A stretch of DNA of 64,000 bases from Rhizobium sp. (GTDB lineage Bacteria; Pseudomonadota; Gammaproteobacteria; Burkholderiales; Thiobacillaceae). A program made the position numbers and the translations under genes. Under the pieces are notes generated by a model, which saw only the letters and a list, made by a program, of their open reading frames with translations, searched no databases and had not been told where the DNA came from. The DNA is taken from contig JAIBEL010000033.1 of NCBI GenBank assembly GCA_019459285.1, positions 1 through 64,000 of the forward strand. Reading direction: 5' to 3'. Shown here piece after piece: positions 1 to 64,000 of this stretch. Each line of letters begins with the position of its first letter. The first letter of the stretch is position 1.

Positions 1-2
1 TG

Positions 3-224
3 GGCGCGGGGCTGCGGGGGGTTTTTTGCGAAATTGGGTGGGGCGCCGCCCGCGGGGGGGGGGTTTCGGGCGCTATCCTTATGGCGCGCCCGACCCCCGA
101 CCAGGGCGGCGGCGGTGACCGTGCCTATCAGGAGGCCGGCCGGAGTGAGTGCCGTGGCGAGTAGCAGACCAAGCAGACCGATACGACGGGTGCGGGCGCG
201 CGAAGCTGAGGGTTTGCGGGACAT
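3..224 (-). CDS. N-terminal fragment of a membrane-anchored or exported protein (partial)
   Basis: An open frame reads from an ATG at 224 to the left edge without a stop. The first residues are MSRKPSASRARTRRIG, followed by a hydrophobic stretch rich in Leu, Ala and Gly. That is a basic n-region plus a signal anchor, as in penicillin-binding proteins and other envelope proteins. Past about residue 45 the translation becomes Arg/Pro-rich and crosses a run of ten G on the plus strand, so the outermost 80 bases may contain sequencing errors. No Shine-Dalgarno is evident. The family cannot be assigned; only a secreted or membrane N-terminus is supported. Confidence 0.4.
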   Translation of the reverse strand, partial: MSRKPSASRARTRRIGLLGLLLATALTPAGLLIGTVTAAALVGGRARHKDSARNPPPAGGAPPNFAKNPPQPRA

Positions 225-344
225 GGCGAAGATCTGGGGAGGGATGCGAATGACTTCGCAATTCCCGTGCCAGCGGTCAAATGGACCGTAACCCGAGTCG
301 CGCCGGGCGGTATGCCGCTTTCCAGTTGCCTGTTGCGTCCATGG

Positions 345-362
345 GCCGACGCGATCGTCGGC
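345..362. repeat. inverted repeat downstream of the ABC permease gene
   Basis: GCCGACG and CGTCGGC form a 7-bp stem around a CGAT loop, 15 bases past the stop of the minus-strand permease gene. No T-run follows on the minus strand, so a terminator role is only possible. Confidence 0.3.
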
Positions 363-376
363 GCTTCGACACCCGC

Positions 377-1162
377 TTATTTCAGGAGCCGTCTGCGAGT
401 GAGCGCCAGCGCGACGATGTAGCCGAGGCTGCCGTAAACCAGCAGCGCGATCACGTGCAGCGCGATGTTGTCTGGGATGTTGCCGACAACCAGCGGTCGT
501 GCGAGGTCAATGGCGTGGGTGAGCGGCAGCCAGGCGGACACGCTTTGCACGGCCGCAGGCAGCTGCGACACGGGGAAGAACACCCCGCACAAGAGCACCA
601 TGGGCGTGATCACCAGCGTGAAGTAATACAGAAAGAAGTCGTAGCTGGGCGACACCGCGTTCATCACCAGCCCCATGCCGCCGAAGCAGAAGCCGACCAG
701 GGCGACGACCGGGATGATCCACAGCGTCATCCAGAAGTTTCCGTACAGGCCCAATCCCCAGATTACCGCCAGGATCGCTACGCCGGAGAGCAGGCTTTTG
801 GACGCGGCCCAGGTCAGTTCGCCCAGCATCACGTCGTCGAGCGTCATCGGCGCGTTGAGGATCGCGTCCCAGGTGCGCTGCACGTGCATGCGCGAGAAGC
901 TTGAATACAGTACTTCGAAGGTGGCGGCGTTCATCGTGCTGTAGGCCACGGTGCCGGCGGCGAGGAAAGTCAGGTAGGGCATGCCACCCACGTCCGGCAG
1001 CAGGCTGCCGAGGCCGTAACCCAGTCCGAGCATGTACAGCATCGGGTCGGCCAGGTTGCCGAGGATGGACGGGATGGCGAGCTTCTTCCACACCAGATAG
1101 TTGCGCTGCCACACCGGGATGAAGCGTGTCGACAGACGGGGAAGGCGAAATAAAGGATTCAT
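377..1162 (-). CDS. ABC-2 type transporter permease, NodJ family
   Basis: This 261-residue inner-membrane permease has six predicted hydrophobic segments and the ABC-2 arrangement seen in NodJ: a cytoplasmic N-terminus, a long AAGTVAYSTMNAATFE-type segment after the first helices, and an LPLTHAIDLARPLV motif near the C-terminus. It lies 4 bases downstream of its ATPase partner, so the pair should form one exporter. NodIJ in rhizobia exports lipo-chitooligosaccharides; homologues in betaproteobacteria that do not nodulate have unknown cargo. Next to an exopolysaccharide locus, a glycolipid or oligosaccharide cargo is possible but unproven. Confidence 0.85.
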   Translation of the reverse strand: MNPLFRLPRLSTRFIPVWQRNYLVWKKLAIPSILGNLADPMLYMLGLGYGLGSLLPDVGGMPYLTFLAAGTVAYSTMNAATFEVLYSSFSRMHVQRTWDAILNAPMTLDDVMLGELTWAASKSLLSGVAILAVIWGLGLYGNFWMTLWIIPVVALVGFCFGGMGLVMNAVSPSYDFFLYYFTLVITPMVLLCGVFFPVSQLPAAVQSVSAWLPLTHAIDLARPLVVGNIPDNIALHVIALLVYGSLGYIVALALTRRRLLK

Positions 1163-1166
1163 GCGC

Positions 1167-2065
<899 letters not shown>

Positions 2066-2072
<7 letters not shown>

Positions 2073-2668
2073 GGACAGGCCTCCAGAAACGCCTGCTTCA
2101 GTTCCTTCAGCTTGCCATGGAAGAAATGCCCGGCGTCGGGAATGGCTTTCACCTCAAGCTGCTGCTGCTCGGCCCACAGCCGGATCGCGGTGGGCGGAAT
2201 GAGTTCGTCGGCATCGCCAAAGATCACAATCGTGTCGGGTGGAACCGGATCGAATTCGTACATGGTGACTGCCGGGGCGACCAGGATCAGGCGTTTTGCA
2301 TGGAGTTCCTGGCGCAGCCGGTGCTGCACGAAGGCGCCGAACGAGAAACCGGCCAGTGCCCACGGCAGGCCGGGGTAGCTGGCTTCGACGAAGCGGGCGA
2401 CCGCGAGCAGGTCTTCGGTTTCGCCGACACCGGCGTCGAATTCGCCATCGCTCATGCCGACGCCGCGAAAATTCGGCCGCACGCTGATCCAGCCGGCCTC
2501 GTTGGCCGCCTTGGCCAGGGTTGTCACCACCTTGTTGTCGAGGCTGCCGCCGTGCAGCGGGTGCGGATGGGCGACCAGCAGCAGGCCGCGACGTTCGGTC
2601 TCGGGGTCGTCGATCACGGTTTCCAGCTTGCCTACGGACACCGGGATACGCAGCTTGTAACGCTTCAT
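2066..2668 (-). CDS. small alpha/beta hydrolase
   Basis: A 200-residue cytoplasmic hydrolase of the short dienelactone-hydrolase-like type common in proteobacteria. The oxyanion-hole segment AHPHPLHGG (33-41) is followed by the nucleophile elbow GFSFG with Ser109. An acidic residue lies in FGDADE (Asp152 or Asp154) and the catalytic His is His181 in the GHFFHG segment. There is no signal peptide. The substrate is unknown. It is the first of three tightly packed genes with the NodIJ-like exporter. Confidence 0.8.
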
Positions 2669-2690
2669 CTGGCCGTTCCGTCCGGCCGCA

Positions 2691-3008
2691 TCACTTCAAT
2701 TGCAAGCGCTCGACAATACGCCCCTGCTTGAGGTGGACCTCGAAGATTTCGTCGATATCGGCCTCGTCCACATAGGTATACCAGACGCCTTCCGGGTACA
2801 CGACCAGCAGCGGACCCTCGTCGCAACGGTCGAGACAGCCCGCGCTGTTGATGCGGCATTTGCCTTCGCCGTTGAGGTGGGCGTGCTTGACCTTTTTCTT
2901 CAGGTAATCGCGCATCTGCTGCCCGCCGGACGCACCGCAGCACTTGGCGCCGTCGTCGCGCTGGTTGGTGCAGAAAAAGACGTGGTGCTTGTAATACAGG
3001 TCAGTCAT
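2691..3008 (-). CDS. thioredoxin-like [2Fe-2S] ferredoxin
   Basis: A 105-residue soluble protein of the 2Fe-2S shethna/thioredoxin-like ferredoxin family. Cysteines are at 13, 23, 24, 51, 58 and 62. The C-terminal pair in SAGCLDRC is typical of the cluster-binding loop, and the N-terminal ligand follows a HHVFFC start. The usual tail with a VWYTYV strand is present. Expected to be an electron carrier of unknown partner. It overlaps the upstream MazG-like gene by 8 bases, so the two are probably co-translated. Confidence 0.8.
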   Translation of the reverse strand: MTDLYYKHHVFFCTNQRDDGAKCCGASGGQQMRDYLKKKVKHAHLNGEGKCRINSAGCLDRCDEGPLLVVYPEGVWYTYVDEADIDEIFEVHLKQGRIVERLQLK

Positions 3009-3381
3009 TCGAGAAGTCCGAATATTTGCGCGCGTTGCCGTGCGCCTTGTCGATGGGGTATTTGGCTGCGTTGATCGCCAGCTTGTCGGCGGCGGCGTCG
3101 AGCAGGTCGATGTCCAGCAGGTCGGCCAGCCGGGTCAGGTAGATCAGTACGTCGGCGATTTCCTGGCGTACCGCTTCGTGTTGTTCCGGGCTCAACTGCC
3201 CGCTCTGTTCTGCCGTTAGCCACTGGAAAGGCTCGAGCAGTTCCGCTGCCTCCACGGAAAGCGCCATGGCCAGATTCTTGGGAGTATGGTAACGCTCCCA
3301 TGCACGTGCCAGCGCGAAATCGCGAATATGCTGGCGCAGGGTGTCTAGGCTGTCGATTTCATGCGTGCTCATGGTTGGCAT
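3001..3381 (-). CDS. MazG-like nucleotide pyrophosphohydrolase
   Basis: A 126-residue all-alpha NTP pyrophosphohydrolase of the MazG-like/dCTPase (RS21-C6) group. Metal-binding acidic residues are in the EAAELLEPFQW helix and the EIADVLIYLTRLAD helix, and the conserved KYP...K tail (NAAKYPIDKAHG) follows. The frame is open further upstream to 3555, but that extension is Arg/Ala-rich and unlike the family, so I place the start at 3381 (MPTMST); 3372 is also possible. The likely role is clearing non-canonical nucleotides. It opens the minus-strand operon that runs to 377. Confidence 0.75.
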   Translation of the reverse strand: MPTMSTHEIDSLDTLRQHIRDFALARAWERYHTPKNLAMALSVEAAELLEPFQWLTAEQSGQLSPEQHEAVRQEIADVLIYLTRLADLLDIDLLDAAADKLAINAAKYPIDKAHGNARKYSDFSND

Positions 3382-3549
3382 GATAGCGCGGCAGGCGACA
3401 GACTTACGACATCGTTGTCGAGCAACCGACGCTCCGACCATGGCTGGCGGCATGTAAACCGCGGCGTGGCCGGGGTTTAGAGGAAAACTCCGGTTTGGCC
3501 TGCGGCTTGCTAGCAGTCTTTGCGTTGACACCAGTTTTCTAGTCCGCTC

Positions 3550-3565
3550 TGGCATAATGCCTGCG
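3550..3565 (+). promoter_or_regulatory. sigma-54 (-24/-12) promoter of the XrtA exopolysaccharide operon
   Basis: TGGCATAATGCCTGCG has GG at 3551-3552 and GC at 3563-3564, separated by exactly 10 bases. It differs from TGGCAY-R-N4-TTGCW at two positions. A start about 12 bases after the GC leaves a short leader into the AGGGAGG ribosome site at 3581-3587 and the ATG at 3594. The core GGCATAATGCC is also nearly palindromic, so an operator reading is possible. Confidence 0.6.
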
Positions 3566-3593
3566 GATTAACGGCATATAAGGGAGGATGGAC

Positions 3594-4217
3594 ATGTTTA
3601 CGATCAAGAAGCATCTCGCACGTGCTGGCGTCATGCTGGCCGTCGCTGCCATGGCAGGCTGCTCCAGCACGCCGACCTATCCGCCCGCCCCTGCGCAGAC
3701 GGGAAGTTACAACTGGAATTATCTGATCGGCCCGGGCGATTCGGTCCAGGTCTTCGTCTGGCGCAATCCCGAGGTCTCCGGAACCTTCCCGGTCCGTCCG
3801 GACGGCAAGATGACCATGAATCTGGTCGAGGATATCCAGGCATCCGGCAAGACCCCCACCCAGCTGGCGCGCGATATCGAGAAAGCGCTCGGCAAGTACA
3901 TCCAGGAACCCATCGTTACCGTCATCGTCTCGGGCGGCATCGGCCCGTTCGATCAGCAGATCCGCGTCGTGGGTGAAGCGGCCAAGCCTCAGGCGCTGAA
4001 CTACCGCGAGCACATGAGCCTGATCGACCTGATGATCTCAGTGGGCGGACTGACCGATTTCGCTGCGGGCAACAAGGCCTACATCCTGCGCACTGTCGAC
4101 GGCAAGCAGGAACGTCTGGGCGTGCGTCTCGACGACCTGCTGCGCGGCGGCGATACGTCGGCCAACGTCGACATGCGGCCGGGTGACGTGCTGGTCGTGC
4201 CGGAAAGCCTGTTCTAA
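3594..4217 (+). CDS. XrtA system exopolysaccharide export lipoprotein (Wza-like)
   Basis: A 207-residue outer-membrane polysaccharide export protein, matching the PEP-CTERM export family (TIGR03027 type). The N-terminus is a lipoprotein signal with lipobox AMAGC. The polysaccharide-export domain follows (YLIGPGDSVQVFVWRNPEVSG), then one SLBB segment (QIRVVGEAAKPQALNYR) and a terminal RPGDVLVVPES strand. I prefer ATG 3594 over ATG 3588 because AGGGAGG ends at 3587, leaving a 6-base spacer. It should form the periplasmic/outer-membrane exit channel for the polymer. It is the first gene of the operon. Confidence 0.9.
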   Translation: MFTIKKHLARAGVMLAVAAMAGCSSTPTYPPAPAQTGSYNWNYLIGPGDSVQVFVWRNPEVSGTFPVRPDGKMTMNLVEDIQASGKTPTQLARDIEKALGKYIQEPIVTVIVSGGIGPFDQQIRVVGEAAKPQALNYREHMSLIDLMISVGGLTDFAAGNKAYILRTVDGKQERLGVRLDDLLRGGDTSANVDMRPGDVLVVPESLF

Positions 4218-4226
4218 AACGTGTCT

Positions 4227-4246
4227 GCGCCGCCGCTGGGCGGCGC
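4227..4246 (+). terminator. GC-rich hairpin between export and chain-length genes (possible attenuator)
   Basis: GCGCCGCC and GGCGGCGC form a perfect 8-bp stem with a GCTG loop, followed by TTCTT. It sits 9 bases after the export-gene stop and 22 bases before the next start. The short T-tract suggests partial termination or mRNA 3'-end stabilisation, giving more export protein than downstream products. Confidence 0.45.
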
Positions 4247-4268
4247 TTCTTGATGGCGGAACGCCCAC

Positions 4269-5804
4269 ATGGATCAATTGTTGCAGCAACTTTTTGGCTA
4301 TGCCAAAGCCGCCTGGCACCGTCGCTGGTGGGGGGTGGCGACGGCCTGGCTGGTATGCGTCGTCGGCTGGACCTGGGTGATGATGATCCCGGACCGCTAT
4401 CAGGCGTCGGCGCGCGTCTATGTGGATACGCAAACCCTGTTGAAGCCGCTGCTGTCGGGGCTGGCGGCCGAGCCTAACGTCGAGCAGCAGATCAAGCTGA
4501 TGACGCGTCAGCTGGTGAGCCGGCCGACGCTGGAAAAAGTTGCGCGCATGACCGACCAGGACGTCAAGGCGAAGACGTCCGAACAGACCGAGCGGATGTT
4601 GAACGACCTGGCGAGCAAGATTTCCATCGCCGATGCGGGACGCGAGAATCTCTACACCATCAGCTATCAGGATGCCAACGGCGAACTGGCCAAGAAGGTC
4701 GTGCAGTCGCTACTGACCATTTTCGTGGAATCCAGTCTTGGCAAGACGCGCCAGGATATTTCCAGTTCGCAGCGCTTCATCGAAGAGCAGTTGCAGCAGT
4801 ATCAGCAGAAACTGACCGATGCCGAAAACGCGCTCAAGGAGTTCAAGCAGAAGCATATCGGGATGATGCCGGGGCAGGGGGGCGACTATTACGCGAAACT
4901 GGCCGAGGTGAGCACCCAGTTGCGTCAGGCCCAGCTGGACCAGCAGGAAGCGATCAACCGCCGCGACCAGCTGAAGCGCCAGCTGTCGGACGAAGAACCT
5001 GAGCTGACTGCAGCGGCAGCGGCGGGCGCGACCAACAGCGAGATCGACGACCGCATCCAGGCCCTCCAAAAGCAGATGGATCAAATGCGTCTGCAATACA
5101 CCGACCTGCACCCCGATGTTCAGGCGACCAAGCGCCTGATCGAAAAACTGGAGGCGGAGAAAAAAGCCGATCTGGCAAAGCACAAGGCCGATCCGTCGGG
5201 TTCCAAGATCCAGAATCCGGTCTATCAGCAGCTCACGCTTTCCATTGCCGAAGCGGATGCCAATGTGTCTTCCCTGCGCGCGCGCGTGTCGGAATACCAG
5301 CGCCGTTATGCCGAGTTGCGCAATGCGTCCAACATGATCCCGCAGGTGGAACAGGAATATACCCAGCTGATGCGCGACTATGACGTGTATCGGCAGAACT
5401 ACGATGCCCTGCTCAAGCGCCGCGAATCGGTCACCATGTCCGGCGAGGTCGAGAGCAAGACCGACACTGTCGATTTCCGCGTGATCGACCCGCCCTTCGT
5501 GCCGAGCCAGCCGGCGTGGCCGAACCGCCCGCTGCTGCTTTCGCTGGTGACCCTGGGCGGACTCGGTGCCGGCATTGCCGTAGCCTTCCTGTTGAGCCAG
5601 CTGCGCCGTACCGTGACCGATCGCCGTGTCCTGCGCGAGTTGACCGGCCTGCCACTGCTGGGTGCCGTGTCCAGGGTGGAAACCGATGAAACCCGTCGCC
5701 GCAAACGCAAAGGTCTGCTGACGTATCTGGCAGCACTGGGCAGCCTGATTGCCGCTTATGGCGCAGTGATGGTCCTGCAACTGCTCGTGTCGCGCGCCGG
5801 CTAG
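4269..5804 (+). CDS. XrtA system polysaccharide chain length determinant (Wzz family)
   Basis: A 511-residue polysaccharide co-polymerase (TIGR03007 type). A first membrane helix at about 21-41 is followed by the Wzz motif (DRYQASARVYVDTQTLLKPLL), a long periplasmic coiled coil rich in Gln/Glu, and a second helix near 415-440 preceded by the Pro-rich FVPSQPAWPNRP motif. An extra C-terminal hydrophobic segment is near 485-505. It sets polymer length and couples export to the tyrosine autokinase encoded 9 bases downstream. A GATGGCGGA leader gives a weak ribosome site. Confidence 0.92.
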   Translation: MDQLLQQLFGYAKAAWHRRWWGVATAWLVCVVGWTWVMMIPDRYQASARVYVDTQTLLKPLLSGLAAEPNVEQQIKLMTRQLVSRPTLEKVARMTDQDVKAKTSEQTERMLNDLASKISIADAGRENLYTISYQDANGELAKKVVQSLLTIFVESSLGKTRQDISSSQRFIEEQLQQYQQKLTDAENALKEFKQKHIGMMPGQGGDYYAKLAEVSTQLRQAQLDQQEAINRRDQLKRQLSDEEPELTAAAAAGATNSEIDDRIQALQKQMDQMRLQYTDLHPDVQATKRLIEKLEAEKKADLAKHKADPSGSKIQNPVYQQLTLSIAEADANVSSLRARVSEYQRRYAELRNASNMIPQVEQEYTQLMRDYDVYRQNYDALLKRRESVTMSGEVESKTDTVDFRVIDPPFVPSQPAWPNRPLLLSLVTLGGLGAGIAVAFLLSQLRRTVTDRRVLRELTGLPLLGAVSRVETDETRRRKRKGLLTYLAALGSLIAAYGAVMVLQLLVSRAG

Positions 5805-5812
5805 GAGAAACC

Positions 5813-6745
5813 ATGAGCATTATTGAAAAAGCAGCAGGCAAGATTGGCACGGGTGCGCCGCATCCCGCTCCCCAGAGCGAGCCCGGCCACGACGCCAGCC
5901 TGATCGAAAATGCGCTCAACAAGCAACGCAGCAGCCATGCGGCGCCCTTCGTTGCCACTCCGGTCGAGCCGATATTCAATGCGCCGGATACCCTCGCGAT
6001 GGAAGGCGGAAGCCAGGTGCAGTCGATCAACCTGGCGCGCCTGCATCGCATGGGCGTGGTCGCACCGGATGCGGAAAAGAGCCAGATCGCCGAAGAGTTT
6101 CGTATCATCAAGCGGCCGCTCATCGCCAACGCGTTTGGTCAGGGTACGGCGCGCGTCAAGAACGGCAACCTCATCATGGTCACCAGTTCGCTGCCGGGCG
6201 AGGGCAAGAGTTTCTGCGCAATCAATCTGGCGATCTCAATGGCGATGGAGATGGATCGCACCGTACTGCTGATCGATGCCGACGTCGCCAAGCCGCGCGT
6301 ACCCGAATACCTCGGTATCCATGCAGACAAGGGTCTGCTCGACGTGCTGCAGGACAAGGACCTCAAATTGTCCGACGTGCTGATCAAGACCGACATCGCC
6401 AAATTGACCGTGCTGCCGGCCGGCCGTACCTACAAGCGCGCGACCGAGCTGCTGGCGAGTGCCGCCATGACGCGTCTCATCGAGGACATCGGCAACCGCT
6501 ATCCCGACCGTATCATCCTGTTCGATTCTCCGCCGCTGCTGGCGACCAGCGAGTCGAGCGTACTCGCCACGCACATGGGCCAGATCGTCATGGTGGTGGA
6601 AGCCGAGAAAACCTCGCAAGAGGCGGTACGCGAAGCCTTGAGCCATATCCAATCGTGCGAGGTCGTCGGCATGCTGCTGAACAAGAGCACGCCGACCCCG
6701 GGCGCAGACTACTACTATGGCTACTATGGCAGTTACGGCAAGTAA
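5813..6745 (+). CDS. XrtA-associated tyrosine autokinase (BY-kinase, CpsD-like)
   Basis: A 310-residue cytoplasmic bacterial tyrosine kinase (TIGR03018 type). Walker A is LPGEGKS (about 127-133), Walker A' is VLLIDADVAKPR (about 150-161), and Walker B is ILFDSPP (about 235-241). The C-terminus is a tyrosine cluster (YYYGYYGSYGK), the usual autophosphorylation site. About 100 N-terminal residues precede the kinase fold and include the AEEFRIIKRPL segment. The Wzz partner is encoded just upstream. Together they should control polymerisation and export by cycles of phosphorylation. Confidence 0.92.
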   Translation: MSIIEKAAGKIGTGAPHPAPQSEPGHDASLIENALNKQRSSHAAPFVATPVEPIFNAPDTLAMEGGSQVQSINLARLHRMGVVAPDAEKSQIAEEFRIIKRPLIANAFGQGTARVKNGNLIMVTSSLPGEGKSFCAINLAISMAMEMDRTVLLIDADVAKPRVPEYLGIHADKGLLDVLQDKDLKLSDVLIKTDIAKLTVLPAGRTYKRATELLASAAMTRLIEDIGNRYPDRIILFDSPPLLATSESSVLATHMGQIVMVVEAEKTSQEAVREALSHIQSCEVVGMLLNKSTPTPGADYYYGYYGSYGK

Positions 6746-8321
6746 GCGCCGCCCCGGCGTTCGGGCAGCGCGCAACAAGGCGATTCGCCATGCGGGTGCG
6801 TGCGCCGTTCTGGCGCTGGCCTTCGCGCCGACCGCCCACGCCATCGACTGGCGCTTCGAGCCGTATGTGAATGCGTCGTCCACCTACACCGACAACGTCA
6901 AGCAGAGCTCGAGCAATACGCAGGACGCCTTGATCCTCACCGCGACGCCCGGTTTCACGCTGCGCTCGGAAGGGTCGCGCCGGGTGCAGGCCAGTCTGCA
7001 ATACGGCCTGACGGGCGTGAAGCGTTTCGGCGGCGACCAGAGCGACAACTTCTATCACAACCTCAACGCGGTCGGAAAAGCCGAACTGGTCCAGGACTTC
7101 CTATTCATCGACGGCAACGCCCACATCTCGCAGCAACTGATTTCGCTGCTGGGGTCGCCTGCCGACGCCACCACCAACAACAGCAACCGGACCACCGTCG
7201 GCACCTACTCGATCAGCCCCTACGTCCAGCAGCGGCTGGGGACCTTCGCCTTCGCGCAGGCACGCTACACGGCCAGCGGGGCGATTTTCCAGAATAACGT
7301 TGCGCCCAATGCGAATTCGAATTCGTTTGCGGCCAGCCTGAAAAGCGGCACCCGCTTCACCGATCTTAGTTGGGGGCTTAACTACTCCCTGCGCAAGCTG
7401 CAAAACAGCAATGCCGCCAACAGCGCCAACAATACCGACGCCACCTTTGAAAGCGCCAGCGCAACCGCCGGCTATGCATTGACCCGCCAGTTCCGGGTGT
7501 TTGGCACGGTCGGCCATGATTCGAACGATTATCTGAGCACTAGCGGAACGAGCGGTTCCTTCTACAGTGCTGGCTTCGGCTGGTCGCCCACGCGCCGTAC
7601 GAGCGTCGAAGCCTCGGCCGGCGAGCGCTATTTCGGTCGCACGTTCAGCCTGGCCGCCAACCACCGTACACGGCTCACGCGATGGCGGGCGCGCTATTAT
7701 GAGGATGTCAGCGACATTTCGCAGCAGTTCCTGCAGGAAAGCGGCCGTATTTTTTGGAACTGCGGCGGCATTCCGCAGGAAACCCCGGACATTAACAACC
7801 CGGATCCAACCATCTGCGTAGGTCCGTATTCAGCGGGGGAGCTTGCAACAGAAGCCTATCGACTCGGCTTTACGCTTCAACAGATTGTTGACATGGGGTT
7901 GCTGAATATTGCTACAGCTAATGGCATTTATATAATTAAGGGCCTCAATGCAGGTGTGTCATGGGATATTGGTAAGCTGGGTTTCGGGCTCTCGGCACAG
8001 GACACCAAACGTCTCTATCAGGCACTTGGCGATGCACAGGATCATATTCAGGGTGTAACAGGTTCTGTCAGTTATCGCCTGTCGGAGACGGTAACGGCTA
8101 ATAGCATTTTGTCGCTTACGCGTACCAGCCTGGACAGTTCGTTAACGAGCGGCGTCGCGCGACAGGATGATCTCCTTAATTTCAGTCTCGGCCTTAACCG
8201 CCGTTTCACTGACAGACTCAACGGCGCGTTGACTTTCCGCCACACCCAACGGAGTTCGAACGTGGCGAACGCCGACTACGACGAAAACAGCCTCACGGCG
8301 TCGGTCAACATGCGCTTCTGA
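6717..8321 (+). CDS. PEP-CTERM/XrtA-associated outer-membrane beta-barrel protein
   Basis: About 534 residues with a signal peptide ending PTAHA, then a repetitive Tyr/Asn/Ser/Thr-rich sequence with alternating hydrophobic residues and a terminal Phe (SLTASVNMRF), as expected of a large outer-membrane barrel (TIGR03016 type). The start at 6717 overlaps the kinase gene by 29 bases; ATG 6726 is equally possible. Bases about 7780-8150 are more AT-rich than the flanks, and the matching protein segment (GTFF-poor, Ile/Tyr-rich, with WNCGGIPQE) looks like a divergent extracellular loop. The role is probably polymer secretion across the outer membrane. Confidence 0.82.
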   Translation: MATMAVTASKRRPGVRAARNKAIRHAGACAVLALAFAPTAHAIDWRFEPYVNASSTYTDNVKQSSSNTQDALILTATPGFTLRSEGSRRVQASLQYGLTGVKRFGGDQSDNFYHNLNAVGKAELVQDFLFIDGNAHISQQLISLLGSPADATTNNSNRTTVGTYSISPYVQQRLGTFAFAQARYTASGAIFQNNVAPNANSNSFAASLKSGTRFTDLSWGLNYSLRKLQNSNAANSANNTDATFESASATAGYALTRQFRVFGTVGHDSNDYLSTSGTSGSFYSAGFGWSPTRRTSVEASAGERYFGRTFSLAANHRTRLTRWRARYYEDVSDISQQFLQESGRIFWNCGGIPQETPDINNPDPTICVGPYSAGELATEAYRLGFTLQQIVDMGLLNIATANGIYIIKGLNAGVSWDIGKLGFGLSAQDTKRLYQALGDAQDHIQGVTGSVSYRLSETVTANSILSLTRTSLDSSLTSGVARQDDLLNFSLGLNRRFTDRLNGALTFRHTQRSSNVANADYDENSLTASVNMRF

Positions 8322-8335
8322 CCGGTCCGCCGGCA

Positions 8336-8351
8336 TGGCACAGCCGTTGCT
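8336..8351 (+). promoter_or_regulatory. sigma-54 promoter ahead of the XrtA ATPase gene (perfect match)
   Basis: TGGCACAGCCGTTGCT matches TGGCAY-R-N4-TTGCW at every defined position, with GG at 8337-8338 and GC at 8349-8350. It lies in the 74-base gap between the barrel gene and the ATPase gene. The predicted transcription start is near 8362, giving a leader of about 34 bases to ATG 8396. Confidence 0.8.
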
Positions 8352-8395
8352 TTATCCAGTGCGCGCCGTGCCTCCACTCAGACAACGGATTGTCC

Positions 8396-9430
8396 ATGTA
8401 CGAAGACTATTACCGCTTTAGCGCCAAACCGTTCCAGCTCAATCCCGATCCGCGATTTTTCTTCGGCTCCAAGGGCCACAAGCGGGCGATGGCCTACCTG
8501 GATTACGGCCTGTCGCTGGGCGAGGGATTCATCGTCATCACTGGCGAGGTCGGTGCCGGCAAGACCACGCTGGTACGTAACCTGTTCCGTCAGCTCGAGT
8601 CCCATAATCTGGTGGCGGCGCAACTGGTGTCGACCCAGTTGGATGCGGAGGATACGTTGCGCAGCGTGGCCGCATCGTTCGGCCTGGAGCACGAAGGCCT
8701 GACCAAATCATCGCTGCTGAAAAATCTGGAAGATTTTCTGGCCGCGGCCGCGCGCCAGGGCAAGCGCGCGCTGCTGGTGGTGGACGAGGCGCAGAACCTG
8801 ACGCCGCGCGCCGTGGAAGAGCTGCGCATGTTGTCCAATTTCCAGACCAGCGAACGTTCGCTGATTCAGACCTTCCTGCTGGGGCAGCCTGAATTCCGCG
8901 GCATTCTGCAAAGCCCGGACATGCAGCAACTGCGCCAGCGCGTGGTGGCCTCCTACCATCTGGGGCCGCTCGATGCCGACGAGACGCGCGGCTACATCGA
9001 GCACCGCTTGCGTACGGTGGGTTGGCATGGCACGCCGGGATTCGATGACGAGGCCTTCGCCGAATTGCACCGGTTTACCGGCGGCATTCCGCGGCGCCTC
9101 AACACCACCTGCGACCGCTTGCTACTGTTCGGCTTTCTCGAAGAGAAAAATCATTTCGGCGAGGCCGAAGTGGCCGAGGTGATTGCCGATCTGAAGAACG
9201 AGGTCGCACACCAGGATTTCCACGGGACAACCGGTGTCAACAATCATGTCCAGGGTGGCGGCGGCCTGAATGGCGAAGATGGTGCCCGGCTGACGCAGCG
9301 CATCGACCAGCTGGAACGCTCGGTCAACCGCATTCTGCCCATCGTGCGCAAAATTCTCTACACCGTGAGCGAGCGCCACGCGGCGGCAGAGGAAGACGCG
9401 CCGTCGGACAACCTCGATACCTCGCACTGA
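8396..9430 (+). CDS. XrtA/PEP-CTERM system-associated AAA ATPase (ExeA/GspA-like)
   Basis: A 344-residue AAA+ ATPase (TIGR03015 type) related to ExeA of type II secretion. Walker A GEVGAGKT is at residues 50-57 and Walker B LLVVDEAQN near 125-133, with a sensor Asn region and the IPRRLNTTCDRLL arginine-finger/sensor-2 helix. The start is ATG 8396 (MYEDYYRF); a TTG six bases upstream is less likely. ACGGA at 8385-8389 can serve as ribosome site. The C-terminal tail contains an LEREV-type coiled segment (RIDQLERSVNRI). It has its own sigma-54 promoter and begins the second transcription unit of the XrtA core. Confidence 0.92.
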   Translation: MYEDYYRFSAKPFQLNPDPRFFFGSKGHKRAMAYLDYGLSLGEGFIVITGEVGAGKTTLVRNLFRQLESHNLVAAQLVSTQLDAEDTLRSVAASFGLEHEGLTKSSLLKNLEDFLAAAARQGKRALLVVDEAQNLTPRAVEELRMLSNFQTSERSLIQTFLLGQPEFRGILQSPDMQQLRQRVVASYHLGPLDADETRGYIEHRLRTVGWHGTPGFDDEAFAELHRFTGGIPRRLNTTCDRLLLFGFLEEKNHFGEAEVAEVIADLKNEVAHQDFHGTTGVNNHVQGGGGLNGEDGARLTQRIDQLERSVNRILPIVRKILYTVSERHAAAEEDAPSDNLDTSH

Positions 9431-9440
9431 CGACTCAGCC

Positions 9441-10562
9441 ATGACCCAGGTTTTATGCGTCGCAGGCGCACGCCCCAATTTCATGAAGATCGCTCCGGTG
9501 ATGGCCGCTCTGGCCGAGACCGGCATTGCCGCGCAATTGCTGCATACCGGCCAGCATTATGACGCGGCGATGAGTGACAGTTTTTTCGCCGACCTGGGCA
9601 TCCCGCGGCCCGATCATCATCTCGAAGTGGGGTCGGGCAGCCATGCGGTGCAAACGGCTGAAGTGATGAAACGCTTCGAACCCGTGCTCGAAAGCGTGCA
9701 GCCGCAGGCCGTGCTGGTGGTGGGCGACGTCAATTCCACCATCGCGTGTGCGCTGGTGGCCGCCAAGCGCGGCGTGCGCGTGATCCATGTCGAAGCCGGC
9801 CTGCGCAGCTACGACCGCAGTATGCCGGAAGAAATCAACCGCGTATTGACCGACCAGATTTCCGATCTGTTGTTCACCACCGAGCGCAGTGCACTGGCCA
9901 ACCTGCAGCGCGAGGGGGTCGATCCCGCTCGCGTCGAGTTCGTCGGCAACGTGATGATCGACACCCTGTATCGCAATCTCGAACAGGCCGTGCCGAGCGT
10001 TCGGACCCTGGGCGCCACGTTGCCGCAGTATGCGGTACTGACGCTGCACCGGCCGTCCAATGTGGACGATGCGCCGACGCTTGCTGCGCTGCTGGATGTG
10101 GTCGGCGAAATCAATCGCACTTTGCCGGTGGTGATGCCGCTGCATCCGCGTACGCGTGGCAACATCGAGAAATTCGGCTTCACCGCCAAGCTCGACGGCC
10201 TGCACATCCTGCCGCCCGTGGGTTACCTGGAAATGCTCGGCCTGATGCGCGACGCCAAACTGGTGCTGACCGACTCCGGTGGCATCCAGGAAGAAACCAC
10301 TGCGCTGGGCGTGCCGTGTCTCACGCTGCGCGAGAACACCGAGCGTCCGATCACCATTGGCGAAGGGACCAACACGCTGGTCGGCCCTCATCCCGAGGCC
10401 ATCCGTCGTGCGTTCGCCGAGGTGATGGCGGGCGGCGGCAAGGCTGGCCGCATTCCCGAATACTGGGATGGCCGTGCAGCGATGCGCATTGCGTACAAGC
10501 TGAAGGACTGGCTACCCATGCCGAAAGGGGTTCATGCCCTGTCGGGCACGAGGATCGTGTAA
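9441..10562 (+). CDS. wecB: UDP-N-acetylglucosamine 2-epimerase, non-hydrolysing
   Basis: A 373-residue GT-B-fold epimerase that interconverts UDP-GlcNAc and UDP-ManNAc. Conserved features include GARPNFMK near the N-terminus, the VVGDVNST and VEAGLRSYDRSMPEE motifs, LHPRTRGN, and the TDSGGIQEE nucleotide-binding loop. A WecB copy is a normal part of XrtA loci and implies that a ManNAc-derived sugar (ManNAc or ManNAcA) may enter the polymer. Its stop overlaps the next start by one base. Confidence 0.93.
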   Translation: MTQVLCVAGARPNFMKIAPVMAALAETGIAAQLLHTGQHYDAAMSDSFFADLGIPRPDHHLEVGSGSHAVQTAEVMKRFEPVLESVQPQAVLVVGDVNSTIACALVAAKRGVRVIHVEAGLRSYDRSMPEEINRVLTDQISDLLFTTERSALANLQREGVDPARVEFVGNVMIDTLYRNLEQAVPSVRTLGATLPQYAVLTLHRPSNVDDAPTLAALLDVVGEINRTLPVVMPLHPRTRGNIEKFGFTAKLDGLHILPPVGYLEMLGLMRDAKLVLTDSGGIQEETTALGVPCLTLRENTERPITIGEGTNTLVGPHPEAIRRAFAEVMAGGGKAGRIPEYWDGRAAMRIAYKLKDWLPMPKGVHALSGTRIV

Positions 10563-11407
10563 TGGCCGAACGCATCAGGAATGCCATGTCGATCGATGTC
10601 GAGGACTATTTCCAGGTGTCGGCATTCGCCCCGCATATCCGGCGCGAAGACTGGGACACGCTGCCGTGTCGGGTCGAGCGCAATGTCGACGTGATCCTCG
10701 GTCTGCTCGACGAGGCGAACGCCAAGGCGACTTTCTTCACGCTCGGCTGGATCGCCGAGCGCTACCCGCAGGTGGTGCGCCGCATCGTCGACGACGGTCA
10801 CGAACTCGCCAGCCACGGCTACGGCCACCAGCGCGCGAGCGACCTCACGCCGGAGCAATTTCGCGACGACATCACCCGGGCCAAGCATATTCTCGAAGAC
10901 CTCGGTGGCGTCGCCATCCGCGGTTATCGCGCGCCGAGCTTCTCCATCAACCGGAAGAACTGGTGGGCGGTCGAGGAACTCGAAAACGCAGGATACGTAT
11001 ACAGTTCGAGCATCTATCCGGTACGCCACGACCATTACGGCATGCCCGACGCGCCGCGTTTTCCGCATCGCCCCAATGGTGAAGCCGGCATTCTCGAACT
11101 GCCGCCCACCACGGTGCCGCTGATGGGGCGCAACTGGCCCGCAGCCGGTGGCGGCTGGTTCCGCCTGTTGCCGTATTCGATGTCGCGCTGGATGCTGAAT
11201 CGCGTCAACACGGAGGATCGCGCGCCCTGCATGTTCTACTTCCATCCGTGGGAGCTCGACGCCGGACAACCGCGCCAGTCCGGCCTGTCGGCCAGGACGC
11301 GCTTCCGCCATTACGTCAATCTGCAACGCATGCCGGGTAGACTGCGCCAGTTGCTCACCGATTTCGAATGGGACCGCGTCGACCGCGTATTCCTGCCAGA
11401 ACATTGA
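10562..11407 (+). CDS. XrtA system polysaccharide deacetylase
   Basis: A 281-residue NodB-fold deacetylase with a DUF3473-type C-terminus (TIGR03006). The metal-site acidic pair is in SIDVEDYFQ (Asp12, Asp15) and the metal histidines are in ASHGYGH (His85, His89). The RGYRAPSFS motif supplies the catalytic Arg, and FYFHPWELD near the C-terminus the catalytic His. The start at 10562 uses TAATG overlap with wecB. Expected to remove N-acetyl groups from GlcNAc/ManNAc residues of the growing polymer. No signal peptide is seen. Confidence 0.92.
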   Translation: MAERIRNAMSIDVEDYFQVSAFAPHIRREDWDTLPCRVERNVDVILGLLDEANAKATFFTLGWIAERYPQVVRRIVDDGHELASHGYGHQRASDLTPEQFRDDITRAKHILEDLGGVAIRGYRAPSFSINRKNWWAVEELENAGYVYSSSIYPVRHDHYGMPDAPRFPHRPNGEAGILELPPTTVPLMGRNWPAAGGGWFRLLPYSMSRWMLNRVNTEDRAPCMFYFHPWELDAGQPRQSGLSARTRFRHYVNLQRMPGRLRQLLTDFEWDRVDRVFLPEH

Positions 11408-11409
11408 AC

Positions 11410-12474
11410 ATGCAATCCGAACCCCTCCAGGTTGAAACGATGGCGACCGATGTCACGGTGCGCGCGCTGGAGGCGCGCGATCTCACGCAGTGGGATGCCT
11501 ACGTGAATGCGCATCCGGATGCGACGTTCTTTCATCGCGCCGGCTGGAAGCGCGTGATCGAAGCCGTTTTCGGGCATCGCACGCATTTTATGCTCGCCGA
11601 ACGCGGCGGCGAGATCGTGGGCGCCCTGCCGCTGGTCGAAATCCGCAGCCGCCTGTTCGGGCACGGCCTGGGCTCGCTGCCGTTCTGCGCCTATGGCGGT
11701 ATCCTCGCCGACCATGACGCCGCCTGGCGTGCGCTCGACGAGGCGGCACAGGCTCTGGCCATGCGCCTCAAGGTCGGCGCGCTCGAATACCGCAACCAGG
11801 TGGCCCAGCATGCCCATTGGCCGACCAAGGATCTGTACGTCACCTTCAAGAAGGCCATCGAGCCCGACGTCGAGGCCAATATGAATGCCATCCCGCGCAA
11901 GCAGCGCGCGATGGTGCGCAAAGGCATCAAGGCCGGTCTGGTGGGCGAAATCGACAGCGACACCACGCGATTCTTCCAGGCGTATTCAGCGAGCGTGCAC
12001 CGCCTGGGCACGCCGGTGTTTTCGCGCAAGTTTTTCCGCTTGTTGAAGGAGGAGTTCGGCGACGATTGCGAGGTGCTCACCATTACGCTGGAGGGGCAGG
12101 TCATCGCCAGCGTGATGTCGTTCTATTTCCGCGACGAGGTGCTGCCGTATTACGGCGGGGGCGTGGACGCCGCGCGTGCAGTGGCCGGCAACGATTTCAT
12201 GTACTGGGAATTGATGCGCCGAGCCTGCGAGCGCGGCCTCAAGGTATTCGACTTCGGCCGCAGCAAGCGCGGCACCGGTTCGTTCGACTTCAAGAAGAAC
12301 TGGGGCTTCGAGCCGACGCCGCTGTATTACGAGTACTTCCTGGTAACCGACGCCGACGTTCCCGAGATCAATCCGCTCAATCCCAAATACCGCCTCTTCA
12401 TCCAGGCCTGGAAGAAAATGCCGCTGGCGCTCGCCAATGTCATCGGGCCGCACATCGTCAAGAATCTGGGGTGA
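11410..12474 (+). CDS. FemAB-family XrtA/PEP-CTERM system-associated protein
   Basis: A 354-residue protein with the two-lobed GNAT/FemAB fold (TIGR03019 type). The second lobe has the DFMYWELMRRACERGLKVFDFGRSKRGTGS signature characteristic of this family. FemAB enzymes transfer amino acids from aminoacyl-tRNA to an amino sugar or peptide, so this one may aminoacylate the polysaccharide or its target; the actual substrate is unknown. It starts at ATG 11410, two bases after the deacetylase stop. The free amino groups produced by the deacetylase just upstream would be suitable acceptors (inference). Confidence 0.9.
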   Translation: MQSEPLQVETMATDVTVRALEARDLTQWDAYVNAHPDATFFHRAGWKRVIEAVFGHRTHFMLAERGGEIVGALPLVEIRSRLFGHGLGSLPFCAYGGILADHDAAWRALDEAAQALAMRLKVGALEYRNQVAQHAHWPTKDLYVTFKKAIEPDVEANMNAIPRKQRAMVRKGIKAGLVGEIDSDTTRFFQAYSASVHRLGTPVFSRKFFRLLKEEFGDDCEVLTITLEGQVIASVMSFYFRDEVLPYYGGGVDAARAVAGNDFMYWELMRRACERGLKVFDFGRSKRGTGSFDFKKNWGFEPTPLYYEYFLVTDADVPEINPLNPKYRLFIQAWKKMPLALANVIGPHIVKNLG

Positions 12475-13700
12475 GCGTGAAAGAGGGGCTGCTGTTTCTT
12501 GCACATCGCATCCCGTTCCCGCCCAACAAAGGCGACAAGATCCGCTCGTTCCATCTGTTGCGGCATCTGAGCATGCGTTATGCCGTTCACCTCGGTGCCT
12601 TCGTCGACGATCCCGACGACTGGCAGTATGCCGATGCATTGAAGCCCTATTGTGCCTCGATCAAGCTGTTGCCGCTGAAACCACGCCGCGCCAAGTTGGC
12701 GAGCCTGGCCGGACTGTTTACCGGCCAGGCGCTGACGCTGCCTTACTATCGCAGCCGCGAACTCCGGCACTGGGCAGCCGATCTGGCCGACTCCGGAAAG
12801 GTGACGCGTGGCCTGGCGTTTTCCTCGGCGATGGCGCAGTTTATGCCGGCGAAGCTGTCCCGCCGCGTGCTCGACATGGTTGACGTCGACTCCGACAAGT
12901 GGAGTCAGTACGCGCCGACGCAGCGCTGGCCCATGTCATGGCTCTATGCACGCGAAGGCCGCAGGCTGGCGGCATGGGAGGCGCAGGTGGCGCAGGATTT
13001 CGATGCCACGCTGCTGGTGTCGTGCGACGAGGCGGCACTGCTCCAGCGCCGGGTTCCGCAAGCGCGCCACAAGATCGGCGCGTTCGAGAACGGTGTCGAT
13101 GCCGATTACTTCTCGCCGGCGCGCGACTATCCGAATCCCTACCCGTCCGACGTGTTGGGCGTGGTCTTTACCGGTGCGATGGATTACTGGCCGAACGTCG
13201 ACGCCGTCAGCTGGTTTGCCGAACGGGTGTTTCCCGCCATCCGCGAGGCTGTCCCGGCCGCTCAGTTCACCATCGTCGGCAGCCGGCCGACGGAAGCTGT
13301 CCTGGCGCTGGCGCGCCAGCCCGGCGTCGTCGTCACCGGCAGCGTACCCGATGTGCGGCCCTATCTGGCGCATGCAGCATGTGCCGTGGCCCCGTTGCGG
13401 ATCGCGCGCGGTATCCAGAACAAGGTGCTGGAGGCGATGGCGATGGCACGTCCGGTGGTGGTCACCGCGCAAGCGGCAGAAGGCATCCGCGCCGAGGCCG
13501 GGCGCGACTTCCTGCTGGCCCAGGACGAAGCCGGCCTGGGGGGGGCCGTCATTGCACAATTGCAGGCGCGAACCCCCCGCGCCCCGGCGCGCGCCTGCAT
13601 CCTGGCCCATTACGACTGGGCTCGCAATCTGTCGATGATCGATGCCTTGTTCGATGCGGCGCCTGTCGCATCCTCTGCCCTGGAGACGTGTCCTGCATGA
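12471..13700 (+). CDS. TIGR03087-type glycosyltransferase of the XrtA system
   Basis: A 409-residue GT4/GT-B transferase. The N-terminal motif is HRIPFPPNKGDKIRSFHLL; the C-terminal Rossmann half has VVFTGAMDYWPNVDAV and the nucleotide-sugar segment VAPLRIARGIQNKVLEAMAM. The frame extends upstream inside the FemAB gene, but homology begins at the GTG at 12471, which overlaps the FemAB stop as GTGA; a second GTG at 12477 is an alternative. Cytoplasmic, adding a sugar to the lipid-linked repeat unit. Confidence 0.9.
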   Translation: MSVKEGLLFLAHRIPFPPNKGDKIRSFHLLRHLSMRYAVHLGAFVDDPDDWQYADALKPYCASIKLLPLKPRRAKLASLAGLFTGQALTLPYYRSRELRHWAADLADSGKVTRGLAFSSAMAQFMPAKLSRRVLDMVDVDSDKWSQYAPTQRWPMSWLYAREGRRLAAWEAQVAQDFDATLLVSCDEAALLQRRVPQARHKIGAFENGVDADYFSPARDYPNPYPSDVLGVVFTGAMDYWPNVDAVSWFAERVFPAIREAVPAAQFTIVGSRPTEAVLALARQPGVVVTGSVPDVRPYLAHAACAVAPLRIARGIQNKVLEAMAMARPVVVTAQAAEGIRAEAGRDFLLAQDEAGLGGAVIAQLQARTPRAPARACILAHYDWARNLSMIDALFDAAPVASSALETCPA

Positions 13701-15256
13701 GTGCCCTGCCCGAAATCCTTCCCGCGACCACGCCGCGAACTGGCTGGTGGCTGTCCGCCAGTGTGACGATCGGCGTCCTGCTGCTGCTGACCGCCATCTT
13801 CTGGCCGACCTTCCTCTCGATGGAGGAAGTGTGGGCGCGCTCGGAAACCTTTGCCCACGGCTACCTGATCGTTCCCATCAGTATCTGGCTCATCTGGCGC
13901 AAGCGCGACGAACTGGTGCGAATCCGGCCGCGCGCCGACCTGCGCGGCCTGTATCTGCTGGCGGCTGCCGGCGTCGGCTGGCTGTTGGCCGATGCCGGCA
14001 GCGTCAATGTCGTCGCCCAGCTCGCATTCATCGCCATGCTGATCGCCGCAGTGTGGACCCTGCTCGGCGCGGCATTCGTGCGGGCGGCGTTTTTCCCCTT
14101 GATGTTCCTGTTTTTCGCAGTTCCGATGGGCGAGTTCCTGATCCAGCCCTTGATGGGCGTGACCGCCGATTTCACCGTCTCGATGCTGCAGGCCACCGGC
14201 ATCCCGGTATACCGTGAGGGCACGTTCTTCAGCATCCCCAGCGGCGACTGGTCGGTGGTGGAAGGCTGCTCCGGTCTGCGTTACCTGATCGCCTCGGTGA
14301 CGCTCGGCGTGCTGTACGCCTACCTCACCTACCGCTCGTGGAAGCGTCGCCTGCTGTTCTCCGTCGCGGCAATGATCGTTCCGGTCTTCGCCAACAGCGG
14401 GCGGGCCTTCATGATCGTGATGATCGCCCACCTGTCCGACATGAAGCTGGCGCTCGGCGTCGACCACTACATCTACGGTTGGGTGTTCTTCGGAATCGTC
14501 ATGATGCTGCTGTTCTGGATCGGCGGTTTCTGGCGCGAGGACGACCAGGCGGAGCCTGTTTCGTCGCTGCCTGTCGTGCCGGCGAGCTCGGCAGGAACGG
14601 GCGTCGCGTCGCGGCCGATTCTGCCGGCAGCCCTCCTCGCGCTGGGCGTGGCCGGCCTGTGGCCGATGTATGCGCACTGGCTCGAATCGCGTCCGCTGCC
14701 CGACATGCCGGCATTGCAGGTCGAGGCGGTCGGCGGCTGGCAACCCGGCGAGGTCTTCACGACCTGGGTGCCGCACTGGATCGGTGCCGACCGCCAACTG
14801 CGCCAGTCTTATACGCAGGCGGGACATGACGTGATGCTGGAACTGAACTACTACGTGACCCAGCGGCAGGGCGCCGAGCTCATCAACTCGCAGAATTACA
14901 TGATCAAGCAGAAGGACCCGGCCTGGTCGAATGTCGGCGAGACGATCGTCACCGTACAGATCGACGGGGTCGCGCGGCAGGTGCGACAGGCCAAGATGCG
15001 CGGAAGCAATGGCCAGCGCCTGCTGGTGTGGCAGTGGAACCTGATCGATCAGCATTCCGTCGTCAACGACTATCTCGCCAAGCTGATCCTTGCGTTCGAC
15101 CGGGTCAGGCTGGCACGCGACGACGGCCTGTCGGTGCTGATCGCCACGCCGTATCAGAATGCCGATTTCAAGACGGCGACCGCCACCCTGGCACGCTTTG
15201 CGGCGGACATGGAACCTGCCATCGCCCGCGGCCTCGACCAGGTCGACGGGCAGTGA
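13697..15256 (+). CDS. xrtA: exosortase A fused to EpsI
   Basis: A 519-residue integral membrane protein. About eight helices in the first 290 residues carry the exosortase catalytic triad: Cys191 in EGCSGLRY, Arg236 in NSGRAF and His257 in VDHYIYGW. After a linker the C-terminal 200 residues match EpsI (WVPHWIGADRQLRQSY), the usual fusion partner of XrtA. XrtA is a transpeptidase-like enzyme that cleaves PEP-CTERM tails and joins the proteins to an envelope acceptor. The ATG overlaps the upstream stop (ATGA). No PEP-CTERM substrate is encoded in this window. Confidence 0.95.
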   Translation: MSALPEILPATTPRTGWWLSASVTIGVLLLLTAIFWPTFLSMEEVWARSETFAHGYLIVPISIWLIWRKRDELVRIRPRADLRGLYLLAAAGVGWLLADAGSVNVVAQLAFIAMLIAAVWTLLGAAFVRAAFFPLMFLFFAVPMGEFLIQPLMGVTADFTVSMLQATGIPVYREGTFFSIPSGDWSVVEGCSGLRYLIASVTLGVLYAYLTYRSWKRRLLFSVAAMIVPVFANSGRAFMIVMIAHLSDMKLALGVDHYIYGWVFFGIVMMLLFWIGGFWREDDQAEPVSSLPVVPASSAGTGVASRPILPAALLALGVAGLWPMYAHWLESRPLPDMPALQVEAVGGWQPGEVFTTWVPHWIGADRQLRQSYTQAGHDVMLELNYYVTQRQGAELINSQNYMIKQKDPAWSNVGETIVTVQIDGVARQVRQAKMRGSNGQRLLVWQWNLIDQHSVVNDYLAKLILAFDRVRLARDDGLSVLIATPYQNADFKTATATLARFAADMEPAIARGLDQVDGQ

Positions 15257-16401
15257 CCGCACACATCGTGCATATCGTCCACCGTTTCGATACCGGCGGC
15301 ATGGAGAACGGCATGGTCAACCTGTTCAATACCCTGCCGCCGCAACGCTACAGGCATACCGTGGTTGCGCTTACCGACTACAGCGATTTTCGCCAACGCA
15401 TCACGGCGCAGCCGGTCGAATTCCATGCGCTGCACCGTGCGCCGGGACATGGCCTCGGCTGGACCGTGCGGCTATGGCACCTGCTGCGCCAGCTCAAGCC
15501 GGATCTGGTGCATACCCGCAATCTGGCTGCGCTGGAAGCGCAGTTCGTCGCAGCCGCAGCCGGCGTGCATGCCACCGTCCATGGCGAACATGGGCGCGAC
15601 GTGTTCGACCTGCATGGCCGCAACTGGAAATACAATCTGCTGCGCCGCGCAGCCAGATCGTTCGTGTCGAATTACATTGCGGTCAGCCGCGACCTTGAAA
15701 ACTGGTTACGCCAGACTGTCAGGGTGCCGCCGCGCAAGCTGCACCAGATCTACAATGGCGTCGACAGCGTGAAATTCCATCCGCGCGCCGGTGCGCGGCC
15801 GGCGGTGCTGCCACCCGGATTCGCCGACGCCGACAGCACGGTCTTCGGGTCGGTCGGTCGGATGGTCGAGGTCAAGGACTATCCCATGCTCGCGCGCGCC
15901 TTCATCCAGGCGTTCCAGCAGTCTCCCGAACGGGCCGCGCAGGCGCGGCTGGTCATCGTCGGCGACGGGCCTGCACGTGCGGCCTGCATGGAACTGCTGG
16001 AGCGGGCAGGGATGGCGCACCTGGTCTGGCTGCCGGGCGAACGCCATGACATCGCGGAACTGATGCAGGCATTCGACGTATTCGTGTTGCCGTCGAAAAA
16101 CGAGGGCATCTCCAATACCATACTCGAAGCGCTGGCGAGCGGGTTGCCGGTGATCGCCAGCGCAGTGGGCGGCAACGTCGAACTGGTGGAAGACGGGGTC
16201 ACCGGACGGCTGGTGCCGGCCGGCGACGCGGAGAATATGGCACAGGCCTTGCTGGGTTATCTCGGCGATTCTGAAGCGCGGGCGCGCATCGCGCGGCAGG
16301 GCGGCAACGCGCGGCGGCAGGCCGAGCAGCGCTACAGCATTCCGGCGATGGCCGAGGCGTATGCCGCGGTATACGACCGGACGCTGGGGCTCCGGCGCTG
16401 A
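15253..16401 (+). CDS. TIGR03088-type glycosyltransferase of the XrtA system
   Basis: A 382-residue GT4 transferase. The N-terminus has HIVHRFDTGGMENGMVNL; the C-terminal half has GSVGRMVEVKDYPML and the EX7E segment SKNEGISNTILEALASGLPVIA. The GTG start at 15253 overlaps the xrtA stop (GTGA). It completes a run of five genes from 10562 whose starts lie on or within a few bases of the preceding stop, so they are probably translationally coupled. Confidence 0.9.
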   Translation: MTAHIVHIVHRFDTGGMENGMVNLFNTLPPQRYRHTVVALTDYSDFRQRITAQPVEFHALHRAPGHGLGWTVRLWHLLRQLKPDLVHTRNLAALEAQFVAAAAGVHATVHGEHGRDVFDLHGRNWKYNLLRRAARSFVSNYIAVSRDLENWLRQTVRVPPRKLHQIYNGVDSVKFHPRAGARPAVLPPGFADADSTVFGSVGRMVEVKDYPMLARAFIQAFQQSPERAAQARLVIVGDGPARAACMELLERAGMAHLVWLPGERHDIAELMQAFDVFVLPSKNEGISNTILEALASGLPVIASAVGGNVELVEDGVTGRLVPAGDAENMAQALLGYLGDSEARARIARQGGNARRQAEQRYSIPAMAEAYAAVYDRTLGLRR

Positions 16402-16447
16402 GCGGCCGTCGAACCACCCGATAAATCGACAGGGACAGACAACTAGC

Positions 16448-18382
16448 ATGTGCGGCATTACCGGCATTTTCGATACCAGCGGCGTGAACGAGATTTCACG
16501 CGAACTGCTGCATCGCATGAACGAAACCCAGTTCCATCGCGGCCCCGACGAAGGCGGCCTGCACCTGGAGCCCGGCGTGGGGCTGGGGCATCGGCGCCTG
16601 TCCATCATCGACCTGTCCACCGGCCAGCAGCCGCTGTTCAACGAGGACGGCTCGGTCGTCGTCGTGTTCAACGGCGAAATCTACAACTTCCAGGAACTGG
16701 TGCCCGAACTGGAGGCGCTCGGCCACACCTTCCGCACCCATTCCGACACCGAAGTCATCGTCCACGCCTGGGAAGCCTGGGGCGAAGCCTGCGTCGCACG
16801 CTTTCGCGGCATGTTCGCGTTTGCGCTGTGGGACCGCAAGCAGGAAACACTGTTCGTCGTGCGCGACCGCTTCGGCGTCAAGCCGCTGTATTACGCCTTC
16901 CTGGACACCGGCGAATTCATTTTCGGCTCGGAATTGAAGTCGCTGATGGTGCATCCCAGCCTGGCGCGGGACATCGATCCGCTGGCGGTCGAGGAATACT
17001 TCGCCTACGGCTACGTGCCGGAGCCGCGCACCATTTTCAAGCGGGCGTACAAACTACCGCCCGGTTTCACGCTCACGCTCAAACGCGGCCAGTCGCGCGC
17101 GTTGCCGAAGCAGTACTGGGATATGCCCTTCACCCCGGTGGCGGTAAAGGACGAAGCGGACGCGATGGACGAGCTGGTGGCGCGCATGAAGGAATCGATC
17201 CGCCTGCGCATGATTGCCGATGTGCCGTTGGGCGCTTTCCTGTCGGGCGGCGTCGATTCCAGCGCGGTGGTGGCGATGATGGCGACCCAGTCCGCCACGC
17301 CGGTGAACACCTGCTCGATCGGCTTCGACGATCCGGCGTTCAACGAAATCGAATTCGCCCAGCAGGTGGCTGATCGTTACCACACGCACCACCACGTCGA
17401 AACGGTCGCCTCCAACGATTTCAGCCTGGTCGACAAGCTTGCCCAGGTATATGACGAACCGTATGCCGACTCGTCCGCATTGCCGACCTACCGGGTCTGC
17501 GAGCTCGCGCGCAAGCACGTGAAGGTTGCCCTGTCGGGCGACGGCGGCGACGAACACTTCGCGGGCTACCGCCGCTATCGCTGGTTCCGCTACGAGGAAC
17601 GCATGCGCGCGGCGATGCCGCTGATGCTGCGCCGTCCGCTGTTCGGCGCGCTTGGCAAGCTGTATCCGAAGGCCGACTGGGCACCCAAGGTCTTCCGTGC
17701 CAAGACCACCTTCGAGGCGCTGGCGCGCGACACCGTCGAAGGCTATTTCCACGGTGTCTCGCTACTGTCGGATGCGCAACGAAAACAGCTGTTCTCGCCG
17801 TCCTTCAAGCGCGAGCTGCAAGGCTACCAGGCGGTGGACGTGCTGCGCCGCCATGCCGCGGTCGCGCCCACCGACGATCCGCTGTCGCTGGTGCAGTATC
17901 TCGACATGAAGACCTACCTGGTCGGCGACATCCTCACCAAGGTCGATCGCGCCAGCATGGCGCATGCGCTCGAAGTGCGCGAGCCGCTGCTCGACCACGA
18001 ACTGATGGGCTGGGTGTCGGGCCTGCCGGTCGATCTCAAATTGCGCGGTACCGAGGGCAAATACCTGCTGAAGAAATCGATGGAGCCCTATCTGCCGCAC
18101 GACGTGCTGTACCGCAAGAAGATGGGCTTCTCGGTGCCGCTGGCCGCCTGGTTCCGCGGCCCGCTGGCCGCCACCATCCGCAGCGTGGTGCTCGGCGAAC
18201 GGCTGGCGTCCACCGGCCTGTTCAATCAGGACTATCTGCGTGAAGTGGTCGAGGCGCACCAGTCCGGTCGGCGCGACTATTCGGTGATCCTGTGGACGGT
18301 GCTGATGTTCGATGCCTTCCTGGGGCAGGTGCTGGGCATGGACGGCCAGAGCGCATTCGAGGGCGAGCGGCAAGCGGCATGA
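16448..18382 (+). CDS. XrtA/PEP-CTERM system amidotransferase (asparagine synthetase-like)
   Basis: A 644-residue class II glutamine amidotransferase (TIGR03108 type). Mature-terminus Cys2 (MCGITGIFD), the RGPDEGG and VFNGEIYNF motifs define the glutaminase domain. The synthetase domain has the PP-loop LSGGVDSSAV at about 264-273 and SGDGGDEHFAGYRRY. Unlike its homologue at 26999-28825, both active sites look intact. Presumed to amidate a carboxyl group (for example a uronic acid) of the polysaccharide precursor. It follows a 46-base gap with an AGGGA ribosome site, one of the few real gaps in the operon. Confidence 0.92.
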   Translation: MCGITGIFDTSGVNEISRELLHRMNETQFHRGPDEGGLHLEPGVGLGHRRLSIIDLSTGQQPLFNEDGSVVVVFNGEIYNFQELVPELEALGHTFRTHSDTEVIVHAWEAWGEACVARFRGMFAFALWDRKQETLFVVRDRFGVKPLYYAFLDTGEFIFGSELKSLMVHPSLARDIDPLAVEEYFAYGYVPEPRTIFKRAYKLPPGFTLTLKRGQSRALPKQYWDMPFTPVAVKDEADAMDELVARMKESIRLRMIADVPLGAFLSGGVDSSAVVAMMATQSATPVNTCSIGFDDPAFNEIEFAQQVADRYHTHHHVETVASNDFSLVDKLAQVYDEPYADSSALPTYRVCELARKHVKVALSGDGGDEHFAGYRRYRWFRYEERMRAAMPLMLRRPLFGALGKLYPKADWAPKVFRAKTTFEALARDTVEGYFHGVSLLSDAQRKQLFSPSFKRELQGYQAVDVLRRHAAVAPTDDPLSLVQYLDMKTYLVGDILTKVDRASMAHALEVREPLLDHELMGWVSGLPVDLKLRGTEGKYLLKKSMEPYLPHDVLYRKKMGFSVPLAAWFRGPLAATIRSVVLGERLASTGLFNQDYLREVVEAHQSGRRDYSVILWTVLMFDAFLGQVLGMDGQSAFEGERQAA

Positions 18383-19605
18383 AGATCCTCCACGTGTTCG
18401 ACCATACCCTGCCGCTGCATTCCGGCTATACCTTCCGCAGTGCGGCGATTCTGCGCAACCAGCAAAAAATGGGCTGGGAGACCTATCACCTGTCCGGTCC
18501 CAAGCAGATCGATTGCACGGTGAGGGAAGAGGATGCCGACGGCCTGCATTTCTATCGCACGCCGAAGCCGACGGGACTGCTGGCGCACCTGCCGGGGGGC
18601 GACCCGTTCGCCGTGATGGGGGCCATCGAAAAACACCTGCTGGCGCTGGCAAAGGAGTTACAACCCGACGTGATCCACGCGCATTCGCCGGTGCTGGATG
18701 CGGTCCCGGCGATCCGCGTCGGCCGCAAGCTGGGTATTCCGGTGGTCTATGAAATTCGTGCCTTCTGGGAAGATGCCGCGGTCGATCACGGCAGTACGAA
18801 AGAGGGCAGCCTGCGCTACCGGCTCACCCGTGCGCTGGAAACATGGGCCGTCAAACATGCAGACGCGGTGACGGTCATCTGCGAAGGCCTGCGCAGCGAT
18901 CTTGTCGCGCGCGGCATTCCGCCCGGCAAGATCACGGTCATTCCCAATGCGGTCGACATCGACAAGTTCGCCGTCGGCAGCAAGCCGGATGCCGAACTGA
19001 AAATGAAACTGGGGCTCGGTACCAGCCGCGTGCTCGGCTTCATCGGCTCGTTCTACGCTTACGAAGGCCTGGACCTGCTGATCGCCGCCTTGCCGACGAT
19101 CCTCAGGCAGATGCCTGACGTGAAAGTGCTGCTGGTCGGCGGCGGACCGCAGGACGCGGCGCTGAAGCAGCAGGTGATGGCGCTCGACCTGAAAGACCGC
19201 GTGGTCTTCACCGGGCGCGTGCCGCACGCCGAAGTGAACCGCTATTACGACCTGATCGACGTGCTGGTGTATGCGCGCCACCCGATGCGGCTGACCGAAC
19301 TGGTCACGCCGCTGAAGCCGCTGGAGGCGATGGCGCAGGGTCGCCTGATGGTGGCGTCAGACGTCGGCGGCCACAAGGAGCTGATCCGGGACGGCAAGAC
19401 CGGTGTGCTGTTCCGTGCGGGCAATGCCGGGGATCTCGCCAGCAAGGTGGTGGCGTTGCTGAAATACGAACAGGGCTGGGACAGCATGAAGCGCAACGGC
19501 CGCCAGTTCGTGGAAACCGAGCGTAACTGGCCGGCCAGCGTGGCGCGCTATCGCGGCGTATACGGCAGCCTCGTCAAACCGGGGATGGAGGCGGCGCTTG
19601 GCTGA
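18379..19605 (+). CDS. TIGR04063-type glycosyltransferase, exosortase A system
   Basis: A 408-residue GT4 transferase. The N-terminal HVFDHTLPLHSGYTFRS and VVYEIRAFWEDAAV are hallmarks of the exosortase-associated family. The C-terminal half holds GFIGSFYAYEGLDLL and the donor-binding segment RLTELVTPLKPLEAMAQGRL. The start at 18379 overlaps the amidotransferase stop (ATGA). Cytoplasmic assembly of the repeat unit. Confidence 0.9.
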   Translation: MKILHVFDHTLPLHSGYTFRSAAILRNQQKMGWETYHLSGPKQIDCTVREEDADGLHFYRTPKPTGLLAHLPGGDPFAVMGAIEKHLLALAKELQPDVIHAHSPVLDAVPAIRVGRKLGIPVVYEIRAFWEDAAVDHGSTKEGSLRYRLTRALETWAVKHADAVTVICEGLRSDLVARGIPPGKITVIPNAVDIDKFAVGSKPDAELKMKLGLGTSRVLGFIGSFYAYEGLDLLIAALPTILRQMPDVKVLLVGGGPQDAALKQQVMALDLKDRVVFTGRVPHAEVNRYYDLIDVLVYARHPMRLTELVTPLKPLEAMAQGRLMVASDVGGHKELIRDGKTGVLFRAGNAGDLASKVVALLKYEQGWDSMKRNGRQFVETERNWPASVARYRGVYGSLVKPGMEAALG

Positions 19606-20860
19606 CGGGTGGACTGCCGAATCGGGCCGCCTCGATCTGGTCGTGTTCAGTTCGCTGTTCCCCAGCGCGGTACGCCCTGCTGCCGGGCTGTTCATCCGCG
19701 AGCGCATGTTTCGCGTGGCGCAGCAGCGGCCGCTTGCCGTCGTCTCGCCGCAGGCGTGGTTTCCCGGACAATCGCTGATCCGCCGGCTGCGTCCTGGCTA
19801 TCGCCCGCAGGCGCCGGCGCTGGAAATCCAGCAGGGTATCCGTGTCTATCACCCGCGTTTCCTGTCGCTGCCCGGCCTGTTGCGCCGGTTCGATGGCGTG
19901 TCGATGGCGCTGTGCAGCTTTTTCCTGGTGCGGCGTCTGCGGCGTGAAGGCGCGCGCCTCATCGATGCGCATTTCGGCTATCCCGACGGCGATGCCGCGA
20001 CACGTTTGGGGGGCTGGCTCGACTTGCCGGTGACCCTCACCTTGCGTGGCACCGAAGTGCCGCACAGCCGCAACCCGGCCTTGCGCCGCCCGCTGGTGCG
20101 CGCGCTCGGGGCAGCGGCGCGGGTGTTCTCGGTCTCCGATTCCCTGCGCCGGCTGGCACTCGAACTCGGCGTGGCTGCGGAAAAAACTGAAGTTGTCGGC
20201 AACGGCGTAGACACCGGCATTTTCCATCCCGTCGATCGCGCCGCCGCGCGTGCCCGCTACGGGCTGCCGGAACAGGCTCGGGTGCTGATCTCGGTCGGCG
20301 GTCTGGTCGAGCGCAAGGGCATGCATCGCGTCATCGACTGCCTGCCAGCGCTCATGATGCGTCATCCGGATCTGCATTACCTCATCGTCGGCGGCGCCAG
20401 TGGCGAAGGCGACCTGCGTACCGAGCTCGAGGCGCAGGTCGCCCGGCTGGGTCTGGCCGGGCGCGTGCATTTCCTCGGCACGCTGCCGCCCGACGCGCTC
20501 AAATGGCCGCTGTCGGCTGCCGATGTGTTCGTGCTGGCCACCCGCAATGAGGGCTGGGCGAACGTGTTTCTCGAGGCTATGGCCTGTGGCCTGCCCGTCG
20601 TGACTACCGATGTGGGCGGCAATGCAGAAGTGGTCTGTCGCGACGCGCTCGGCAGCATCGTGCCGTTCGGTGACGCCGCGGCGCTGCAGCAGGCATTGGA
20701 CGCCGCGCTCGACAAGAACTGGGATCGTGCCGCGATCATCGACTACGCACAGGCCAACCAGTGGGACAAGCGTGTGGCACAGCTGTTGCGCGCGTTCGAT
20801 GCCCTGCTGGCGGTGCCCTCTTCCTCCGTCCGGTCTGCGTCGGCGGTTGCCGGACAATGA
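19598..20860 (+). CDS. glycosyltransferase family 4
   Basis: A 420-residue GT-B transferase. The N-terminal half has SLFPSAVRPAAGLFIRERM and VTLTLRGTEVPH; the C-terminal half has SVGGLVERKGMHRVI and the EX7E segment ATRNEGWANVFLEAMACGLPVV. The best start is the TTG at 19598 inside the end of the previous gene, because the first beta strand (LDLVVFSSLF) would be lost with any later start. A TTG start implies low translation. Confidence 0.85.
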   Translation: MADGWTAESGRLDLVVFSSLFPSAVRPAAGLFIRERMFRVAQQRPLAVVSPQAWFPGQSLIRRLRPGYRPQAPALEIQQGIRVYHPRFLSLPGLLRRFDGVSMALCSFFLVRRLRREGARLIDAHFGYPDGDAATRLGGWLDLPVTLTLRGTEVPHSRNPALRRPLVRALGAAARVFSVSDSLRRLALELGVAAEKTEVVGNGVDTGIFHPVDRAAARARYGLPEQARVLISVGGLVERKGMHRVIDCLPALMMRHPDLHYLIVGGASGEGDLRTELEAQVARLGLAGRVHFLGTLPPDALKWPLSAADVFVLATRNEGWANVFLEAMACGLPVVTTDVGGNAEVVCRDALGSIVPFGDAAALQQALDAALDKNWDRAAIIDYAQANQWDKRVAQLLRAFDALLAVPSSSVRSASAVAGQ

Positions 20861-21702
20861 GTGCCGCCAAGCCTGCGACCGGCCATGACGCCCGCAGCGT
20901 ATCGATGCGAATTCGGCATGCGCTGTGGCGCCATGCCAAGGCATGGCGCCAGCGTCTGCGTCCGCGCCCGGTGGCCCAGCATGTCTTCGTGGCGGGCATG
21001 CAGCGCTCCGGCACCAATCTCCTGATGGACGTGCTGGATGCCAGCGCGGCCACCCAGGTGTTTCACGAGATCGATCCGCGTGCGTTCGAGCGTTACGAGA
21101 TGCGCGACCCGGCTGTGATCCGACAGCTGGCATTGGCGAGCCCGGCGCCGGTTTTCGTGATCAAGGCGCTGTGCGAACTCGATCAGCTTCCGCATTTGAT
21201 GGCGACGTTCCGTCCCGCCAAGACCCTGTGGGTAGTGCGCGACTGGCGCGACAGCGTCAATTCGGCGATCCGTTCCTTCGGAAACTTCGTGCCGCAGTGG
21301 CAGCGGCTGGCGCACGGCGATGCGAACGACTGGCGCGGACGCGGCATGTCGCCGGCAACCCGTGAGTTGCTGATGGCCTTGTATCACCCCGACGCCAGCG
21401 AGGCGGAAGGCGCCGCGATCATGTGGTTCTATCGCAATGCGCTGTTCTTCGAGCATCAGTTGGCGACGGATCCCCGTGTGCGCGTGGTGTTCTACGAAGC
21501 GCTGGTGCAGAACCCGATGCGCGAGGTCGCGGCGGTCTACGACTTCCTCGAATTGCCCGGGTTCAACGCCGCCATCGCAGGGCGCATCCATGCGCGCTCG
21601 GTCAGGCATCGCAGTCCGTCGGACATTTCGCCGGCCGTCACGGCCTTGTGCGACGAACTGCTGGCACGCTTCAAGGCACTGCCCTTGCGGAGCCGGTCAT
21701 GA
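20857..21702 (+). CDS. PAPS-dependent sulfotransferase (first of three)
   Basis: A 281-residue soluble sulfotransferase. The 5'-phosphosulfate loop is GMQRSGTN at residues 47-54, and the 3'-phosphate segment VVRDWRDSVNSAIRS is near 126-140. No signal peptide or membrane helix is present, so it would act on a cytoplasmic, lipid-linked glycan. The start overlaps the previous stop (ATGA). Its presence inside the XrtA core suggests a sulfated polymer; the acceptor is unknown. Confidence 0.85.
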   Translation: MSAAKPATGHDARSVSMRIRHALWRHAKAWRQRLRPRPVAQHVFVAGMQRSGTNLLMDVLDASAATQVFHEIDPRAFERYEMRDPAVIRQLALASPAPVFVIKALCELDQLPHLMATFRPAKTLWVVRDWRDSVNSAIRSFGNFVPQWQRLAHGDANDWRGRGMSPATRELLMALYHPDASEAEGAAIMWFYRNALFFEHQLATDPRVRVVFYEALVQNPMREVAAVYDFLELPGFNAAIAGRIHARSVRHRSPSDISPAVTALCDELLARFKALPLRSRS

Positions 21703-23075
21703 GCGTCCCGGCCTGGTTCGCCCGTAACGTGTTTCGCCTGCAGGAAGCGGCGATGCATCGGCCCACGTTCCCCATGCTGGAGGAACTCGAGCGTACCCAG
21801 TGGCTGTCGCGCGACGACATGCTGGACTACCAGACCGGGCATCTCAATGTGCTGTTGCAAACCGCGCTGGCACACAGCCCCTGGCATGCCGCCCGACTGC
21901 ATGCCGCCGGGCTGGTCGAGACCGTTCGGGCGGGGGCGGTGTTGCCGAGTGATTTGTCGCGCCTGCCGACGATGGACAAGCGCGATGCGCGCGAGAACGT
22001 CGAACAGCTGGTGTGGCGTGACGTGCCGGGCGGCGTGTTTCCCTATACGACGGGCGGTTCCAGCGGCGAACCGCTGATTTTCCATTTCGGCCGCGCACGC
22101 CAGGCCGCGGATGCGGCCGGACGGTTGCGCGCGCGGCGCTGGTGGGGCGTGCAACCTGGCGAACGCGAGGTCTATCTGTGGGGCGCGCCGGTGGAATTGA
22201 GCAAGACCGATCGCATCAAGACCTTGCGCGACCGGCTGGTGAACCAATTGCTGCTGAATGCGTTCGATATGTCGCCTGCGTGCATGGGCGATTATCTGGA
22301 AGCTATGCAGGCCTGGAACCCGAAAGCGGTCTATGGCTATGCCAGCAGCCTGGCGTTGCTCGCGGCGCATGCGGAGGCGCGCGGCACGCGGCTCCGGTTG
22401 CCCGCACTGCGCGTGGTCAGCACCACGGGCGAGCCCTTGTTTCCGCACCAGCGCGAACTGATCGAACGGGTGTTCGGGGTACCGGTCTCGGTCGAATACG
22501 GTGCGCGCGATGCCGGCCTGATGGCCTTGCAGTCGCCGGATGGGGTGTTGCTGCAGATGAGCGAGACGCATCTGATCGAGGTGCTCGACGCTGCGGGCAA
22601 TCCGGCAGAGGAAGGCGAAGCCGTGATCACCAGCCTGGTATCGGCCGCCCAGCCATTCATCCGCTACCGTACCGGCGACGTGGTGCGCCATTCGGGCCGG
22701 CGCGACCCGGGCGGGCGCGGCCTCACGGTGCTGGATACCGTGGTGGGGCGGCAGACCGATTTCATCGTTGCCGCCGACGGCCGTATCATGCATGCCCTGG
22801 CGGTGATCTATGTGCTGCGCGCGGTGCCGGGCGTGGGACAGTTCAAGCTGATTCAGCATGCGATAGATCGGCTCGAGGTGCAGGTCGTACCGGACACGCG
22901 CTGGGACGACGATGCACGCGCAGCCGTGATCCGGGGGTTGCGGGCGCGTCTGGGGACTGCGCTGGCCGTCGATATCCGCTTGCTGGACGCAATCGCGCCG
23001 GAACCGTCCGGCAAGCACCGCTATGTGGTGAGTCACGTTCCCGTGCATGGCGCGCTGGCGCAGGCTGGCCGATGA
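21699..23075 (+). CDS. AMP-dependent ligase-like protein (phenylacetate-CoA ligase / CapK family)
   Basis: A 458-residue adenylate-forming enzyme homologue. The ATP-binding P-loop is TTGGSSGEP (117-125), and SVEYGARDAGLMA and RYRTGDVV give the A5 and A8 motifs. The family includes CapK-type proteins found in capsule loci. It may activate an acyl or amino-acid group for transfer to the polymer. No acyl carrier or transferase is adjacent, apart from the SGNH/MBOAT pair further downstream. The start overlaps the sulfotransferase stop. Confidence 0.82.
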   Translation: MSVPAWFARNVFRLQEAAMHRPTFPMLEELERTQWLSRDDMLDYQTGHLNVLLQTALAHSPWHAARLHAAGLVETVRAGAVLPSDLSRLPTMDKRDARENVEQLVWRDVPGGVFPYTTGGSSGEPLIFHFGRARQAADAAGRLRARRWWGVQPGEREVYLWGAPVELSKTDRIKTLRDRLVNQLLLNAFDMSPACMGDYLEAMQAWNPKAVYGYASSLALLAAHAEARGTRLRLPALRVVSTTGEPLFPHQRELIERVFGVPVSVEYGARDAGLMALQSPDGVLLQMSETHLIEVLDAAGNPAEEGEAVITSLVSAAQPFIRYRTGDVVRHSGRRDPGGRGLTVLDTVVGRQTDFIVAADGRIMHALAVIYVLRAVPGVGQFKLIQHAIDRLEVQVVPDTRWDDDARAAVIRGLRARLGTALAVDIRLLDAIAPEPSGKHRYVVSHVPVHGALAQAGR

Positions 23076-23224
23076 GTGCCCTGACCATGAAACCGCAAGC
23101 CTGGCCAGGCCCTGCCGCGTTCTGTCGCGACACCTCGAGTACGCAGTATTTTCCAGATGACTTGATGGCGGATCGGTCAGGCGCCATCATTCCGCCCGTC
23201 GCGCAGAAAGCCGAACCCGCATGA
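23072..23224 (+). CDS. 50-residue peptide of unknown function, coupled to both neighbours
   Basis: A frame from ATG 23072 encodes 50 residues beginning MSALTMKPQAW and ending VAQKAEPA. Its start overlaps the upstream ligase stop (ATGA) and its stop overlaps the downstream O-ligase start (ATGA), so ribosomes could pass from gene to gene. It has one Cys, no hydrophobic helix and no motif I recognise. It may be a real small protein, or simply a coupling linker that keeps translation going into the O-ligase. Confidence 0.45.
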   Translation: MSALTMKPQAWPGPAAFCRDTSSTQYFPDDLMADRSGAIIPPVAQKAEPA

Positions 23225-24543
23225 GAGACCTGTTCATCACCGGCCTGATTTTCGGCCTGCTGCCTTTCGTCTTCAAACGTCCCTGGCTGGGCATCCTGCT
23301 GTGGTCGTGGCTCGGCTACATGAACCCGCACCGGCTGGCGTGGGGCTTTGCCTACAACATGCCGTTCTCGATGATCGTCGGCGGGGTCACCATCCTCGCC
23401 TTCATGGCGTCGAAGGAAAAGAAGGAAATGCTGTGGACGCGCGAAGTCATCGTCCTGCTGATCCTTACCGGCTGGATGCTGTTTACCACCTTCTTTGCGT
23501 TCTATCCCGATCTGGCATGGTTCCAGTGGAACAAGGTCTGGAAGATCATGCTGATGGTCCTGCTTACGGTGCTGATCATCAACGAGCGCTACAAACTGCA
23601 CTGGCTGGTCTGGGTGATTGCATTGTCGTTCGGATTCTACGGCGTCAAGGGCGGGATCTTCACCATCATCAACGGCGGGGTATACCGCGTGCAGGGGCCG
23701 ACCGGCACCTTTATCGGCGGCAACAACGAAATGGCACTCGCCCTGGTGATGACGATTCCGCTCATCCGCTACCTTCACCTGCAGGAAACCCGCAAGTGGG
23801 TCAAGATCGGACTGGCCAGCGCCATGGTGCTGACCGGCGTCTCGGCCATCGGCAGCCAGTCGCGCGGCGGCATGCTGGCGATGGTGGCGATGGGGCTGTT
23901 CCTGTGGATGAAAAGCCGCAACAAGATCGTCACCGGCTTTTACATGCTGATCGCCGTGGCCATCATGGCCTCGATCATGCCGCAGGCCTGGTATGACCGC
24001 ATGAACACGATCAAGTCCTATCAGCAGGACCAGTCGGCACAGGGCCGGATCAATGCCTGGCACACTGCGTTCAACGTGGCGAAGGACCGCATCACCGGCG
24101 GCGGGTTCGATATGTTCAGGCCGCCCACATTCCGCCAATATGCCCCGGACCCCTGGAATGTCCACGATGTGCACAGCATCTATTTCGAGATGATGGGGGA
24201 GCAGGGATTCATCGGATTCGCGCTGTTCATGCTGCTGGGGATGCTGGCCTGGATCCGTGCCCGGCAGATCATCAAGCGATGCAAGCATGACCCCGAGCGG
24301 AAATGGGCCGCCGATCTGGCGGCCATGATCCAGGTGAGCCTCATCGGTTATGCGGTGGCCGGCGCATTCCTGGGCATGAGCCATTTCGACCTGCCTTACC
24401 ATTTGATGATCATCCTGGTGCTGGCCGCCAAGTTTTCCGGTGTACTGGCAAAGGTGGCACCTGTCGAGGGCCGCGTCCGGGGCAGTGAGCTGTCCCATCC
24501 GTCGAGCCAGTTCAGCCCGGAAAGTACCGGGCCCAGAGGCTGA
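23221..24543 (+). CDS. putative O-glycosylation ligase / Wzy-type polymerase, exosortase A system
   Basis: A 440-residue polytopic inner-membrane protein with about ten to twelve hydrophobic segments (TIGR03097 type, O-antigen-ligase superfamily). The early WLGYMNPHRLAWGFAYNMPFS motif and the long periplasmic loop with RINAWHTAF and HDVHSIYFEMMGEQG are typical of Wzy/WaaL-like enzymes, where loop His/Arg residues act in catalysis. It should polymerise repeat units or ligate glycan to an acceptor in the periplasm. A weak AGAAAG ribosome site lies 12 bases upstream. Confidence 0.9.
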   Translation: MRDLFITGLIFGLLPFVFKRPWLGILLWSWLGYMNPHRLAWGFAYNMPFSMIVGGVTILAFMASKEKKEMLWTREVIVLLILTGWMLFTTFFAFYPDLAWFQWNKVWKIMLMVLLTVLIINERYKLHWLVWVIALSFGFYGVKGGIFTIINGGVYRVQGPTGTFIGGNNEMALALVMTIPLIRYLHLQETRKWVKIGLASAMVLTGVSAIGSQSRGGMLAMVAMGLFLWMKSRNKIVTGFYMLIAVAIMASIMPQAWYDRMNTIKSYQQDQSAQGRINAWHTAFNVAKDRITGGGFDMFRPPTFRQYAPDPWNVHDVHSIYFEMMGEQGFIGFALFMLLGMLAWIRARQIIKRCKHDPERKWAADLAAMIQVSLIGYAVAGAFLGMSHFDLPYHLMIILVLAAKFSGVLAKVAPVEGRVRGSELSHPSSQFSPESTGPRG

Positions 24544-24545
24544 CC

Positions 24546-25541
24546 GTGCCGGGGATTCGCTTGCGCCTGCCGCCCGGGCTGGGCTGGGCCTTCTGGCTGG
24601 CGTTGCTGCTGACAGGTCTGGTCGAACTGGCCCTGCACAGCGAAGCCGTGATGTTTCGCTACCGCGCAGTGTTTGCCCAGGGGCGGGCATACGACAAGCT
24701 GTTCGAGGTCGAACGCCACCCGCCGCAGATTCTCTTCATCGGCAACAGCCGGACGGACAACGGTATCGATCCGCGTGCAGTGGAGCGGGCCTGGCCGGGC
24801 CATGTCCTGCGCGGCTTCAACCTGGGCTTGCCGGGCGCCAATGCCATCGTCTATCACGGCGAAATCCGGCGCCTGGATGATCGCGGCCTGCTGGGAAAAG
24901 CGGCGATTCATACCGTGGTGCTTGGGCTGGATGAAAGCGCCCTGCAGGAAGACAATTCGCTCGGCTACGTCAGCTTTCTTGCTGACCGGCGCGCCCTGTG
25001 GGATGCGGGCCGCTATCGCGACTGGCTGGGAAGCCATCTGCGGCTGTGGTCGTACAGCGGTAATCTTCGCCAGTTGCGCGAACCGGACAAGGCGCTGCGA
25101 TTCGTCGAGGCCAGTGTGCGCTCGCTCGATCCGGTAGGGGGGGCGGCGGCAGCCTATTCGGGCTATCGGGCGGGTTTCGGCGCGGCCCAGAATGCGGGTC
25201 AGGTGGCACAGCAGGAAGGTGCGGCCTTGCATCCTCCGGCACCGGCCGTCGAACGCTTTCTATGGCAGGCGATCGATCTCCTGCAGTCGCGCGGCGTCCA
25301 GGTGTTCGTCACCCTGCCGCCCTTGCGCGACCGGCCTTCTGCGTTTGTCGATCCTCGCCCCAAGGCCGCTCCCTATCGGACATTATTGATGCGCCTGCAG
25401 CAACGCGGCGTGATCGTGTTGCCCACGCCGACCGGTTTCGGCCCTGACGATTTCGTCAACGCAGGCCATTTGAACGACCGCGGGGCGCAGCGTTACAGCG
25501 CCGAACTGGGGCGCCAACTGGCCGCCTGGAAGGATCGATAG
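24546..25541 (+). CDS. SGNH-like membrane-anchored protein (AlgJ/DltD-type partner of MBOAT)
   Basis: A 331-residue protein with a GTG start two bases after the O-ligase stop. An N-terminal hydrophobic anchor (about 13-30) is followed by an SGNH block I motif FIGNSRTDNG with Ser68. The C-terminal block has NAGH (Asn305 to His308) followed by LNDRGAQRYS, which corresponds to the DxxH region of AlgJ/AlgX-type O-acetyltransferases. The MBOAT gene follows directly. The pair should move acetyl groups across the membrane and place them on the polymer. Overall similarity to named families is modest. Confidence 0.7.
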   Translation: MPGIRLRLPPGLGWAFWLALLLTGLVELALHSEAVMFRYRAVFAQGRAYDKLFEVERHPPQILFIGNSRTDNGIDPRAVERAWPGHVLRGFNLGLPGANAIVYHGEIRRLDDRGLLGKAAIHTVVLGLDESALQEDNSLGYVSFLADRRALWDAGRYRDWLGSHLRLWSYSGNLRQLREPDKALRFVEASVRSLDPVGGAAAAYSGYRAGFGAAQNAGQVAQQEGAALHPPAPAVERFLWQAIDLLQSRGVQVFVTLPPLRDRPSAFVDPRPKAAPYRTLLMRLQQRGVIVLPTPTGFGPDDFVNAGHLNDRGAQRYSAELGRQLAAWKDR

Positions 25542-25543
25542 GC

Positions 25544-26977
25544 ATGTTGTTCAGCTCCCCGACTTTCCTGCTGTTCTTTGCCGTGCTGCTGATGTTCTAT
25601 GCCGGCGCACGCAATTATCGCGAACGTGCTGCCGTCATCCTGGTTGGCAGCCTGATTTTCTATGCGTCCTGGAAACCGGTCTATCTCATCCTGCTGGCGG
25701 CGTCGGTCAGCCTCAATTACCTGATCTACTCGGGTCTGTCGGCCACCCGCAGCAAGGGGCTGCTGGTGACGGGCCTGGTATTGAACCTGGGATTTCTGGG
25801 GGTCGTCAAATATCTCGGGATGGCCCTGGAAAGCCTGTGGACGCTGGGTACATGGTTCGACCTGCCTGTGGGCGGCGCGCCGCCCGGCTGGGCGGACTGG
25901 GCGCTGCCGTTGGGCATCAGCTTCTATACCTTCCATATGCTGTCGGTGATGATCGACGTCTACCGTGGCGAATGGACGCACCGCATTTCCTTTCGCGCCT
26001 GGTGGCTGTATGTGACCTTCTTCCCGCATATGATCGCGGGCCCCATCCTGCGTGCCTCCGAACTGGTCGAACAGCTGGAATCCCTGCAGCCGCTGAAGGC
26101 GGAGTGCGTCAAACTGGGCGCACTGGTGTTCATGGTGGGCCTGGTCAAGAAAGTGTTGTTTGCCGACAATCTCTCGCTCCTGACCGACGACTTGTTCAGC
26201 CGCCCCGACATGCTGGACTTCTACCTGGCCTGGCTCGCCACGACTTCATTTGCGCTGCAAATCTATTTCGACTTTTCCGGCTACAGCGAAATGGCCATCG
26301 GCCTGGCGCTGATGTTCGGCGTGACCCTGCCGCGCAACTTCCTCCACCCCTATACCAGCCGCAGCGTGCGCGAATTCTGGCAGCGCTGGCACATCACCCT
26401 GTCGCGCTGGCTGCGCGATTACCTGTACTTCTCGCTCGGCGGCAACCGCCGCGGCAAGTTCCGCAACCTGGCCAATCTGATGATCACGATGCTGCTGGGC
26501 GGGCTCTGGCACGGCGCCGCCTGGACCTTCGTGTTCTGGGGATTCCTGCATGGCAGTTATCTGGTGCTGCATCGCCTGCTGCTCGACCTCTATTCGCGGT
26601 TGGGCGTGCTGTCGAATTCCTTTAGCGCGCGGCTGCTGTCCTGGCTGGGATGGCCGGTGACGCTTGCACTGGTGTGGATCAGCTGGGTGTTCTTCCGGGC
26701 GCACTCGTTTCACGATGCGTGGATCATCACGGCTGCGATGCTGGGGCTGGGGGACGCAACCGAGATCGCGTCGGTACGCAGCTATGTGCAGCTGCTGGTA
26801 TGGGGCAGTCTGCTGCTGACCTTGCTGGAACCGTCCATCGAACGGTTGTTGAGGCAAGGCCTGCAGCGCTGGGGGCAACTGCATTTTACGCTGCGCGGCA
26901 CGGCCTACGCAGGCCTGGCGCTGACACTCATTGTCTTTGGCGGAAGCAGCCAGAAATTCATCTACTTCGACTTCTGA
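25544..26977 (+). CDS. MBOAT O-acyltransferase (AlgI/DltB-like)
   Basis: A 477-residue polytopic membrane protein starting LFSSPTFLLFF, the usual AlgI opening. The hallmark FWQRWHITLSRWLRDYLYFSLGGNR is present, as is the catalytic-His region GLWHGAAWTF. It transfers acetyl from a cytoplasmic donor to a periplasmic partner, here probably the SGNH-like protein encoded 2 bases upstream. It is the last gene of the plus-strand core and ends 21 bases from the convergent synthetase homologue. Confidence 0.92.
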   Translation: MLFSSPTFLLFFAVLLMFYAGARNYRERAAVILVGSLIFYASWKPVYLILLAASVSLNYLIYSGLSATRSKGLLVTGLVLNLGFLGVVKYLGMALESLWTLGTWFDLPVGGAPPGWADWALPLGISFYTFHMLSVMIDVYRGEWTHRISFRAWWLYVTFFPHMIAGPILRASELVEQLESLQPLKAECVKLGALVFMVGLVKKVLFADNLSLLTDDLFSRPDMLDFYLAWLATTSFALQIYFDFSGYSEMAIGLALMFGVTLPRNFLHPYTSRSVREFWQRWHITLSRWLRDYLYFSLGGNRRGKFRNLANLMITMLLGGLWHGAAWTFVFWGFLHGSYLVLHRLLLDLYSRLGVLSNSFSARLLSWLGWPVTLALVWISWVFFRAHSFHDAWIITAAMLGLGDATEIASVRSYVQLLVWGSLLLTLLEPSIERLLRQGLQRWGQLHFTLRGTAYAGLALTLIVFGGSSQKFIYFDF

Positions 26978-26998
26978 GTCTGCTGGCCGGCGTTCGCT

Positions 26999-28825
26999 TC
27001 AGTGTTCGTTTGCCTGCAGCCATTGTTCCAGCATCATGGTTACCCAGATCATCACGCCATAGTAGCTGGCGTACGGTCCGCGCTGCATGGCCAGCATATG
27101 GTCCAGATAGGCCGGCTGGATCCAGCCGCGCTGCTTGAAGTCCGCGAGGCTGTCGCCGACGAGGTCGCCGAGCGGGGCGTATTGGGTGCTCCACACGCCG
27201 AACGGCAGGCCGAAGCCGTGCTTGCTCTTGTTGATGATCTTCTCGGGCAGCAGGTCGCGCAGGGCCTCCTTGAAGAACCAGCGCAGCATCTGGCCGCGCA
27301 CCTTGTAGTCGACTGGCAGATGGTTGGCGAAAGCGACCATGCGGTCGTCGAGCAGCGGATAGTGCACTTCGATGCCGGCCGCTTCGGTCATCGTGCCCAC
27401 CTTGCGCAGGTCGTTGTCGGCCAGAGTGAATTTCAGATCCAGATGCATCATGCGGTTGATGTAATGATCGGACGCGGTACGCTCGTAGACCTCGGTGAGT
27501 GCGGCGTCCGCTGTCGAAGGGTCGACGGCATGGATGAAATCCGGCGCGAGGATCTGGTCGAGCGGGGTACGGTGCAGGAAGTTGTAGCTCTCCAGGCGCA
27601 GCGGCAGGCCCATGTTGGCCTGGCGCACGTAGCTTTTCAGTTTGGCCAGGGGGAAACGGTCGGACAAGCCGGGCAGGTGCGCGATCGGCTCCACCACGCC
27701 GCGCCGGATCGCCGCAGGCAGTCGAAAATAGTTCTCGAACAGCTTCTGCTTGGCATAGCGCGCATTGCCGCCGAAGATCTCGTCGCCGCCGTCGCCTGCC
27801 AGCATGTGTTCGAACCCTGCCTCGCGCGCGGCCCGGGCACAGAAATAGGTCGGTACTGCCGAGTCGTTGCCGAATGGTTCGTCGTATTCGCGCGCGATGA
27901 TGGGGATCGCCGTCACGATATCGGCGGGCTTCAGGTAATACTCATGGCTGCGGCTGCCGTAACGCTCGACAGCGCAACGCGCGTATTCCATTTCGTCAAA
28001 CCCGTCGGCATCGAAGCCGATGGAAAAGGTGTCGACCGGTGCGCCGCGTACGGCCGTAAGCGCACCGACAACTGTCGAGCTGTCGGTGCCGCCGGATAGA
28101 AACGCCGCCGTGGAAGGGGTGTCGGCATCGCGTACGGCCTCATCCAGTACGGTGCGAAAATCGCTGCGATGGACGTCGAACCCGGCATCGACCGGGGTGT
28201 AATCGGCCTGCCAGTAAAACGCGGTGCTGAGCTGGCCGTTTTTCAAGGTGACCATCTGTCCCGGCAACAGTTTGTGCACGCCCTGATAGAGGCTGCGAGG
28301 TGCCGGAATGGTATGGAAATACAGGTAGTCGTAGATCGCCTGGGGGTCGATGACCCGCCCGACCGCGGGGTGGGCAGTGGCGTGCTGTGCGCTGGTGCCG
28401 AACACCAGGTGGCCGCCCCGATACGCATAACAGAGGCGCTCTGCGCCCACGCGATCGAGAACCAGGCAGGCTTTTTTCTTGAGCGGCTCCAGCACGGCAA
28501 AGGCGAAATTGCCGTGCATCAGCGTGGGCAGCGTCTCGCCGTGGCGTATCCAGCCATGCGCCACGGCGGTGGCCGGACTGCGGTCGCGGGCGATGAAGGC
28601 CAGTTCCTCGTCGAGAAAGACCGGACGCCCCGTCAGCGTGGCGGCGAGACCGTTTTCGACGTGGATGTCGGCCTTGCCGAAGCGCGAAGACGCGGCCACT
28701 CCCAGCATCTGACTGCTGTGTTCGTGCAGCAGCCCTTCCGGTGCCGGGTTGGCCGCTCCTCTCATATGCCGGATCAGGTCCTGATGCGCGCCGTGGTCGC
28801 CCAGCCAGCCAAAAATGCCATCCAT
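26999..28825 (-). CDS. asparagine synthetase homologue lacking the glutaminase Cys
   Basis: A 608-residue AsnB-fold protein read from ATG 28825 (MDGIFGWLGD). Residue 2, the catalytic Cys of class II amidotransferases, is Asp. The synthetase domain keeps the PP-loop LSGGTDSST (about 241-249) and AGDGGDEIFGGNARY. The frame stays open to 29104, but that part shows no family resemblance and lies over the divergent promoter region. It may use free ammonia or another nucleophile, like beta-lactam or lasso-peptide synthetases. It sits alone between convergent and divergent neighbours and differs from the intact paralogue at 16448. Confidence 0.85.
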   Translation of the reverse strand: MDGIFGWLGDHGAHQDLIRHMRGAANPAPEGLLHEHSSQMLGVAASSRFGKADIHVENGLAATLTGRPVFLDEELAFIARDRSPATAVAHGWIRHGETLPTLMHGNFAFAVLEPLKKKACLVLDRVGAERLCYAYRGGHLVFGTSAQHATAHPAVGRVIDPQAIYDYLYFHTIPAPRSLYQGVHKLLPGQMVTLKNGQLSTAFYWQADYTPVDAGFDVHRSDFRTVLDEAVRDADTPSTAAFLSGGTDSSTVVGALTAVRGAPVDTFSIGFDADGFDEMEYARCAVERYGSRSHEYYLKPADIVTAIPIIAREYDEPFGNDSAVPTYFCARAAREAGFEHMLAGDGGDEIFGGNARYAKQKLFENYFRLPAAIRRGVVEPIAHLPGLSDRFPLAKLKSYVRQANMGLPLRLESYNFLHRTPLDQILAPDFIHAVDPSTADAALTEVYERTASDHYINRMMHLDLKFTLADNDLRKVGTMTEAAGIEVHYPLLDDRMVAFANHLPVDYKVRGQMLRWFFKEALRDLLPEKIINKSKHGFGLPFGVWSTQYAPLGDLVGDSLADFKQRGWIQPAYLDHMLAMQRGPYASYYGVMIWVTMMLEQWLQANEH

Positions 28826-28884
28826 GGTGTGTTGTGTCAGCGTGATACGGGATAATGTCCGCCAATATAAACGAGCTGGCCGAT

Positions 28885-28900
28885 TGGCACGAATCCTGTT
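28885..28900 (+). promoter_or_regulatory. degenerate sigma-54-like element upstream of the second sulfotransferase
   Basis: TGGCACGAATCCTGTT has a perfect -24 half (TGGCACG), but its -12 half reads CTGTT instead of TTGCW at the right spacing. A start near 28911 would leave about 40 bases to ATG 28950. Weaker than the other four sites. Confidence 0.3.
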
Positions 28901-28949
28901 TGCTAGGTTGCGGGGTGATCGGACTCCGTTTGATAACGACAGAAAGTCT

Positions 28950-29876
28950 ATGAGTTTGAGTGAATTTACTGAGAAGGTGGTCAAGACGCTGGCATTCCAT
29001 GCGCGGCGGACGCGTCGCGCCTTGCGCAGCATGCGCTGGCAGCTTTCGCCGCGGCCGGCGGAGCGCCCCATCATCGTGATCGGGTGCTCGCGGGCCGGCA
29101 CCACGCTGGTCTACAAAACCCTGTCCGAATCGCGCGAGATCGGCAGTCTGCAACGCGAGACCCACGATTACTGGACGGACCTGCACCCCCTGGCCGACAA
29201 GCACTGGGACACGCACGCGCTGGATGCAACGGATGCCAGCGCAGCCGAACGCGACGATGTCAGCCGCTACTTCTACAGCTGGACCGGCCGTCATCGATGG
29301 GTCGACAAGAACAACCAGAACGGACTGTGCGTCGCCTATCTGCGGGAACTGTTTCCCGACGCCGTGTTCGTCTTCGTCAAGCGCAGCCCCGGCGACAACC
29401 TCAATTCGCTGATCGAGGGCTGGCGCAAGCCCGACGAATTCGCCACCTGGTCGAACGACCTGCCGGCGAACGTGGCCGTCGAGGGTGGACAATTGACGCA
29501 ATGGTGCTTCTTTCTTTCCGAGGGCTGGCGCCATTACGTGAACGCGCCGGTCGAAGAGGTAGCCGCCTTCCAGTATGCCGCGGTCAACCGGGCCATCCTC
29601 GATGCCAAGGCCGGCATTCCAGCCGGGCAGTGGGTCGAGGTGTTCTACGAGGATTTCCTGCGCGATCCGGTCGCCGCCTTCCGCCAGGTATTCGAAGGCT
29701 GCGGCCTGGCCTTCGATGCGCACCTGCAGGCGCACTGCGCCGAAGTGCTCGACATTCCCTACAACGCGTTTTCCGAAATCCGCCTGGACAAATGGAAGGA
29801 TGGCCGCAACCGGGACAAGATCGAACGGGTGTTGCAGCAGGTGGCCAGCGTGGCGACGGAAATGGGGTATCGATGA
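28950..29876 (+). CDS. sulfotransferase (second of three)
   Basis: A 308-residue sulfotransferase-family protein. The 5'-phosphosulfate loop is GCSRAGTT at residues 45-52 and the 3'-phosphate segment is FVKRSPGDNLNSLIEGW near 140-156. I place the start at ATG 28950 because the open frame upstream (from 28815) shows no homology. The N-terminal 40 residues are basic and may bind membrane. It is divergent from the synthetase homologue and is the first gene of a run that ends at 31992. Confidence 0.82.
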   Translation: MSLSEFTEKVVKTLAFHARRTRRALRSMRWQLSPRPAERPIIVIGCSRAGTTLVYKTLSESREIGSLQRETHDYWTDLHPLADKHWDTHALDATDASAAERDDVSRYFYSWTGRHRWVDKNNQNGLCVAYLRELFPDAVFVFVKRSPGDNLNSLIEGWRKPDEFATWSNDLPANVAVEGGQLTQWCFFLSEGWRHYVNAPVEEVAAFQYAAVNRAILDAKAGIPAGQWVEVFYEDFLRDPVAAFRQVFEGCGLAFDAHLQAHCAEVLDIPYNAFSEIRLDKWKDGRNRDKIERVLQQVASVATEMGYR

Positions 29877-31066
29877 CCGTACTGGCGCTGCTCCTGGCGA
29901 TGGTGATGCTGCTATGGGCAGGGGTGCTGCTGGCATTCGCCGGTCCGCTCGCCGCACGCTGGCGCGAACCGGTGCTGCGTCATCCCGTGCTCATCGTCGA
30001 AAGCGACGACTGGGGCGCGGGGCCCCTGTTCCAGGCGGATGCATTGGCCAGCCTGTCGGCCCTGTTGCAGCGTATACGCGACCGCACCGGCCGTCCGGCC
30101 GTCATGACGCTGGGTGTTGTGCTGGAGGTGCCGGATGGGGTCCGCATCGCAGCGAGCCGCTTTACGGAATATCACGCCTTGACGCTCGCTGACGAGCGTT
30201 TCGAAGCGGTGCGTGCGGCGATGCAGGCAGGCATCGAGGCCGGGGTGTTTGTGCCCCAATTGCATGGCCAATGTCATTACTGGCCGGCGGCCTTGCTGGC
30301 CGCGGCACAGAAAGATATGGCGGTGCGCGATTGGCTTGCCGCGCCGGAACCTGCCGCGACCGAAGCGCTGCCGTCCCCCTTGCAGAGCCGCTGGGTCGAT
30401 GCCTCGGATCTGCCCTCGCGCGCACTGCCGAACGCGGCGATCGAGCAAGCCGTTGCCGCGGAGACGGCAGCATATCGGACCGTTTTTGGCCGGTTGCCGC
30501 AGGTGACGGTTGCCACGACGTTCATCTGGAACGAAGCCGTCGAGGCGGCGTGGGCGCAGTCTGGGATCGATGTCGTCGTCACGCCCGGCCAGCGCGCCAC
30601 GTGTCGGGATGCCGCGGGCCGGCCGGGATGCGTGGATGCCTCGATGTTGTCCGGCGAGCGTTCGCGTGCCGGGCAAACCTATCTGGTGCGCGATGTGTAT
30701 TTCGAGCCGACCCTGGGCCATGCGCCGCAGCGGTTGGAGGATGGACTCAAGACGCGCACCCGGCAGGGGCGGGCCTGTCTGGTGGAAACCCATCGCTTCA
30801 ATTTCCTGCAGGCGGCCGATGCCAGCCTTGCGGCACTCGAAGCGGGATTGAATGCAGCCTTGGCCGCCTGCCCGAATGTGCGCTTTCTTACCCCGCTCGA
30901 ACTGGCGCACGCGATCGAAAAACAGGATCCGGCCTTGATCGAAGGCCGGTTGCGTCGTCGCCTTGCTGTCTGGCGCATCCGGCTGGACGAGGTGCCGCGG
31001 TTTCGCCGGATGTCCCGTCTCAGCGGTCTGGCGCTGCCACTGGCCTGGCTGGGACGTTCGGCATGA
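29873..31066 (+). CDS. membrane-anchored NodB-fold (polysaccharide deacetylase-like) protein
   Basis: A 397-residue protein with an N-terminal hydrophobic anchor (about 3-26) and a periplasmic or cytoplasmic NodB-like barrel. The acidic motif ESDDWG near residue 44 and PQLHGQCHYWP near 126-136 replace the usual TFDDG and HxxxH motifs; a second His motif VETHRFNF lies near 303. The start overlaps the sulfotransferase stop (ATGA). Homologues occur in polysaccharide loci without a tested function. Deacetylase activity is likely but unproven given the changed motifs. Confidence 0.72.
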   Translation: MTVLALLLAMVMLLWAGVLLAFAGPLAARWREPVLRHPVLIVESDDWGAGPLFQADALASLSALLQRIRDRTGRPAVMTLGVVLEVPDGVRIAASRFTEYHALTLADERFEAVRAAMQAGIEAGVFVPQLHGQCHYWPAALLAAAQKDMAVRDWLAAPEPAATEALPSPLQSRWVDASDLPSRALPNAAIEQAVAAETAAYRTVFGRLPQVTVATTFIWNEAVEAAWAQSGIDVVVTPGQRATCRDAAGRPGCVDASMLSGERSRAGQTYLVRDVYFEPTLGHAPQRLEDGLKTRTRQGRACLVETHRFNFLQAADASLAALEAGLNAALAACPNVRFLTPLELAHAIEKQDPALIEGRLRRRLAVWRIRLDEVPRFRRMSRLSGLALPLAWLGRSA

Positions 31067-31992
31067 GCCCGCGTTTCTCGGTCATCATTCCCGCATTCAA
31101 CGCAGCCGCCACCCTGGCGCGCGCCATCGAGTCGGTGCGTGCGCAAAGCTGGCCGGTACATGAAATCATCGTGGTGGATGATGGCTCGACCGATGCCACG
31201 GCCGATGTCGCGCGCCAGTTCGGCGAGGCGGTGCGGTTGATCCGGCAGCCCAACAGCGGCGTGTCGGTGGCGCGCAACGCGGGCGCGGCCGCCGCCACAG
31301 GCGACTGGCTGGCATTTCTCGACGCCGACGACTGGTATGCGCCCGATCGCATCGGGTTCCACGCGACATGGATTGCCGAGGACGCCTCGCTGGATTGCCT
31401 GTCGGGCGACTACGAGTATCGCGATACGGACGGAAAGCTGCTCGGCACGTCGATGGCGCAGCACGAATCGGGACGCCTGATGCTGGCCAAGGCTGCAGGA
31501 ACGGTGCGCGTGGTGATGGACGCACCCGCAGAAATCGCGGCCTTCGTGGCCGATCATTTCGGCGACACGCACACGCTCTCGGTTCCGCGCGGCCGCTTTA
31601 TCGAACTGGGCGGCTACCCGACCGGGTTCAAGGTCTGCGAGGATGTCCATTTTCTGACCCGTCTGGTGGCCAATAGTCATCGTATCGGCGTAATCTGCGA
31701 AAGCCTCGGCGTGTACGTGATACATGGTGGCAGCGCCACGCGCCGCAATCCGGTGGCGGCGCAGCGTGAGAATGTGCGTACGCTGTCCGATCTGGTGCGG
31801 CTGGCCGAACGTTTTCCGACACCGGTCAGGCAGGGGGTGGCGAGCCGGATGTACGGCGCGCGCTACAACCTCGGCTGCGCATTGAGCAAGAGCGGGCAGC
31901 GTATCGCGGCCGTCCGGGCCGTGTTGCCGATGCTGGCCGCGCGCCCCGGCTGGCAGAGCCTGCGTGCTGTGCTGTCGATGCTGACCGGCTGA
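31063..31992 (+). CDS. glycosyltransferase family 2
   Basis: A 309-residue GT-A transferase. It opens SVIIPAFNAAATLARAIES, has the VVDDGSTD motif, the DxD equivalent FLDADDWY, and the acceptor-side CEDVHFLTR segment. Its start overlaps the previous stop (ATGA), ending a three-gene coupled run. Cytoplasmic; the sugar donor cannot be told from sequence. Confidence 0.9.
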   Translation: MSPRFSVIIPAFNAAATLARAIESVRAQSWPVHEIIVVDDGSTDATADVARQFGEAVRLIRQPNSGVSVARNAGAAAATGDWLAFLDADDWYAPDRIGFHATWIAEDASLDCLSGDYEYRDTDGKLLGTSMAQHESGRLMLAKAAGTVRVVMDAPAEIAAFVADHFGDTHTLSVPRGRFIELGGYPTGFKVCEDVHFLTRLVANSHRIGVICESLGVYVIHGGSATRRNPVAAQRENVRTLSDLVRLAERFPTPVRQGVASRMYGARYNLGCALSKSGQRIAAVRAVLPMLAARPGWQSLRAVLSMLTG

Positions 31993-32099
31993 GCATGCCG
32001 GCTTTGCGGGGCTATGGCAGGTGTATGGCCGGCATTGAGAATATCCGGATGGAAGGTTTGTCTGGTCTGAACGAGGCCTCTGGATAACATGGGTAGGGT

Positions 32100-33059
32100 A
32101 TGCAGATCACTGTTGTAATCACGACTCACGATCGTCCCGAATTGCTTCGCGAGGCCATTGCCAGTGTCGAGGCGCAGCGTTTCGATGGATGGGATGTCAT
32201 CGTGGTGGACGATGGGTCCCGTCCTGCCGTGACGCTCAACCCTATGCAGGAGGGGCGCATCAGACTATTGCGAAACGAGATCGCGCAAGGGCCCTCGGAA
32301 GCCCGCAATGCGGGAATGCGGACGGCGACCGGCGAGGTGATTTTCTTTCTCGACGACGACGATCTGCTCGGTTCCGATGCGTTGGCACAGATCGATGCCG
32401 CTTTCCAGGACGATGCGAATCTGAATTGTCTGTTTGTGAATGTGGAACCTTTCGGCAGCGATGCCGAGGGGACCCGACACAATCAGATTCAGGCAGTGAC
32501 GCGTGTACTCGCTACGATGGGCGAGCGTCTGGAGGGAACCGAATGCGTGTTGCGCCTGCATTCGGACCTATTGTTTGCTGCATTGCTCGAGCGTATCCCG
32601 ATGGCGTTTCAGCGGGTGGCGATCAAACGAGCCCAATTGCAGAAAGTCGGGCTGTACAGCGGGCAAGGGTTCGAGGACCTGGAATGGTATTACCGGGTGG
32701 CACTTCGCTGTACGTGTGGCCTGCTCGTGACACCTGGCTATCGCGTGCGATGCGAGGGACAGAGTTATTTCAGCCGGCCGGAGGAAAAACAACGCCTCAT
32801 CGACACCATCATCCATATCCGCAAAGGACTTCTGAGCCTGGACGAGGTTGCTGCCACACCACTGCTCAAGCGATTGACGACGGCTTCCCTGGCAAGCGCG
32901 CATTTCAACAAGGCCTATTACGCGTACCAGAATCACCAGGCTTTTCCCTGGCGCAATCTTTTCGACTCAACGGTCAATGGGCTGTACTGGCACCACTTCA
33001 GCCTGGCAGGGAAAGTGCTGAAGAATCGGATTCGCCAAGCGATAACGCGACAGCATTAA
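32100..33059 (+). CDS. glycosyltransferase family 2
   Basis: A 319-residue GT-A transferase. It opens TVVITTHDRPELLREAIAS, followed by VVDDGSRP and FFLDDDDLLGSD (DxD region). The middle region has FQRVAIKRAQLQKVG and EDLEWYYRVAL. A 107-base gap separates it from the previous gene, so it may have its own promoter; a GG-N10-GC element at 32015-32030 is a weak candidate. The codon choice is slightly less GC-rich than the XrtA core. Confidence 0.88.
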   Translation: MQITVVITTHDRPELLREAIASVEAQRFDGWDVIVVDDGSRPAVTLNPMQEGRIRLLRNEIAQGPSEARNAGMRTATGEVIFFLDDDDLLGSDALAQIDAAFQDDANLNCLFVNVEPFGSDAEGTRHNQIQAVTRVLATMGERLEGTECVLRLHSDLLFAALLERIPMAFQRVAIKRAQLQKVGLYSGQGFEDLEWYYRVALRCTCGLLVTPGYRVRCEGQSYFSRPEEKQRLIDTIIHIRKGLLSLDEVAATPLLKRLTTASLASAHFNKAYYAYQNHQAFPWRNLFDSTVNGLYWHHFSLAGKVLKNRIRQAITRQH

Positions 33060-33258
33060 TGCAGGTTGTGAAGATTGTTCTCGGCAGTGTGCAAGGTACG
33101 AAAGGGCCAAGTCGCGGCATAAATCGCCTGATTCGGGGCAGGGCCGTTATCATTCAGGCATGCTGCATTGACATGCCCAATCCCGCAGAAATCTCAAAAC
33201 CGACAAATAACGGCTGCCGGCACCGATGACGCCATACGGCCTGCCCCTCTTACCCATC

Positions 33259-34413
33259 ATGAATCGTCTGCTCGTCCTCACCGAACTCTTTCTCCCGACC
33301 AAGGGCGGTACGGCCGTGTGGGCCGCGGAGGTATACAGGCGTCTCGGCGGCAAGGAAATCCACATCGTCACCGCCGACGTCCCTGGCGCCATGGCAGTGG
33401 ATGCGGCGCACCCCAATACGATCCACCGCCTGAGCCTCAGACGCGTGGCATGGCTGCGCCCCGAATCGCTCGCGATGTATGCCCGTTTCTTCTTCCGGTC
33501 ACTGCGATTGGCATTCACACACCGCTTCGATGCCGTGCATGCCTTCCGTGCGCTGCCGGAAGGGCTGGTGGCATGGGGTGTGGCGCGCTTGACGTTCAGG
33601 CCGGTGGCCATCTATGCCCATGGCGAAGAACTCACCAGCTGGGGGACCGGCCGGAAATTCAGGGCGATGCGGTTCGCCCTGCGCCACGCCGACCGGGTCG
33701 TCGCCAACAGCGACCATACGCGCGACACCTTGCGGGGCATGGGCGTCGACCCGGCGCGCATCACGCTCATCTATCCCGGCGTCGACGTCTCGGTATTCAG
33801 GCCGGGCCTGGATACCACCGGTTTGCGCGAGAGCCTGGGGATCGGCCCGGACGAGAAACTGCTGTTCTCGGTCGGCAGGCTGTCGCGTCGCAAAGGCTTC
33901 GACCAGATGATCCGGGCCGTGGGACGACTGCATGCCGAAGGGATGCCGCTGCGCTATGTCATTGGCGGGATAGGCGAGGATGCCGATTATCTGGACGGAT
34001 TGATCCAGGACCTTGGCCTGACGGGCGTGGTCCATCGCATCGGCCCGGTCAGGGAAGCGGATCTGCCGCGCTGGCAGAATGCCTGCGATATATTTGCCAT
34101 GCCCAACCGCGAGATCAACGGCGACAATGAAGGCTTCGGCATGGTCTTCATCGAGGCGGCTGCCTGCGGCAAACCGAGCCTGGCCGGCCTGGCCGGCGGC
34201 ACGGGATCGGCGGTCCTGCATGGCGAGACGGGGCTGCGGGTGGATGGCACATCGGTCGATGCCGTGGCAGACGGTTTGCGCAGCCTGTTGACGCAGCCGG
34301 ACTTGACCCGTGATTGGGGCCAACGCGCATTGCAGCGGGTGGAACGCGAATTTTCCTGGGAGCGGGTGGCAGAGAAAACCCGCCAACTGAACATGACAAC
34401 AACCCGGTCCTGA
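33259..34413 (+). CDS. glycosyltransferase family 4
   Basis: A 384-residue GT-B transferase (MNRLLVLTELFLPTKGGTAVW). The donor half has FSVGRLSRRKGFDQMIRAV and NREINGDNEGFGMVFIEAAACGKPS, the EX7E motif. ATG 33226 in the same frame would add 11 residues; I prefer 33259, where the first beta strand starts, but neither has a clear ribosome site. It is preceded by about 200 bases without a gene in which I see no promoter or terminator motif. Confidence 0.88.
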   Translation: MNRLLVLTELFLPTKGGTAVWAAEVYRRLGGKEIHIVTADVPGAMAVDAAHPNTIHRLSLRRVAWLRPESLAMYARFFFRSLRLAFTHRFDAVHAFRALPEGLVAWGVARLTFRPVAIYAHGEELTSWGTGRKFRAMRFALRHADRVVANSDHTRDTLRGMGVDPARITLIYPGVDVSVFRPGLDTTGLRESLGIGPDEKLLFSVGRLSRRKGFDQMIRAVGRLHAEGMPLRYVIGGIGEDADYLDGLIQDLGLTGVVHRIGPVREADLPRWQNACDIFAMPNREINGDNEGFGMVFIEAAACGKPSLAGLAGGTGSAVLHGETGLRVDGTSVDAVADGLRSLLTQPDLTRDWGQRALQRVEREFSWERVAEKTRQLNMTTTRS

Positions 34414-34422
34414 GCCGCATCC

Positions 34423-35286
34423 ATGACAGATACAGCATACCCTTGGCCCGTCGCCGTTTTTGCCCATAACGAAGCGCGCAACATCATCGCCTGCCTCGAC
34501 AGCCTGCAGGCTGCCACGACGCATCCGATCGCCTGCCATGTGCTGGCCAATGCTTGCACCGACCGGACCGAAGCGCTGGTACGCGAATATGCGGCGGATC
34601 ACCCCCATGTCCACCTCGTGTCGATCGCGCTGGGTGACAAGGCCAATGCCTGGAACGTGTTCGTGCATGAGATCGCTGTGTGTCCGGAGACGCCCTGTTT
34701 TTTCATCGACGGCGACGTGCGGGCGGTGGCCGGCTCGCTCGATGCCATGGCGCAGGCACTGGCGCAGAACCCCCAGGCCAACGGCGTGTCGGCATTGCCG
34801 CAAAGCGGCCGGGGTGTCGCGGCGTTCCAGCGTGACATGCTCAGGGACAATGGAGTAGCGGGCAACTTATATGGCTTGCGGGGAAGCTTCGTGGAACGCA
34901 TCCGCGCCCAGGCCATCAAAATGCCTGTCGGTACCATCGGCGAAGACGCGCTGATGGGCGCGATGCTGAAATGGGATTTGCAGGGGGATACCCGCTGGGA
35001 CAACAACCGGGTGGTCGTGGCGCGCGAGGCGGGGTTTGAATTCGACTCGGTGTCGCCCTGGCTGCCGCGCGAATGGAAAAAATACTTCCGGCGGCGCGTG
35101 CGCTACAGCGTGCGGGGGTATCAGAACAAAATGCTGGGGCGGGCCATCCAGCCTGCCGGGTTCACTGCACTGCCATTTCATGTGCGCGACCTGTACCCCC
35201 GTTACCCGGATGTGCTCAAGCTGGATTGGCGCGGATTGAATACCCTGTTTGACTGGCTGGCCATTCGGGAGATACGGTCGGCATGA
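34423..35286 (+). CDS. glycosyltransferase family 2-like protein
   Basis: A 287-residue GT-A-like protein. It has the VAVFAHNEARNIIACLDSLQ opening, HVLANACTDRT, and CFFIDGDVRAVAGS as the DxD region, then GEDALMGAMLKWDLQG and an Arg-rich acceptor helix (EWKKYFRRRVRYSVRGYQ). It starts 9 bases after the GT4 stop. No membrane helix is seen. The donor and acceptor are unknown. Confidence 0.82.
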   Translation: MTDTAYPWPVAVFAHNEARNIIACLDSLQAATTHPIACHVLANACTDRTEALVREYAADHPHVHLVSIALGDKANAWNVFVHEIAVCPETPCFFIDGDVRAVAGSLDAMAQALAQNPQANGVSALPQSGRGVAAFQRDMLRDNGVAGNLYGLRGSFVERIRAQAIKMPVGTIGEDALMGAMLKWDLQGDTRWDNNRVVVAREAGFEFDSVSPWLPREWKKYFRRRVRYSVRGYQNKMLGRAIQPAGFTALPFHVRDLYPRYPDVLKLDWRGLNTLFDWLAIREIRSA

Positions 35287-35317
35287 CGGAATCGAGATGA
35301 TTGAGAAAGGACGTGCG

Positions 35318-36091
35318 ATGAAGACGCTCACCAAGTTGATGCTGGGACTGGCAGGACTTGTCATGGCCCTGCCCGCTGCGGCGGAATGGAAGCCAAGCCC
35401 GGCGGAGATGGCCACGCTCCCGCCTTATTGTGCGGCGCGTTTCGATGAAAAATCGGAAGCGTTCAGGAGCTGGCGGGATTCCATGGGATCCGATTTCATG
35501 CACGTCCATCATTACTGTGCCGGACTCAATTTCGTGAACCGGGCGCGCGGCATGGGGTCGTCCAACAAGGACCGGCAGGGCACACTGGAAGCGGCGCTGC
35601 GCAACTTCGATTACATGCTGGCCCATACCCACCCGGATTTTTCCCTGCGTCCCGAAATCCTCATGAATCGCGGCATTGCCCTGTCGATGATGAAGCGGAC
35701 GGGCGAAGCGGTCGGGGATCTGATGAAAGCGATCGAAGCGGATCCGAAACAGCCCCGGGCCTACATGACGCTGGCAGACATGTACAGCCAGCAAAAGAAT
35801 CGCGCCAAGGCCCTGGAGACCGTCACCGAGGGCCTGCGTCACAACCCCGACACCAAGAGCCTGCAACGGCGCTATACCGAACTGGGCGGCAAGCTGCCGT
35901 ATCCGGCCCCTGTCGAGCCTGCGCCGGTCGCCGTTCAGGCGGGCACAGACGCCACACCGACACCCGATGCGGGTTCCACGCCGCCCGTCGAATCGGCTGA
36001 CAGCGCATCGCCGTCTTCGGCCGAGACGTCTGCAGCGCCGCCCAAAATCGGCTCGCCGACCAATCCCTACTGCCGCTTCTGCCCGGATTGA
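35318..36091 (+). CDS. secreted TPR-repeat protein
   Basis: A 257-residue protein with a signal peptide ending LPAAA. About two to three tetratricopeptide units follow (ALRNFDYMLAHTHPDFSL, PEILMNRGIALSMMKRTGEAV, PRAYMTLADMYSQQKNRAKAL), then a Pro/Ala/Thr-rich linker and a short tail NPYCRFCPD with a CxxC pair. AAAGGA upstream of ATG 35318 is a good ribosome site. TPR proteins in XrtA loci often scaffold periplasmic assembly. Its stop codon is immediately adjacent to the stop of the convergent gene. Confidence 0.8.
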   Translation: MKTLTKLMLGLAGLVMALPAAAEWKPSPAEMATLPPYCAARFDEKSEAFRSWRDSMGSDFMHVHHYCAGLNFVNRARGMGSSNKDRQGTLEAALRNFDYMLAHTHPDFSLRPEILMNRGIALSMMKRTGEAVGDLMKAIEADPKQPRAYMTLADMYSQQKNRAKALETVTEGLRHNPDTKSLQRRYTELGGKLPYPAPVEPAPVAVQAGTDATPTPDAGSTPPVESADSASPSSAETSAAPPKIGSPTNPYCRFCPD

Positions 36092-39000
36092 TCAAGGGTG
36101 GGCGCGCTGTCGCGACGCCTGGACGAAGGCCTGCAACCGGGCCCATAAATCCGCCTTCAGCTGCGGGTGGTGCGCCGACACGTCGTGCTGGCAGGCGGGG
36201 TCGGTTTCCAGGTCGAACAGGCTGAGCACATGGCCTGTCTCGAGCGGTTGATAAACCAGTTTCCAGCGGCCGCTTCGGATCATGCGGTCCTTGGCGTCGA
36301 GGATGGCGTTGCAGTATTCGGACTTGATCGCCAGGGCGCCGCTGGCGCGATCCGGCACCTCCATCAGTTCCAGCAGGTTGGGATAGCGCAGGTGCGCATC
36401 CGGCAGGCCGGGAATATGCGCGATCCAGATGCCGGTTTCATTGAAGGCGTCGAGTTCGGGGCAGTCGCCGTCCAGCTCCATGCAGCCCGCGAGCGATACC
36501 CCGTCCACGCTGGCGACGGGCGGTGCTCCGACGAGTTCAAGCAACGTGGGAGCAAGGTCGATCGAGCGCACCACCTGTTCCACCGTGCCGCGTGCCGGAC
36601 GGCCGGGGGCGCGGATGACGAGTGGAATGCGTGGGCTGAAATCGCCGACGGCGGAATTGCCCTGTCCCCAGGTGTCGTGCTCGAAAAACTCCATGCCGTG
36701 GTCGGAGTAGACGACGATGATCGTATGGTCGGCCAGGCCGCAGACCTCCAGATGCGCCAGCATCTTGCCGACTTCGTCGTCGAACTCCGCCACGCAGCCG
36801 TCGTACAAGTCGATGATCTGGTCGAGATCGAATTCCTCCCTGGGTGCGCCCTGGCGCCGGATGATTTCGAACGGGTCCGTGAGCCGGGCCATCGCGAATT
36901 TTGATTCGCCACCATAGCCCGAGTTGGCGAAGCGCGTATACCACGGCCATTCCGAGGCAAAGGGCGGGTGCGTGGTGGAGTAGAACACGTTGAGGAAGAA
37001 CGGCTGTGCGTTTTCCGCCAGGCGCGACACCAGCCGCCGGGCGCGTTTGCCGAGCGGCTGCGTGAGTGGTACTCCGCCCAGGTAGTACACCTCGGGCAGA
37101 AGCAGCCGCCCCAGCCGGTTATGGACAAACAGGGAAACGAACAGGCGCAAATCCTTGGGGCCCTGACGGATAAGGTATTTCAGGTTCCACTGATCTTCCG
37201 GCAGGTCGGTGTAGTCGAAGCCGAAGGAGAATTTCCCCATGTCGGCACCGCACCAGTCCGAGATCGCCGCGGTACGATAGCCGGCCTGTTTCAGCCACAC
37301 GGGCAGGGCATCCACGCTCAGCCGCGTGGCCTCGTGGTCCGCATAGTTGTCGCGGATGCCGTGGGTGTGGGGCCAGGTGCCGGTCAGCATGGAGATCAGG
37401 CTCGGCGCTGTGCGCGCGCACGGCACATAGCAGTTGGCGAAGAGTGCGCCGCGCTCGCCCAGTCGGTCGATATGGGGCGTCAGCATGCGGCGATACCCCA
37501 GCGCGCCCAAGCGGTCGGCGCGCAGCGTATCGGATCCGATCATGAGGATGTTGGGCTGCGAATCCGGCGTGCGCGCAGAACGCTTGCGCGGCGCGCGCGC
37601 CTCGGGTTGCCAGGCGGCCCACACGATCGTCCCGGCAAAGAATAGCGTGGCCGCCCACAGGGCCATCAGGGTGGCCAAGCGGTTTTCCTTCGCCAGCTGC
37701 CAGGAGGCCGCCACGAACAATAGCCCGATCAGGACGATCCCCAGAGTCTGCAACCGGACGATGCGTGCCGGCGTCATGGCATGCCAGAGTCGATAGAGCC
37801 GACTCATGCGGTAATGCATCGACGCCGCCAGCAGTCCGGGATTGAAACGCAGCTTGCGGATGAATTGCAGCCCGAAACCGCCGAGGATGCCGAGCAGTGC
37901 GGCGATGGCGGCCAGCCATGCCGACCAGCCTGTGCCCGTCACTGTGGCAAGCATGAAATAGAGCAGCACGCCGGCTCCCCCGGTGAAAAGCATGAGCGCA
38001 AAGGCCCAGGTCGTCAGGCGTGCCAGCGAAAACAGCGTATAGCGGCGGTAATGCTTGAGCACTTCGTCGCGAATGCGGGGACCGGTATGCGAAAAATCGA
38101 GCAGCGATTTGGCGAGCAGGGCGGCCGTGCCGATCCCGGCTACGCCCAAGGCGGGAAGCAGGCCGGTCCAGCGCGCGTCGCCGCTGGCGAACCAGGCGAT
38201 CAGGCCGCAGACAGCGGTGAACAAGGCCAGCGATTCGGTGAGCACGATGCCGCGGTCGGGGGGGAGTTCCAGATTCTTGCCGCGATGCCCCGACTCGCGG
38301 CAGCCCTGGATCTCGCCCAGTGCCGCCGCGGTGCGCACCCAGTAAAAACGCCGTTTGGCCCACGACAGACTGAATGCGCTGTGGGCGCCATACTCGGCCA
38401 GCTTGCGCCACATGTACAAGGGAACCGAGCCGCTGCCACGGAGGCGGGCGGTCGAGCGGGTTCGTTGATAGCTTTTTTTCAGGAGATAGCCGAGCCGGAG
38501 CCGTTCCGTATCGACATAGTGGTACTGCACGATGGCCGGCGCATATTGACAGTGCTCGCCACGCGCCAGGGCACGCAATACGTATTCGCTGTCCTCGCCA
38601 CCTCCGAGATCGTGGCCGTGCGGTCCCAGCTCGGTGGAAAACTGGCCGGCCAATTCAAACACGCGTCGGCGCACGACCAGATTGCCGCCGCCCGGTATCG
38701 GGCCAGCCTCGGCCGTGACGGCCCGTGGCGTATCGCCCTGGTCGTAGCGCGGAACCGGCAGCGGATAGATGCGGTAGGGGCCGTCGTCGTGTACCCAGGC
38801 AGGCTCGCTGCCATCCCAATCCGGCAAAATCCTTCCGCAGTAGAGGCCGGCCTCCGGCCAGTCCGTGGCGGCCTGCTCGATGGCCGCCAAATAGTTATCG
38901 TCCACCCGATGGTCGTCGTCCACCAGGGCAATGAGTTCGGTTTCGATGGTCGGGATGGCGGCATTCAGCGCATGGGATTTCCCTGGTGTGGGTACGTCGA

Positions 39001-39205
39001 GCACCTGCAGCGGCAAACCGTTTTCGGTCGCCTGGCGAGCCTGGTACGCCTGCATCTGCGCCACGGTGTCGTCGCTGCAGGCATTGGCCGCCACCAGGAT
39101 GTGCACGGGCATAACGGGGCGGCGCGCCCGGTTGAGCGACGCCAGGGTCTTTTGCAGCAGGTCCGCCCGGTTGTGGGTGCAGATGAGGATGGTGAGCGCG
39201 GTCAC
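36092..39205 (-). CDS. fusion of GT2 glycosyltransferase and membrane alkaline-phosphatase-superfamily (sulfatase-like) domain
   Basis: A 1037-residue protein. Residues 1 to about 300 are a GT-A GT2 domain (ILICTHNRADLLQKTLASL, ALVDDDHRVDD, GGGEDSEYVLRAL). About six hydrophobic segments lie between 325 and 535. From about 555 an alkaline-phosphatase-superfamily domain follows: metal site GSDTLRADRLG, nucleophile segment TAPSLISMLTG, and SDHGMEFFEHDTWGQG. The nucleophile position is Thr599; the formylglycine Cys of true sulfatases is absent, as in LtaS/EptA-like transferases. It starts at GTG 39205 (GTGA overlap with the previous gene) and ends the minus-strand operon. Confidence 0.85.
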   Translation of the reverse strand: MTALTILICTHNRADLLQKTLASLNRARRPVMPVHILVAANACSDDTVAQMQAYQARQATENGLPLQVLDVPTPGKSHALNAAIPTIETELIALVDDDHRVDDNYLAAIEQAATDWPEAGLYCGRILPDWDGSEPAWVHDDGPYRIYPLPVPRYDQGDTPRAVTAEAGPIPGGGNLVVRRRVFELAGQFSTELGPHGHDLGGGEDSEYVLRALARGEHCQYAPAIVQYHYVDTERLRLGYLLKKSYQRTRSTARLRGSGSVPLYMWRKLAEYGAHSAFSLSWAKRRFYWVRTAAALGEIQGCRESGHRGKNLELPPDRGIVLTESLALFTAVCGLIAWFASGDARWTGLLPALGVAGIGTAALLAKSLLDFSHTGPRIRDEVLKHYRRYTLFSLARLTTWAFALMLFTGGAGVLLYFMLATVTGTGWSAWLAAIAALLGILGGFGLQFIRKLRFNPGLLAASMHYRMSRLYRLWHAMTPARIVRLQTLGIVLIGLLFVAASWQLAKENRLATLMALWAATLFFAGTIVWAAWQPEARAPRKRSARTPDSQPNILMIGSDTLRADRLGALGYRRMLTPHIDRLGERGALFANCYVPCARTAPSLISMLTGTWPHTHGIRDNYADHEATRLSVDALPVWLKQAGYRTAAISDWCGADMGKFSFGFDYTDLPEDQWNLKYLIRQGPKDLRLFVSLFVHNRLGRLLLPEVYYLGGVPLTQPLGKRARRLVSRLAENAQPFFLNVFYSTTHPPFASEWPWYTRFANSGYGGESKFAMARLTDPFEIIRRQGAPREEFDLDQIIDLYDGCVAEFDDEVGKMLAHLEVCGLADHTIIVVYSDHGMEFFEHDTWGQGNSAVGDFSPRIPLVIRAPGRPARGTVEQVVRSIDLAPTLLELVGAPPVASVDGVSLAGCMELDGDCPELDAFNETGIWIAHIPGLPDAHLRYPNLLELMEVPDRASGALAIKSEYCNAILDAKDRMIRSGRWKLVYQPLETGHVLSLFDLETDPACQHDVSAHHPQLKADLWARLQAFVQASRQRAHP

Positions 39206-40170
39206 GCGAGTGCCCGTCGGGTACGTTTCCAGAAACGGGTCAGTACCTTGTTATGCAGGCGGTAGGCGGCTTTCACGGCGAGGGCGGGCGGCGTGCCCGG
39301 CGTGACCAGATCGTAGCCGAACTCGCGCAACGTCCTCCCGGCCACGCTTTCGAAGGCCCTGATCTGGGCTGGCGTCATCTTGCTGCGCCATTTTCCCGCG
39401 TTGTCGGCTTTCAGGGGTTCATGCACCAGCGGGGTCTTGCCAGGGTCGTCCACCGACGTGACGGCAAACAGCTCGGCCGAGTAGGGTTCGCCCAGAAACG
39501 CGCAAATCCGTTGCATGCTGTCTTCGGGGTGCGCAAGCAAATCCTCGTAGCGCAACTCCATGTATTGCCGGGGCGGCAATTGGCTTCCCAGTGCGCGGCC
39601 TTTCTCCACGTAGCTCTCCCAGTATTCCGCCGCGAAATACGTGTTGTACACGGAGAAGTCGTGCTGTCTGCCGAACAGCGACAGGGCGACATCGCGCCCG
39701 TCGCGGATCAGATGCACGATCTGGGCATCGGGAAACCACTCGAGCAGCTTGGGGAGATGCATCACGTAATAGGGGGTCTTGTCGCCCCACCTGGATTTCC
39801 CTTCGCCTTGTGCGTTTTTCTCGAACAGCCCCGAGATGATCGCCGGCATCGTGTGCCGGCCTTCGGCATGAAGTTCTCGGGTCAACCGGTCGACATCGAA
39901 TTTCACGCCGTGCAGATCGGTCTCCAGAAAGTCCCGGCTTTGTTCATGCATGGCTTGCAGCACGCGACGGGTATTGTCCACCCGGCGGAGATCGCCAAAA
40001 CTTTCCAGGTTGCGGTACAGCGGGATGAAGAAATGCGATTCCCCGGTGGGGAGCGAAATGTGCGGGTGATTGCGCAGCCGATACTGCAGCATGGTGGTGC
40101 CGGAGCGCGGTGCCCCGACGATGAAGATCGGGCCTTGCTGACGTGATGGGGACGGGAAAGGCGAGGTCAC
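39202..40170 (-). CDS. sulfotransferase (third of three)
   Basis: A 322-residue sulfotransferase. The 5'-phosphosulfate loop GAPRSGTT is at residues 19-26, the 3'-phosphate segment LIRDGRDVALSLFG lies near 150-163, and the RWGDKTPYYV motif is typical of bacterial sulfotransferase family 3. It starts with GTG at 40170, overlapping the upstream stop (GTGA), and its own stop overlaps the fusion gene. Cytoplasmic. Together with the phosphatase-fold protein downstream it suggests ester-group decoration of the polymer. Confidence 0.87.
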   Translation of the reverse strand: MTSPFPSPSRQQGPIFIVGAPRSGTTMLQYRLRNHPHISLPTGESHFFIPLYRNLESFGDLRRVDNTRRVLQAMHEQSRDFLETDLHGVKFDVDRLTRELHAEGRHTMPAIISGLFEKNAQGEGKSRWGDKTPYYVMHLPKLLEWFPDAQIVHLIRDGRDVALSLFGRQHDFSVYNTYFAAEYWESYVEKGRALGSQLPPRQYMELRYEDLLAHPEDSMQRICAFLGEPYSAELFAVTSVDDPGKTPLVHEPLKADNAGKWRSKMTPAQIRAFESVAGRTLREFGYDLVTPGTPPALAVKAAYRLHNKVLTRFWKRTRRALA

Positions 40171-41009
40171 GTGGAGGTTCCAGTCAAACGAACGTATCTG
40201 AATAGGGTATGGGGCATGAGGCTGTATCGCGGGAAAACGGAGCGAATACGCCAGTGCTGCCGCTGCACCCAGCGGTTTCGCTGCACCGCCTTGCGCCAGG
40301 TGTTCGCGTCATGCCTGGAGGCCAGCTGGCTCAATGTGTGCAATCGTACATCGGGCTGCTGGCGAAGCCATCGAAACAGATCCGAGAGTTGCTCGAGCGT
40401 CAACGGTGCATCGGTGCGCCCGGATTCCTGAAAGTCGTAATGGTGCATGACGGCCACGATGGCCAGATCGCCGTGCGGATGGCGTCGCGCTTCGGCGAGC
40501 GCCGGACGGAGTTCGGTGAGCTGACAGGTGCGCGGAAGCTCGGTGAGACGGCCGGATTCGACCGATCCGTGTTCGCTGCCCGCCGAGAGGTAGAGGAAAC
40601 CCTGCTCGGACAGCACGGCAGCGGTGATGCGGTCGAAGGTATTGAACGGCGGAACGAATCCCGGGATTGCACAACCAAATACCTGTCCAAGCGTCGCCCG
40701 GCCGGCCACGATTTTCTTCGTTTGCTCCGCCGGATCAAGGCCGGCGAATTCGGAAGGGAGGCTGGCCTCAGGTTGACAGGGGTCATGGCTGAACCCGTGC
40801 TGGGCGATTTCCATCCTGCCGGATTGCCATGCCTCGACGAGGTGAGGCACATCGTCGGCAGACAAGGCGTGCTGTCCGGCATGCGGAATGACCGCAAAGG
40901 TGGCACAAACATCGTGCATGGCCATGGCATGCAATATTCCGCGCTCAAGTGCATGGTCGCTGACCGCGGATGGATCATCGAAGCGAATGGCGACGTCGAT
41001 CATGGTCAC
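40167..41009 (-). CDS. polysaccharide deacetylase family protein
   Basis: About 280 residues with the NodB fold. The metal Asp pair is in AIRFDDPSA and the metal histidines are in IAQHGFSHDP; GFVPPFNTFD replaces the usual RxPYG motif, as in the DUF2334-like branch. A terminal His is in HHYDFQESG. GTG 41009 gives a GTGA overlap; ATG 41003 is an alternative start. No signal peptide. It should act on a cytoplasmic or membrane-bound glycan intermediate. Confidence 0.82.
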   Translation of the reverse strand: MTMIDVAIRFDDPSAVSDHALERGILHAMAMHDVCATFAVIPHAGQHALSADDVPHLVEAWQSGRMEIAQHGFSHDPCQPEASLPSEFAGLDPAEQTKKIVAGRATLGQVFGCAIPGFVPPFNTFDRITAAVLSEQGFLYLSAGSEHGSVESGRLTELPRTCQLTELRPALAEARRHPHGDLAIVAVMHHYDFQESGRTDAPLTLEQLSDLFRWLRQQPDVRLHTLSQLASRHDANTWRKAVQRNRWVQRQHWRIRSVFPRYSLMPHTLFRYVRLTGTST

Positions 41010-41932
41010 GCCCCGGACCGGTTCCGGTAGCCTTGCAGGCTGCCCAGCGCATGGGCAGCATTCATCGCCTGGCGGATCAGCCCGGGCCGCCCGCTGATGG
41101 CCAGCTTCAATGTCCGGCCGCAGTGATTCAGAAACTGGGTGACCATGAAAGGGGGCATCCCGAATAGCGTTTTAGGGTAATCAGGTAGGGCATACTGGCC
41201 ATTCCGCACGCCAGCCAGATAATGAAGCCTCAGGAAATAGCTGGCTTTCAGTTTCCAGGGGTCCACGCTGTGTGTGACGGCCATATCAGGCCGATAGCGG
41301 ATTCTTGTGCCTAGATCGAGAAGCGTGCGAAGCATCATGGCATCTTCGCCACCGCCGATTCCATCACCTTCGCGGTTGTACCGCAAATCGAAATGCAAAT
41401 CAGGATGGTCGCGAAAGAGCTGCATTGCATAAGCCGTATTGCCGCTCCAGATGGGCGTTGAGGTGTCGCTAAGCCACTGGGGTGCCTTGCCGTGATCAAG
41501 CCGGCCAAGAAAACCAGCCACGTTGTCATCCAGCCAGGCCGGCCGGCCATATGGGCTGAAATCGATTTCGATGCGGCCACCTACGCATTGCGCACCTTCG
41601 TTCACGATGGCGTCGAAGGCTGCATTCAGGAAATCAGGCTGTGGAATCTCATCATCATCGATGAATGCCAGTATGTCGCTCGAGATCGCTTCAGCCAACG
41701 CACGATTGCGTGCGGGCACGATGCCCGGTGCCGTTTCGGTCACAAAGCGGAGGGGAGTGCCGGGTTGTCGTTGCAGATGCGCCAATACTTCTAGCGTGTT
41801 GTCAGGGCTATTGTTGTTGATCGCCAGAATTTCGAAAGGAACGGGGCAAGTCTGAGCACGCATCGCCGCGACGAGTTTTTCCAGGCGGTCAGCACGGTTA
41901 TAGGTACAAAAAGCGAAGGTAAGCACAGGCAT
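41006..41932 (-). CDS. glycosyltransferase family 2
   Basis: A 308-residue GT-A transferase opening TFAFCTYNRADRLEKLV. The DxD region is ILAFIDDDEIPQPDFL, followed by GGRIEIDFSPYGRPAW and GGGEDAMMLRTLLDLG. This pattern is shared with the GT2 half of the fusion protein at 36092-39205 (both have the GGGED motif), so the two probably use similar acceptors. It begins 9 bases from the end of the next upstream gene. Confidence 0.9.
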   Translation of the reverse strand: MPVLTFAFCTYNRADRLEKLVAAMRAQTCPVPFEILAINNNSPDNTLEVLAHLQRQPGTPLRFVTETAPGIVPARNRALAEAISSDILAFIDDDEIPQPDFLNAAFDAIVNEGAQCVGGRIEIDFSPYGRPAWLDDNVAGFLGRLDHGKAPQWLSDTSTPIWSGNTAYAMQLFRDHPDLHFDLRYNREGDGIGGGEDAMMLRTLLDLGTRIRYRPDMAVTHSVDPWKLKASYFLRLHYLAGVRNGQYALPDYPKTLFGMPPFMVTQFLNHCGRTLKLAISGRPGLIRQAMNAAHALGSLQGYRNRSGA

Positions 41933-41941
41933 GACGATGGT

Positions 41942-42910
41942 TCAGATGGAATTGCGCGTGCTGCGCCGGGTATCGATCATCCGGATCAGCGATTCGAATG
42001 CCGATGCAGGCAAGAAACTGGCCAGGATGTATTTGGCATCGCGTGCCTTCCATTCGGTCTTGCGGGACGCGCGACGGAACAGGCGCCGTGCGGAATCGGT
42101 ATCGCGCCGCCAATGGCAGCGATAGGCCTCGGGCAGCAGCGAGCCATATACCCGGTCATCACGTTCGGCCCGGCTGAGATGGGCGACCTGGGCGGGATGC
42201 CGGCGGACGAAGTCCTCGCGCACGGCAATGGCATCGAAGACCTGGCGCCAGCGCGGGATATGCGCATTGCCGCGCGGATAGCGGCGATAGAACGCCAGCA
42301 CCTCGGGGACGCGCACCACTGTGGGCTGGAGGGCGAGCATGCGCAGCCACATGTCGTAGTCCATGGCAGTGGGCAGACGTTCCGAAAATCCGCGCAAGGT
42401 GTCGATAAGTTGACGTCGCACCAGGACGCCATTGATCGGCCATGGACAGGATTGCAGGAACAGGCCGGCGGCATCCGATTGGACATAGTCGGGCGGGATG
42501 TAGGGATGGGTGCTGGCGGCGGCCTCCCCTACGTTTTGCCAGCCGCAATACGCCACATCGGCGAGAGTTTCCGTCATCGCGGCATGCAGCCGGTTGAGTG
42601 CGTCGGGGTGCCAGTAATCGTCCGCATCCAGAAACGCGACGAAATTGCCACGCGCATGGGACAGGCCGTGATTGCGCGCCGCATAGGGACCGCTGTTGGT
42701 CTGGTGCAGCACGGTGATGCGGTCGGGGTTGCCTGCCGCCAGGCGTTCGACGATCCGCATGGACGCATCGTTCGACCCGTCGTCCACGACGATGAGTTCG
42801 ACATTCCGGTAGCTTTGCTGCAGAACGCACTCGATCGCTTCTTCCACGTAGGGCGCGGCGTTGTAGCAGGGCATGACAACGGAGATCAGCGTGGGGTCGA
42901 AGTTGTCCAT
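41942..42910 (-). CDS. glycosyltransferase family 2 (tandem paralogue A)
   Basis: A 322-residue GT-A transferase: SVVMPCYNAAPYVEEAIEC, VVDDGSND, and AFLDADDYWHPDAL as the DxD region. The segments YIPPDYVQSD, PWPINGVLVRRQLID and MDYDMWLRM are closely matched in the next gene upstream (42921-43868), which points to a tandem duplication. Ten bases separate the two. Confidence 0.9.
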   Translation of the reverse strand: MDNFDPTLISVVMPCYNAAPYVEEAIECVLQQSYRNVELIVVDDGSNDASMRIVERLAAGNPDRITVLHQTNSGPYAARNHGLSHARGNFVAFLDADDYWHPDALNRLHAAMTETLADVAYCGWQNVGEAAASTHPYIPPDYVQSDAAGLFLQSCPWPINGVLVRRQLIDTLRGFSERLPTAMDYDMWLRMLALQPTVVRVPEVLAFYRRYPRGNAHIPRWRQVFDAIAVREDFVRRHPAQVAHLSRAERDDRVYGSLLPEAYRCHWRRDTDSARRLFRRASRKTEWKARDAKYILASFLPASAFESLIRMIDTRRSTRNSI

Positions 42911-42920
42911 ACGGTTGTAT

Positions 42921-43868
42921 TTATGTATTCCGGTCTCGCAACCCGATCAGCCTCCGATGCCAGGATTCGGGCAGCCAGGCGGGCAACATGTATTTCCAGT
43001 CGGTGAGTGTGCCATAGCCTTGTTTCATGACCGTACGAAAAATTTGCCGCGCGGCGGGCAGGTCACGCTGCCAGTAACACGCGTAACCGCGCTTGAGCAG
43101 TTCGCCTATCGTCAGATCGCGGATATGAGATTTTCCGAGTGAGGTGTCGAGCCCCGGATGGGCTGTCAGGAATTTCTGCTGAGCGCGCCAATGATTCATG
43201 GCGATCCTGGCTTTGTTTCGGGTGATCTGCTCTCCACCATGGTGATGGTAATAGGCTAGTACGCGCGGCACGCGAACGAGTCGATGAATAGTGCCAAGAC
43301 GAAGCCAGAGATCGAAATCCATACATGAGCTTAAAGTCTCGTCAAAGCAGCCCGCCTCCAGAATGAGCTGGCTGTGTACTAGCGCACCATGAATTGGCCA
43401 GCGGCATCCTCCAAGTAGCGACTCAATCTTGTTTTTATTTTCATATTCGGGTGGGATGAATGGATCATCGCGTGCGCCTCCCAAGCCAATGTTCCGCCAG
43501 CCGCAATATGCGATTCCGGCAGCGGGATCGGCATTGAGCGCAGTCACCATAGCGTCAAGAAATTCAGGGTGCCAGGTGTCGTCGGAATCCAGGAACGCAA
43601 CATACGCCCCGCGTGCTTCCCGCAACGCGCGATTGCGAGCGGCTGCGGCTCCGGCGTTGACCTGCTGGAATATCCGTATGCGGTTGTCCTGAGCGGCAAA
43701 ACGCTGGAGTGTTTGCCAGGAATGATCAGTAGAACCGTCGTCGACGACCACCAGTTCCCAGTCACTTCGGGTTTGTGCCAGCACGCTGCCGATACTGATT
43801 GGCAAATAGGCTTCTGCGTTATAGCAGGGCATGACGATAGAAATGGTTTTGAGTCCGGTTTCAGTCAT
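42921..43868 (-). CDS. glycosyltransferase family 2 (tandem paralogue B)
   Basis: A 315-residue GT-A transferase: SIVMPCYNAEAYLPISIGS, VVDDGSTD, AFLDSDDTWHPEFL. FIPPEYENKN, WPIHGALVHSQLI and MDFDLWLRL match the paralogue downstream. Base composition is lower in GC than the copy at 41942-42910, so the two copies have either diverged or come from different sources. The start overlaps the end of the methyltransferase gene. Confidence 0.9.
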   Translation of the reverse strand: MTETGLKTISIVMPCYNAEAYLPISIGSVLAQTRSDWELVVVDDGSTDHSWQTLQRFAAQDNRIRIFQQVNAGAAAARNRALREARGAYVAFLDSDDTWHPEFLDAMVTALNADPAAGIAYCGWRNIGLGGARDDPFIPPEYENKNKIESLLGGCRWPIHGALVHSQLILEAGCFDETLSSCMDFDLWLRLGTIHRLVRVPRVLAYYHHHGGEQITRNKARIAMNHWRAQQKFLTAHPGLDTSLGKSHIRDLTIGELLKRGYACYWQRDLPAARQIFRTVMKQGYGTLTDWKYMLPAWLPESWHRRLIGLRDRNT

Positions 43869-44871
43869 GCTTGGAGGCGGCCAATCGCCATAAAAGAGGA
43901 AGATGACTGAGTCGTTTTCTTAAAGCCCGGCTAATTCCTTGTCTAGTCAAGCTGGGATATTTTAAGGCGTGTACAAGCTGTGCAGAATAAGAAGGTTTTA
44001 GGTAGTGGAGTGTTTCTCGTGGCCCGGATAGGGGGGGAGCCAACTGGGACAAAGCATTATCCGGTCTTGCGAAAGCCCGAATTGCTTTACCAATGCCACC
44101 CTCCTCGGTGGTGTAAAGTCCTTCCTTGCACGAGAATACGCTAAAGCCTGCTCTCGCTATGAGATGGCGCAGTGAGGCCGGAGTGAAGTAGTTAATATGC
44201 GTAACAGGTTCGACGGGCAGCGGGGGGCGCTTCCAAATTTCCAAGGGAACTTCAATATAGAGCGTGCCAGTCTCCAGAAGGAAGGGCTTGAGGTTGGCAA
44301 CAAGCTTAAAGGGCTCTGCCAGGTGTTCTAGAACGTGGCTACAAATGATGGCGTCAAATCTTTGTCCTTGAGAGATGTCGCTCAAACTCTTTCCCATGTA
44401 ATGGACCCCGGGTAGTGTTTCACCCGCGTAATCAACAAGGCAGCAATGGTGGCCATCTGAGACGAATGGCCTTAACAACCGGCCATTGCCACCGCCGAAA
44501 TCAAGTATCGATGCCTGTCGAGGGAGTAAAGGCTGCAGGTGTCGGTAGAGATCGGCAGCCCTATGTTCATCACTTTCCAGAACTCGAGATATTTCATTCC
44601 CTGTTTCGGGATCGGTCGCCAGGAATTTGTATTTGGCGTTGATGTCCTCTTCGCTAGGGCGGGGCAAGTAACAGACAAAACCGCATCTTTCACAGACCAC
44701 GGAAGTTAGCGTAACGCTTGCCTCGCCTGGAAACCAGACCTTGAATAACACAGTAAGACGCTTGTTGACATAGGGATTCATGCGGCCGACGTGCTCAGTG
44801 GAATAGGTTCGATCACCTAGTTTTCTCCACATTCTTCCATCGCAAGCGGGGCAGTTTGGATTTTGGTCCAT
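43861..44871 (-). CDS. class I SAM-dependent methyltransferase with N-terminal zinc-ribbon
   Basis: A 336-residue protein starting MDQNPNCPACDG. An N-terminal CxxC...CxxC ribbon (CPAC; CERCGF) is followed by a class I methyltransferase domain with ILDFGGGNGRLLRPF (SAM motif I) and FDAIICSHVLEHL. This layout is common for sugar C- or O-methyltransferases of polysaccharide loci. I choose ATG 44871 because CAGGAG ends right at ATG 44877, leaving a 6-base spacer to 44871. The gene is visibly more AT-rich than its surroundings. Confidence 0.83.
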   Translation of the reverse strand: MDQNPNCPACDGRMWRKLGDRTYSTEHVGRMNPYVNKRLTVLFKVWFPGEASVTLTSVVCERCGFVCYLPRPSEEDINAKYKFLATDPETGNEISRVLESDEHRAADLYRHLQPLLPRQASILDFGGGNGRLLRPFVSDGHHCCLVDYAGETLPGVHYMGKSLSDISQGQRFDAIICSHVLEHLAEPFKLVANLKPFLLETGTLYIEVPLEIWKRPPLPVEPVTHINYFTPASLRHLIARAGFSVFSCKEGLYTTEEGGIGKAIRAFARPDNALSQLAPPLSGPRETLHYLKPSYSAQLVHALKYPSLTRQGISRALRKRLSHLPLLWRLAASKHD

Positions 44872-44873
44872 TG

Positions 44874-45671
44874 TCATCTCCTGAATCGCTTGAGCATGTA
44901 TTCAAGCATTGCTCTCCAGCTTCCGTCATTGGTGGCCAGCGCCTGTTTGCGTGCCAACGAGCCAACCGTGTCCGTGTTGAAGACTGTCAATCTCCGCAAC
45001 TTATAAAGGCTATTGTCACGCAAGGCCCAGCCGGTGCGCGTGGTGCAGGCGGAGACGTAGCCAGCCTGTTCGACCGCCGCTGCGCAGCGTTCATCCCATG
45101 CGCCATAGGGATAGGCAAAGCTGGTGATGGTGTTTCCCAGAATGTCTTCCAGCTTGGATTTTGAGTCGGTCAATTCATGCATCAGTTGCGGGTCATCGAC
45201 TTCGGTCAGGCGTACATGACTGACCGTGTGCGAGCCAATTTCCATGCCACTTTCTTGCATGCTGCACAGTTCGACTGGGTTCAACAGCCGACCTGGAGGC
45301 CGTCCATCTGCAGGCCATCGAGGTGGAAGGCCGACTGAACCAGAAACGATGAACCAAGTGGCGCGCATGCCGCGCTTCTGGAGTTCTTCACAAGCTGCAA
45401 GGTTGTCTACGTAGCCATCGTCGAAAGTGATGACCGCGGTACGTCCTGTCCATTTTTCTGCGGGTACTGATACCAATTCGCCCATGGTCGGCGTGGCATA
45501 GCCTTCCATGACCAGAAAATCGAGCTGATCGCGGAACTGTTGCATGGAAACGGCCCATGGCCAGGCTGGCGCGCCCTTGCCCGGTGTAACGGCGTGATAC
45601 ATCAGCATGATGGGTCCGTGCTGGCCGGCTTGGTTGTGAAGGGCACGCGACAGAGGATCGACCCAGGTCAT
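44874..45671 (-). CDS. polysaccharide deacetylase
   Basis: A 265-residue NodB-fold deacetylase with intact motifs: IMLMYHAVTPG, VITFDDGYVDN (metal Asp pair), IGSHTVSHVRLTEV (HxxxH) and FAYPYGAWDE. A C-terminal RLTVFNTDTV segment carries the usual strand. There is no signal peptide. The start overlaps the flippase stop (ATGA). It is the most canonical of the four deacetylase-type proteins in the window. Confidence 0.9.
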   Translation of the reverse strand: MTWVDPLSRALHNQAGQHGPIMLMYHAVTPGKGAPAWPWAVSMQQFRDQLDFLVMEGYATPTMGELVSVPAEKWTGRTAVITFDDGYVDNLAACEELQKRGMRATWFIVSGSVGLPPRWPADGRPPGRLLNPVELCSMQESGMEIGSHTVSHVRLTEVDDPQLMHELTDSKSKLEDILGNTITSFAYPYGAWDERCAAAVEQAGYVSACTTRTGWALRDNSLYKLRRLTVFNTDTVGSLARKQALATNDGSWRAMLEYMLKRFRR

Positions 45672-47134
45672 GCGGTGGCCTTGGCAAGTTTGAGTTTGAT
45701 TTTCCAGCGGGTGGTTTCTGCGACGAGCGCTGGGATGGGAAGATATAAAAAGCAGAGGGTATAAATCAGCCCTCCTATAGTGGCCATGAGTAATACATAC
45801 AACGCATCAACCGACTGGAGGGATGGCGGGATGAAGCGGTCGACAAGCCACAGGGTGCCAAGCAGAATGGAATTGAGCAGTGCGGCTGGCATGAAAGCCG
45901 TCGCCAGATCAATCCATCGGGCCTTGAGCGACAGTTTGGCTAGCACGAACATATGAATACTCATATAAAGTCGAGCAACCACCATTCCCGCAGCCACGCC
46001 GTTCATTCCGTAAGTCAGGCCGACTAAAATAGCCGCTGTCGCCACGGCAATTACGATAAGTTGCGCGATCAGCTCCTTGCCCAGCCAGCTGCGTGCGGCC
46101 AGAACGGCGCCGGATAGGTTCTCGATCATCATCATGGGTGCGGCGAAGCTCAGGATAACCAGAGGTGTGGCTGAATCGGCCCAGCGGTGGCCGAACAGCG
46201 TGACGACCAGCGGCTTCGCCAGCCACAGAAAACCGACATAGAACGGCAGGGCATAGACGGCTACAAGCGTGAGGCTGCGAAAGAACAGATAGCGGGATTT
46301 GTCCAGGTTGCCTTGTTCCTTGGCCAGCGCGCGGAACAGGACTTCATACACTGAACCGGTGATGAATCCGTGTGGGCGTGCCGCCAGGCTTTCGGCCTTG
46401 TTGTACAGGCCTACTCCGGCTGGCCCCATGCTGCGCGACAGGATGAAAGTGGGCAACTGGCTGCGTACATAACAAGCGATGTTGTTCGTGGAAGCCAAGA
46501 GTCCATAGCGCATCAATTCGCCCGCTCGTGCAAAATCGAAGCAGATGCCGGGGCGCCAGCGTGCATACCAGGCAAACTGAAGGGCGCCAGCCACCGAGCT
46601 GAACAGTCCGGCGAGGATCAGGCTCCAGGGGCCGTGGCCGAGGTAGGCCAGGCTCAAGGCAATGCTGTTGTAGACCACCAGGTTGGCTAGCTGTACCGCC
46701 GTCTTGGCTTTGAAGCGCATTTCCCGATGCAACATGTTGCTGGGTACGTTAAAAAATGGACGCACCAGGAAAGACAGGGCTGCCACGCGCAGCAGATCGG
46801 CATACATCGGGTTCGCGTACCAGCGCCCGAACCAGGGTGCGATGACGAAGAAGAAACTGACAATCACCAGTCCGATGAGGAATTGCAGCGTGAACAGCAG
46901 ATCGTAGTCACGCTTGCTGGCTTCCTTGGCGCGTACGATGGCTTGTCCCATCCCGCCGCCGGCAACGAATCCGGCCAGACTGGTGAAGATCTGGATGGTC
47001 GCTACCATGCCGAATTCGGCCGGAACCAAGAGGCGCGCAAGAATTAGCCCCAGCGCAAAACTGATGACCTGGCTGCCGGTGTTGCCGATGAAGACCCACT
47101 TGGCGCCATGGCGGATGGAATGGCCAAGGCTCAT
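45668..47134 (-). CDS. Wzx-type lipopolysaccharide/exopolysaccharide flippase (MOP superfamily)
   Basis: A 488-residue polytopic membrane protein with about twelve to fourteen helices, opening with the basic amphipathic HSIRHGAKWVFIGNTGSQVI and carrying LLVPAEFGMVATIQIFTSL, as in the Wzx/PST family. It should flip the undecaprenol-linked repeat unit for the second operon. A sigma-54-like element with one mismatch lies just upstream at 47182-47197, with about 36 bases from the predicted start site to the ATG. Confidence 0.9.
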   Translation of the reverse strand: MSLGHSIRHGAKWVFIGNTGSQVISFALGLILARLLVPAEFGMVATIQIFTSLAGFVAGGGMGQAIVRAKEASKRDYDLLFTLQFLIGLVIVSFFFVIAPWFGRWYANPMYADLLRVAALSFLVRPFFNVPSNMLHREMRFKAKTAVQLANLVVYNSIALSLAYLGHGPWSLILAGLFSSVAGALQFAWYARWRPGICFDFARAGELMRYGLLASTNNIACYVRSQLPTFILSRSMGPAGVGLYNKAESLAARPHGFITGSVYEVLFRALAKEQGNLDKSRYLFFRSLTLVAVYALPFYVGFLWLAKPLVVTLFGHRWADSATPLVILSFAAPMMMIENLSGAVLAARSWLGKELIAQLIVIAVATAAILVGLTYGMNGVAAGMVVARLYMSIHMFVLAKLSLKARWIDLATAFMPAALLNSILLGTLWLVDRFIPPSLQSVDALYVLLMATIGGLIYTLCFLYLPIPALVAETTRWKIKLKLAKATA

Positions 47135-47181
47135 TTTTCTTTGAATGGTACGGAGTCGGAGGAGAACATGGGGGATTGAAA

Positions 47182-47197
47182 AGCAAGCTCTATGCCT
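47182..47197 (-). promoter_or_regulatory. sigma-54 promoter ahead of the flippase gene (one mismatch)
   Basis: On the minus strand AGGCATAGAGCTTGCT has GG and GC ten bases apart and matches TGGCAY-R-N4-TTGCW at all positions except the first. It overlaps the last codons and the stop of the upstream methyltransferase gene. The predicted transcription start is near 47170, in the short gap before the flippase ATG at 47134. Confidence 0.6.
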
Positions 47198-47996
47198 GGG
47201 TCCGGTTCGTTCGGTTGCGTATTATTGCCTGATCCCGGCCTCGTCTGGAGCCCAGTCTTGATGCCGCAACGAATGCGAGGGGGATAACCAGCCATTTGCA
47301 GCTGGCCAGTTTGAGTTTCCAGCGCGGCAGGTTTTTCTTCGAAAAGACATGCAGGCGGCCCAGCGGGTAGTAAGTCATGCCCAGTCGTTCAGCCAGGCGC
47401 GTCAGCCCCTGGCGTGAAAAAAAAGCGATGTGCTGGCCGGTTTCGAATGCGTAATAACCCCAGTGACCAGGCAGGGGCGGGTCATTGTCGGCGAAGACTT
47501 CGGTCGTGAAGATGAATGTGTCGGACTGGTGGTCGGCCAGGGTGCGTTGTATGAAATCGAGCGGATTAGTCGTGTGCTCCAGGACTTCGATGGCGCTGAC
47601 GGCCAGACAGCAGCCTAGCGAGGGATCGTACTCGAAGCCCCTCGCATAGAGATTGTTCGCATAGGGGTCAGACCAGTAGTAGTCGAAACCCAGGTCGCGC
47701 ATCAGGCGAGTCAGCAGGCCGTATCCACCCGCCATGTCAACGTACTTTCCCCGTCCGCGATCGCCTAGGACCAGGAAATCGATTGCAGCGAGTTTTAAGG
47801 CATTAAAGATGTTCCGGGCGGCAATATCCGTGTCTTCCTGCGCGATGGCATCCGAATAGGCTTCTTCCATCCAGGTGGGATTGCTGACGAACAGGTGGTC
47901 GCACGCTGCACAGTAGTGATAGGGAACCATGTATTTGTGGAGAATCTCCGCAGTGAACATGATCCTGGTTTCTGCGCTGCAAAGGTGGCATTTCAT
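47190..47996 (-). CDS. class I SAM-dependent methyltransferase with zinc-ribbon
   Basis: About 268 residues from ATG 47996 (MKCHLCSAET); ATG 48050 in frame would add 18 residues that look non-conserved. CxxC pairs (CHLC, CAAC) form an N-terminal ribbon. The methyltransferase core has VDMAGGYGLLTRLM (degenerate SAM motif I) and SAIEVLEHTTNP. A C-terminal basic hydrophobic patch (LASCKWLVIPLAFVAAS) may associate with membrane. It is related in layout, but not close in sequence, to the methyltransferase at 43861-44871. Confidence 0.8.
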   Translation of the reverse strand: MKCHLCSAETRIMFTAEILHKYMVPYHYCAACDHLFVSNPTWMEEAYSDAIAQEDTDIAARNIFNALKLAAIDFLVLGDRGRGKYVDMAGGYGLLTRLMRDLGFDYYWSDPYANNLYARGFEYDPSLGCCLAVSAIEVLEHTTNPLDFIQRTLADHQSDTFIFTTEVFADNDPPLPGHWGYYAFETGQHIAFFSRQGLTRLAERLGMTYYPLGRLHVFSKKNLPRWKLKLASCKWLVIPLAFVAASRLGSRRGRDQAIIRNRTNRTQA

Positions 47997-48071
47997 CTGG
48001 GATGACTGGGGTGTTTGCCTGGATGGGAAGTCATTGTGACCATGACTCATATATCCATGTGAGAAATCGTG

Positions 48072-49274
48072 TCAGTTTCTGCCCAGAAGTTTCTTGGCAA
48101 ACGGGCGAAAACGATAGAGCTTGAGTGCGTGCTCGGTTTGAAACAGCCGCATTTTTCGCTTGATGATCGTTGTCAGATCCTTCCGCCCCATTGCATCAAG
48201 GGGAGCCAGCAGTTCGAGATAAAGTTCCAGCTCGGCAGGCGTCCTGATGGGGGTTGCTTTCATCATTTCGGCGGTTACATCATTGAATGGAAACGCCTTG
48301 GTTGTGGCAAGTTGCCCGCAGGCCATGAACGCAAGCATGGTCCGGACGCATTTCAGGCAGCGGCCGCAGTTCAGATAACCCTGCGGAATGGCGCCGGCGT
48401 CCCAGCACACTCTGAGTGCATCCAATACGCCAGCTTGAGTCGACAGAAAGCGGACTTTTCCCAGGCGGCTGAACTGCTCCATGTCGCCGGTGATGATTTC
48501 AAGGAAGTCGGCGCCGAAATAACTGTTCAGCCAGGGATGCGAGCCATGGGGGTGCGGGATGTATTCCACCGAGTAGTCCGGGGCGATGATGCATCGGTAA
48601 ATGCGTGAATTCGCAGCGTGGGCGATGGAGGCCAGCAGGGAAGCATGTTGCCAGCTGCCGTAAAGGCGCCAGCTCGGGGCCAGATTCCTCAAATTGACTT
48701 TTACTGTTACCAGTTCGACCTCCAGCTCCTGGCAGAGGGCGGAGAGCGTCTGAATGCCAAGGCGCCAGACATCGAGCCGATTGGGCTTGTTCGGATCGCC
48801 CACGTCCAGGCCGTGGACGAAGAAGGCGACGCTTACCCGCCTGGGGTCGCCCTTCTGATACTGGCTGGCGTTCCAGTACAGGGCAGACAATGAGTCTACG
48901 CCGCCGGACAGAAACAGCGCTGTAGTCGATCGTGGAATATCCGGCAGCGCGCGCGGCGCTGCTGGCGCCATGATGTCGACTGGGCGCAGCGGGCTTTTAT
49001 GCCAACTCGTTAACAGTCGCATGGCTATGGTGAGCCTGGTACGGAGTTGCGGATCTACGCCCCCTTCAATTGCGAGCCTGTTTTCACCGTTCCACATGGC
49101 GGCTATGGCGGTTCCCACCATGAATGCATTGGGTTCGGGGCGGATCCAGTCGGCTTGTTCCGACGGTACGGAAAAGAAAATGGTTTCCCGCTGGGGGCGT
49201 GTTTCAAGTACCGCTTCTGCCTGCACGCGGTACTGGCCGTCTTCATGTTTTGCCTGAATATCCCGGATAAACAT
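48072..49274 (-). CDS. PP-loop ATPase-like protein of unknown function
   Basis: A 400-residue protein with a PP-loop SGGVDS at residues 123-128, as in asparagine synthetase, QueC and tRNA thiolation enzymes. There is an N-terminal domain of about 110 residues that I do not recognise, and a cysteine cluster NCGRCLKC (Cys303, Cys306, Cys309) suggestive of zinc. Such ATPases adenylate a carboxyl or carbonyl group before amide or thio transfer. It is flanked by a methyltransferase and a pyruvyl transferase. I choose ATG 49274 because AGGAGG lies 4 bases upstream; GTG 49277 would be too close to it. Confidence 0.75.
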   Translation of the reverse strand: MFIRDIQAKHEDGQYRVQAEAVLETRPQRETIFFSVPSEQADWIRPEPNAFMVGTAIAAMWNGENRLAIEGGVDPQLRTRLTIAMRLLTSWHKSPLRPVDIMAPAAPRALPDIPRSTTALFLSGGVDSLSALYWNASQYQKGDPRRVSVAFFVHGLDVGDPNKPNRLDVWRLGIQTLSALCQELEVELVTVKVNLRNLAPSWRLYGSWQHASLLASIAHAANSRIYRCIIAPDYSVEYIPHPHGSHPWLNSYFGADFLEIITGDMEQFSRLGKVRFLSTQAGVLDALRVCWDAGAIPQGYLNCGRCLKCVRTMLAFMACGQLATTKAFPFNDVTAEMMKATPIRTPAELELYLELLAPLDAMGRKDLTTIIKRKMRLFQTEHALKLYRFRPFAKKLLGRN

Positions 49275-49341
49275 CACCCCTCCTGTTTCGTAACGATGGT
49301 CAGGTTAGTCTGTAGAAATTGATGTGCTGGCGTATTGGTTG

Positions 49342-50622
49342 CTAATCGGTGGGGGTGCATGTCGAGATCGCAAGGTTTCGCGAAGCCAGTGCTTCCACTC
49401 GTGGCAGGTGGCTGAGTATACGTGCGCGATTGTCGTGCCTGTGCATGAATGCATCGTTGATTTTTTTCAGGAGCTCATTGGTGAGACATTGCTCAGGGGC
49501 AATGGTGTGTTCGAGCGACAGATCGAAGTGCTGGTATAGGCCCTCGAATTTGTCCTGGTAGGTAATCGACAGCGTAGGCGTGCCACTACCGAGCGCGGCG
49601 ATCACCAAATGCATGCGTCCGGTAATGGCGAGGTCGAGCAGGCCTGTGAGCCGTTTGATTTTGTCGGGCTGATCGATCGAGGTATAGCGTACGTGCGTGA
49701 ACCCCTTCCGTTGCAGTGCCCGGTCGAGCGCCTGCAGCATGAGTACGTCGCCTGATTGCGATTTGAGATCATGCGGAAGCAACATGAAGGCGAGTCCATT
49801 CTGCTCGCCTGCGCGCTTGAACTGTTCGGCGAGATGGTCGATCAGCCGATCCATGCCCACTTCTGCAATGGCAGGTGCCAGCGCGTGGGCATTCAGGTTG
49901 ATGCCCACGGGTGTTCGGCTTTCCTGGCGCATGGCGGCGATCCAGGCTTCTGGCTCGATGATAGGGCCGGTGGCGGAAGGCATCAGGAAGGCGCTATCCG
50001 CACATAGCTGCGCAAGGACGCCGACAATCCGGGTGAAGCGGTCAAGGGACGGCTGGTCGCGGATGTTGACGGTTACCTGGGGGTGCAGCCTCGACAGGGC
50101 GTGGACCGCAGGGGCCCTTGGGTTGCGGTTGAAACTGAAGCCCAGCATCGTGGCTGGAATACCGAGCAATACGCTGTGATTGCAGTAGGCAACGATGCGT
50201 TGCACCAGGGCCGCTCCATATTTGCCGTCCAGGATGTCGGCGCCCATGACAAACAAGGCATGATGCTGGCGTATCAATTCGTCGAAAGCGAGCGTTCCAG
50301 ATTTCCCGGACCATGCGGGTACGACCGGCGTCTCGCCAATTCCAGGTACGACAATGGTGTGGCGCCGTTCGCCGATGATGGTGAATGTCGAGTCCGGATT
50401 TTGTGCCCGAAGCGATTGCATCAAGGCGCTGAACATGGCCAGATCGCCCAGGGAACTGGAGGGATCGGTGACATCGCCCGCGATGATGGCGAAATGCGTG
50501 AGCGTTTCCGGCAGGACGGGCCTGGCTGCCGAGGCTCGTAATCGATGCAGGGGGAGCACGACCTGCAGAAGATTACGGGCAATGATGGCCTGATCGATCA
50601 GGGATTGCCTGCGCATCATCAT
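49342..50622 (-). CDS. polysaccharide pyruvyl transferase family protein
   Basis: A 426-residue protein of the CsaB/WcaK family, which transfers pyruvate from phosphoenolpyruvate to sugars as ketals. Visible features are IAGDVTDPSSSLGDLAMFSALMQSL near the N-terminus, VMGADILDGKYG, and a C-terminal GRMHLVIAALGSGTPTLSI that contains the conserved RxH (GRMHLV). I place the start at ATG 50622, which overlaps the upstream stop as ATGA; 50652 is also in frame. Pyruvyl groups would add negative charge to the polymer. Confidence 0.83.
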   Translation of the reverse strand: MMMRRQSLIDQAIIARNLLQVVLPLHRLRASAARPVLPETLTHFAIIAGDVTDPSSSLGDLAMFSALMQSLRAQNPDSTFTIIGERRHTIVVPGIGETPVVPAWSGKSGTLAFDELIRQHHALFVMGADILDGKYGAALVQRIVAYCNHSVLLGIPATMLGFSFNRNPRAPAVHALSRLHPQVTVNIRDQPSLDRFTRIVGVLAQLCADSAFLMPSATGPIIEPEAWIAAMRQESRTPVGINLNAHALAPAIAEVGMDRLIDHLAEQFKRAGEQNGLAFMLLPHDLKSQSGDVLMLQALDRALQRKGFTHVRYTSIDQPDKIKRLTGLLDLAITGRMHLVIAALGSGTPTLSITYQDKFEGLYQHFDLSLEHTIAPEQCLTNELLKKINDAFMHRHDNRARILSHLPRVEALASRNLAISTCTPTD

Positions 50623-51743
50623 GTCTGGGCCATCATGAGGAATGGCGCGCAAAGTTGCGTGACTTGCTCGATAAAGTGGGGGCGCGTGTAGCGTGCCGTG
50701 ACCTTGTTCCAGCCCGCCTCTGCGTTGCGTCGCCGGTCATCGCTATCTTCCAGCCAGGCGATGCATTGCTCGGCAAAATGGCTGTCGTCTCGGGCAACGC
50801 CCAAGCCTGCGCTCCCCAGATCTTCCTTGAAGGCCTCGGCGCTGTGGGGCGTTGTGATGCATGCCCGGCCATAAGCGAGCGATTCCAGAATCTTGATGTT
50901 GGTGCCGCCGCCCGAGTAAATCGGCGCGATGGTGAATGCAGCATTGCGATACGCTTCGCCCAGATCGTCAACGAAACCGGGAGCGGAAACGTCGGGATAC
51001 TGTTCCCATGCTTGTCGCACGGCGGGCGGTGCGGCACCTACCAGTCGCAGTCTTGCCTCCGGATGGACAGACTTGATGGCAGGCCAGCAGCGGGCCAGGA
51101 AACGGTCGATGCCCTCGCGATTGGGTGCATACCAAAGCGAGCCGACGAACAGCAGAACAGGGCTGTTCGTCTGTGGAAATGGCTGGGTGGGAGGCGCGTA
51201 TGGGATGTTGGGTAGCAGTGCCGACTGGAGTTCACGGTGCTGCGCCTGGTCGCGGCGATTGACAAAGAAATACGCATCAAAGCGTTTGAGCTGTCGTTTT
51301 GCCAGCCAGGCTGCATACTGCGATTTGAACTGTGCGGCCAGTGCCAGTGCACCGGGTCCGTAATGGTAGCCCCAGTCGTCCAGGTCAACCACGCTGTGTA
51401 CCCCGGGCGGGACGACCAGTTTGGCGAGTGGATTGAGATAGCGGCTGACGATTAGCCCATAGCGCTTGAGGTCAACGCCCTCCGCCTTGAGTGCCTGGTT
51501 CAGTGTCCTGTCCGGTTTGAATTTTCCGATGCCGAACGGACGCTGGTGCCAGTGTCCATGCGCAAGGATCCCCGGTTTGGGCGATGAATCCAGTCGGCTG
51601 GATTCGGCGGTAGGCTCCAGCAACAGCACATCCACCTCCCCCAACGTCTGCAGGGCTTCGTACAGCAACGCGGTGCGCTGTTGTGCGCCCGACTGGGGAT
51701 TGAATGGAGACGCCGGTGAAACCAGCAGAATACGGTCAGGCAT
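50619..51743 (-). CDS. glycosyltransferase family 4
   Basis: A 374-residue GT-B transferase and the first gene of the minus-strand operon. The N-terminal half starts ILLVSPASPFNPQSGAQQRT; the C-terminal half has LLFVGSLWYAPNREGIDRF and IYSGGGTNIKILESLAYGRA. The leader from the sigma-54 site at 51930-51945 would be about 175 bases and holds no obvious Shine-Dalgarno near the ATG, so translation may start poorly or the mRNA may have another promoter. Confidence 0.88.
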   Translation of the reverse strand: MPDRILLVSPASPFNPQSGAQQRTALLYEALQTLGEVDVLLLEPTAESSRLDSSPKPGILAHGHWHQRPFGIGKFKPDRTLNQALKAEGVDLKRYGLIVSRYLNPLAKLVVPPGVHSVVDLDDWGYHYGPGALALAAQFKSQYAAWLAKRQLKRFDAYFFVNRRDQAQHRELQSALLPNIPYAPPTQPFPQTNSPVLLFVGSLWYAPNREGIDRFLARCWPAIKSVHPEARLRLVGAAPPAVRQAWEQYPDVSAPGFVDDLGEAYRNAAFTIAPIYSGGGTNIKILESLAYGRACITTPHSAEAFKEDLGSAGLGVARDDSHFAEQCIAWLEDSDDRRRNAEAGWNKVTARYTRPHFIEQVTQLCAPFLMMAQT

Positions 51744-51826
51744 GGAAATCAGACCGAACGATGGATGGCCATGAACGGAATTTCATCTGCCTTGGCGATA
51801 TGGCAACACAAAAACAAAGCCGCGGC

Positions 51827-51855
51827 TTGGCCTGGGCATGCGCTCCGACTATAAA
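51827..51855 (+). promoter_or_regulatory. possible sigma-70 promoter for aroB
   Basis: TTGGCC (51827-51832) and TATAAA (51850-51855) are separated by 17 bases. It lies about 160 bases before ATG 52016, in the region shared with the divergent glycosyltransferase gene. Moderate support only. Confidence 0.35.
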
Positions 51856-51929
51856 AAGGCGGAAATGAGCGGCGGCAGATATGCGAGTGGGTATTCATGG
51901 ATCATCATCAATTAATGGATTATGGGCTC

Positions 51930-51945
51930 AGCAAGCAATGTGCCA
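51930..51945 (-). promoter_or_regulatory. sigma-54 promoter of the minus-strand polysaccharide operon (perfect match)
   Basis: On the minus strand TGGCACATTGCTTGCT matches TGGCAY-R-N4-TTGCW at every defined position, with the GG and GC ten bases apart. It lies in the 272-base divergent region between aroB and the first glycosyltransferase gene. The predicted transcription start is near 51919, with the operon running from 51743 down to 36092. Confidence 0.8.
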
Positions 51946-52015
51946 TGCGCGTTAATTCAGGGAATATGCCGGCTTTGGTTACAATCGAACAACCCTCTTG
52001 TCTTTTTTCAGTTTC

Positions 52016-53095
52016 ATGCAAACCCTCCATGTCGATCTCGGCGACCGCTCCTACCCTATCCACATTGGCTCGGGGCTGTTGGGCCAGCCTGAGCTGATTC
52101 TGCCGCACTTGTCCCAAAAACGTGTGATGGTGGTCACCAACACCGTTGTGGCACCGTTGTATCTGGCGCAGTTGAAGGCAACACTGGAGGCTGCAGGGGT
52201 GGCGGTTGCGCAGGTGGTGCTGCCGGACGGCGAGGCCTACAAGAACTGGGAGACGCTGAACCTGATTTTCGATGCGCTGCTGACTCAGCGCGCCGAGCGC
52301 AAGACCACGCTGATCGCGCTGGGCGGCGGCGTGATTGGCGACATGACCGGATTCGCTGCGGCGAGCTATCAGCGCGGCGTGCCCTTCATCCAGATTCCCA
52401 CCACGCTGCTGTCGCAGGTCGATTCGTCGGTGGGCGGCAAGACCGGGATCAACCATCCGCTCGGCAAGAACATGATCGGCGCGTTCTACCAGCCGAAAGT
52501 GGTGCTGGCCGATACCGACACGCTGAAGACGCTGCCGCCGCGCGAACTGTCGGCGGGGCTCGCCGAGGTGATCAAGTACGGCCTGATCTGGGACGCCGAT
52601 TTCCTCGCCTGGCTGGAAGCCAACATGGACAAGCTGCGCGCGCTCGACCCGGCGGTGATCACCCATGCGATTTATCGATCCTGTGAAATCAAGGCGCAGG
52701 TGGTGGGGCAGGATGAGCGCGAGGGCGGCATCCGCGCCATCCTCAACCTGGGCCACACCTTCGGTCATGCGATCGAAACCGGCATGGGTTACGGTAACTG
52801 GCTGCACGGTGAGGCGGTGGCGGCTGGCATGGCGATGGCAGCGGAAACGTCGCGACGGATGGGCTGGTTGTCCGAAGCCGACGTTGCGCGGACGCGTGCG
52901 CTGATCCGTGTCGCGGGGTTGCCGGACGTGGCGCCGGATCTGGGCGTGGACACGTATCTCGAATACATGGGCCACGACAAGAAAGTGGAGGGTGGAAAGA
53001 TGCGTTTCGTCCTGCTGAAGAAACTGGGCGAAGCGGTGATTACCGCGGACGTGCCGACCGATGTGCTGACTGGCGTGCTGACCGCACCGCATTGA
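52016..53095 (+). CDS. aroB: 3-dehydroquinate synthase
   Basis: A 359-residue shikimate-pathway enzyme that converts DAHP to 3-dehydroquinate using NAD and a divalent metal. Visible features are [13 protein letters not shown], the NAD-binding [35 protein letters not shown] and the metal-site [13 protein letters not shown] use ATG 52016 (MQTLHVDLG); a TTG at 51998 is in frame but unsupported. aroK, which usually precedes aroB in this group, is not here; the polysaccharide locus occupies that place. Confidence 0.95.
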
Positions 53096-53108
53096 AAAAG
53101 GATTGTTG

Positions 53109-54239
53109 ATGGAACCGTCGTTCGCCTCCTACGCAGCGCATTCCAGCCAAACCCGTGGTCGCCTGCATCCCGAACCTTCCGCCGCGCCGCGTTCCGAATT
53201 CCAGCGCGACCGCGACCGCATCATCCATTCCACCGCGTTCCGGCGGCTGGAATACAAGACCCAGGTATTCGTGAACCACGAAGGCGACCTGTTCCGCACC
53301 CGCCTCACCCACAGCATCGAGGTCGCGCAGATCGGCCGGACCATCGCGCGCCTGCTGAACCTGAACGAAGACCTGGTGGAAGCGGTCGCACTGGCGCACG
53401 ATCTGGGCCACACGCCGTTCGGCCATGCCGGTCAGGATGCGCTGAATGCCTGCATGCGCGAACACGGCGGTTTCGAGCACAACCTGCAATCACTGCGCGT
53501 GGTCGATCTGCTGGAAGAGCGCTATGCCGAATTCGAGGGCTTGAATCTCACCTTCGAGGCACGCGAGGGCATCCTCAAGCATTGCTCACTCGCCAATGCG
53601 GAAAAGCTCGGCGCAGTGGGTGAGCGCTTCCTGAACAAGCAACAGCCTTCGCTTGAGGCACAGATTGCCAACCTGGCGGACGAGATCGCCTACAACAACC
53701 ACGACGTCGACGACGGCCTGCGCTCCGGGCTGATCACGCTGGAGCAGTTGAGCGAAGTCCAGATCTTCGCCCGCCACCTGGCGGAGGTGCGTGCGAAATA
53801 TCCGGCCTTGCAGGGGCGCCGCGTGGTGACCGAAACCGTTCGCCGCATTATCAACACGCTGATTCTCGATCTGGTGAATACCACGCGCATGAACATCGAG
53901 AATCGCGGCGTGCAGACCCTGGACGAGGTACGTGCCGCACCGCCGCTGGCGGCGTTCAGTCCCGCGCTGCTCGACGAGCACCGCGAACTCAAGCGTTTCC
54001 TGCTGCACCACCTGTATCGCCATTACAAGGTGGCACGCATGAGCGCCAAGGCGGGCCGCATCATCAGCGATCTCTACACGGCCTTCACCGGCGATGCCCG
54101 CCTGCTGCCGCCGGAGCACCAGACACGTGAATCGCTCGAGGGCGCACGCGCCGTGGCCGATTACATCGCGGGGATGACCGACCGCTATGCCATGCGCGAA
54201 CACCGGCGGATTTTTGCGGTGGAAGAGATCTACGGCTGA
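53109..54239 (+). CDS. dgt: deoxyguanosinetriphosphate triphosphohydrolase-like protein
   Basis: A 376-residue HD-domain dNTPase. Metal ligands are seen at His68 (RLTHSIEV) and the HD pair His97-Asp98 ([14 protein letters not shown]), followed by [16 protein letters not shown], the second metal region. It hydrolyses dNTPs to nucleoside and tripolyphosphate. I use ATG 53109, 13 bases after aroB; the aroB-dgt pair is a normal betaproteobacterial order. Confidence 0.93.
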
Positions 54240-54463
54240 CCGGTCCGTACGCCAGATTCATCGCGAAGATCAAGCCGGCAATGTCCTTTCGGAGCCCTTC
54301 CCCGTTCCCTGAACGTTCCCCGCAATCTGTCAGTATTTTATAAACGATCCGTCGTGGCCCGAGCTGAAGCGGAATTCGGTCAGGTTTGATTCCATTCATT
54401 TTTCAGGGTCGGCATGCTTGCTGCACAAGCAGACACATCTTCATTCCGCCCCGGGAGACATGA

Positions 54464-54760
54464 ATGAGCGTACTGATTGAACCCGCCGACCTGTAAGCCG
54501 CCATGGCGAGCGAGCCCATGGTCGGGATCGATACCCGCGACCCTGACGTGTACGCCAAAGGACATCTGCCTGGCGCGGTCAATCTGCGCGAGATCTTCAC
54601 CTATATGGCGACCAGCGACCCGGACGGGCTCGCGTCGATGAAGGAAAGGTTTGTCGAAGCATTCGGAGCGGCCGGCCTCACGGGCAAGGAAACGGCCGTG
54701 CTGTACGAGGACGCCATGAATACGGGATTTGGCCAATCCTGTCGCGGCTCTCCCAAACCG
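54464..54760 (+). pseudogene. rhodanese-like sulfurtransferase, inactivated
   Basis: ATG 54464 with GGGAGA upstream begins MSVLIEPADL, then a TAA stop at 54494-54496 interrupts the frame. Beyond it the same frame continues as a rhodanese: MVGIDTRDPDVYAKGHLPGA, NLREIFTYM, and VLYEDAMNTGFGQSCRG up to about 54750. The second half of the domain, including the active-site Cys loop, is missing and unrelated sequence runs into comF. The gene is broken by both a nonsense codon and a 3' deletion. Confidence 0.75.
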
Positions 54761-54833
54761 CAACAGGCTTGTCTTGCGTCCCGGGAAGGATGGCAACAAG
54801 CCGTGTGCGCCGGTTATCGGCTGATTCGGGGAG

Positions 54834-55538
54834 TCAGGCCCCAGGGCGTAGCGTGCGCGCCGCCACCCAGCACGTCACTTCGCGTGCGCCAGCCCGCTTC
54901 AGCGTTGCAGCCAGTTCGTCGAGGCTGGTACCGGTCGTCATCACGTCGTCGACCAGCGCGATGTGCTGCCCTCGTACGTCTTCAGAACAGGCAAATGCGC
55001 CACGCAGATTACGGCGCCGTGCATCGTGTTTCAGGCCCGTCTGGGGAGGCGTGTCGCGGATGCGCTGGCAACTGCTGAGATCGAGCGGGAGTCCCTGCCG
55101 GGCCGCCACGTCACGGGCGATTTCGGTGGCGTGGTTGAAGCCGCGCTCCCGGATGCGTACCGCATGCAGGGGCATGGCAATCATGCGATCCGGCACCGGT
55201 GCAGCTTCCGTGGCGCGGGTCAGCCACTCGCCCAGCGCCGGTGCGATGGCAAGCTGGCCATGGTATTTCAGGCGGGGAATCAATCGGTCGAGCGGAAAGA
55301 CATAACTCAGCGCCGCAATGGTACGGTCGAACGCAGGCGGGCGTTTGAGGCAGGCGCCGCAGGTCTGTCCCTGGGGCGTGGGCGTGGCGCACTGCGGGCA
55401 CTGTGGCTGCGTGTGCCAGGGCAGATCGGCCAGGCAGGCTGGGCATGCATGTCCGGATGCATTTCCGGTGCGTGTCGCGTCGCCACACAGCAGGCAGGTT
55501 CGCGGAGCGAATTGATTAAAAATTGATCGGATGTTCAA
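54834..55538 (-). CDS. comF: ComF family phosphoribosyltransferase-like protein
   Basis: A 234-residue protein with N-terminal Cys pairs (CLLC, CPAC, CPQC, CGAC), probably binding zinc, then a phosphoribosyltransferase domain with the PRPP loop VDDVMTTGTS (196-205). ComF proteins act in DNA uptake and recombination after natural transformation. It is divergent from the membrane protein at 55593, in the usual position next to the biotin genes of betaproteobacteria. Confidence 0.9.
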   Translation of the reverse strand: MNIRSIFNQFAPRTCLLCGDATRTGNASGHACPACLADLPWHTQPQCPQCATPTPQGQTCGACLKRPPAFDRTIAALSYVFPLDRLIPRLKYHGQLAIAPALGEWLTRATEAAPVPDRMIAMPLHAVRIRERGFNHATEIARDVAARQGLPLDLSSCQRIRDTPPQTGLKHDARRRNLRGAFACSEDVRGQHIALVDDVMTTGTSLDELAATLKRAGAREVTCWVAARTLRPGA

Positions 55539-55592
55539 TTTTATCGTCGATGAAATTTGACAGAGGCTGCGTGCACCCTGAAAATTGCGGCC

Positions 55593-56051
55593 ATGAAAGC
55601 CAAACGCGTCATTACAGCTTCATCTTCCCGCTTCGCCGCGCAGCTGTTCAATTTCATCACCGTCGTGGTGTTGCTGATTTCGCTGACGGCGTTACTGCTG
55701 GGCAAGCTGCTTGCCAGCCATAAGATCGGTTTCCTGCCGTTCGTGCTGTCGTTGCCGCCGGTCATGATCTGGCTGGGCGCGTCGATTTTCGTCTATGCCA
55801 GTATCGCGCACCATCCGAATCCGCGCACGGCGCATTACAACAAATGGGCAGGTTACCGCTATTACGGCGTAATGGGCAGTCTGGTAGTGTTCGGCCAGCC
55901 GCTCTACGACCTGCTGGGCGGCTGGCAGGGGCTGATGCTGGTACTGGGATTGGCTGTGACGATTATCGTGCCGTGGGCGTTGTTTGACATTTATCGGGCC
56001 GCGCGCGAGCCGTGGCAGGACATGACCATCGAGGTAGCCATCAATGAATGA
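55593..56051 (+). CDS. small membrane protein of unknown function ahead of bioB
   Basis: A 152-residue protein from ATG 55593 with three hydrophobic segments: about 14-38 ([19 protein letters not shown]), about 46-66, and about 109-133 ([18 protein letters not shown]). [26 protein letters not shown] stretch links the last two. A longer frame from 55557 adds 12 non-hydrophobic residues and lacks support. Its stop overlaps the bioB start by 8 bases, so it is probably cotranscribed with the biotin genes. No family recognised. Confidence 0.6.
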
Positions 56052-56997
56052 TATGACGCAACCGCCTGCACGCCTATCCATGGCCGACATCGAGGCGCTG
56101 TTCGCCTTGCCGTTTGCCGACCTGATGTATCGGGCGCAAACGGTGCATCGTGAAAACTTCGACCCCAACCGCGTGCAGTTGTCGACGCTGCTGTCGATCA
56201 AGACCGGCGGCTGTTCCGAGGACTGCGGCTATTGTCCGCAATCGGCACGTTACGACGCCGGCGTGGAAAACCAGGGCCTGCTCGATCTCGACGACGTGCT
56301 GGCCGCCGCCAGGGCCGCCAAGGCCGCCGGCGCGTCGCGCTTCTGCATGGGCGCGGCCTGGCGTGGCCCCAAGCAGCGCGACCTCGAACCCGTGCTGGAC
56401 ATGGTGCGCGAAGTGAAGGCGCTGGGCCTGGAAACCTGCGCCACCCTGGGCATGCTGAAGGACGGCCAGGCCGAGCAGCTGAAGGACGCCGGTCTCGACT
56501 ACTACAACCACAACCTCGACACCGCGCCCGAGTTCTACGGCGAGATCATCACCACCCGCGAGTACCAGGATCGCCTCGACACGCTGGAGCGCGTGCGCCA
56601 TGCCGACTTGCACGTCTGTTGCGGCGGCATCGTCGGCATGGGCGAGTCGCGCACCCAGCGCGCCGGCCTGATCGCACAGTTAGCTTCGCTCGACCCGCAG
56701 CCCGAATCGGTTCCGATCAACCTGCTGGTCCAGGTCGAGGGCACGCCGCTCGCCGGCACCGAAGCGCTCGATCCGCTGGAGTTCGTTCGCACCATCGCGG
56801 TGGCACGCATCTCCATGCCGAAGAGCTTCGTGCGCCTGTCTGCCGGTCGCCAGCAGATGAGCGACGCCGTGCAGGCGCTGTGCTTTCTCGCCGGTGCCAA
56901 CTCGATCTTCTACGGCGAGAAGCTGCTCACCACCGGCAACCCCGAGTGGGAACGCGATCAGCGCCTGTTCGATTCGCTGGGCCTGCAGGCGTTGTGA
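56044..56997 (+). CDS. bioB: biotin synthase
   Basis: A 317-residue radical-SAM enzyme that inserts sulfur into dethiobiotin. The [4Fe-4S] motif is CSEDCGYC (Cys57, Cys61, Cys64), and the [2Fe-2S] ligands include cysteines in [19 protein letters not shown] and HVCCGG. It is the first biotin gene of a coupled operon bioB-bioF-bioH-bioC-bioD. Confidence 0.96.
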
Positions 56998-58154
56998 GTT
57001 TTGCTGCGCTGACCCGCCTGCGGCAGGGGCTGGCGGCGCTGAGGACCGATCATCTCGAACGGTGGCGCCCGCTGCTTGACGGCGCACAAGGCGCCCACGT
57101 CACGATCAACAGCCAGCGCGTCATTTCCTTCTGCAGCAATGACTATCTGGGTCTTGCTGCTGATCCGGCATTGGTTGCCGCCGGACACGCCGCGCTCGAC
57201 CAGTGCGGGGTCGGCGCGGGCGCCGCGCACCTCATTACCGGCCATCATCGTTTTCATCACGCGTTCGAAGCCGCTTTCGCGCACTTCATCGGCAAGCCGG
57301 CGGCCCTGCTGTTTTCCACCGGCTACATGGCGAACCTCGCGGTGATCACCGCGTTGGTCGGCCGTCACGGCGAGATCTTCGCCGACAGGCTCAACCATGC
57401 CTCGCTCGTCGACGCAGCGCAACTGTCCGGTGCGCGTTTCTCCCGCTACCGCCACAACGATCTCGCCCAACTTGAATCGCAGCTCGCAGACAGTACGGCC
57501 CAGGACAAGCTCATTGTCTCCGACCTGGTCTTCAGCATGGATGGCGACTTGGCGCCAGTCGACGCCCTGCTCGATCTGGCCGAACGTTACGACGCCTGGC
57601 TGTATCTCGACGATGCGCACGGTTTCGGCGTGCTGAATGAGGGTCGAGGCGGGCTGACGGAAGCCGCACGTGCAAGTGACCGTGTCATCTACCTGGCCAC
57701 GTTGGGCAAGGCGGCTGGCGTGTCGGGTGCCGCTGTGGCGGCGCAGCCGGAGGTGATCGAGTGGCTGATCCAGAAAGCGCGCTCCTACATCTACACGACT
57801 GCTTCGCCGCCACACCTGGCGGCATGCCTGTTGGAGAGCCTGCGCCAGATCGAAGCAGGCACCGCGCGGCGCGAACGACTGAGTGCGCATGTCGCGCAAT
57901 TGCGTCAAGGACTGACAGGTTTGAAACGGGGCGTACTGATGCCCTCGAACACACCGATCCAGCCGCTGGTGATCGGTGCGAATGCCGATGCGGTACGGCT
58001 GTCGAAAGACCTGTTGCAACGTGGCCTGATGGTGCCAGCCATCCGTACGCCGACGGTCCCCGTCAACACGGCGCGCTTGCGCATCACGCTGTCGGCGTCG
58101 CATAGCGCCGACGATGTCGCTCAGCTGCTCGAGGCCCTGCATGCGCTCGATTAA
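56994..58154 (+). CDS. bioF: 8-amino-7-oxononanoate synthase
   Basis: A 386-residue PLP enzyme that condenses pimeloyl-thioester with alanine. Features include [14 protein letters not shown], the [15 protein letters not shown] cofactor segment and the PLP lysine in [10 protein letters not shown]. The GTG start at 56994 overlaps the bioB stop (GTGA). The frame is open far upstream inside bioB, but that part is not homologous. Confidence 0.94.
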
Positions 58155-58887
58155 GCCCATCCTGGTGCTGGTGCATGGCTGGGGCATGAACGCACGCGTT
58201 TTCGACGTGCTGGTGCAATGTCTGGCTGACGATTTCGACGTGCGCGCACTCAATTTGCCGGGACATGGTGGGCGCAATGATCTGCCGAGCAACTCGTTAC
58301 AGAGTTGGGCAGACGATCTGGCAGAACAGGTTCCGGAAGACAGCACCGTGCTGGGCTGGTCACTGGGTGGGCAAGTGGTGATGCGCGCGGCGCTTGATCA
58401 TCCGGGTAAATTGAGACGCCTGATCCTGCTGGCCTCGACACCGCGATTCGTCGCGGATGAACGCTGGTTGCATGGGGTGTCCGCAGCCGACCTGGAAGAT
58501 TTCGGCGCAGCGCTGCTGGCCGACCCGCAGGCTACGCTGTTGCGATTTCTCAGCTTGCAGACACGTGGCGTGCCCGATCAAAAATCGTTGTTGCAGCAGC
58601 TGCGCCAGCACTTTCTGGCGCAGCCGCCGGCGCGCGCCGGAGCTTTGTCGGGCGGATTGACGATGCTGCGTGAAACAGACTTGCGTGAGCAGTTGGCGCA
58701 GCTGACGCAGCCGACGTTAGTGCTGCATGGCGCACTCGATGCGTTGACGCCGGTGGCGGCAGGGCGCTGGCTGGCTGAAATCCTCCCGGATACACGGTAT
58801 GTCGAACTGGCCCGGGCTGCGCATGCGCCGCATCTGTCGCACAGCGCAGACGTGGCTGCCGCAATCGGACGCTTTGCCCATGACTGA
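58141..58887 (+). CDS. bioH: pimeloyl-ACP methyl ester carboxylesterase
   Basis: A 248-residue alpha/beta hydrolase: LVHGWGMNARVFD (oxyanion hole), nucleophile elbow GWSLGG with Ser74, acid in HGALDALTP and His in AHAPHLSHS. It removes the methyl group placed by BioC once the pimeloyl chain is complete. I use ATG 58141, which overlaps bioF by 14 bases. Having bioH inside the operon means the full BioC-BioH pimelate route is encoded here. Confidence 0.92.
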   Translation: MRSIKPILVLVHGWGMNARVFDVLVQCLADDFDVRALNLPGHGGRNDLPSNSLQSWADDLAEQVPEDSTVLGWSLGGQVVMRAALDHPGKLRRLILLASTPRFVADERWLHGVSAADLEDFGAALLADPQATLLRFLSLQTRGVPDQKSLLQQLRQHFLAQPPARAGALSGGLTMLRETDLREQLAQLTQPTLVLHGALDALTPVAAGRWLAEILPDTRYVELARAAHAPHLSHSADVAAAIGRFAHD

Positions 58888-59800
58888 AGCCGAACTCGAT
58901 TTCGCCGAAGTACGGCGCGCGTTCGATCATGCCGCCGCCAGCTACGACGCGCACGCGGTATTGCAGCGCGAAGTATGCGATCGCCTGCTGGAACGTCTCG
59001 ATTTCATGTCACTGCAACCGGGCCGCGTGCTCGATGTCGGTACCGGCACCGGCTATGGACTGGCGCATCTGCGTTCGCGCTATGCGGCATCCGAATTCTG
59101 TGCGCTCGACATCGCGCAGGCCATGCTGAAGGCGGTGCATACTCGCCTGCCACAGCCGACGTGGGCACGGCGCGTGCTGCATCGCCTGGCGCCTTCGCCT
59201 GCGGGGGCGAATCATCTGGTGTGCGCCGATATGGGGCGGCTTCCGCTTTCGCCCAACAGCATGGATCTCATCTGGTCCAGCCTGGCCATACAGTGGGCGC
59301 ACGATCTTGAAGCCACGTTCAAGGGGTTTCATCAGGTGTTGGCTCCAGGCGGCCTGCTGATCTTCGCCACATTCGGTCCCGACACACTGAAAGAGCTACG
59401 CGAGGCCTTCACGGCCATCGACGATGCGCCGCACGTCAACCGCTTCATCGATCTGCACGACATCGGCGACATGCTCATCCACGCCGGTTTCTCGAGCCCG
59501 GTGATGGAAATGGAGATGCTGACGCTGACCTACGCCGATCTCAGGACATTGATGCGAGATCTCAAGGGAATCGGCGCGCACAATGCAGCCTCGGCCCGAC
59601 GCCGTGGCCTGTTGGGCAAGACGGCGTGGTCGCGGCTTGAACAGGCCTATGAAATGCAACGCCGCGATGGACGGCTGCCGGCGACCTTCGAAGTGATCTA
59701 TGGCCATGCCTGGGCAGGTGACAAGACGCAGCGCGAAGACGGACGGCAGGTGATCCAGTTCAACATCGGCGAGCGACGCCGCAAGCTGGGGCTGGCATGA
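58880..59800 (+). CDS. bioC: malonyl-ACP O-methyltransferase
   Basis: A 306-residue SAM methyltransferase. It begins MTEAELDFAEVRRAFDHAAASYD, followed by SAM motif I VLDVGTGTGYGL and the SSLAIQWAHDLEATF segment of BioC. It methylates malonyl-ACP to start pimeloyl synthesis. I use ATG 58880, overlapping bioH by 8 bases. Confidence 0.93.
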   Translation: MTEAELDFAEVRRAFDHAAASYDAHAVLQREVCDRLLERLDFMSLQPGRVLDVGTGTGYGLAHLRSRYAASEFCALDIAQAMLKAVHTRLPQPTWARRVLHRLAPSPAGANHLVCADMGRLPLSPNSMDLIWSSLAIQWAHDLEATFKGFHQVLAPGGLLIFATFGPDTLKELREAFTAIDDAPHVNRFIDLHDIGDMLIHAGFSSPVMEMEMLTLTYADLRTLMRDLKGIGAHNAASARRRGLLGKTAWSRLEQAYEMQRRDGRLPATFEVIYGHAWAGDKTQREDGRQVIQFNIGERRRKLGLA

Positions 59801-60477
59801 GCGCACGCGGGCTGTTCGTCACCGGCACCGATACCGGCGTCGGCAAGACGCGGGTTGCAGTGGCGTTGATCCAGGCCCTACGCGCGCACGGCTTGCGGGT
59901 GGCGGCAATGAAGCCGGTGTCGGCCGGCTCTGCGCCGGGCGAATTGAATGAAGACGTGGCGGCGCTTGTGCAGGCGGCCAACGTCGATGCGGATGTGCGC
60001 GATGTGAATCCCTACGCCTTTGCCGAACCCGTCGCGCCGCATATTGCAGCGGAGTCGCTTGGTGTGCGGATCGACCTGGAGGTCATCGCCGAGGCGTATG
60101 CGCGACTCGCTGCTGCCGCCGATGTCGTGGTGGTCGAGGGCGCAGGGGGTTGGCGGGTCCCGCTGAACGAACACGAAGACATGGCGGATCTGGCCCGGCG
60201 TCTGGGCCTCCCCGTCGTGCTGGTGGTGGGGCTGCGACTCGGTTGCCTGAATCATGCGTTGTTGACGGCCGAGTCGATCGCCCTGCGACGCGTCTCGTGG
60301 GCAGGGTGGGTGGGCAACCACATCGAGCCGGCGATGCAACTGACAGCGGAAAATCTGGCGGCCTTGCGGACGCGCCTGCCCGGTCCGTGTCTGGGCGTTC
60401 AGGGATTCCTTGAGGGGGAAGGTTTGGTGGTGAACATGCCGCAATGGCTGACGCTGCCTGATTGGTTAGTATCTTAG
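59797..60477 (+). CDS. bioD: dethiobiotin synthetase
   Basis: A 226-residue ATPase that closes the ureido ring of dethiobiotin. Walker A GTDTGVGKT is at residues 10-18, with AAMKPVSAG and the VVVEGAGGWRVPL motif. It overlaps the bioC stop (ATGA) and ends the biotin operon. Confidence 0.94.
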   Translation: MSARGLFVTGTDTGVGKTRVAVALIQALRAHGLRVAAMKPVSAGSAPGELNEDVAALVQAANVDADVRDVNPYAFAEPVAPHIAAESLGVRIDLEVIAEAYARLAAAADVVVVEGAGGWRVPLNEHEDMADLARRLGLPVVLVVGLRLGCLNHALLTAESIALRRVSWAGWVGNHIEPAMQLTAENLAALRTRLPGPCLGVQGFLEGEGLVVNMPQWLTLPDWLVS

Positions 60478-60573
60478 AATAGTCTGTAATAACGATATTT
60501 TATAAACAAATCAATAAGTTAATTCGAACGTACCGCTTGTTCTGGCGAGCGGCGTCGTGTTACTGTCTGCGAC

Positions 60574-61092
60574 ATGATGCCGCACGCGGTTTCCTCGCTT
60601 CTCCATATGGAACAGGTGAATACGGAAGACTGTGAAGGTGTGTCAGCAGGCGCGTTTGTATTCCAGTCCCGCCCTAACCATTCCTTGACACACCGCCAGC
60701 AGAAGCTGGTGCTCTGGAGTCTGGCGACAGTATGTTTTGCAACGGCAAGCGGTTTTGCCTTCCTGGGGTACTGGCTGATCCTGCCATTTGCCGGACTGGA
60801 GATTGGATTGCTGGCATGGGCACTGGAGACGCTGCGCAGCCGGGAAGGGGATTACGAAACACTCACGATTGAAGGGGATGTAGTAGTGCTGGAGTGGCAT
60901 GCCGGCACGCATGGAGGGCGCCGTGAAATGAATCGCCAATGGGCGCGTGTGATATGCGACTGCGAGACGTCAGGCAGAAACTGCCGTCTCAGCCTGAGTT
61001 CTCATGGTCGCGAAACAAAAGTCGGACAGTACCTGAGTGACGAGGCGCGGCTGCAACTGGCTGCGACCTTACGCAGAAAGTTGCAGGCATAA
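60574..61092 (+). CDS. DUF2244 family membrane protein
   Basis: A 172-residue protein with two adjacent membrane helices (about 46-66 and 70-90) and a C-terminal soluble region with RREMNRQWARVICD, as in the DUF2244 proteins that precede cytochrome oxidase genes. ATG 60574 is used; ATG 60607 is an in-frame alternative and neither has a clear ribosome site. The 96-base gap upstream is AT-rich and probably holds the promoter, though no -35/-10 pair stands out. Possibly assists oxidase assembly. Confidence 0.8.
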   Translation: MMPHAVSSLLHMEQVNTEDCEGVSAGAFVFQSRPNHSLTHRQQKLVLWSLATVCFATASGFAFLGYWLILPFAGLEIGLLAWALETLRSREGDYETLTIEGDVVVLEWHAGTHGGRREMNRQWARVICDCETSGRNCRLSLSSHGRETKVGQYLSDEARLQLAATLRRKLQA

Positions 61093-61146
61093 GGCAATAC
61101 GCGCCGCAACGACTACCCATAACAAAGTCAGAGGACGGGGAACGCG

Positions 61147-62301
61147 ATGAAAAGCATGTGGCAAAGGGCAGGGGTGATGGGGGCGGTATGGGCAGCCAGC
61201 CAGTCAGCACTGGCAGACTATGCATACAACCTGCAAGAACCGGCGAGTCAGGTGGCGAGGGAGGTGTTCCATCTGCATAACCTCATCATGCTGGTGTGCG
61301 TCGGGATTTTCATCATCGTCTTCGGCATGATGTTCTACTCGCTGGTCAAGCACCGCAAATCGGTCGGCCACAAAGCGGCTCATTTCCACGAAAACACCAC
61401 AGTCGAAATCATCTGGACCATCATCCCGTTCATCATCCTGGTGGGAATGGCCTATCCGGCCGCCAAGGTCGTGATCGAGATGAAAGACACCTCCAATCCC
61501 GACATGACCGTCAAGATCACGGGCTATCAGTGGAAATGGGGCTACGACTATCTCAACGAAGGCGTTCACTTCTACAGCACACTCGCCACACCGCGCGAAC
61601 AGATCGACGGCACGGCGACCAAGGACGAACACTACCTGCTCGAAGTGGACGATCCGATGGTGGTGCCGGTTGGCAAGCGGGTGCGCTTGCTGATTACCGC
61701 CAATGACGTGATCCACTCCTGGTGGGTTCCCGCATTCGGCGTCAAGCAGGACGGCATCCCTGGCTTCATCCGGGACAGCTGGTTCAAGGCGGACAAGATC
61801 GGCACCTATCGCGGCCAATGTGCCGAGCTGTGCGGCAAGGACCATGGTTTCATGCCGATCGTGGTCAAAGTGGTCTCAGAGGAGGATTACAAAGCCTGGG
61901 TGGCCAAGAAGAAAGGTACGGCCCAGGCTGCTGCGGCCGACAACACCAAAACCTTTGACGTCAAGGAATTGGTGGAACGGGGTGAGAAAGTCTATCAAGC
62001 CAACTGTGCCGCCTGCCACCAGGCCAATGGCATGGGCCTGGTGGGCGTGTTCCCCGCGATGAATGGTTCCAAGGTCGCCACCGGACCGATTGCCGCGCAT
62101 ATCAATATCGTGGTGCACGGCGGCCGTCCGGGCACCGCCATGGTCGGATTCGCCGACCGCTTGTCCGATGCGGAAATCGCCGCGGTCGTGACGTATGAGC
62201 GCAATGCCTGGGACAACAAGATGGGTGACGCGGCGCAGCCCGCGGACATCGCAGCCGCCCGCGGGGGAGCAGCCGTTGCCGCCGCCCCCGCCGCGCAGTG
62301 A
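61147..62301 (+). CDS. coxB: cytochrome c oxidase subunit II with fused cytochrome c domain
   Basis: A 384-residue envelope protein with a signal peptide ending SALA, two membrane helices, and a CuA domain: His190 (VIHSWWVP), Cys225 and Cys229 (CAELC), His233 and Met236 (DHGFM). A C-terminal cytochrome c domain has CAACH (Cys287, Cys290, His291). This is a caa3-like subunit II that carries its own electron-donor heme. GAGGACGGGGAA upstream supplies the ribosome site. It opens the oxidase genes with coxA next. Confidence 0.94.
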
Positions 62302-62324
62302 ACAACCGAGAGGAGAGCACAGTC

Positions 62325-63905
62325 ATGTCTGACGCAGCACACGCCCACGACGACCACGGACACCACGCGCATCCCACCGGAATCATGCGCTGGCTGACCA
62401 CGACCAACCACAAGGATATCGGTTCGCTCTACCTGTGGTTCTCGCTCATCATGCTGTTTACTGCCGGCTCGATGGCGCTGCTGATTCGCTCCGAGCTTTT
62501 CGAGCCGGGCATGCAGCTGATGCACCCCGATTTCTTCAATCAGCTCACCACCATGCATGGCCTGATCATGATTTTCGGCGTCATCATGCCGGCCTTCACC
62601 GGATTTGCGAACTGGCAGGTGCCGCTGATGATCGGTGCGCCCGACATGGCGTTCCCGCGCATGAACAACTGGAGTTTCTGGCTCCTGCCGGTGGCCGGCA
62701 TCATGCTGTTGGGGTCGTTCTGGCTGCCGGGCGGCGCCGTGGCTGGCGGCTGGACGATGTACCCGCCGCTCTTCATCCAGGGTGGCGTGTCGTATGACCT
62801 GACGATTCTGGCCGTGCACATCATGGGCCTGTCATCGATCATGGGATCGATCAACATCATCACGACCATCCTCAACATGCGCGCGCCCGGCCTCACGCTG
62901 ATGAAGATGCCGATGTTCGTCTGGACCTGGCTGATTACCGCCTATCTGCTGATCGCCACCATGCCGGTGCTGGCGGGCGCGGTTACCATGCTGCTGACCG
63001 ACCGTAATTTCGGTACCCATTTCTTCAACGCGGCAGGCGGCGGCGACCCGGTGATGTTCCAGCATATCTTCTGGTTCTTCGGGCATCCCGAGGTATACAT
63101 CCTGATCCTGCCGGCTTTCGGCATCGTCTCGCAGATCATTCCGACCTTCTCCCGCAAGCCCTTGTTCGGCTACGCTTCGATGGTGTACGCGACCGCGTCG
63201 ATCGCGATCCTGTCGTTCACCGTGTGGGCGCATCATATGTTCGCCGTGGGCATGCCGGTGGCCGCGCAGCTGTTCTTCATGTTCTCCACCATGCTGATCG
63301 CGGTCCCGACCGGGGTGAAAGTGTTCAACTGGGTGGCCACGATGTGGAAGGGCTCCCTGACGTTTGAAACGCCGATGCTGTTCGCCATCGCGTTTGTATG
63401 TCTGTTCACGATAGGCGGTTTCTCGGGACTGGTGCTCGCGATGGCGCCGGTCGACATCCAGCTGCAGGATACCTATTACGTCGTGGCGCATTTCCACTAT
63501 GTGCTGGTCTCCGGCGCCTTGTTCTCCATTTTTGCCGGGATCTATTACTGGCTGCCGAAATGGACGGGCCATATGTACAACGAGACGCTCGGGAAAACGC
63601 ACTTCTGGCTGTCGGTCATCGGCATGAACATCGTGTTTTTCCCGATGCACTTCCTCGGACTGGCCGGCATGCCGCGACGCATTCCCGACTATGCGCTGCA
63701 GTTCACCGAGTTCAACCAGATTGCAACTGTGGGCGCTTTCATCTTCGGATTCAGCCAGTTGGTCTTCCTGGTCCTGGTGCTGAAAACGATCAAGGGCGGG
63801 GCCAAGGCGAGCGATCAGGTATGGGAAGGAGCCCAGGGCTTGGAGTGGACGGTGCCTTCGCCCGCGCCCTACCATACCTTTGAAACCGCGCCGGTGGTGA
63901 AATGA
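62325..63905 (+). CDS. coxA: cytochrome c oxidase subunit I
   Basis: A 526-residue integral membrane heme-copper oxidase subunit with twelve helices. Ligands are visible in TTMHGLIM (low-spin heme), [14 protein letters not shown] (CuB His with the cross-linked Tyr), WAHHMF (CuB His pair) and [10 protein letters not shown] (high-spin and low-spin heme). It reduces oxygen to water and pumps protons. ATG 62325 ([12 protein letters not shown]) has GAGGAGAG upstream; the earlier in-frame codons from 62298 are rejected. The stop overlaps the next start (ATGA). Confidence 0.97.
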
Positions 63906-64000
63906 GCGGCGATTCAATCGGTATGGCTGACAACAAGCAAAACGGCAAATATCTGACGGCCGGCATTCTGGCCGCCATTGCGATTGGCCTGTTCCTGTTC
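63902..64000 (+). CDS. membrane protein downstream of coxA, truncated by the window edge
   Basis: ATG 63902 overlaps the coxA stop. The 33 visible residues are [16 protein letters not shown] followed by a hydrophobic helix ([17 protein letters not shown]). The position fits a small oxidase assembly protein or the CtaG copper chaperone, but too little is visible to decide. Confidence 0.55.

What the first reader, a model, noticed from the sequence alone, without database searches (positions are those of the whole stretch)
36092..39205. GT2 glycosyltransferase fused through a membrane domain to a phosphatase-fold domain with Thr nucleophile
Seen: one 1037-residue frame combining GT2, about six membrane segments, and an alkaline-phosphatase-superfamily domain. 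The sulfatase nucleophile motif CxPSR is replaced by Thr599-Ala-Pro-Ser-Leu. Known: LtaS, EptA and OpgB/MdoB-type enzymes use Thr and transfer phospho-groups, whereas sulfatases need formylglycine from Cys or Ser. Inference: rather than removing sulfate, the protein may make a glycan and then add a phospho-substituent (phosphoglycerol or phosphoethanolamine), joining synthesis and modification across the membrane. I know of no described enzyme with this layout.
Basis: partly seen in the sequence, partly recalled or inferred. Interest (0 to 1): 0.8.

Follow-up and report, generated by a model that had tools for sequence, protein, structure and literature searches.

The report
Sugar-transfer enzyme with phosphotransferase-like tail
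A sulfur bacterium carries one long membrane protein that joins a sugar-adding enzyme to a tail shaped like a sulfatase whose key residue has become one typical of phosphate-transferring enzymes, and in related bacteria the sugar-adding end has been swapped repeatedly while the tail stayed much the same.

Summary
Window 36092-39205 (minus strand) is one 1037-residue frame: GT2 (5-167), six membrane helices (318-531) and a sulfatase/PMH-fold alkaline-phosphatase-superfamily (AP) domain (549-1037). Thr599 sits at the catalytic-Cys position (Thr in 88 of 88 rows; in 18 controls 11 Cys, 5 Thr, 2 unaligned). Metal ligands are kept, sulfate-site residues lost. The fusion is genuine: 63 of 79 related loci carry it full length. 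Two EPS papers list the gene only as 'sulfatase (wbbL)'.

New here: (i) membrane+AP is a chassis on which at least three GT2 head types alternate (12 changes on the AP tree where 2 would suffice); (ii) unfused chassis genes exist, several beside a separate GT2 gene; (iii) even helix count, a first helix typical of the fused form, and one relative running on into a CDP-glycerol-type glycerophosphotransferase domain favour an AP domain on the cytosolic side with the GT, not across the membrane.

Best reading: Thr-dependent phospho-transfer to a lipid-linked EPS precursor. Chemistry, donor and topology are inferred; six divergent solo homologues have charge patterns pointing the other way.

The parts
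36092..39205 (-). Fusion gene: GT2 head, six-helix membrane part, AP-superfamily domain (1037 aa, GTG start)
38306..39205 (-). GT2 head, residues 1-300; the part exchanged between relatives
   Evidence: PF00535 at 5-167; head types
37562..38293 (-). Membrane part of the chassis, residues 305-548, six helices at 318-531
36095..37561 (-). AP-superfamily domain of sulfatase/PMH fold, residues 549-1037
37409..37411 (-). Codon of Thr599, the residue at the nucleophile position (motif R-T-A-P-S-L, residues 598-603)
   Evidence: Thr in 88 of 88 rows; aligned with the catalytic Cys of controls; codon checked
39202..40170 (-). Sulfotransferase gene (PF13469) directly upstream; its TGA overlaps the GTG of the fusion gene (GTGA), suggesting translational coupling
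   Evidence: overlap read
35249..36091 (+). Convergent TPR-repeat gene; its stop codon abuts the stop of the fusion gene
33226..34413 (+). Convergent GT4-type glycosyltransferase gene, the conserved flank of the locus (73-93% identity in most relatives measured)
40167..47134 (-). Rest of the upstream EPS operon: deacetylase-like (40167-41009), three GT2 genes (41006-43868), methyltransferase (43861-44877), polysaccharide deacetylase (44874-45671), flippase-type protein (45668-47134)

Best explanation
A bifunctional EPS-assembly enzyme. The GT2 head adds one sugar to a lipid-linked EPS precursor on the cytosolic face of the inner membrane. The membrane+AP chassis is a single-metal, Thr-nucleophile AP-superfamily enzyme that carries out phospho-transfer (for example phosphoglycerol or phosphoethanolamine, perhaps from a phospholipid) onto the same class of precursor before it is flipped out. 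Since heads are exchanged while the chassis is kept, the chassis should act on something shared by different polysaccharides (a carrier-linked core sugar, the carrier phosphate or a chain end) rather than on the sugar the head adds. Shown: fusion, Thr at the nucleophile site, conserved metal ligands, loss of sulfate-site residues, head exchange, six helices in the model. Inferred: activity, transfer rather than hydrolysis, donor, acceptor, cytosolic side.
For: T599, R598 and D559 identical in 88 of 88 rows, D835 and H836 in 87 of 88 with one gap; Thr also in all 15 solo chassis proteins aligned. At the same column 11 of 18 control proteins have Cys and 5 Thr, 2 do not align; all 5 Thr-type controls share the preceding Arg and none of the 11 Cys-type do. 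The sulfatase Arg (11 of 11 Cys-type controls) is Leu603. Fusion conserved across genera. Unfused chassis genes with a GT2 gene nearby. Head exchange on a kept chassis. Even helix number, first helix tied to the fused form, glycerophosphotransferase domain joined after the AP domain in L054. GT2, sulfotransferase, deacetylase and flippase-type genes in the operon.
Against: No activity has been measured. The profile and fold neighbours are sulfatases and PMHs, some of which hydrolyse rather than transfer. The passages found on Thauera MZ1T EPS list four sugars and no phosphate. Six divergent solo homologues have loop charges that fit a periplasmic AP domain. The L054 fusion is a single case. 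The convergent TPR gene next to the fusion is itself variable (38-64% to the window), so the constant side of the locus is not uniformly constant.
Confidence: 0.42

Rival explanations
1. Hydrolase: the AP domain is a Thr-dependent phosphodiesterase or phosphatase that trims, proofreads or recycles a phosphorylated glycan, nucleotide or lipid intermediate rather than transferring a group.
For: PF01663 type I phosphodiesterase match (E 2.9e-13); fold close to PMH; the DHGM motif is like that of nucleotide pyrophosphatases (recalled).
Against: Only one metal site is evident from the conserved residues, as in known transferases of this superfamily (recalled); coupling to a GT2 in one polypeptide fits synthesis better (inference).
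Confidence: 0.25
2. One reading: phospho-transfer as above, but with the AP domain in the periplasm, acting after export as in LtaS, EptA or OpgB.
For: Solo forms have five predicted helices, as three of the four Thr-type control membrane proteins do; loop charges of six divergent solo proteins fit a periplasmic AP domain.
Against: Six helices and a cytosolic GT put the AP domain in the cytosol; the first helix is found in 45 of 46 parsed fused proteins and 1 of 12 parsed solo ones; K/R counts on the AP-side loops of fused proteins are 3.9, 6.0 and 3.8 against 0.8, 0.2 and 1.2 (AP-side loops are longer); L054.
Confidence: 0.17
3. Pseudo-enzyme: the AP domain no longer catalyses and serves as a binding or scaffold domain for the EPS assembly machinery.
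For: Loss of the sulfate-site residues; the chassis tolerates different heads.
Against: Nucleophile and metal-ligand positions are invariant in the 47-row set while the membrane part falls to 27% identity.
Confidence: 0.1
4. Sulfatase: the domain removes sulfate put on by the neighbouring sulfotransferase.
For: Sulfotransferase-like genes upstream in 36 of 65 loci with at least three same-strand upstream genes; PF00884 and SGSH_C matches; two FGE-like genes in the genome.
Against: Thr cannot become formylglycine (established knowledge); the Arg of the sulfate site is Leu603 and the Lys column is Asp650.
Confidence: 0.03

Closest known systems
'Sulfatase (wbbL)' Tmz1t_3253 of Thauera aminoaromatica MZ1T and RGS1_10427 of Rubrivivax gelatinosus (PMC4784049, PMC3684757; passages seen)
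   Same: Very probably orthologues: gene order in L073 (T. aminoaromatica S2) agrees with the MZ1T map for GT2, deacetylase, GT2, one gene called hypothetical there, GT2, fusion.
   Different: Only tabulated there; the passages seen do not discuss the fusion, the Thr or a function. The MZ1T and Rubrivivax sequences themselves were not fetched.
LtaS / EptA / OpgB-type phospho-transferases
   Same: AP superfamily, membrane anchored, Thr at the nucleophile position, D/H metal ligands.
   Different: Weak profile match (LtaS 27 bits against a cut-off of 970); GT2 fusion; AP domain probably on the other side of the membrane.
BcsA + BcsG (pEtN cellulose; PMC11470070 seen as listing and start of abstract only)
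   Same: A GT2 polymer synthase working with an AP-superfamily phospho-transferase on an EPS (recalled and abstract).
   Different: Separate proteins, periplasmic transferase (recalled); BcsG was not compared here.
Phosphonate monoester hydrolases and sulfatases (4uph, 2w8s, 7pth, 6hr5)
   Same: Fold of the whole AP domain, Z 30-35 over 360-404 residues in the 50 listed rows.
   Different: Those use formylglycine from Cys (recalled; Cys in controls); here Thr, with the sulfate-site Arg and Lys replaced.

Membership tests
Glycosyltransferase family 2 (head) | PF00535 above its cut-off and the acidic GT2 motifs | tested here: met
   50.3 bits against 23.3; D96-D97-D98 and E204-D205 invariant in the 47-row set
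AP superfamily / PF00884 (tail) | PF00884 above its cut-off with nucleophile and metal ligands | tested here: met
   158.9 bits against 25; D559, T599, D835, H836 conserved
Type I sulfatase | Cys or Ser nucleophile in C/S-x-P-S-R with the sulfate-site residues | tested here: not met
   Thr599 and Leu603 (88 and 87 of 88 rows); Cys and Arg in 11 of 11 Cys-type controls
PMH / PehA | Formylglycine Cys and the NCBIfam PehA cut-off | tested here: not met
   Thr at the site; 101 bits against 900
LtaS-type lipoteichoic acid synthase | NCBIfam LtaS model above its cut-off | tested here: not met
   27 bits against 970
LtaS / EptA / OpgB-type transferase | Thr nucleophile position | tested here: met
LtaS / EptA / OpgB-type transferase | Catalytic domain outside the cytoplasm | tested here: inconclusive
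   Helix parity, first helix and L054 speak for the cytosol; six divergent solo homologues speak against
LtaS / EptA / OpgB-type transferase | Similar fold in solved structures | tested here: inconclusive
   Not among the 50 listed rows of a list filled by sulfatases
LtaS / EptA / OpgB-type transferase | Transfer of a phospholipid headgroup | not testable with these tools
   needs biochemistry

The most novel reading that the evidence does not exclude
A previously undescribed class of cytoplasm-facing, Thr-nucleophile AP-superfamily phospho-transferase, inverted in the membrane relative to LtaS/EptA, that serves as a chassis onto which different GT2 heads are swapped by recombination at the edge of the variable EPS region, so that each strain's EPS precursor receives a strain-specific sugar and a shared phospho-mark from one polypeptide before export.
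Probability: 0.3. Interest if true: 0.78.

Novelty: new variant of a known kind. Interest (0 to 1): 0.6.

Why it matters
If the chemistry holds, a bacterial EPS would receive a phospho-substituent at the lipid-linked stage from the same polypeptide that adds a sugar, which would change charge and metal binding of floc and biofilm matrices in wastewater and sulfur-oxidising bacteria. Head exchange shows how an EPS locus can change one glycosyl step by a crossover inside a gene while keeping a shared module. It also makes testable why a 'sulfatase' sits in the Thauera and Rubrivivax floc clusters: it is very unlikely to be one.

Tried and rejected
Chance frame: rejected, the fusion is conserved down to 48% identity. 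Assembly artefact joining two genes: rejected, independent genomes agree. Broken or odd rows seen: one TAG within the match in G026, a frame break in L034, one TAG in G301 and one TGA in G111. True sulfatase: rejected on residues. Phage origin: phrog_19870 matches the AP domain, but the 17 phage records found are all under 60% identity (12 listed, 20-29%); none was fetched. LtaS/EptA folds are not among the 50 listed structure rows; this excludes nothing.

Positive-inside as sole proof of topology: rejected. In 16 solo proteins mean K/R is 9.8 in the three AP-side loops and 2.7 in the two short loops of the other side, so about equal per residue, and L092, L107, L109, L112, L113 and L114 point the other way. 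As controls three of four Thr-type membrane proteins parsed as five helices with the usual periplasmic pattern; the fourth (L139) parsed with four. The second AlphaFold2 job (L041, B head) modelled the head badly (pLDDT under 50 over most of 1-227); only the chassis and an added helix pair (228-247, 253-277) are used, and a further helix at 282-313 is less hydrophobic. No coordinates were available, so no active-site distances were measured. Cys652 is no special mark: 2 of 11 Cys-type controls also have Cys in that column, and 6 of 11 have His. The column of the second sulfatase Lys (Gln848) is only loosely aligned: Lys in 5 of 11 Cys-type controls.

Rows dropped: L061, L062, L066 and L114 failed the motif used to cut the AP domain and are not in the tree (64 rows kept). 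L065, first counted with the second head type, stands apart (41-44% to the others) and was left out of the recount, which did not alter the 12 changes. In the TM1 count L051 was not parsed among fused proteins, and of 16 solo proteins L102 and L107 gave no motif while L092 and L115 were cut at the wrong place; for L110, L114 and L072 the frame leaves no room upstream. The trees are quick ones: 22 of 61 and 17 of 46 inner branches are under 80, with long solo branches. Shuffled head labels need about 14.5 changes on average and reach 12 or fewer in 11 of 200, so heads are only slightly clustered on the AP tree.

Literature: nine answered searches showed no described GT2-AP fusion in the held library; PMC4784049 and PMC3684757 were seen as passages only, other papers as listings and abstract starts.
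Full report
OBSERVATION. The 1037-residue frame lies on the minus strand, 36092-39205, GTG start. Pfam finds GT2 at 5-167 and Sulfatase at 551-893. The host is close to Thiobacillus: the best named matches are 97% to T. denitrificans UBA2410 and 96% to T. thioparus DSM 505 (best segments). The gene is the last of a minus-strand EPS operon (flippase-type protein, deacetylases, GT2 genes, methyltransferase, sulfotransferase). It starts on a GTGA overlap with the sulfotransferase stop, and its stop abuts that of a convergent TPR gene.

IS IT REAL. Of 79 loci fetched with the protein, 63 hold a frame matching from the first 10 residues to beyond residue 950, 5 hold the chassis with another GT2 head, L072 has the halves as two genes, and 10 are cut by contig ends or broken. 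They come from Thiobacillus, Candidatus Nitrotoga, Thauera, Aromatoleum, Sulfuriferula and unnamed relatives.

ACTIVE SITE. In 88 rows (window and relatives, near-copies included) D559, R598, T599, A600 and P601 are invariant; D835 and H836 are the same in 87, with one gap. In the 47-row set R598, T599, D559, D835 and H836 are invariant. Eighteen other PF00884-type proteins from related genomes served as control: at the T599 column 11 have Cys, 5 Thr, 2 do not align. All 5 Thr-type controls have Arg just before the Thr, as this family does; none of the 11 Cys-type do. The 15 solo chassis proteins in the same alignment all have Thr. The Arg of the sulfate site (11 of 11 Cys-type controls) is Leu603 and the Lys column (Lys in 8 of 11) is Asp650; the His column (His in 6 of 11) is Cys652, and the second Lys column, Gln848, is loosely aligned (the roles of these columns in arylsulfatase are recalled). 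The own genome has this single PF00884 match and two FGE-like genes.

FOLD. AlphaFold2 on 47 aligned sequences gave mean pLDDT 85. Foldseek and VIA-align put the AP domain closest to sulfatases, choline sulfatases and phosphonate monoester hydrolases (50 rows listed, Z 30-35, 360-404 residues aligned, 19-27% identity). The domain thus has a sulfatase/PMH-branch fold with a Thr-type active site.

MODULARITY. The C-terminal part (six helices plus AP) is kept while the GT2 head is not. In five loci (L041, L043, L044, L052, L057) the head is of another GT2 subfamily, about 68-90% alike among the five, while the chassis is 68-79% identical to the window. Among the 47 fused rows 35 have a head at least 50% identical to the window's and 12 less; 11 of these 12 form a second type (56-89% among themselves), and L065 stands apart. 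Eight of the 11 have 40-43% head identity but 76-85% AP identity to the window. The identity step falls near residues 300-330, just before or in TM1. On the AP tree the head type changes 12 times where 2 would suffice (47 labelled rows: 31, 11 and 5), both with solo rows in the tree and without; starred branches alone force at least 7 changes for the second type and 2 for the third. These are quick trees with many weak branches, so the exact number is unsure. The convergent GT4 gene is 73-82% identical to the window in 12 of the 13 second- and third-type loci measured (none held for L057), and 61 of 70 loci with enough sequence have convergent TPR or GT4 genes in the first five downstream. The TPR gene between them is itself variable (38-64%). 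I read this as the edge of the variable EPS region running through the gene; that recombination causes the exchange is inference.

UNFUSED FORMS. A chassis profile matches 21 of 369 genomes of the class, own genome included, at E 1e-40: 8 fused (one with the B head) and 13 solo by frame and BLAST. It matches only the own genome among 398 drawn from the phylum. Five of the 13 solo genes have a GT2 gene 43-52% identical to the window's head in the short stretch fetched; L072 and L091 too have separate GT2 and chassis genes. In L072 the chassis ATG follows the GT2 stop by six bases. Two neighbouring genes therefore probably became one, although the tree has no sure root.

TOPOLOGY. Six helices put GT and AP on one side, the cytosol for a nucleotide-sugar GT. 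The first helix scores as hydrophobic in 45 of 46 parsed fused proteins; an equivalent exists in 1 of 12 parsed solo proteins, L106, as if fusion needed it to keep the chassis orientation. The B-head model adds a helix pair, which keeps the parity even (weak head model). In fused proteins the AP-side loops carry on average 3.9, 6.0 and 3.8 K/R against 0.8, 0.2 and 1.2, but they are also longer. L054 (Candidatus Nitrotoga sp. 1052) runs on in frame into a PF04464 CDP-glycerol glycerophosphotransferase domain (E 7.7e-12, residues 1218-1365). Such domains use cytosolic CDP-glycerol (recalled), which would place the AP C-terminus in the cytosol in that protein. Against: it is one case, a possible in-frame GTG start follows the junction, the extension was found in no other fetched locus, and six divergent solo proteins have charges fitting a periplasmic AP domain. 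I put the cytosolic side at about three in four for the fused form.

CONTEXT AND PRIOR KNOWLEDGE. Sulfotransferase-like genes occur upstream in 36 of 65 loci with at least three same-strand upstream genes, so many of these EPS may be sulfated. Two papers list the gene as 'sulfatase (wbbL)': Tmz1t_3253 in the Thauera MZ1T floc cluster (PMC4784049) and RGS1_10427 in Rubrivivax psc1 (PMC3684757); only passages were seen. Gene order in L073 agrees with the MZ1T map. The MZ1T EPS is described as rhamnose, galacturonic acid, GlcNAc and FucNAc; the passages found mention no phosphate on it, which neither supports nor excludes a small substituent. wbbL is a rhamnosyltransferase name (recalled).

MECHANISM. 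Most likely the head adds a sugar and the chassis carries out Thr-dependent phospho-transfer on a part of the lipid-linked precursor common to several EPS types. Hydrolysis is the main alternative. The layout is a new variant within the AP superfamily rather than a new superfamily.

Noticed in passing
L054:8922-13280: Triple fusion GT2 - six helices - AP - CDP-glycerol glycerophosphotransferase-like domain (PF04464) in Candidatus Nitrotoga sp. 1052; an acyltransferase-like gene starts just behind it.
   Followed up: partly
L132:276-2378 (relatives in L136, L138): Another five-helix PF00884 membrane protein of Thiobacillus-group genomes with Thr in an R-T-F-P-A-W motif, no curated family reached; it may be the nearest Thr-type kin of the chassis (best match of L132 in the own genome is the fusion gene, 28% identity).
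   Followed up: partly
L092, L107, L109, L112, L113, L114 (solo chassis): Divergent solo homologues whose loop charges point to the opposite membrane orientation; a possible flip of topology within one family.
   Followed up: no
window 20761-21702, 28815-29876, 39202-40170: Three Sulfotransfer_3 genes in one EPS region of a sulfur oxidiser; of four such genes in the genome three lie in this window.
   Followed up: no
window 48072-49277 (-): 401-residue protein with an S-G-G-V-D-S motif (PP-loop-like, recalled) and no Pfam or NCBIfam match, inside the EPS region.
   Followed up: no
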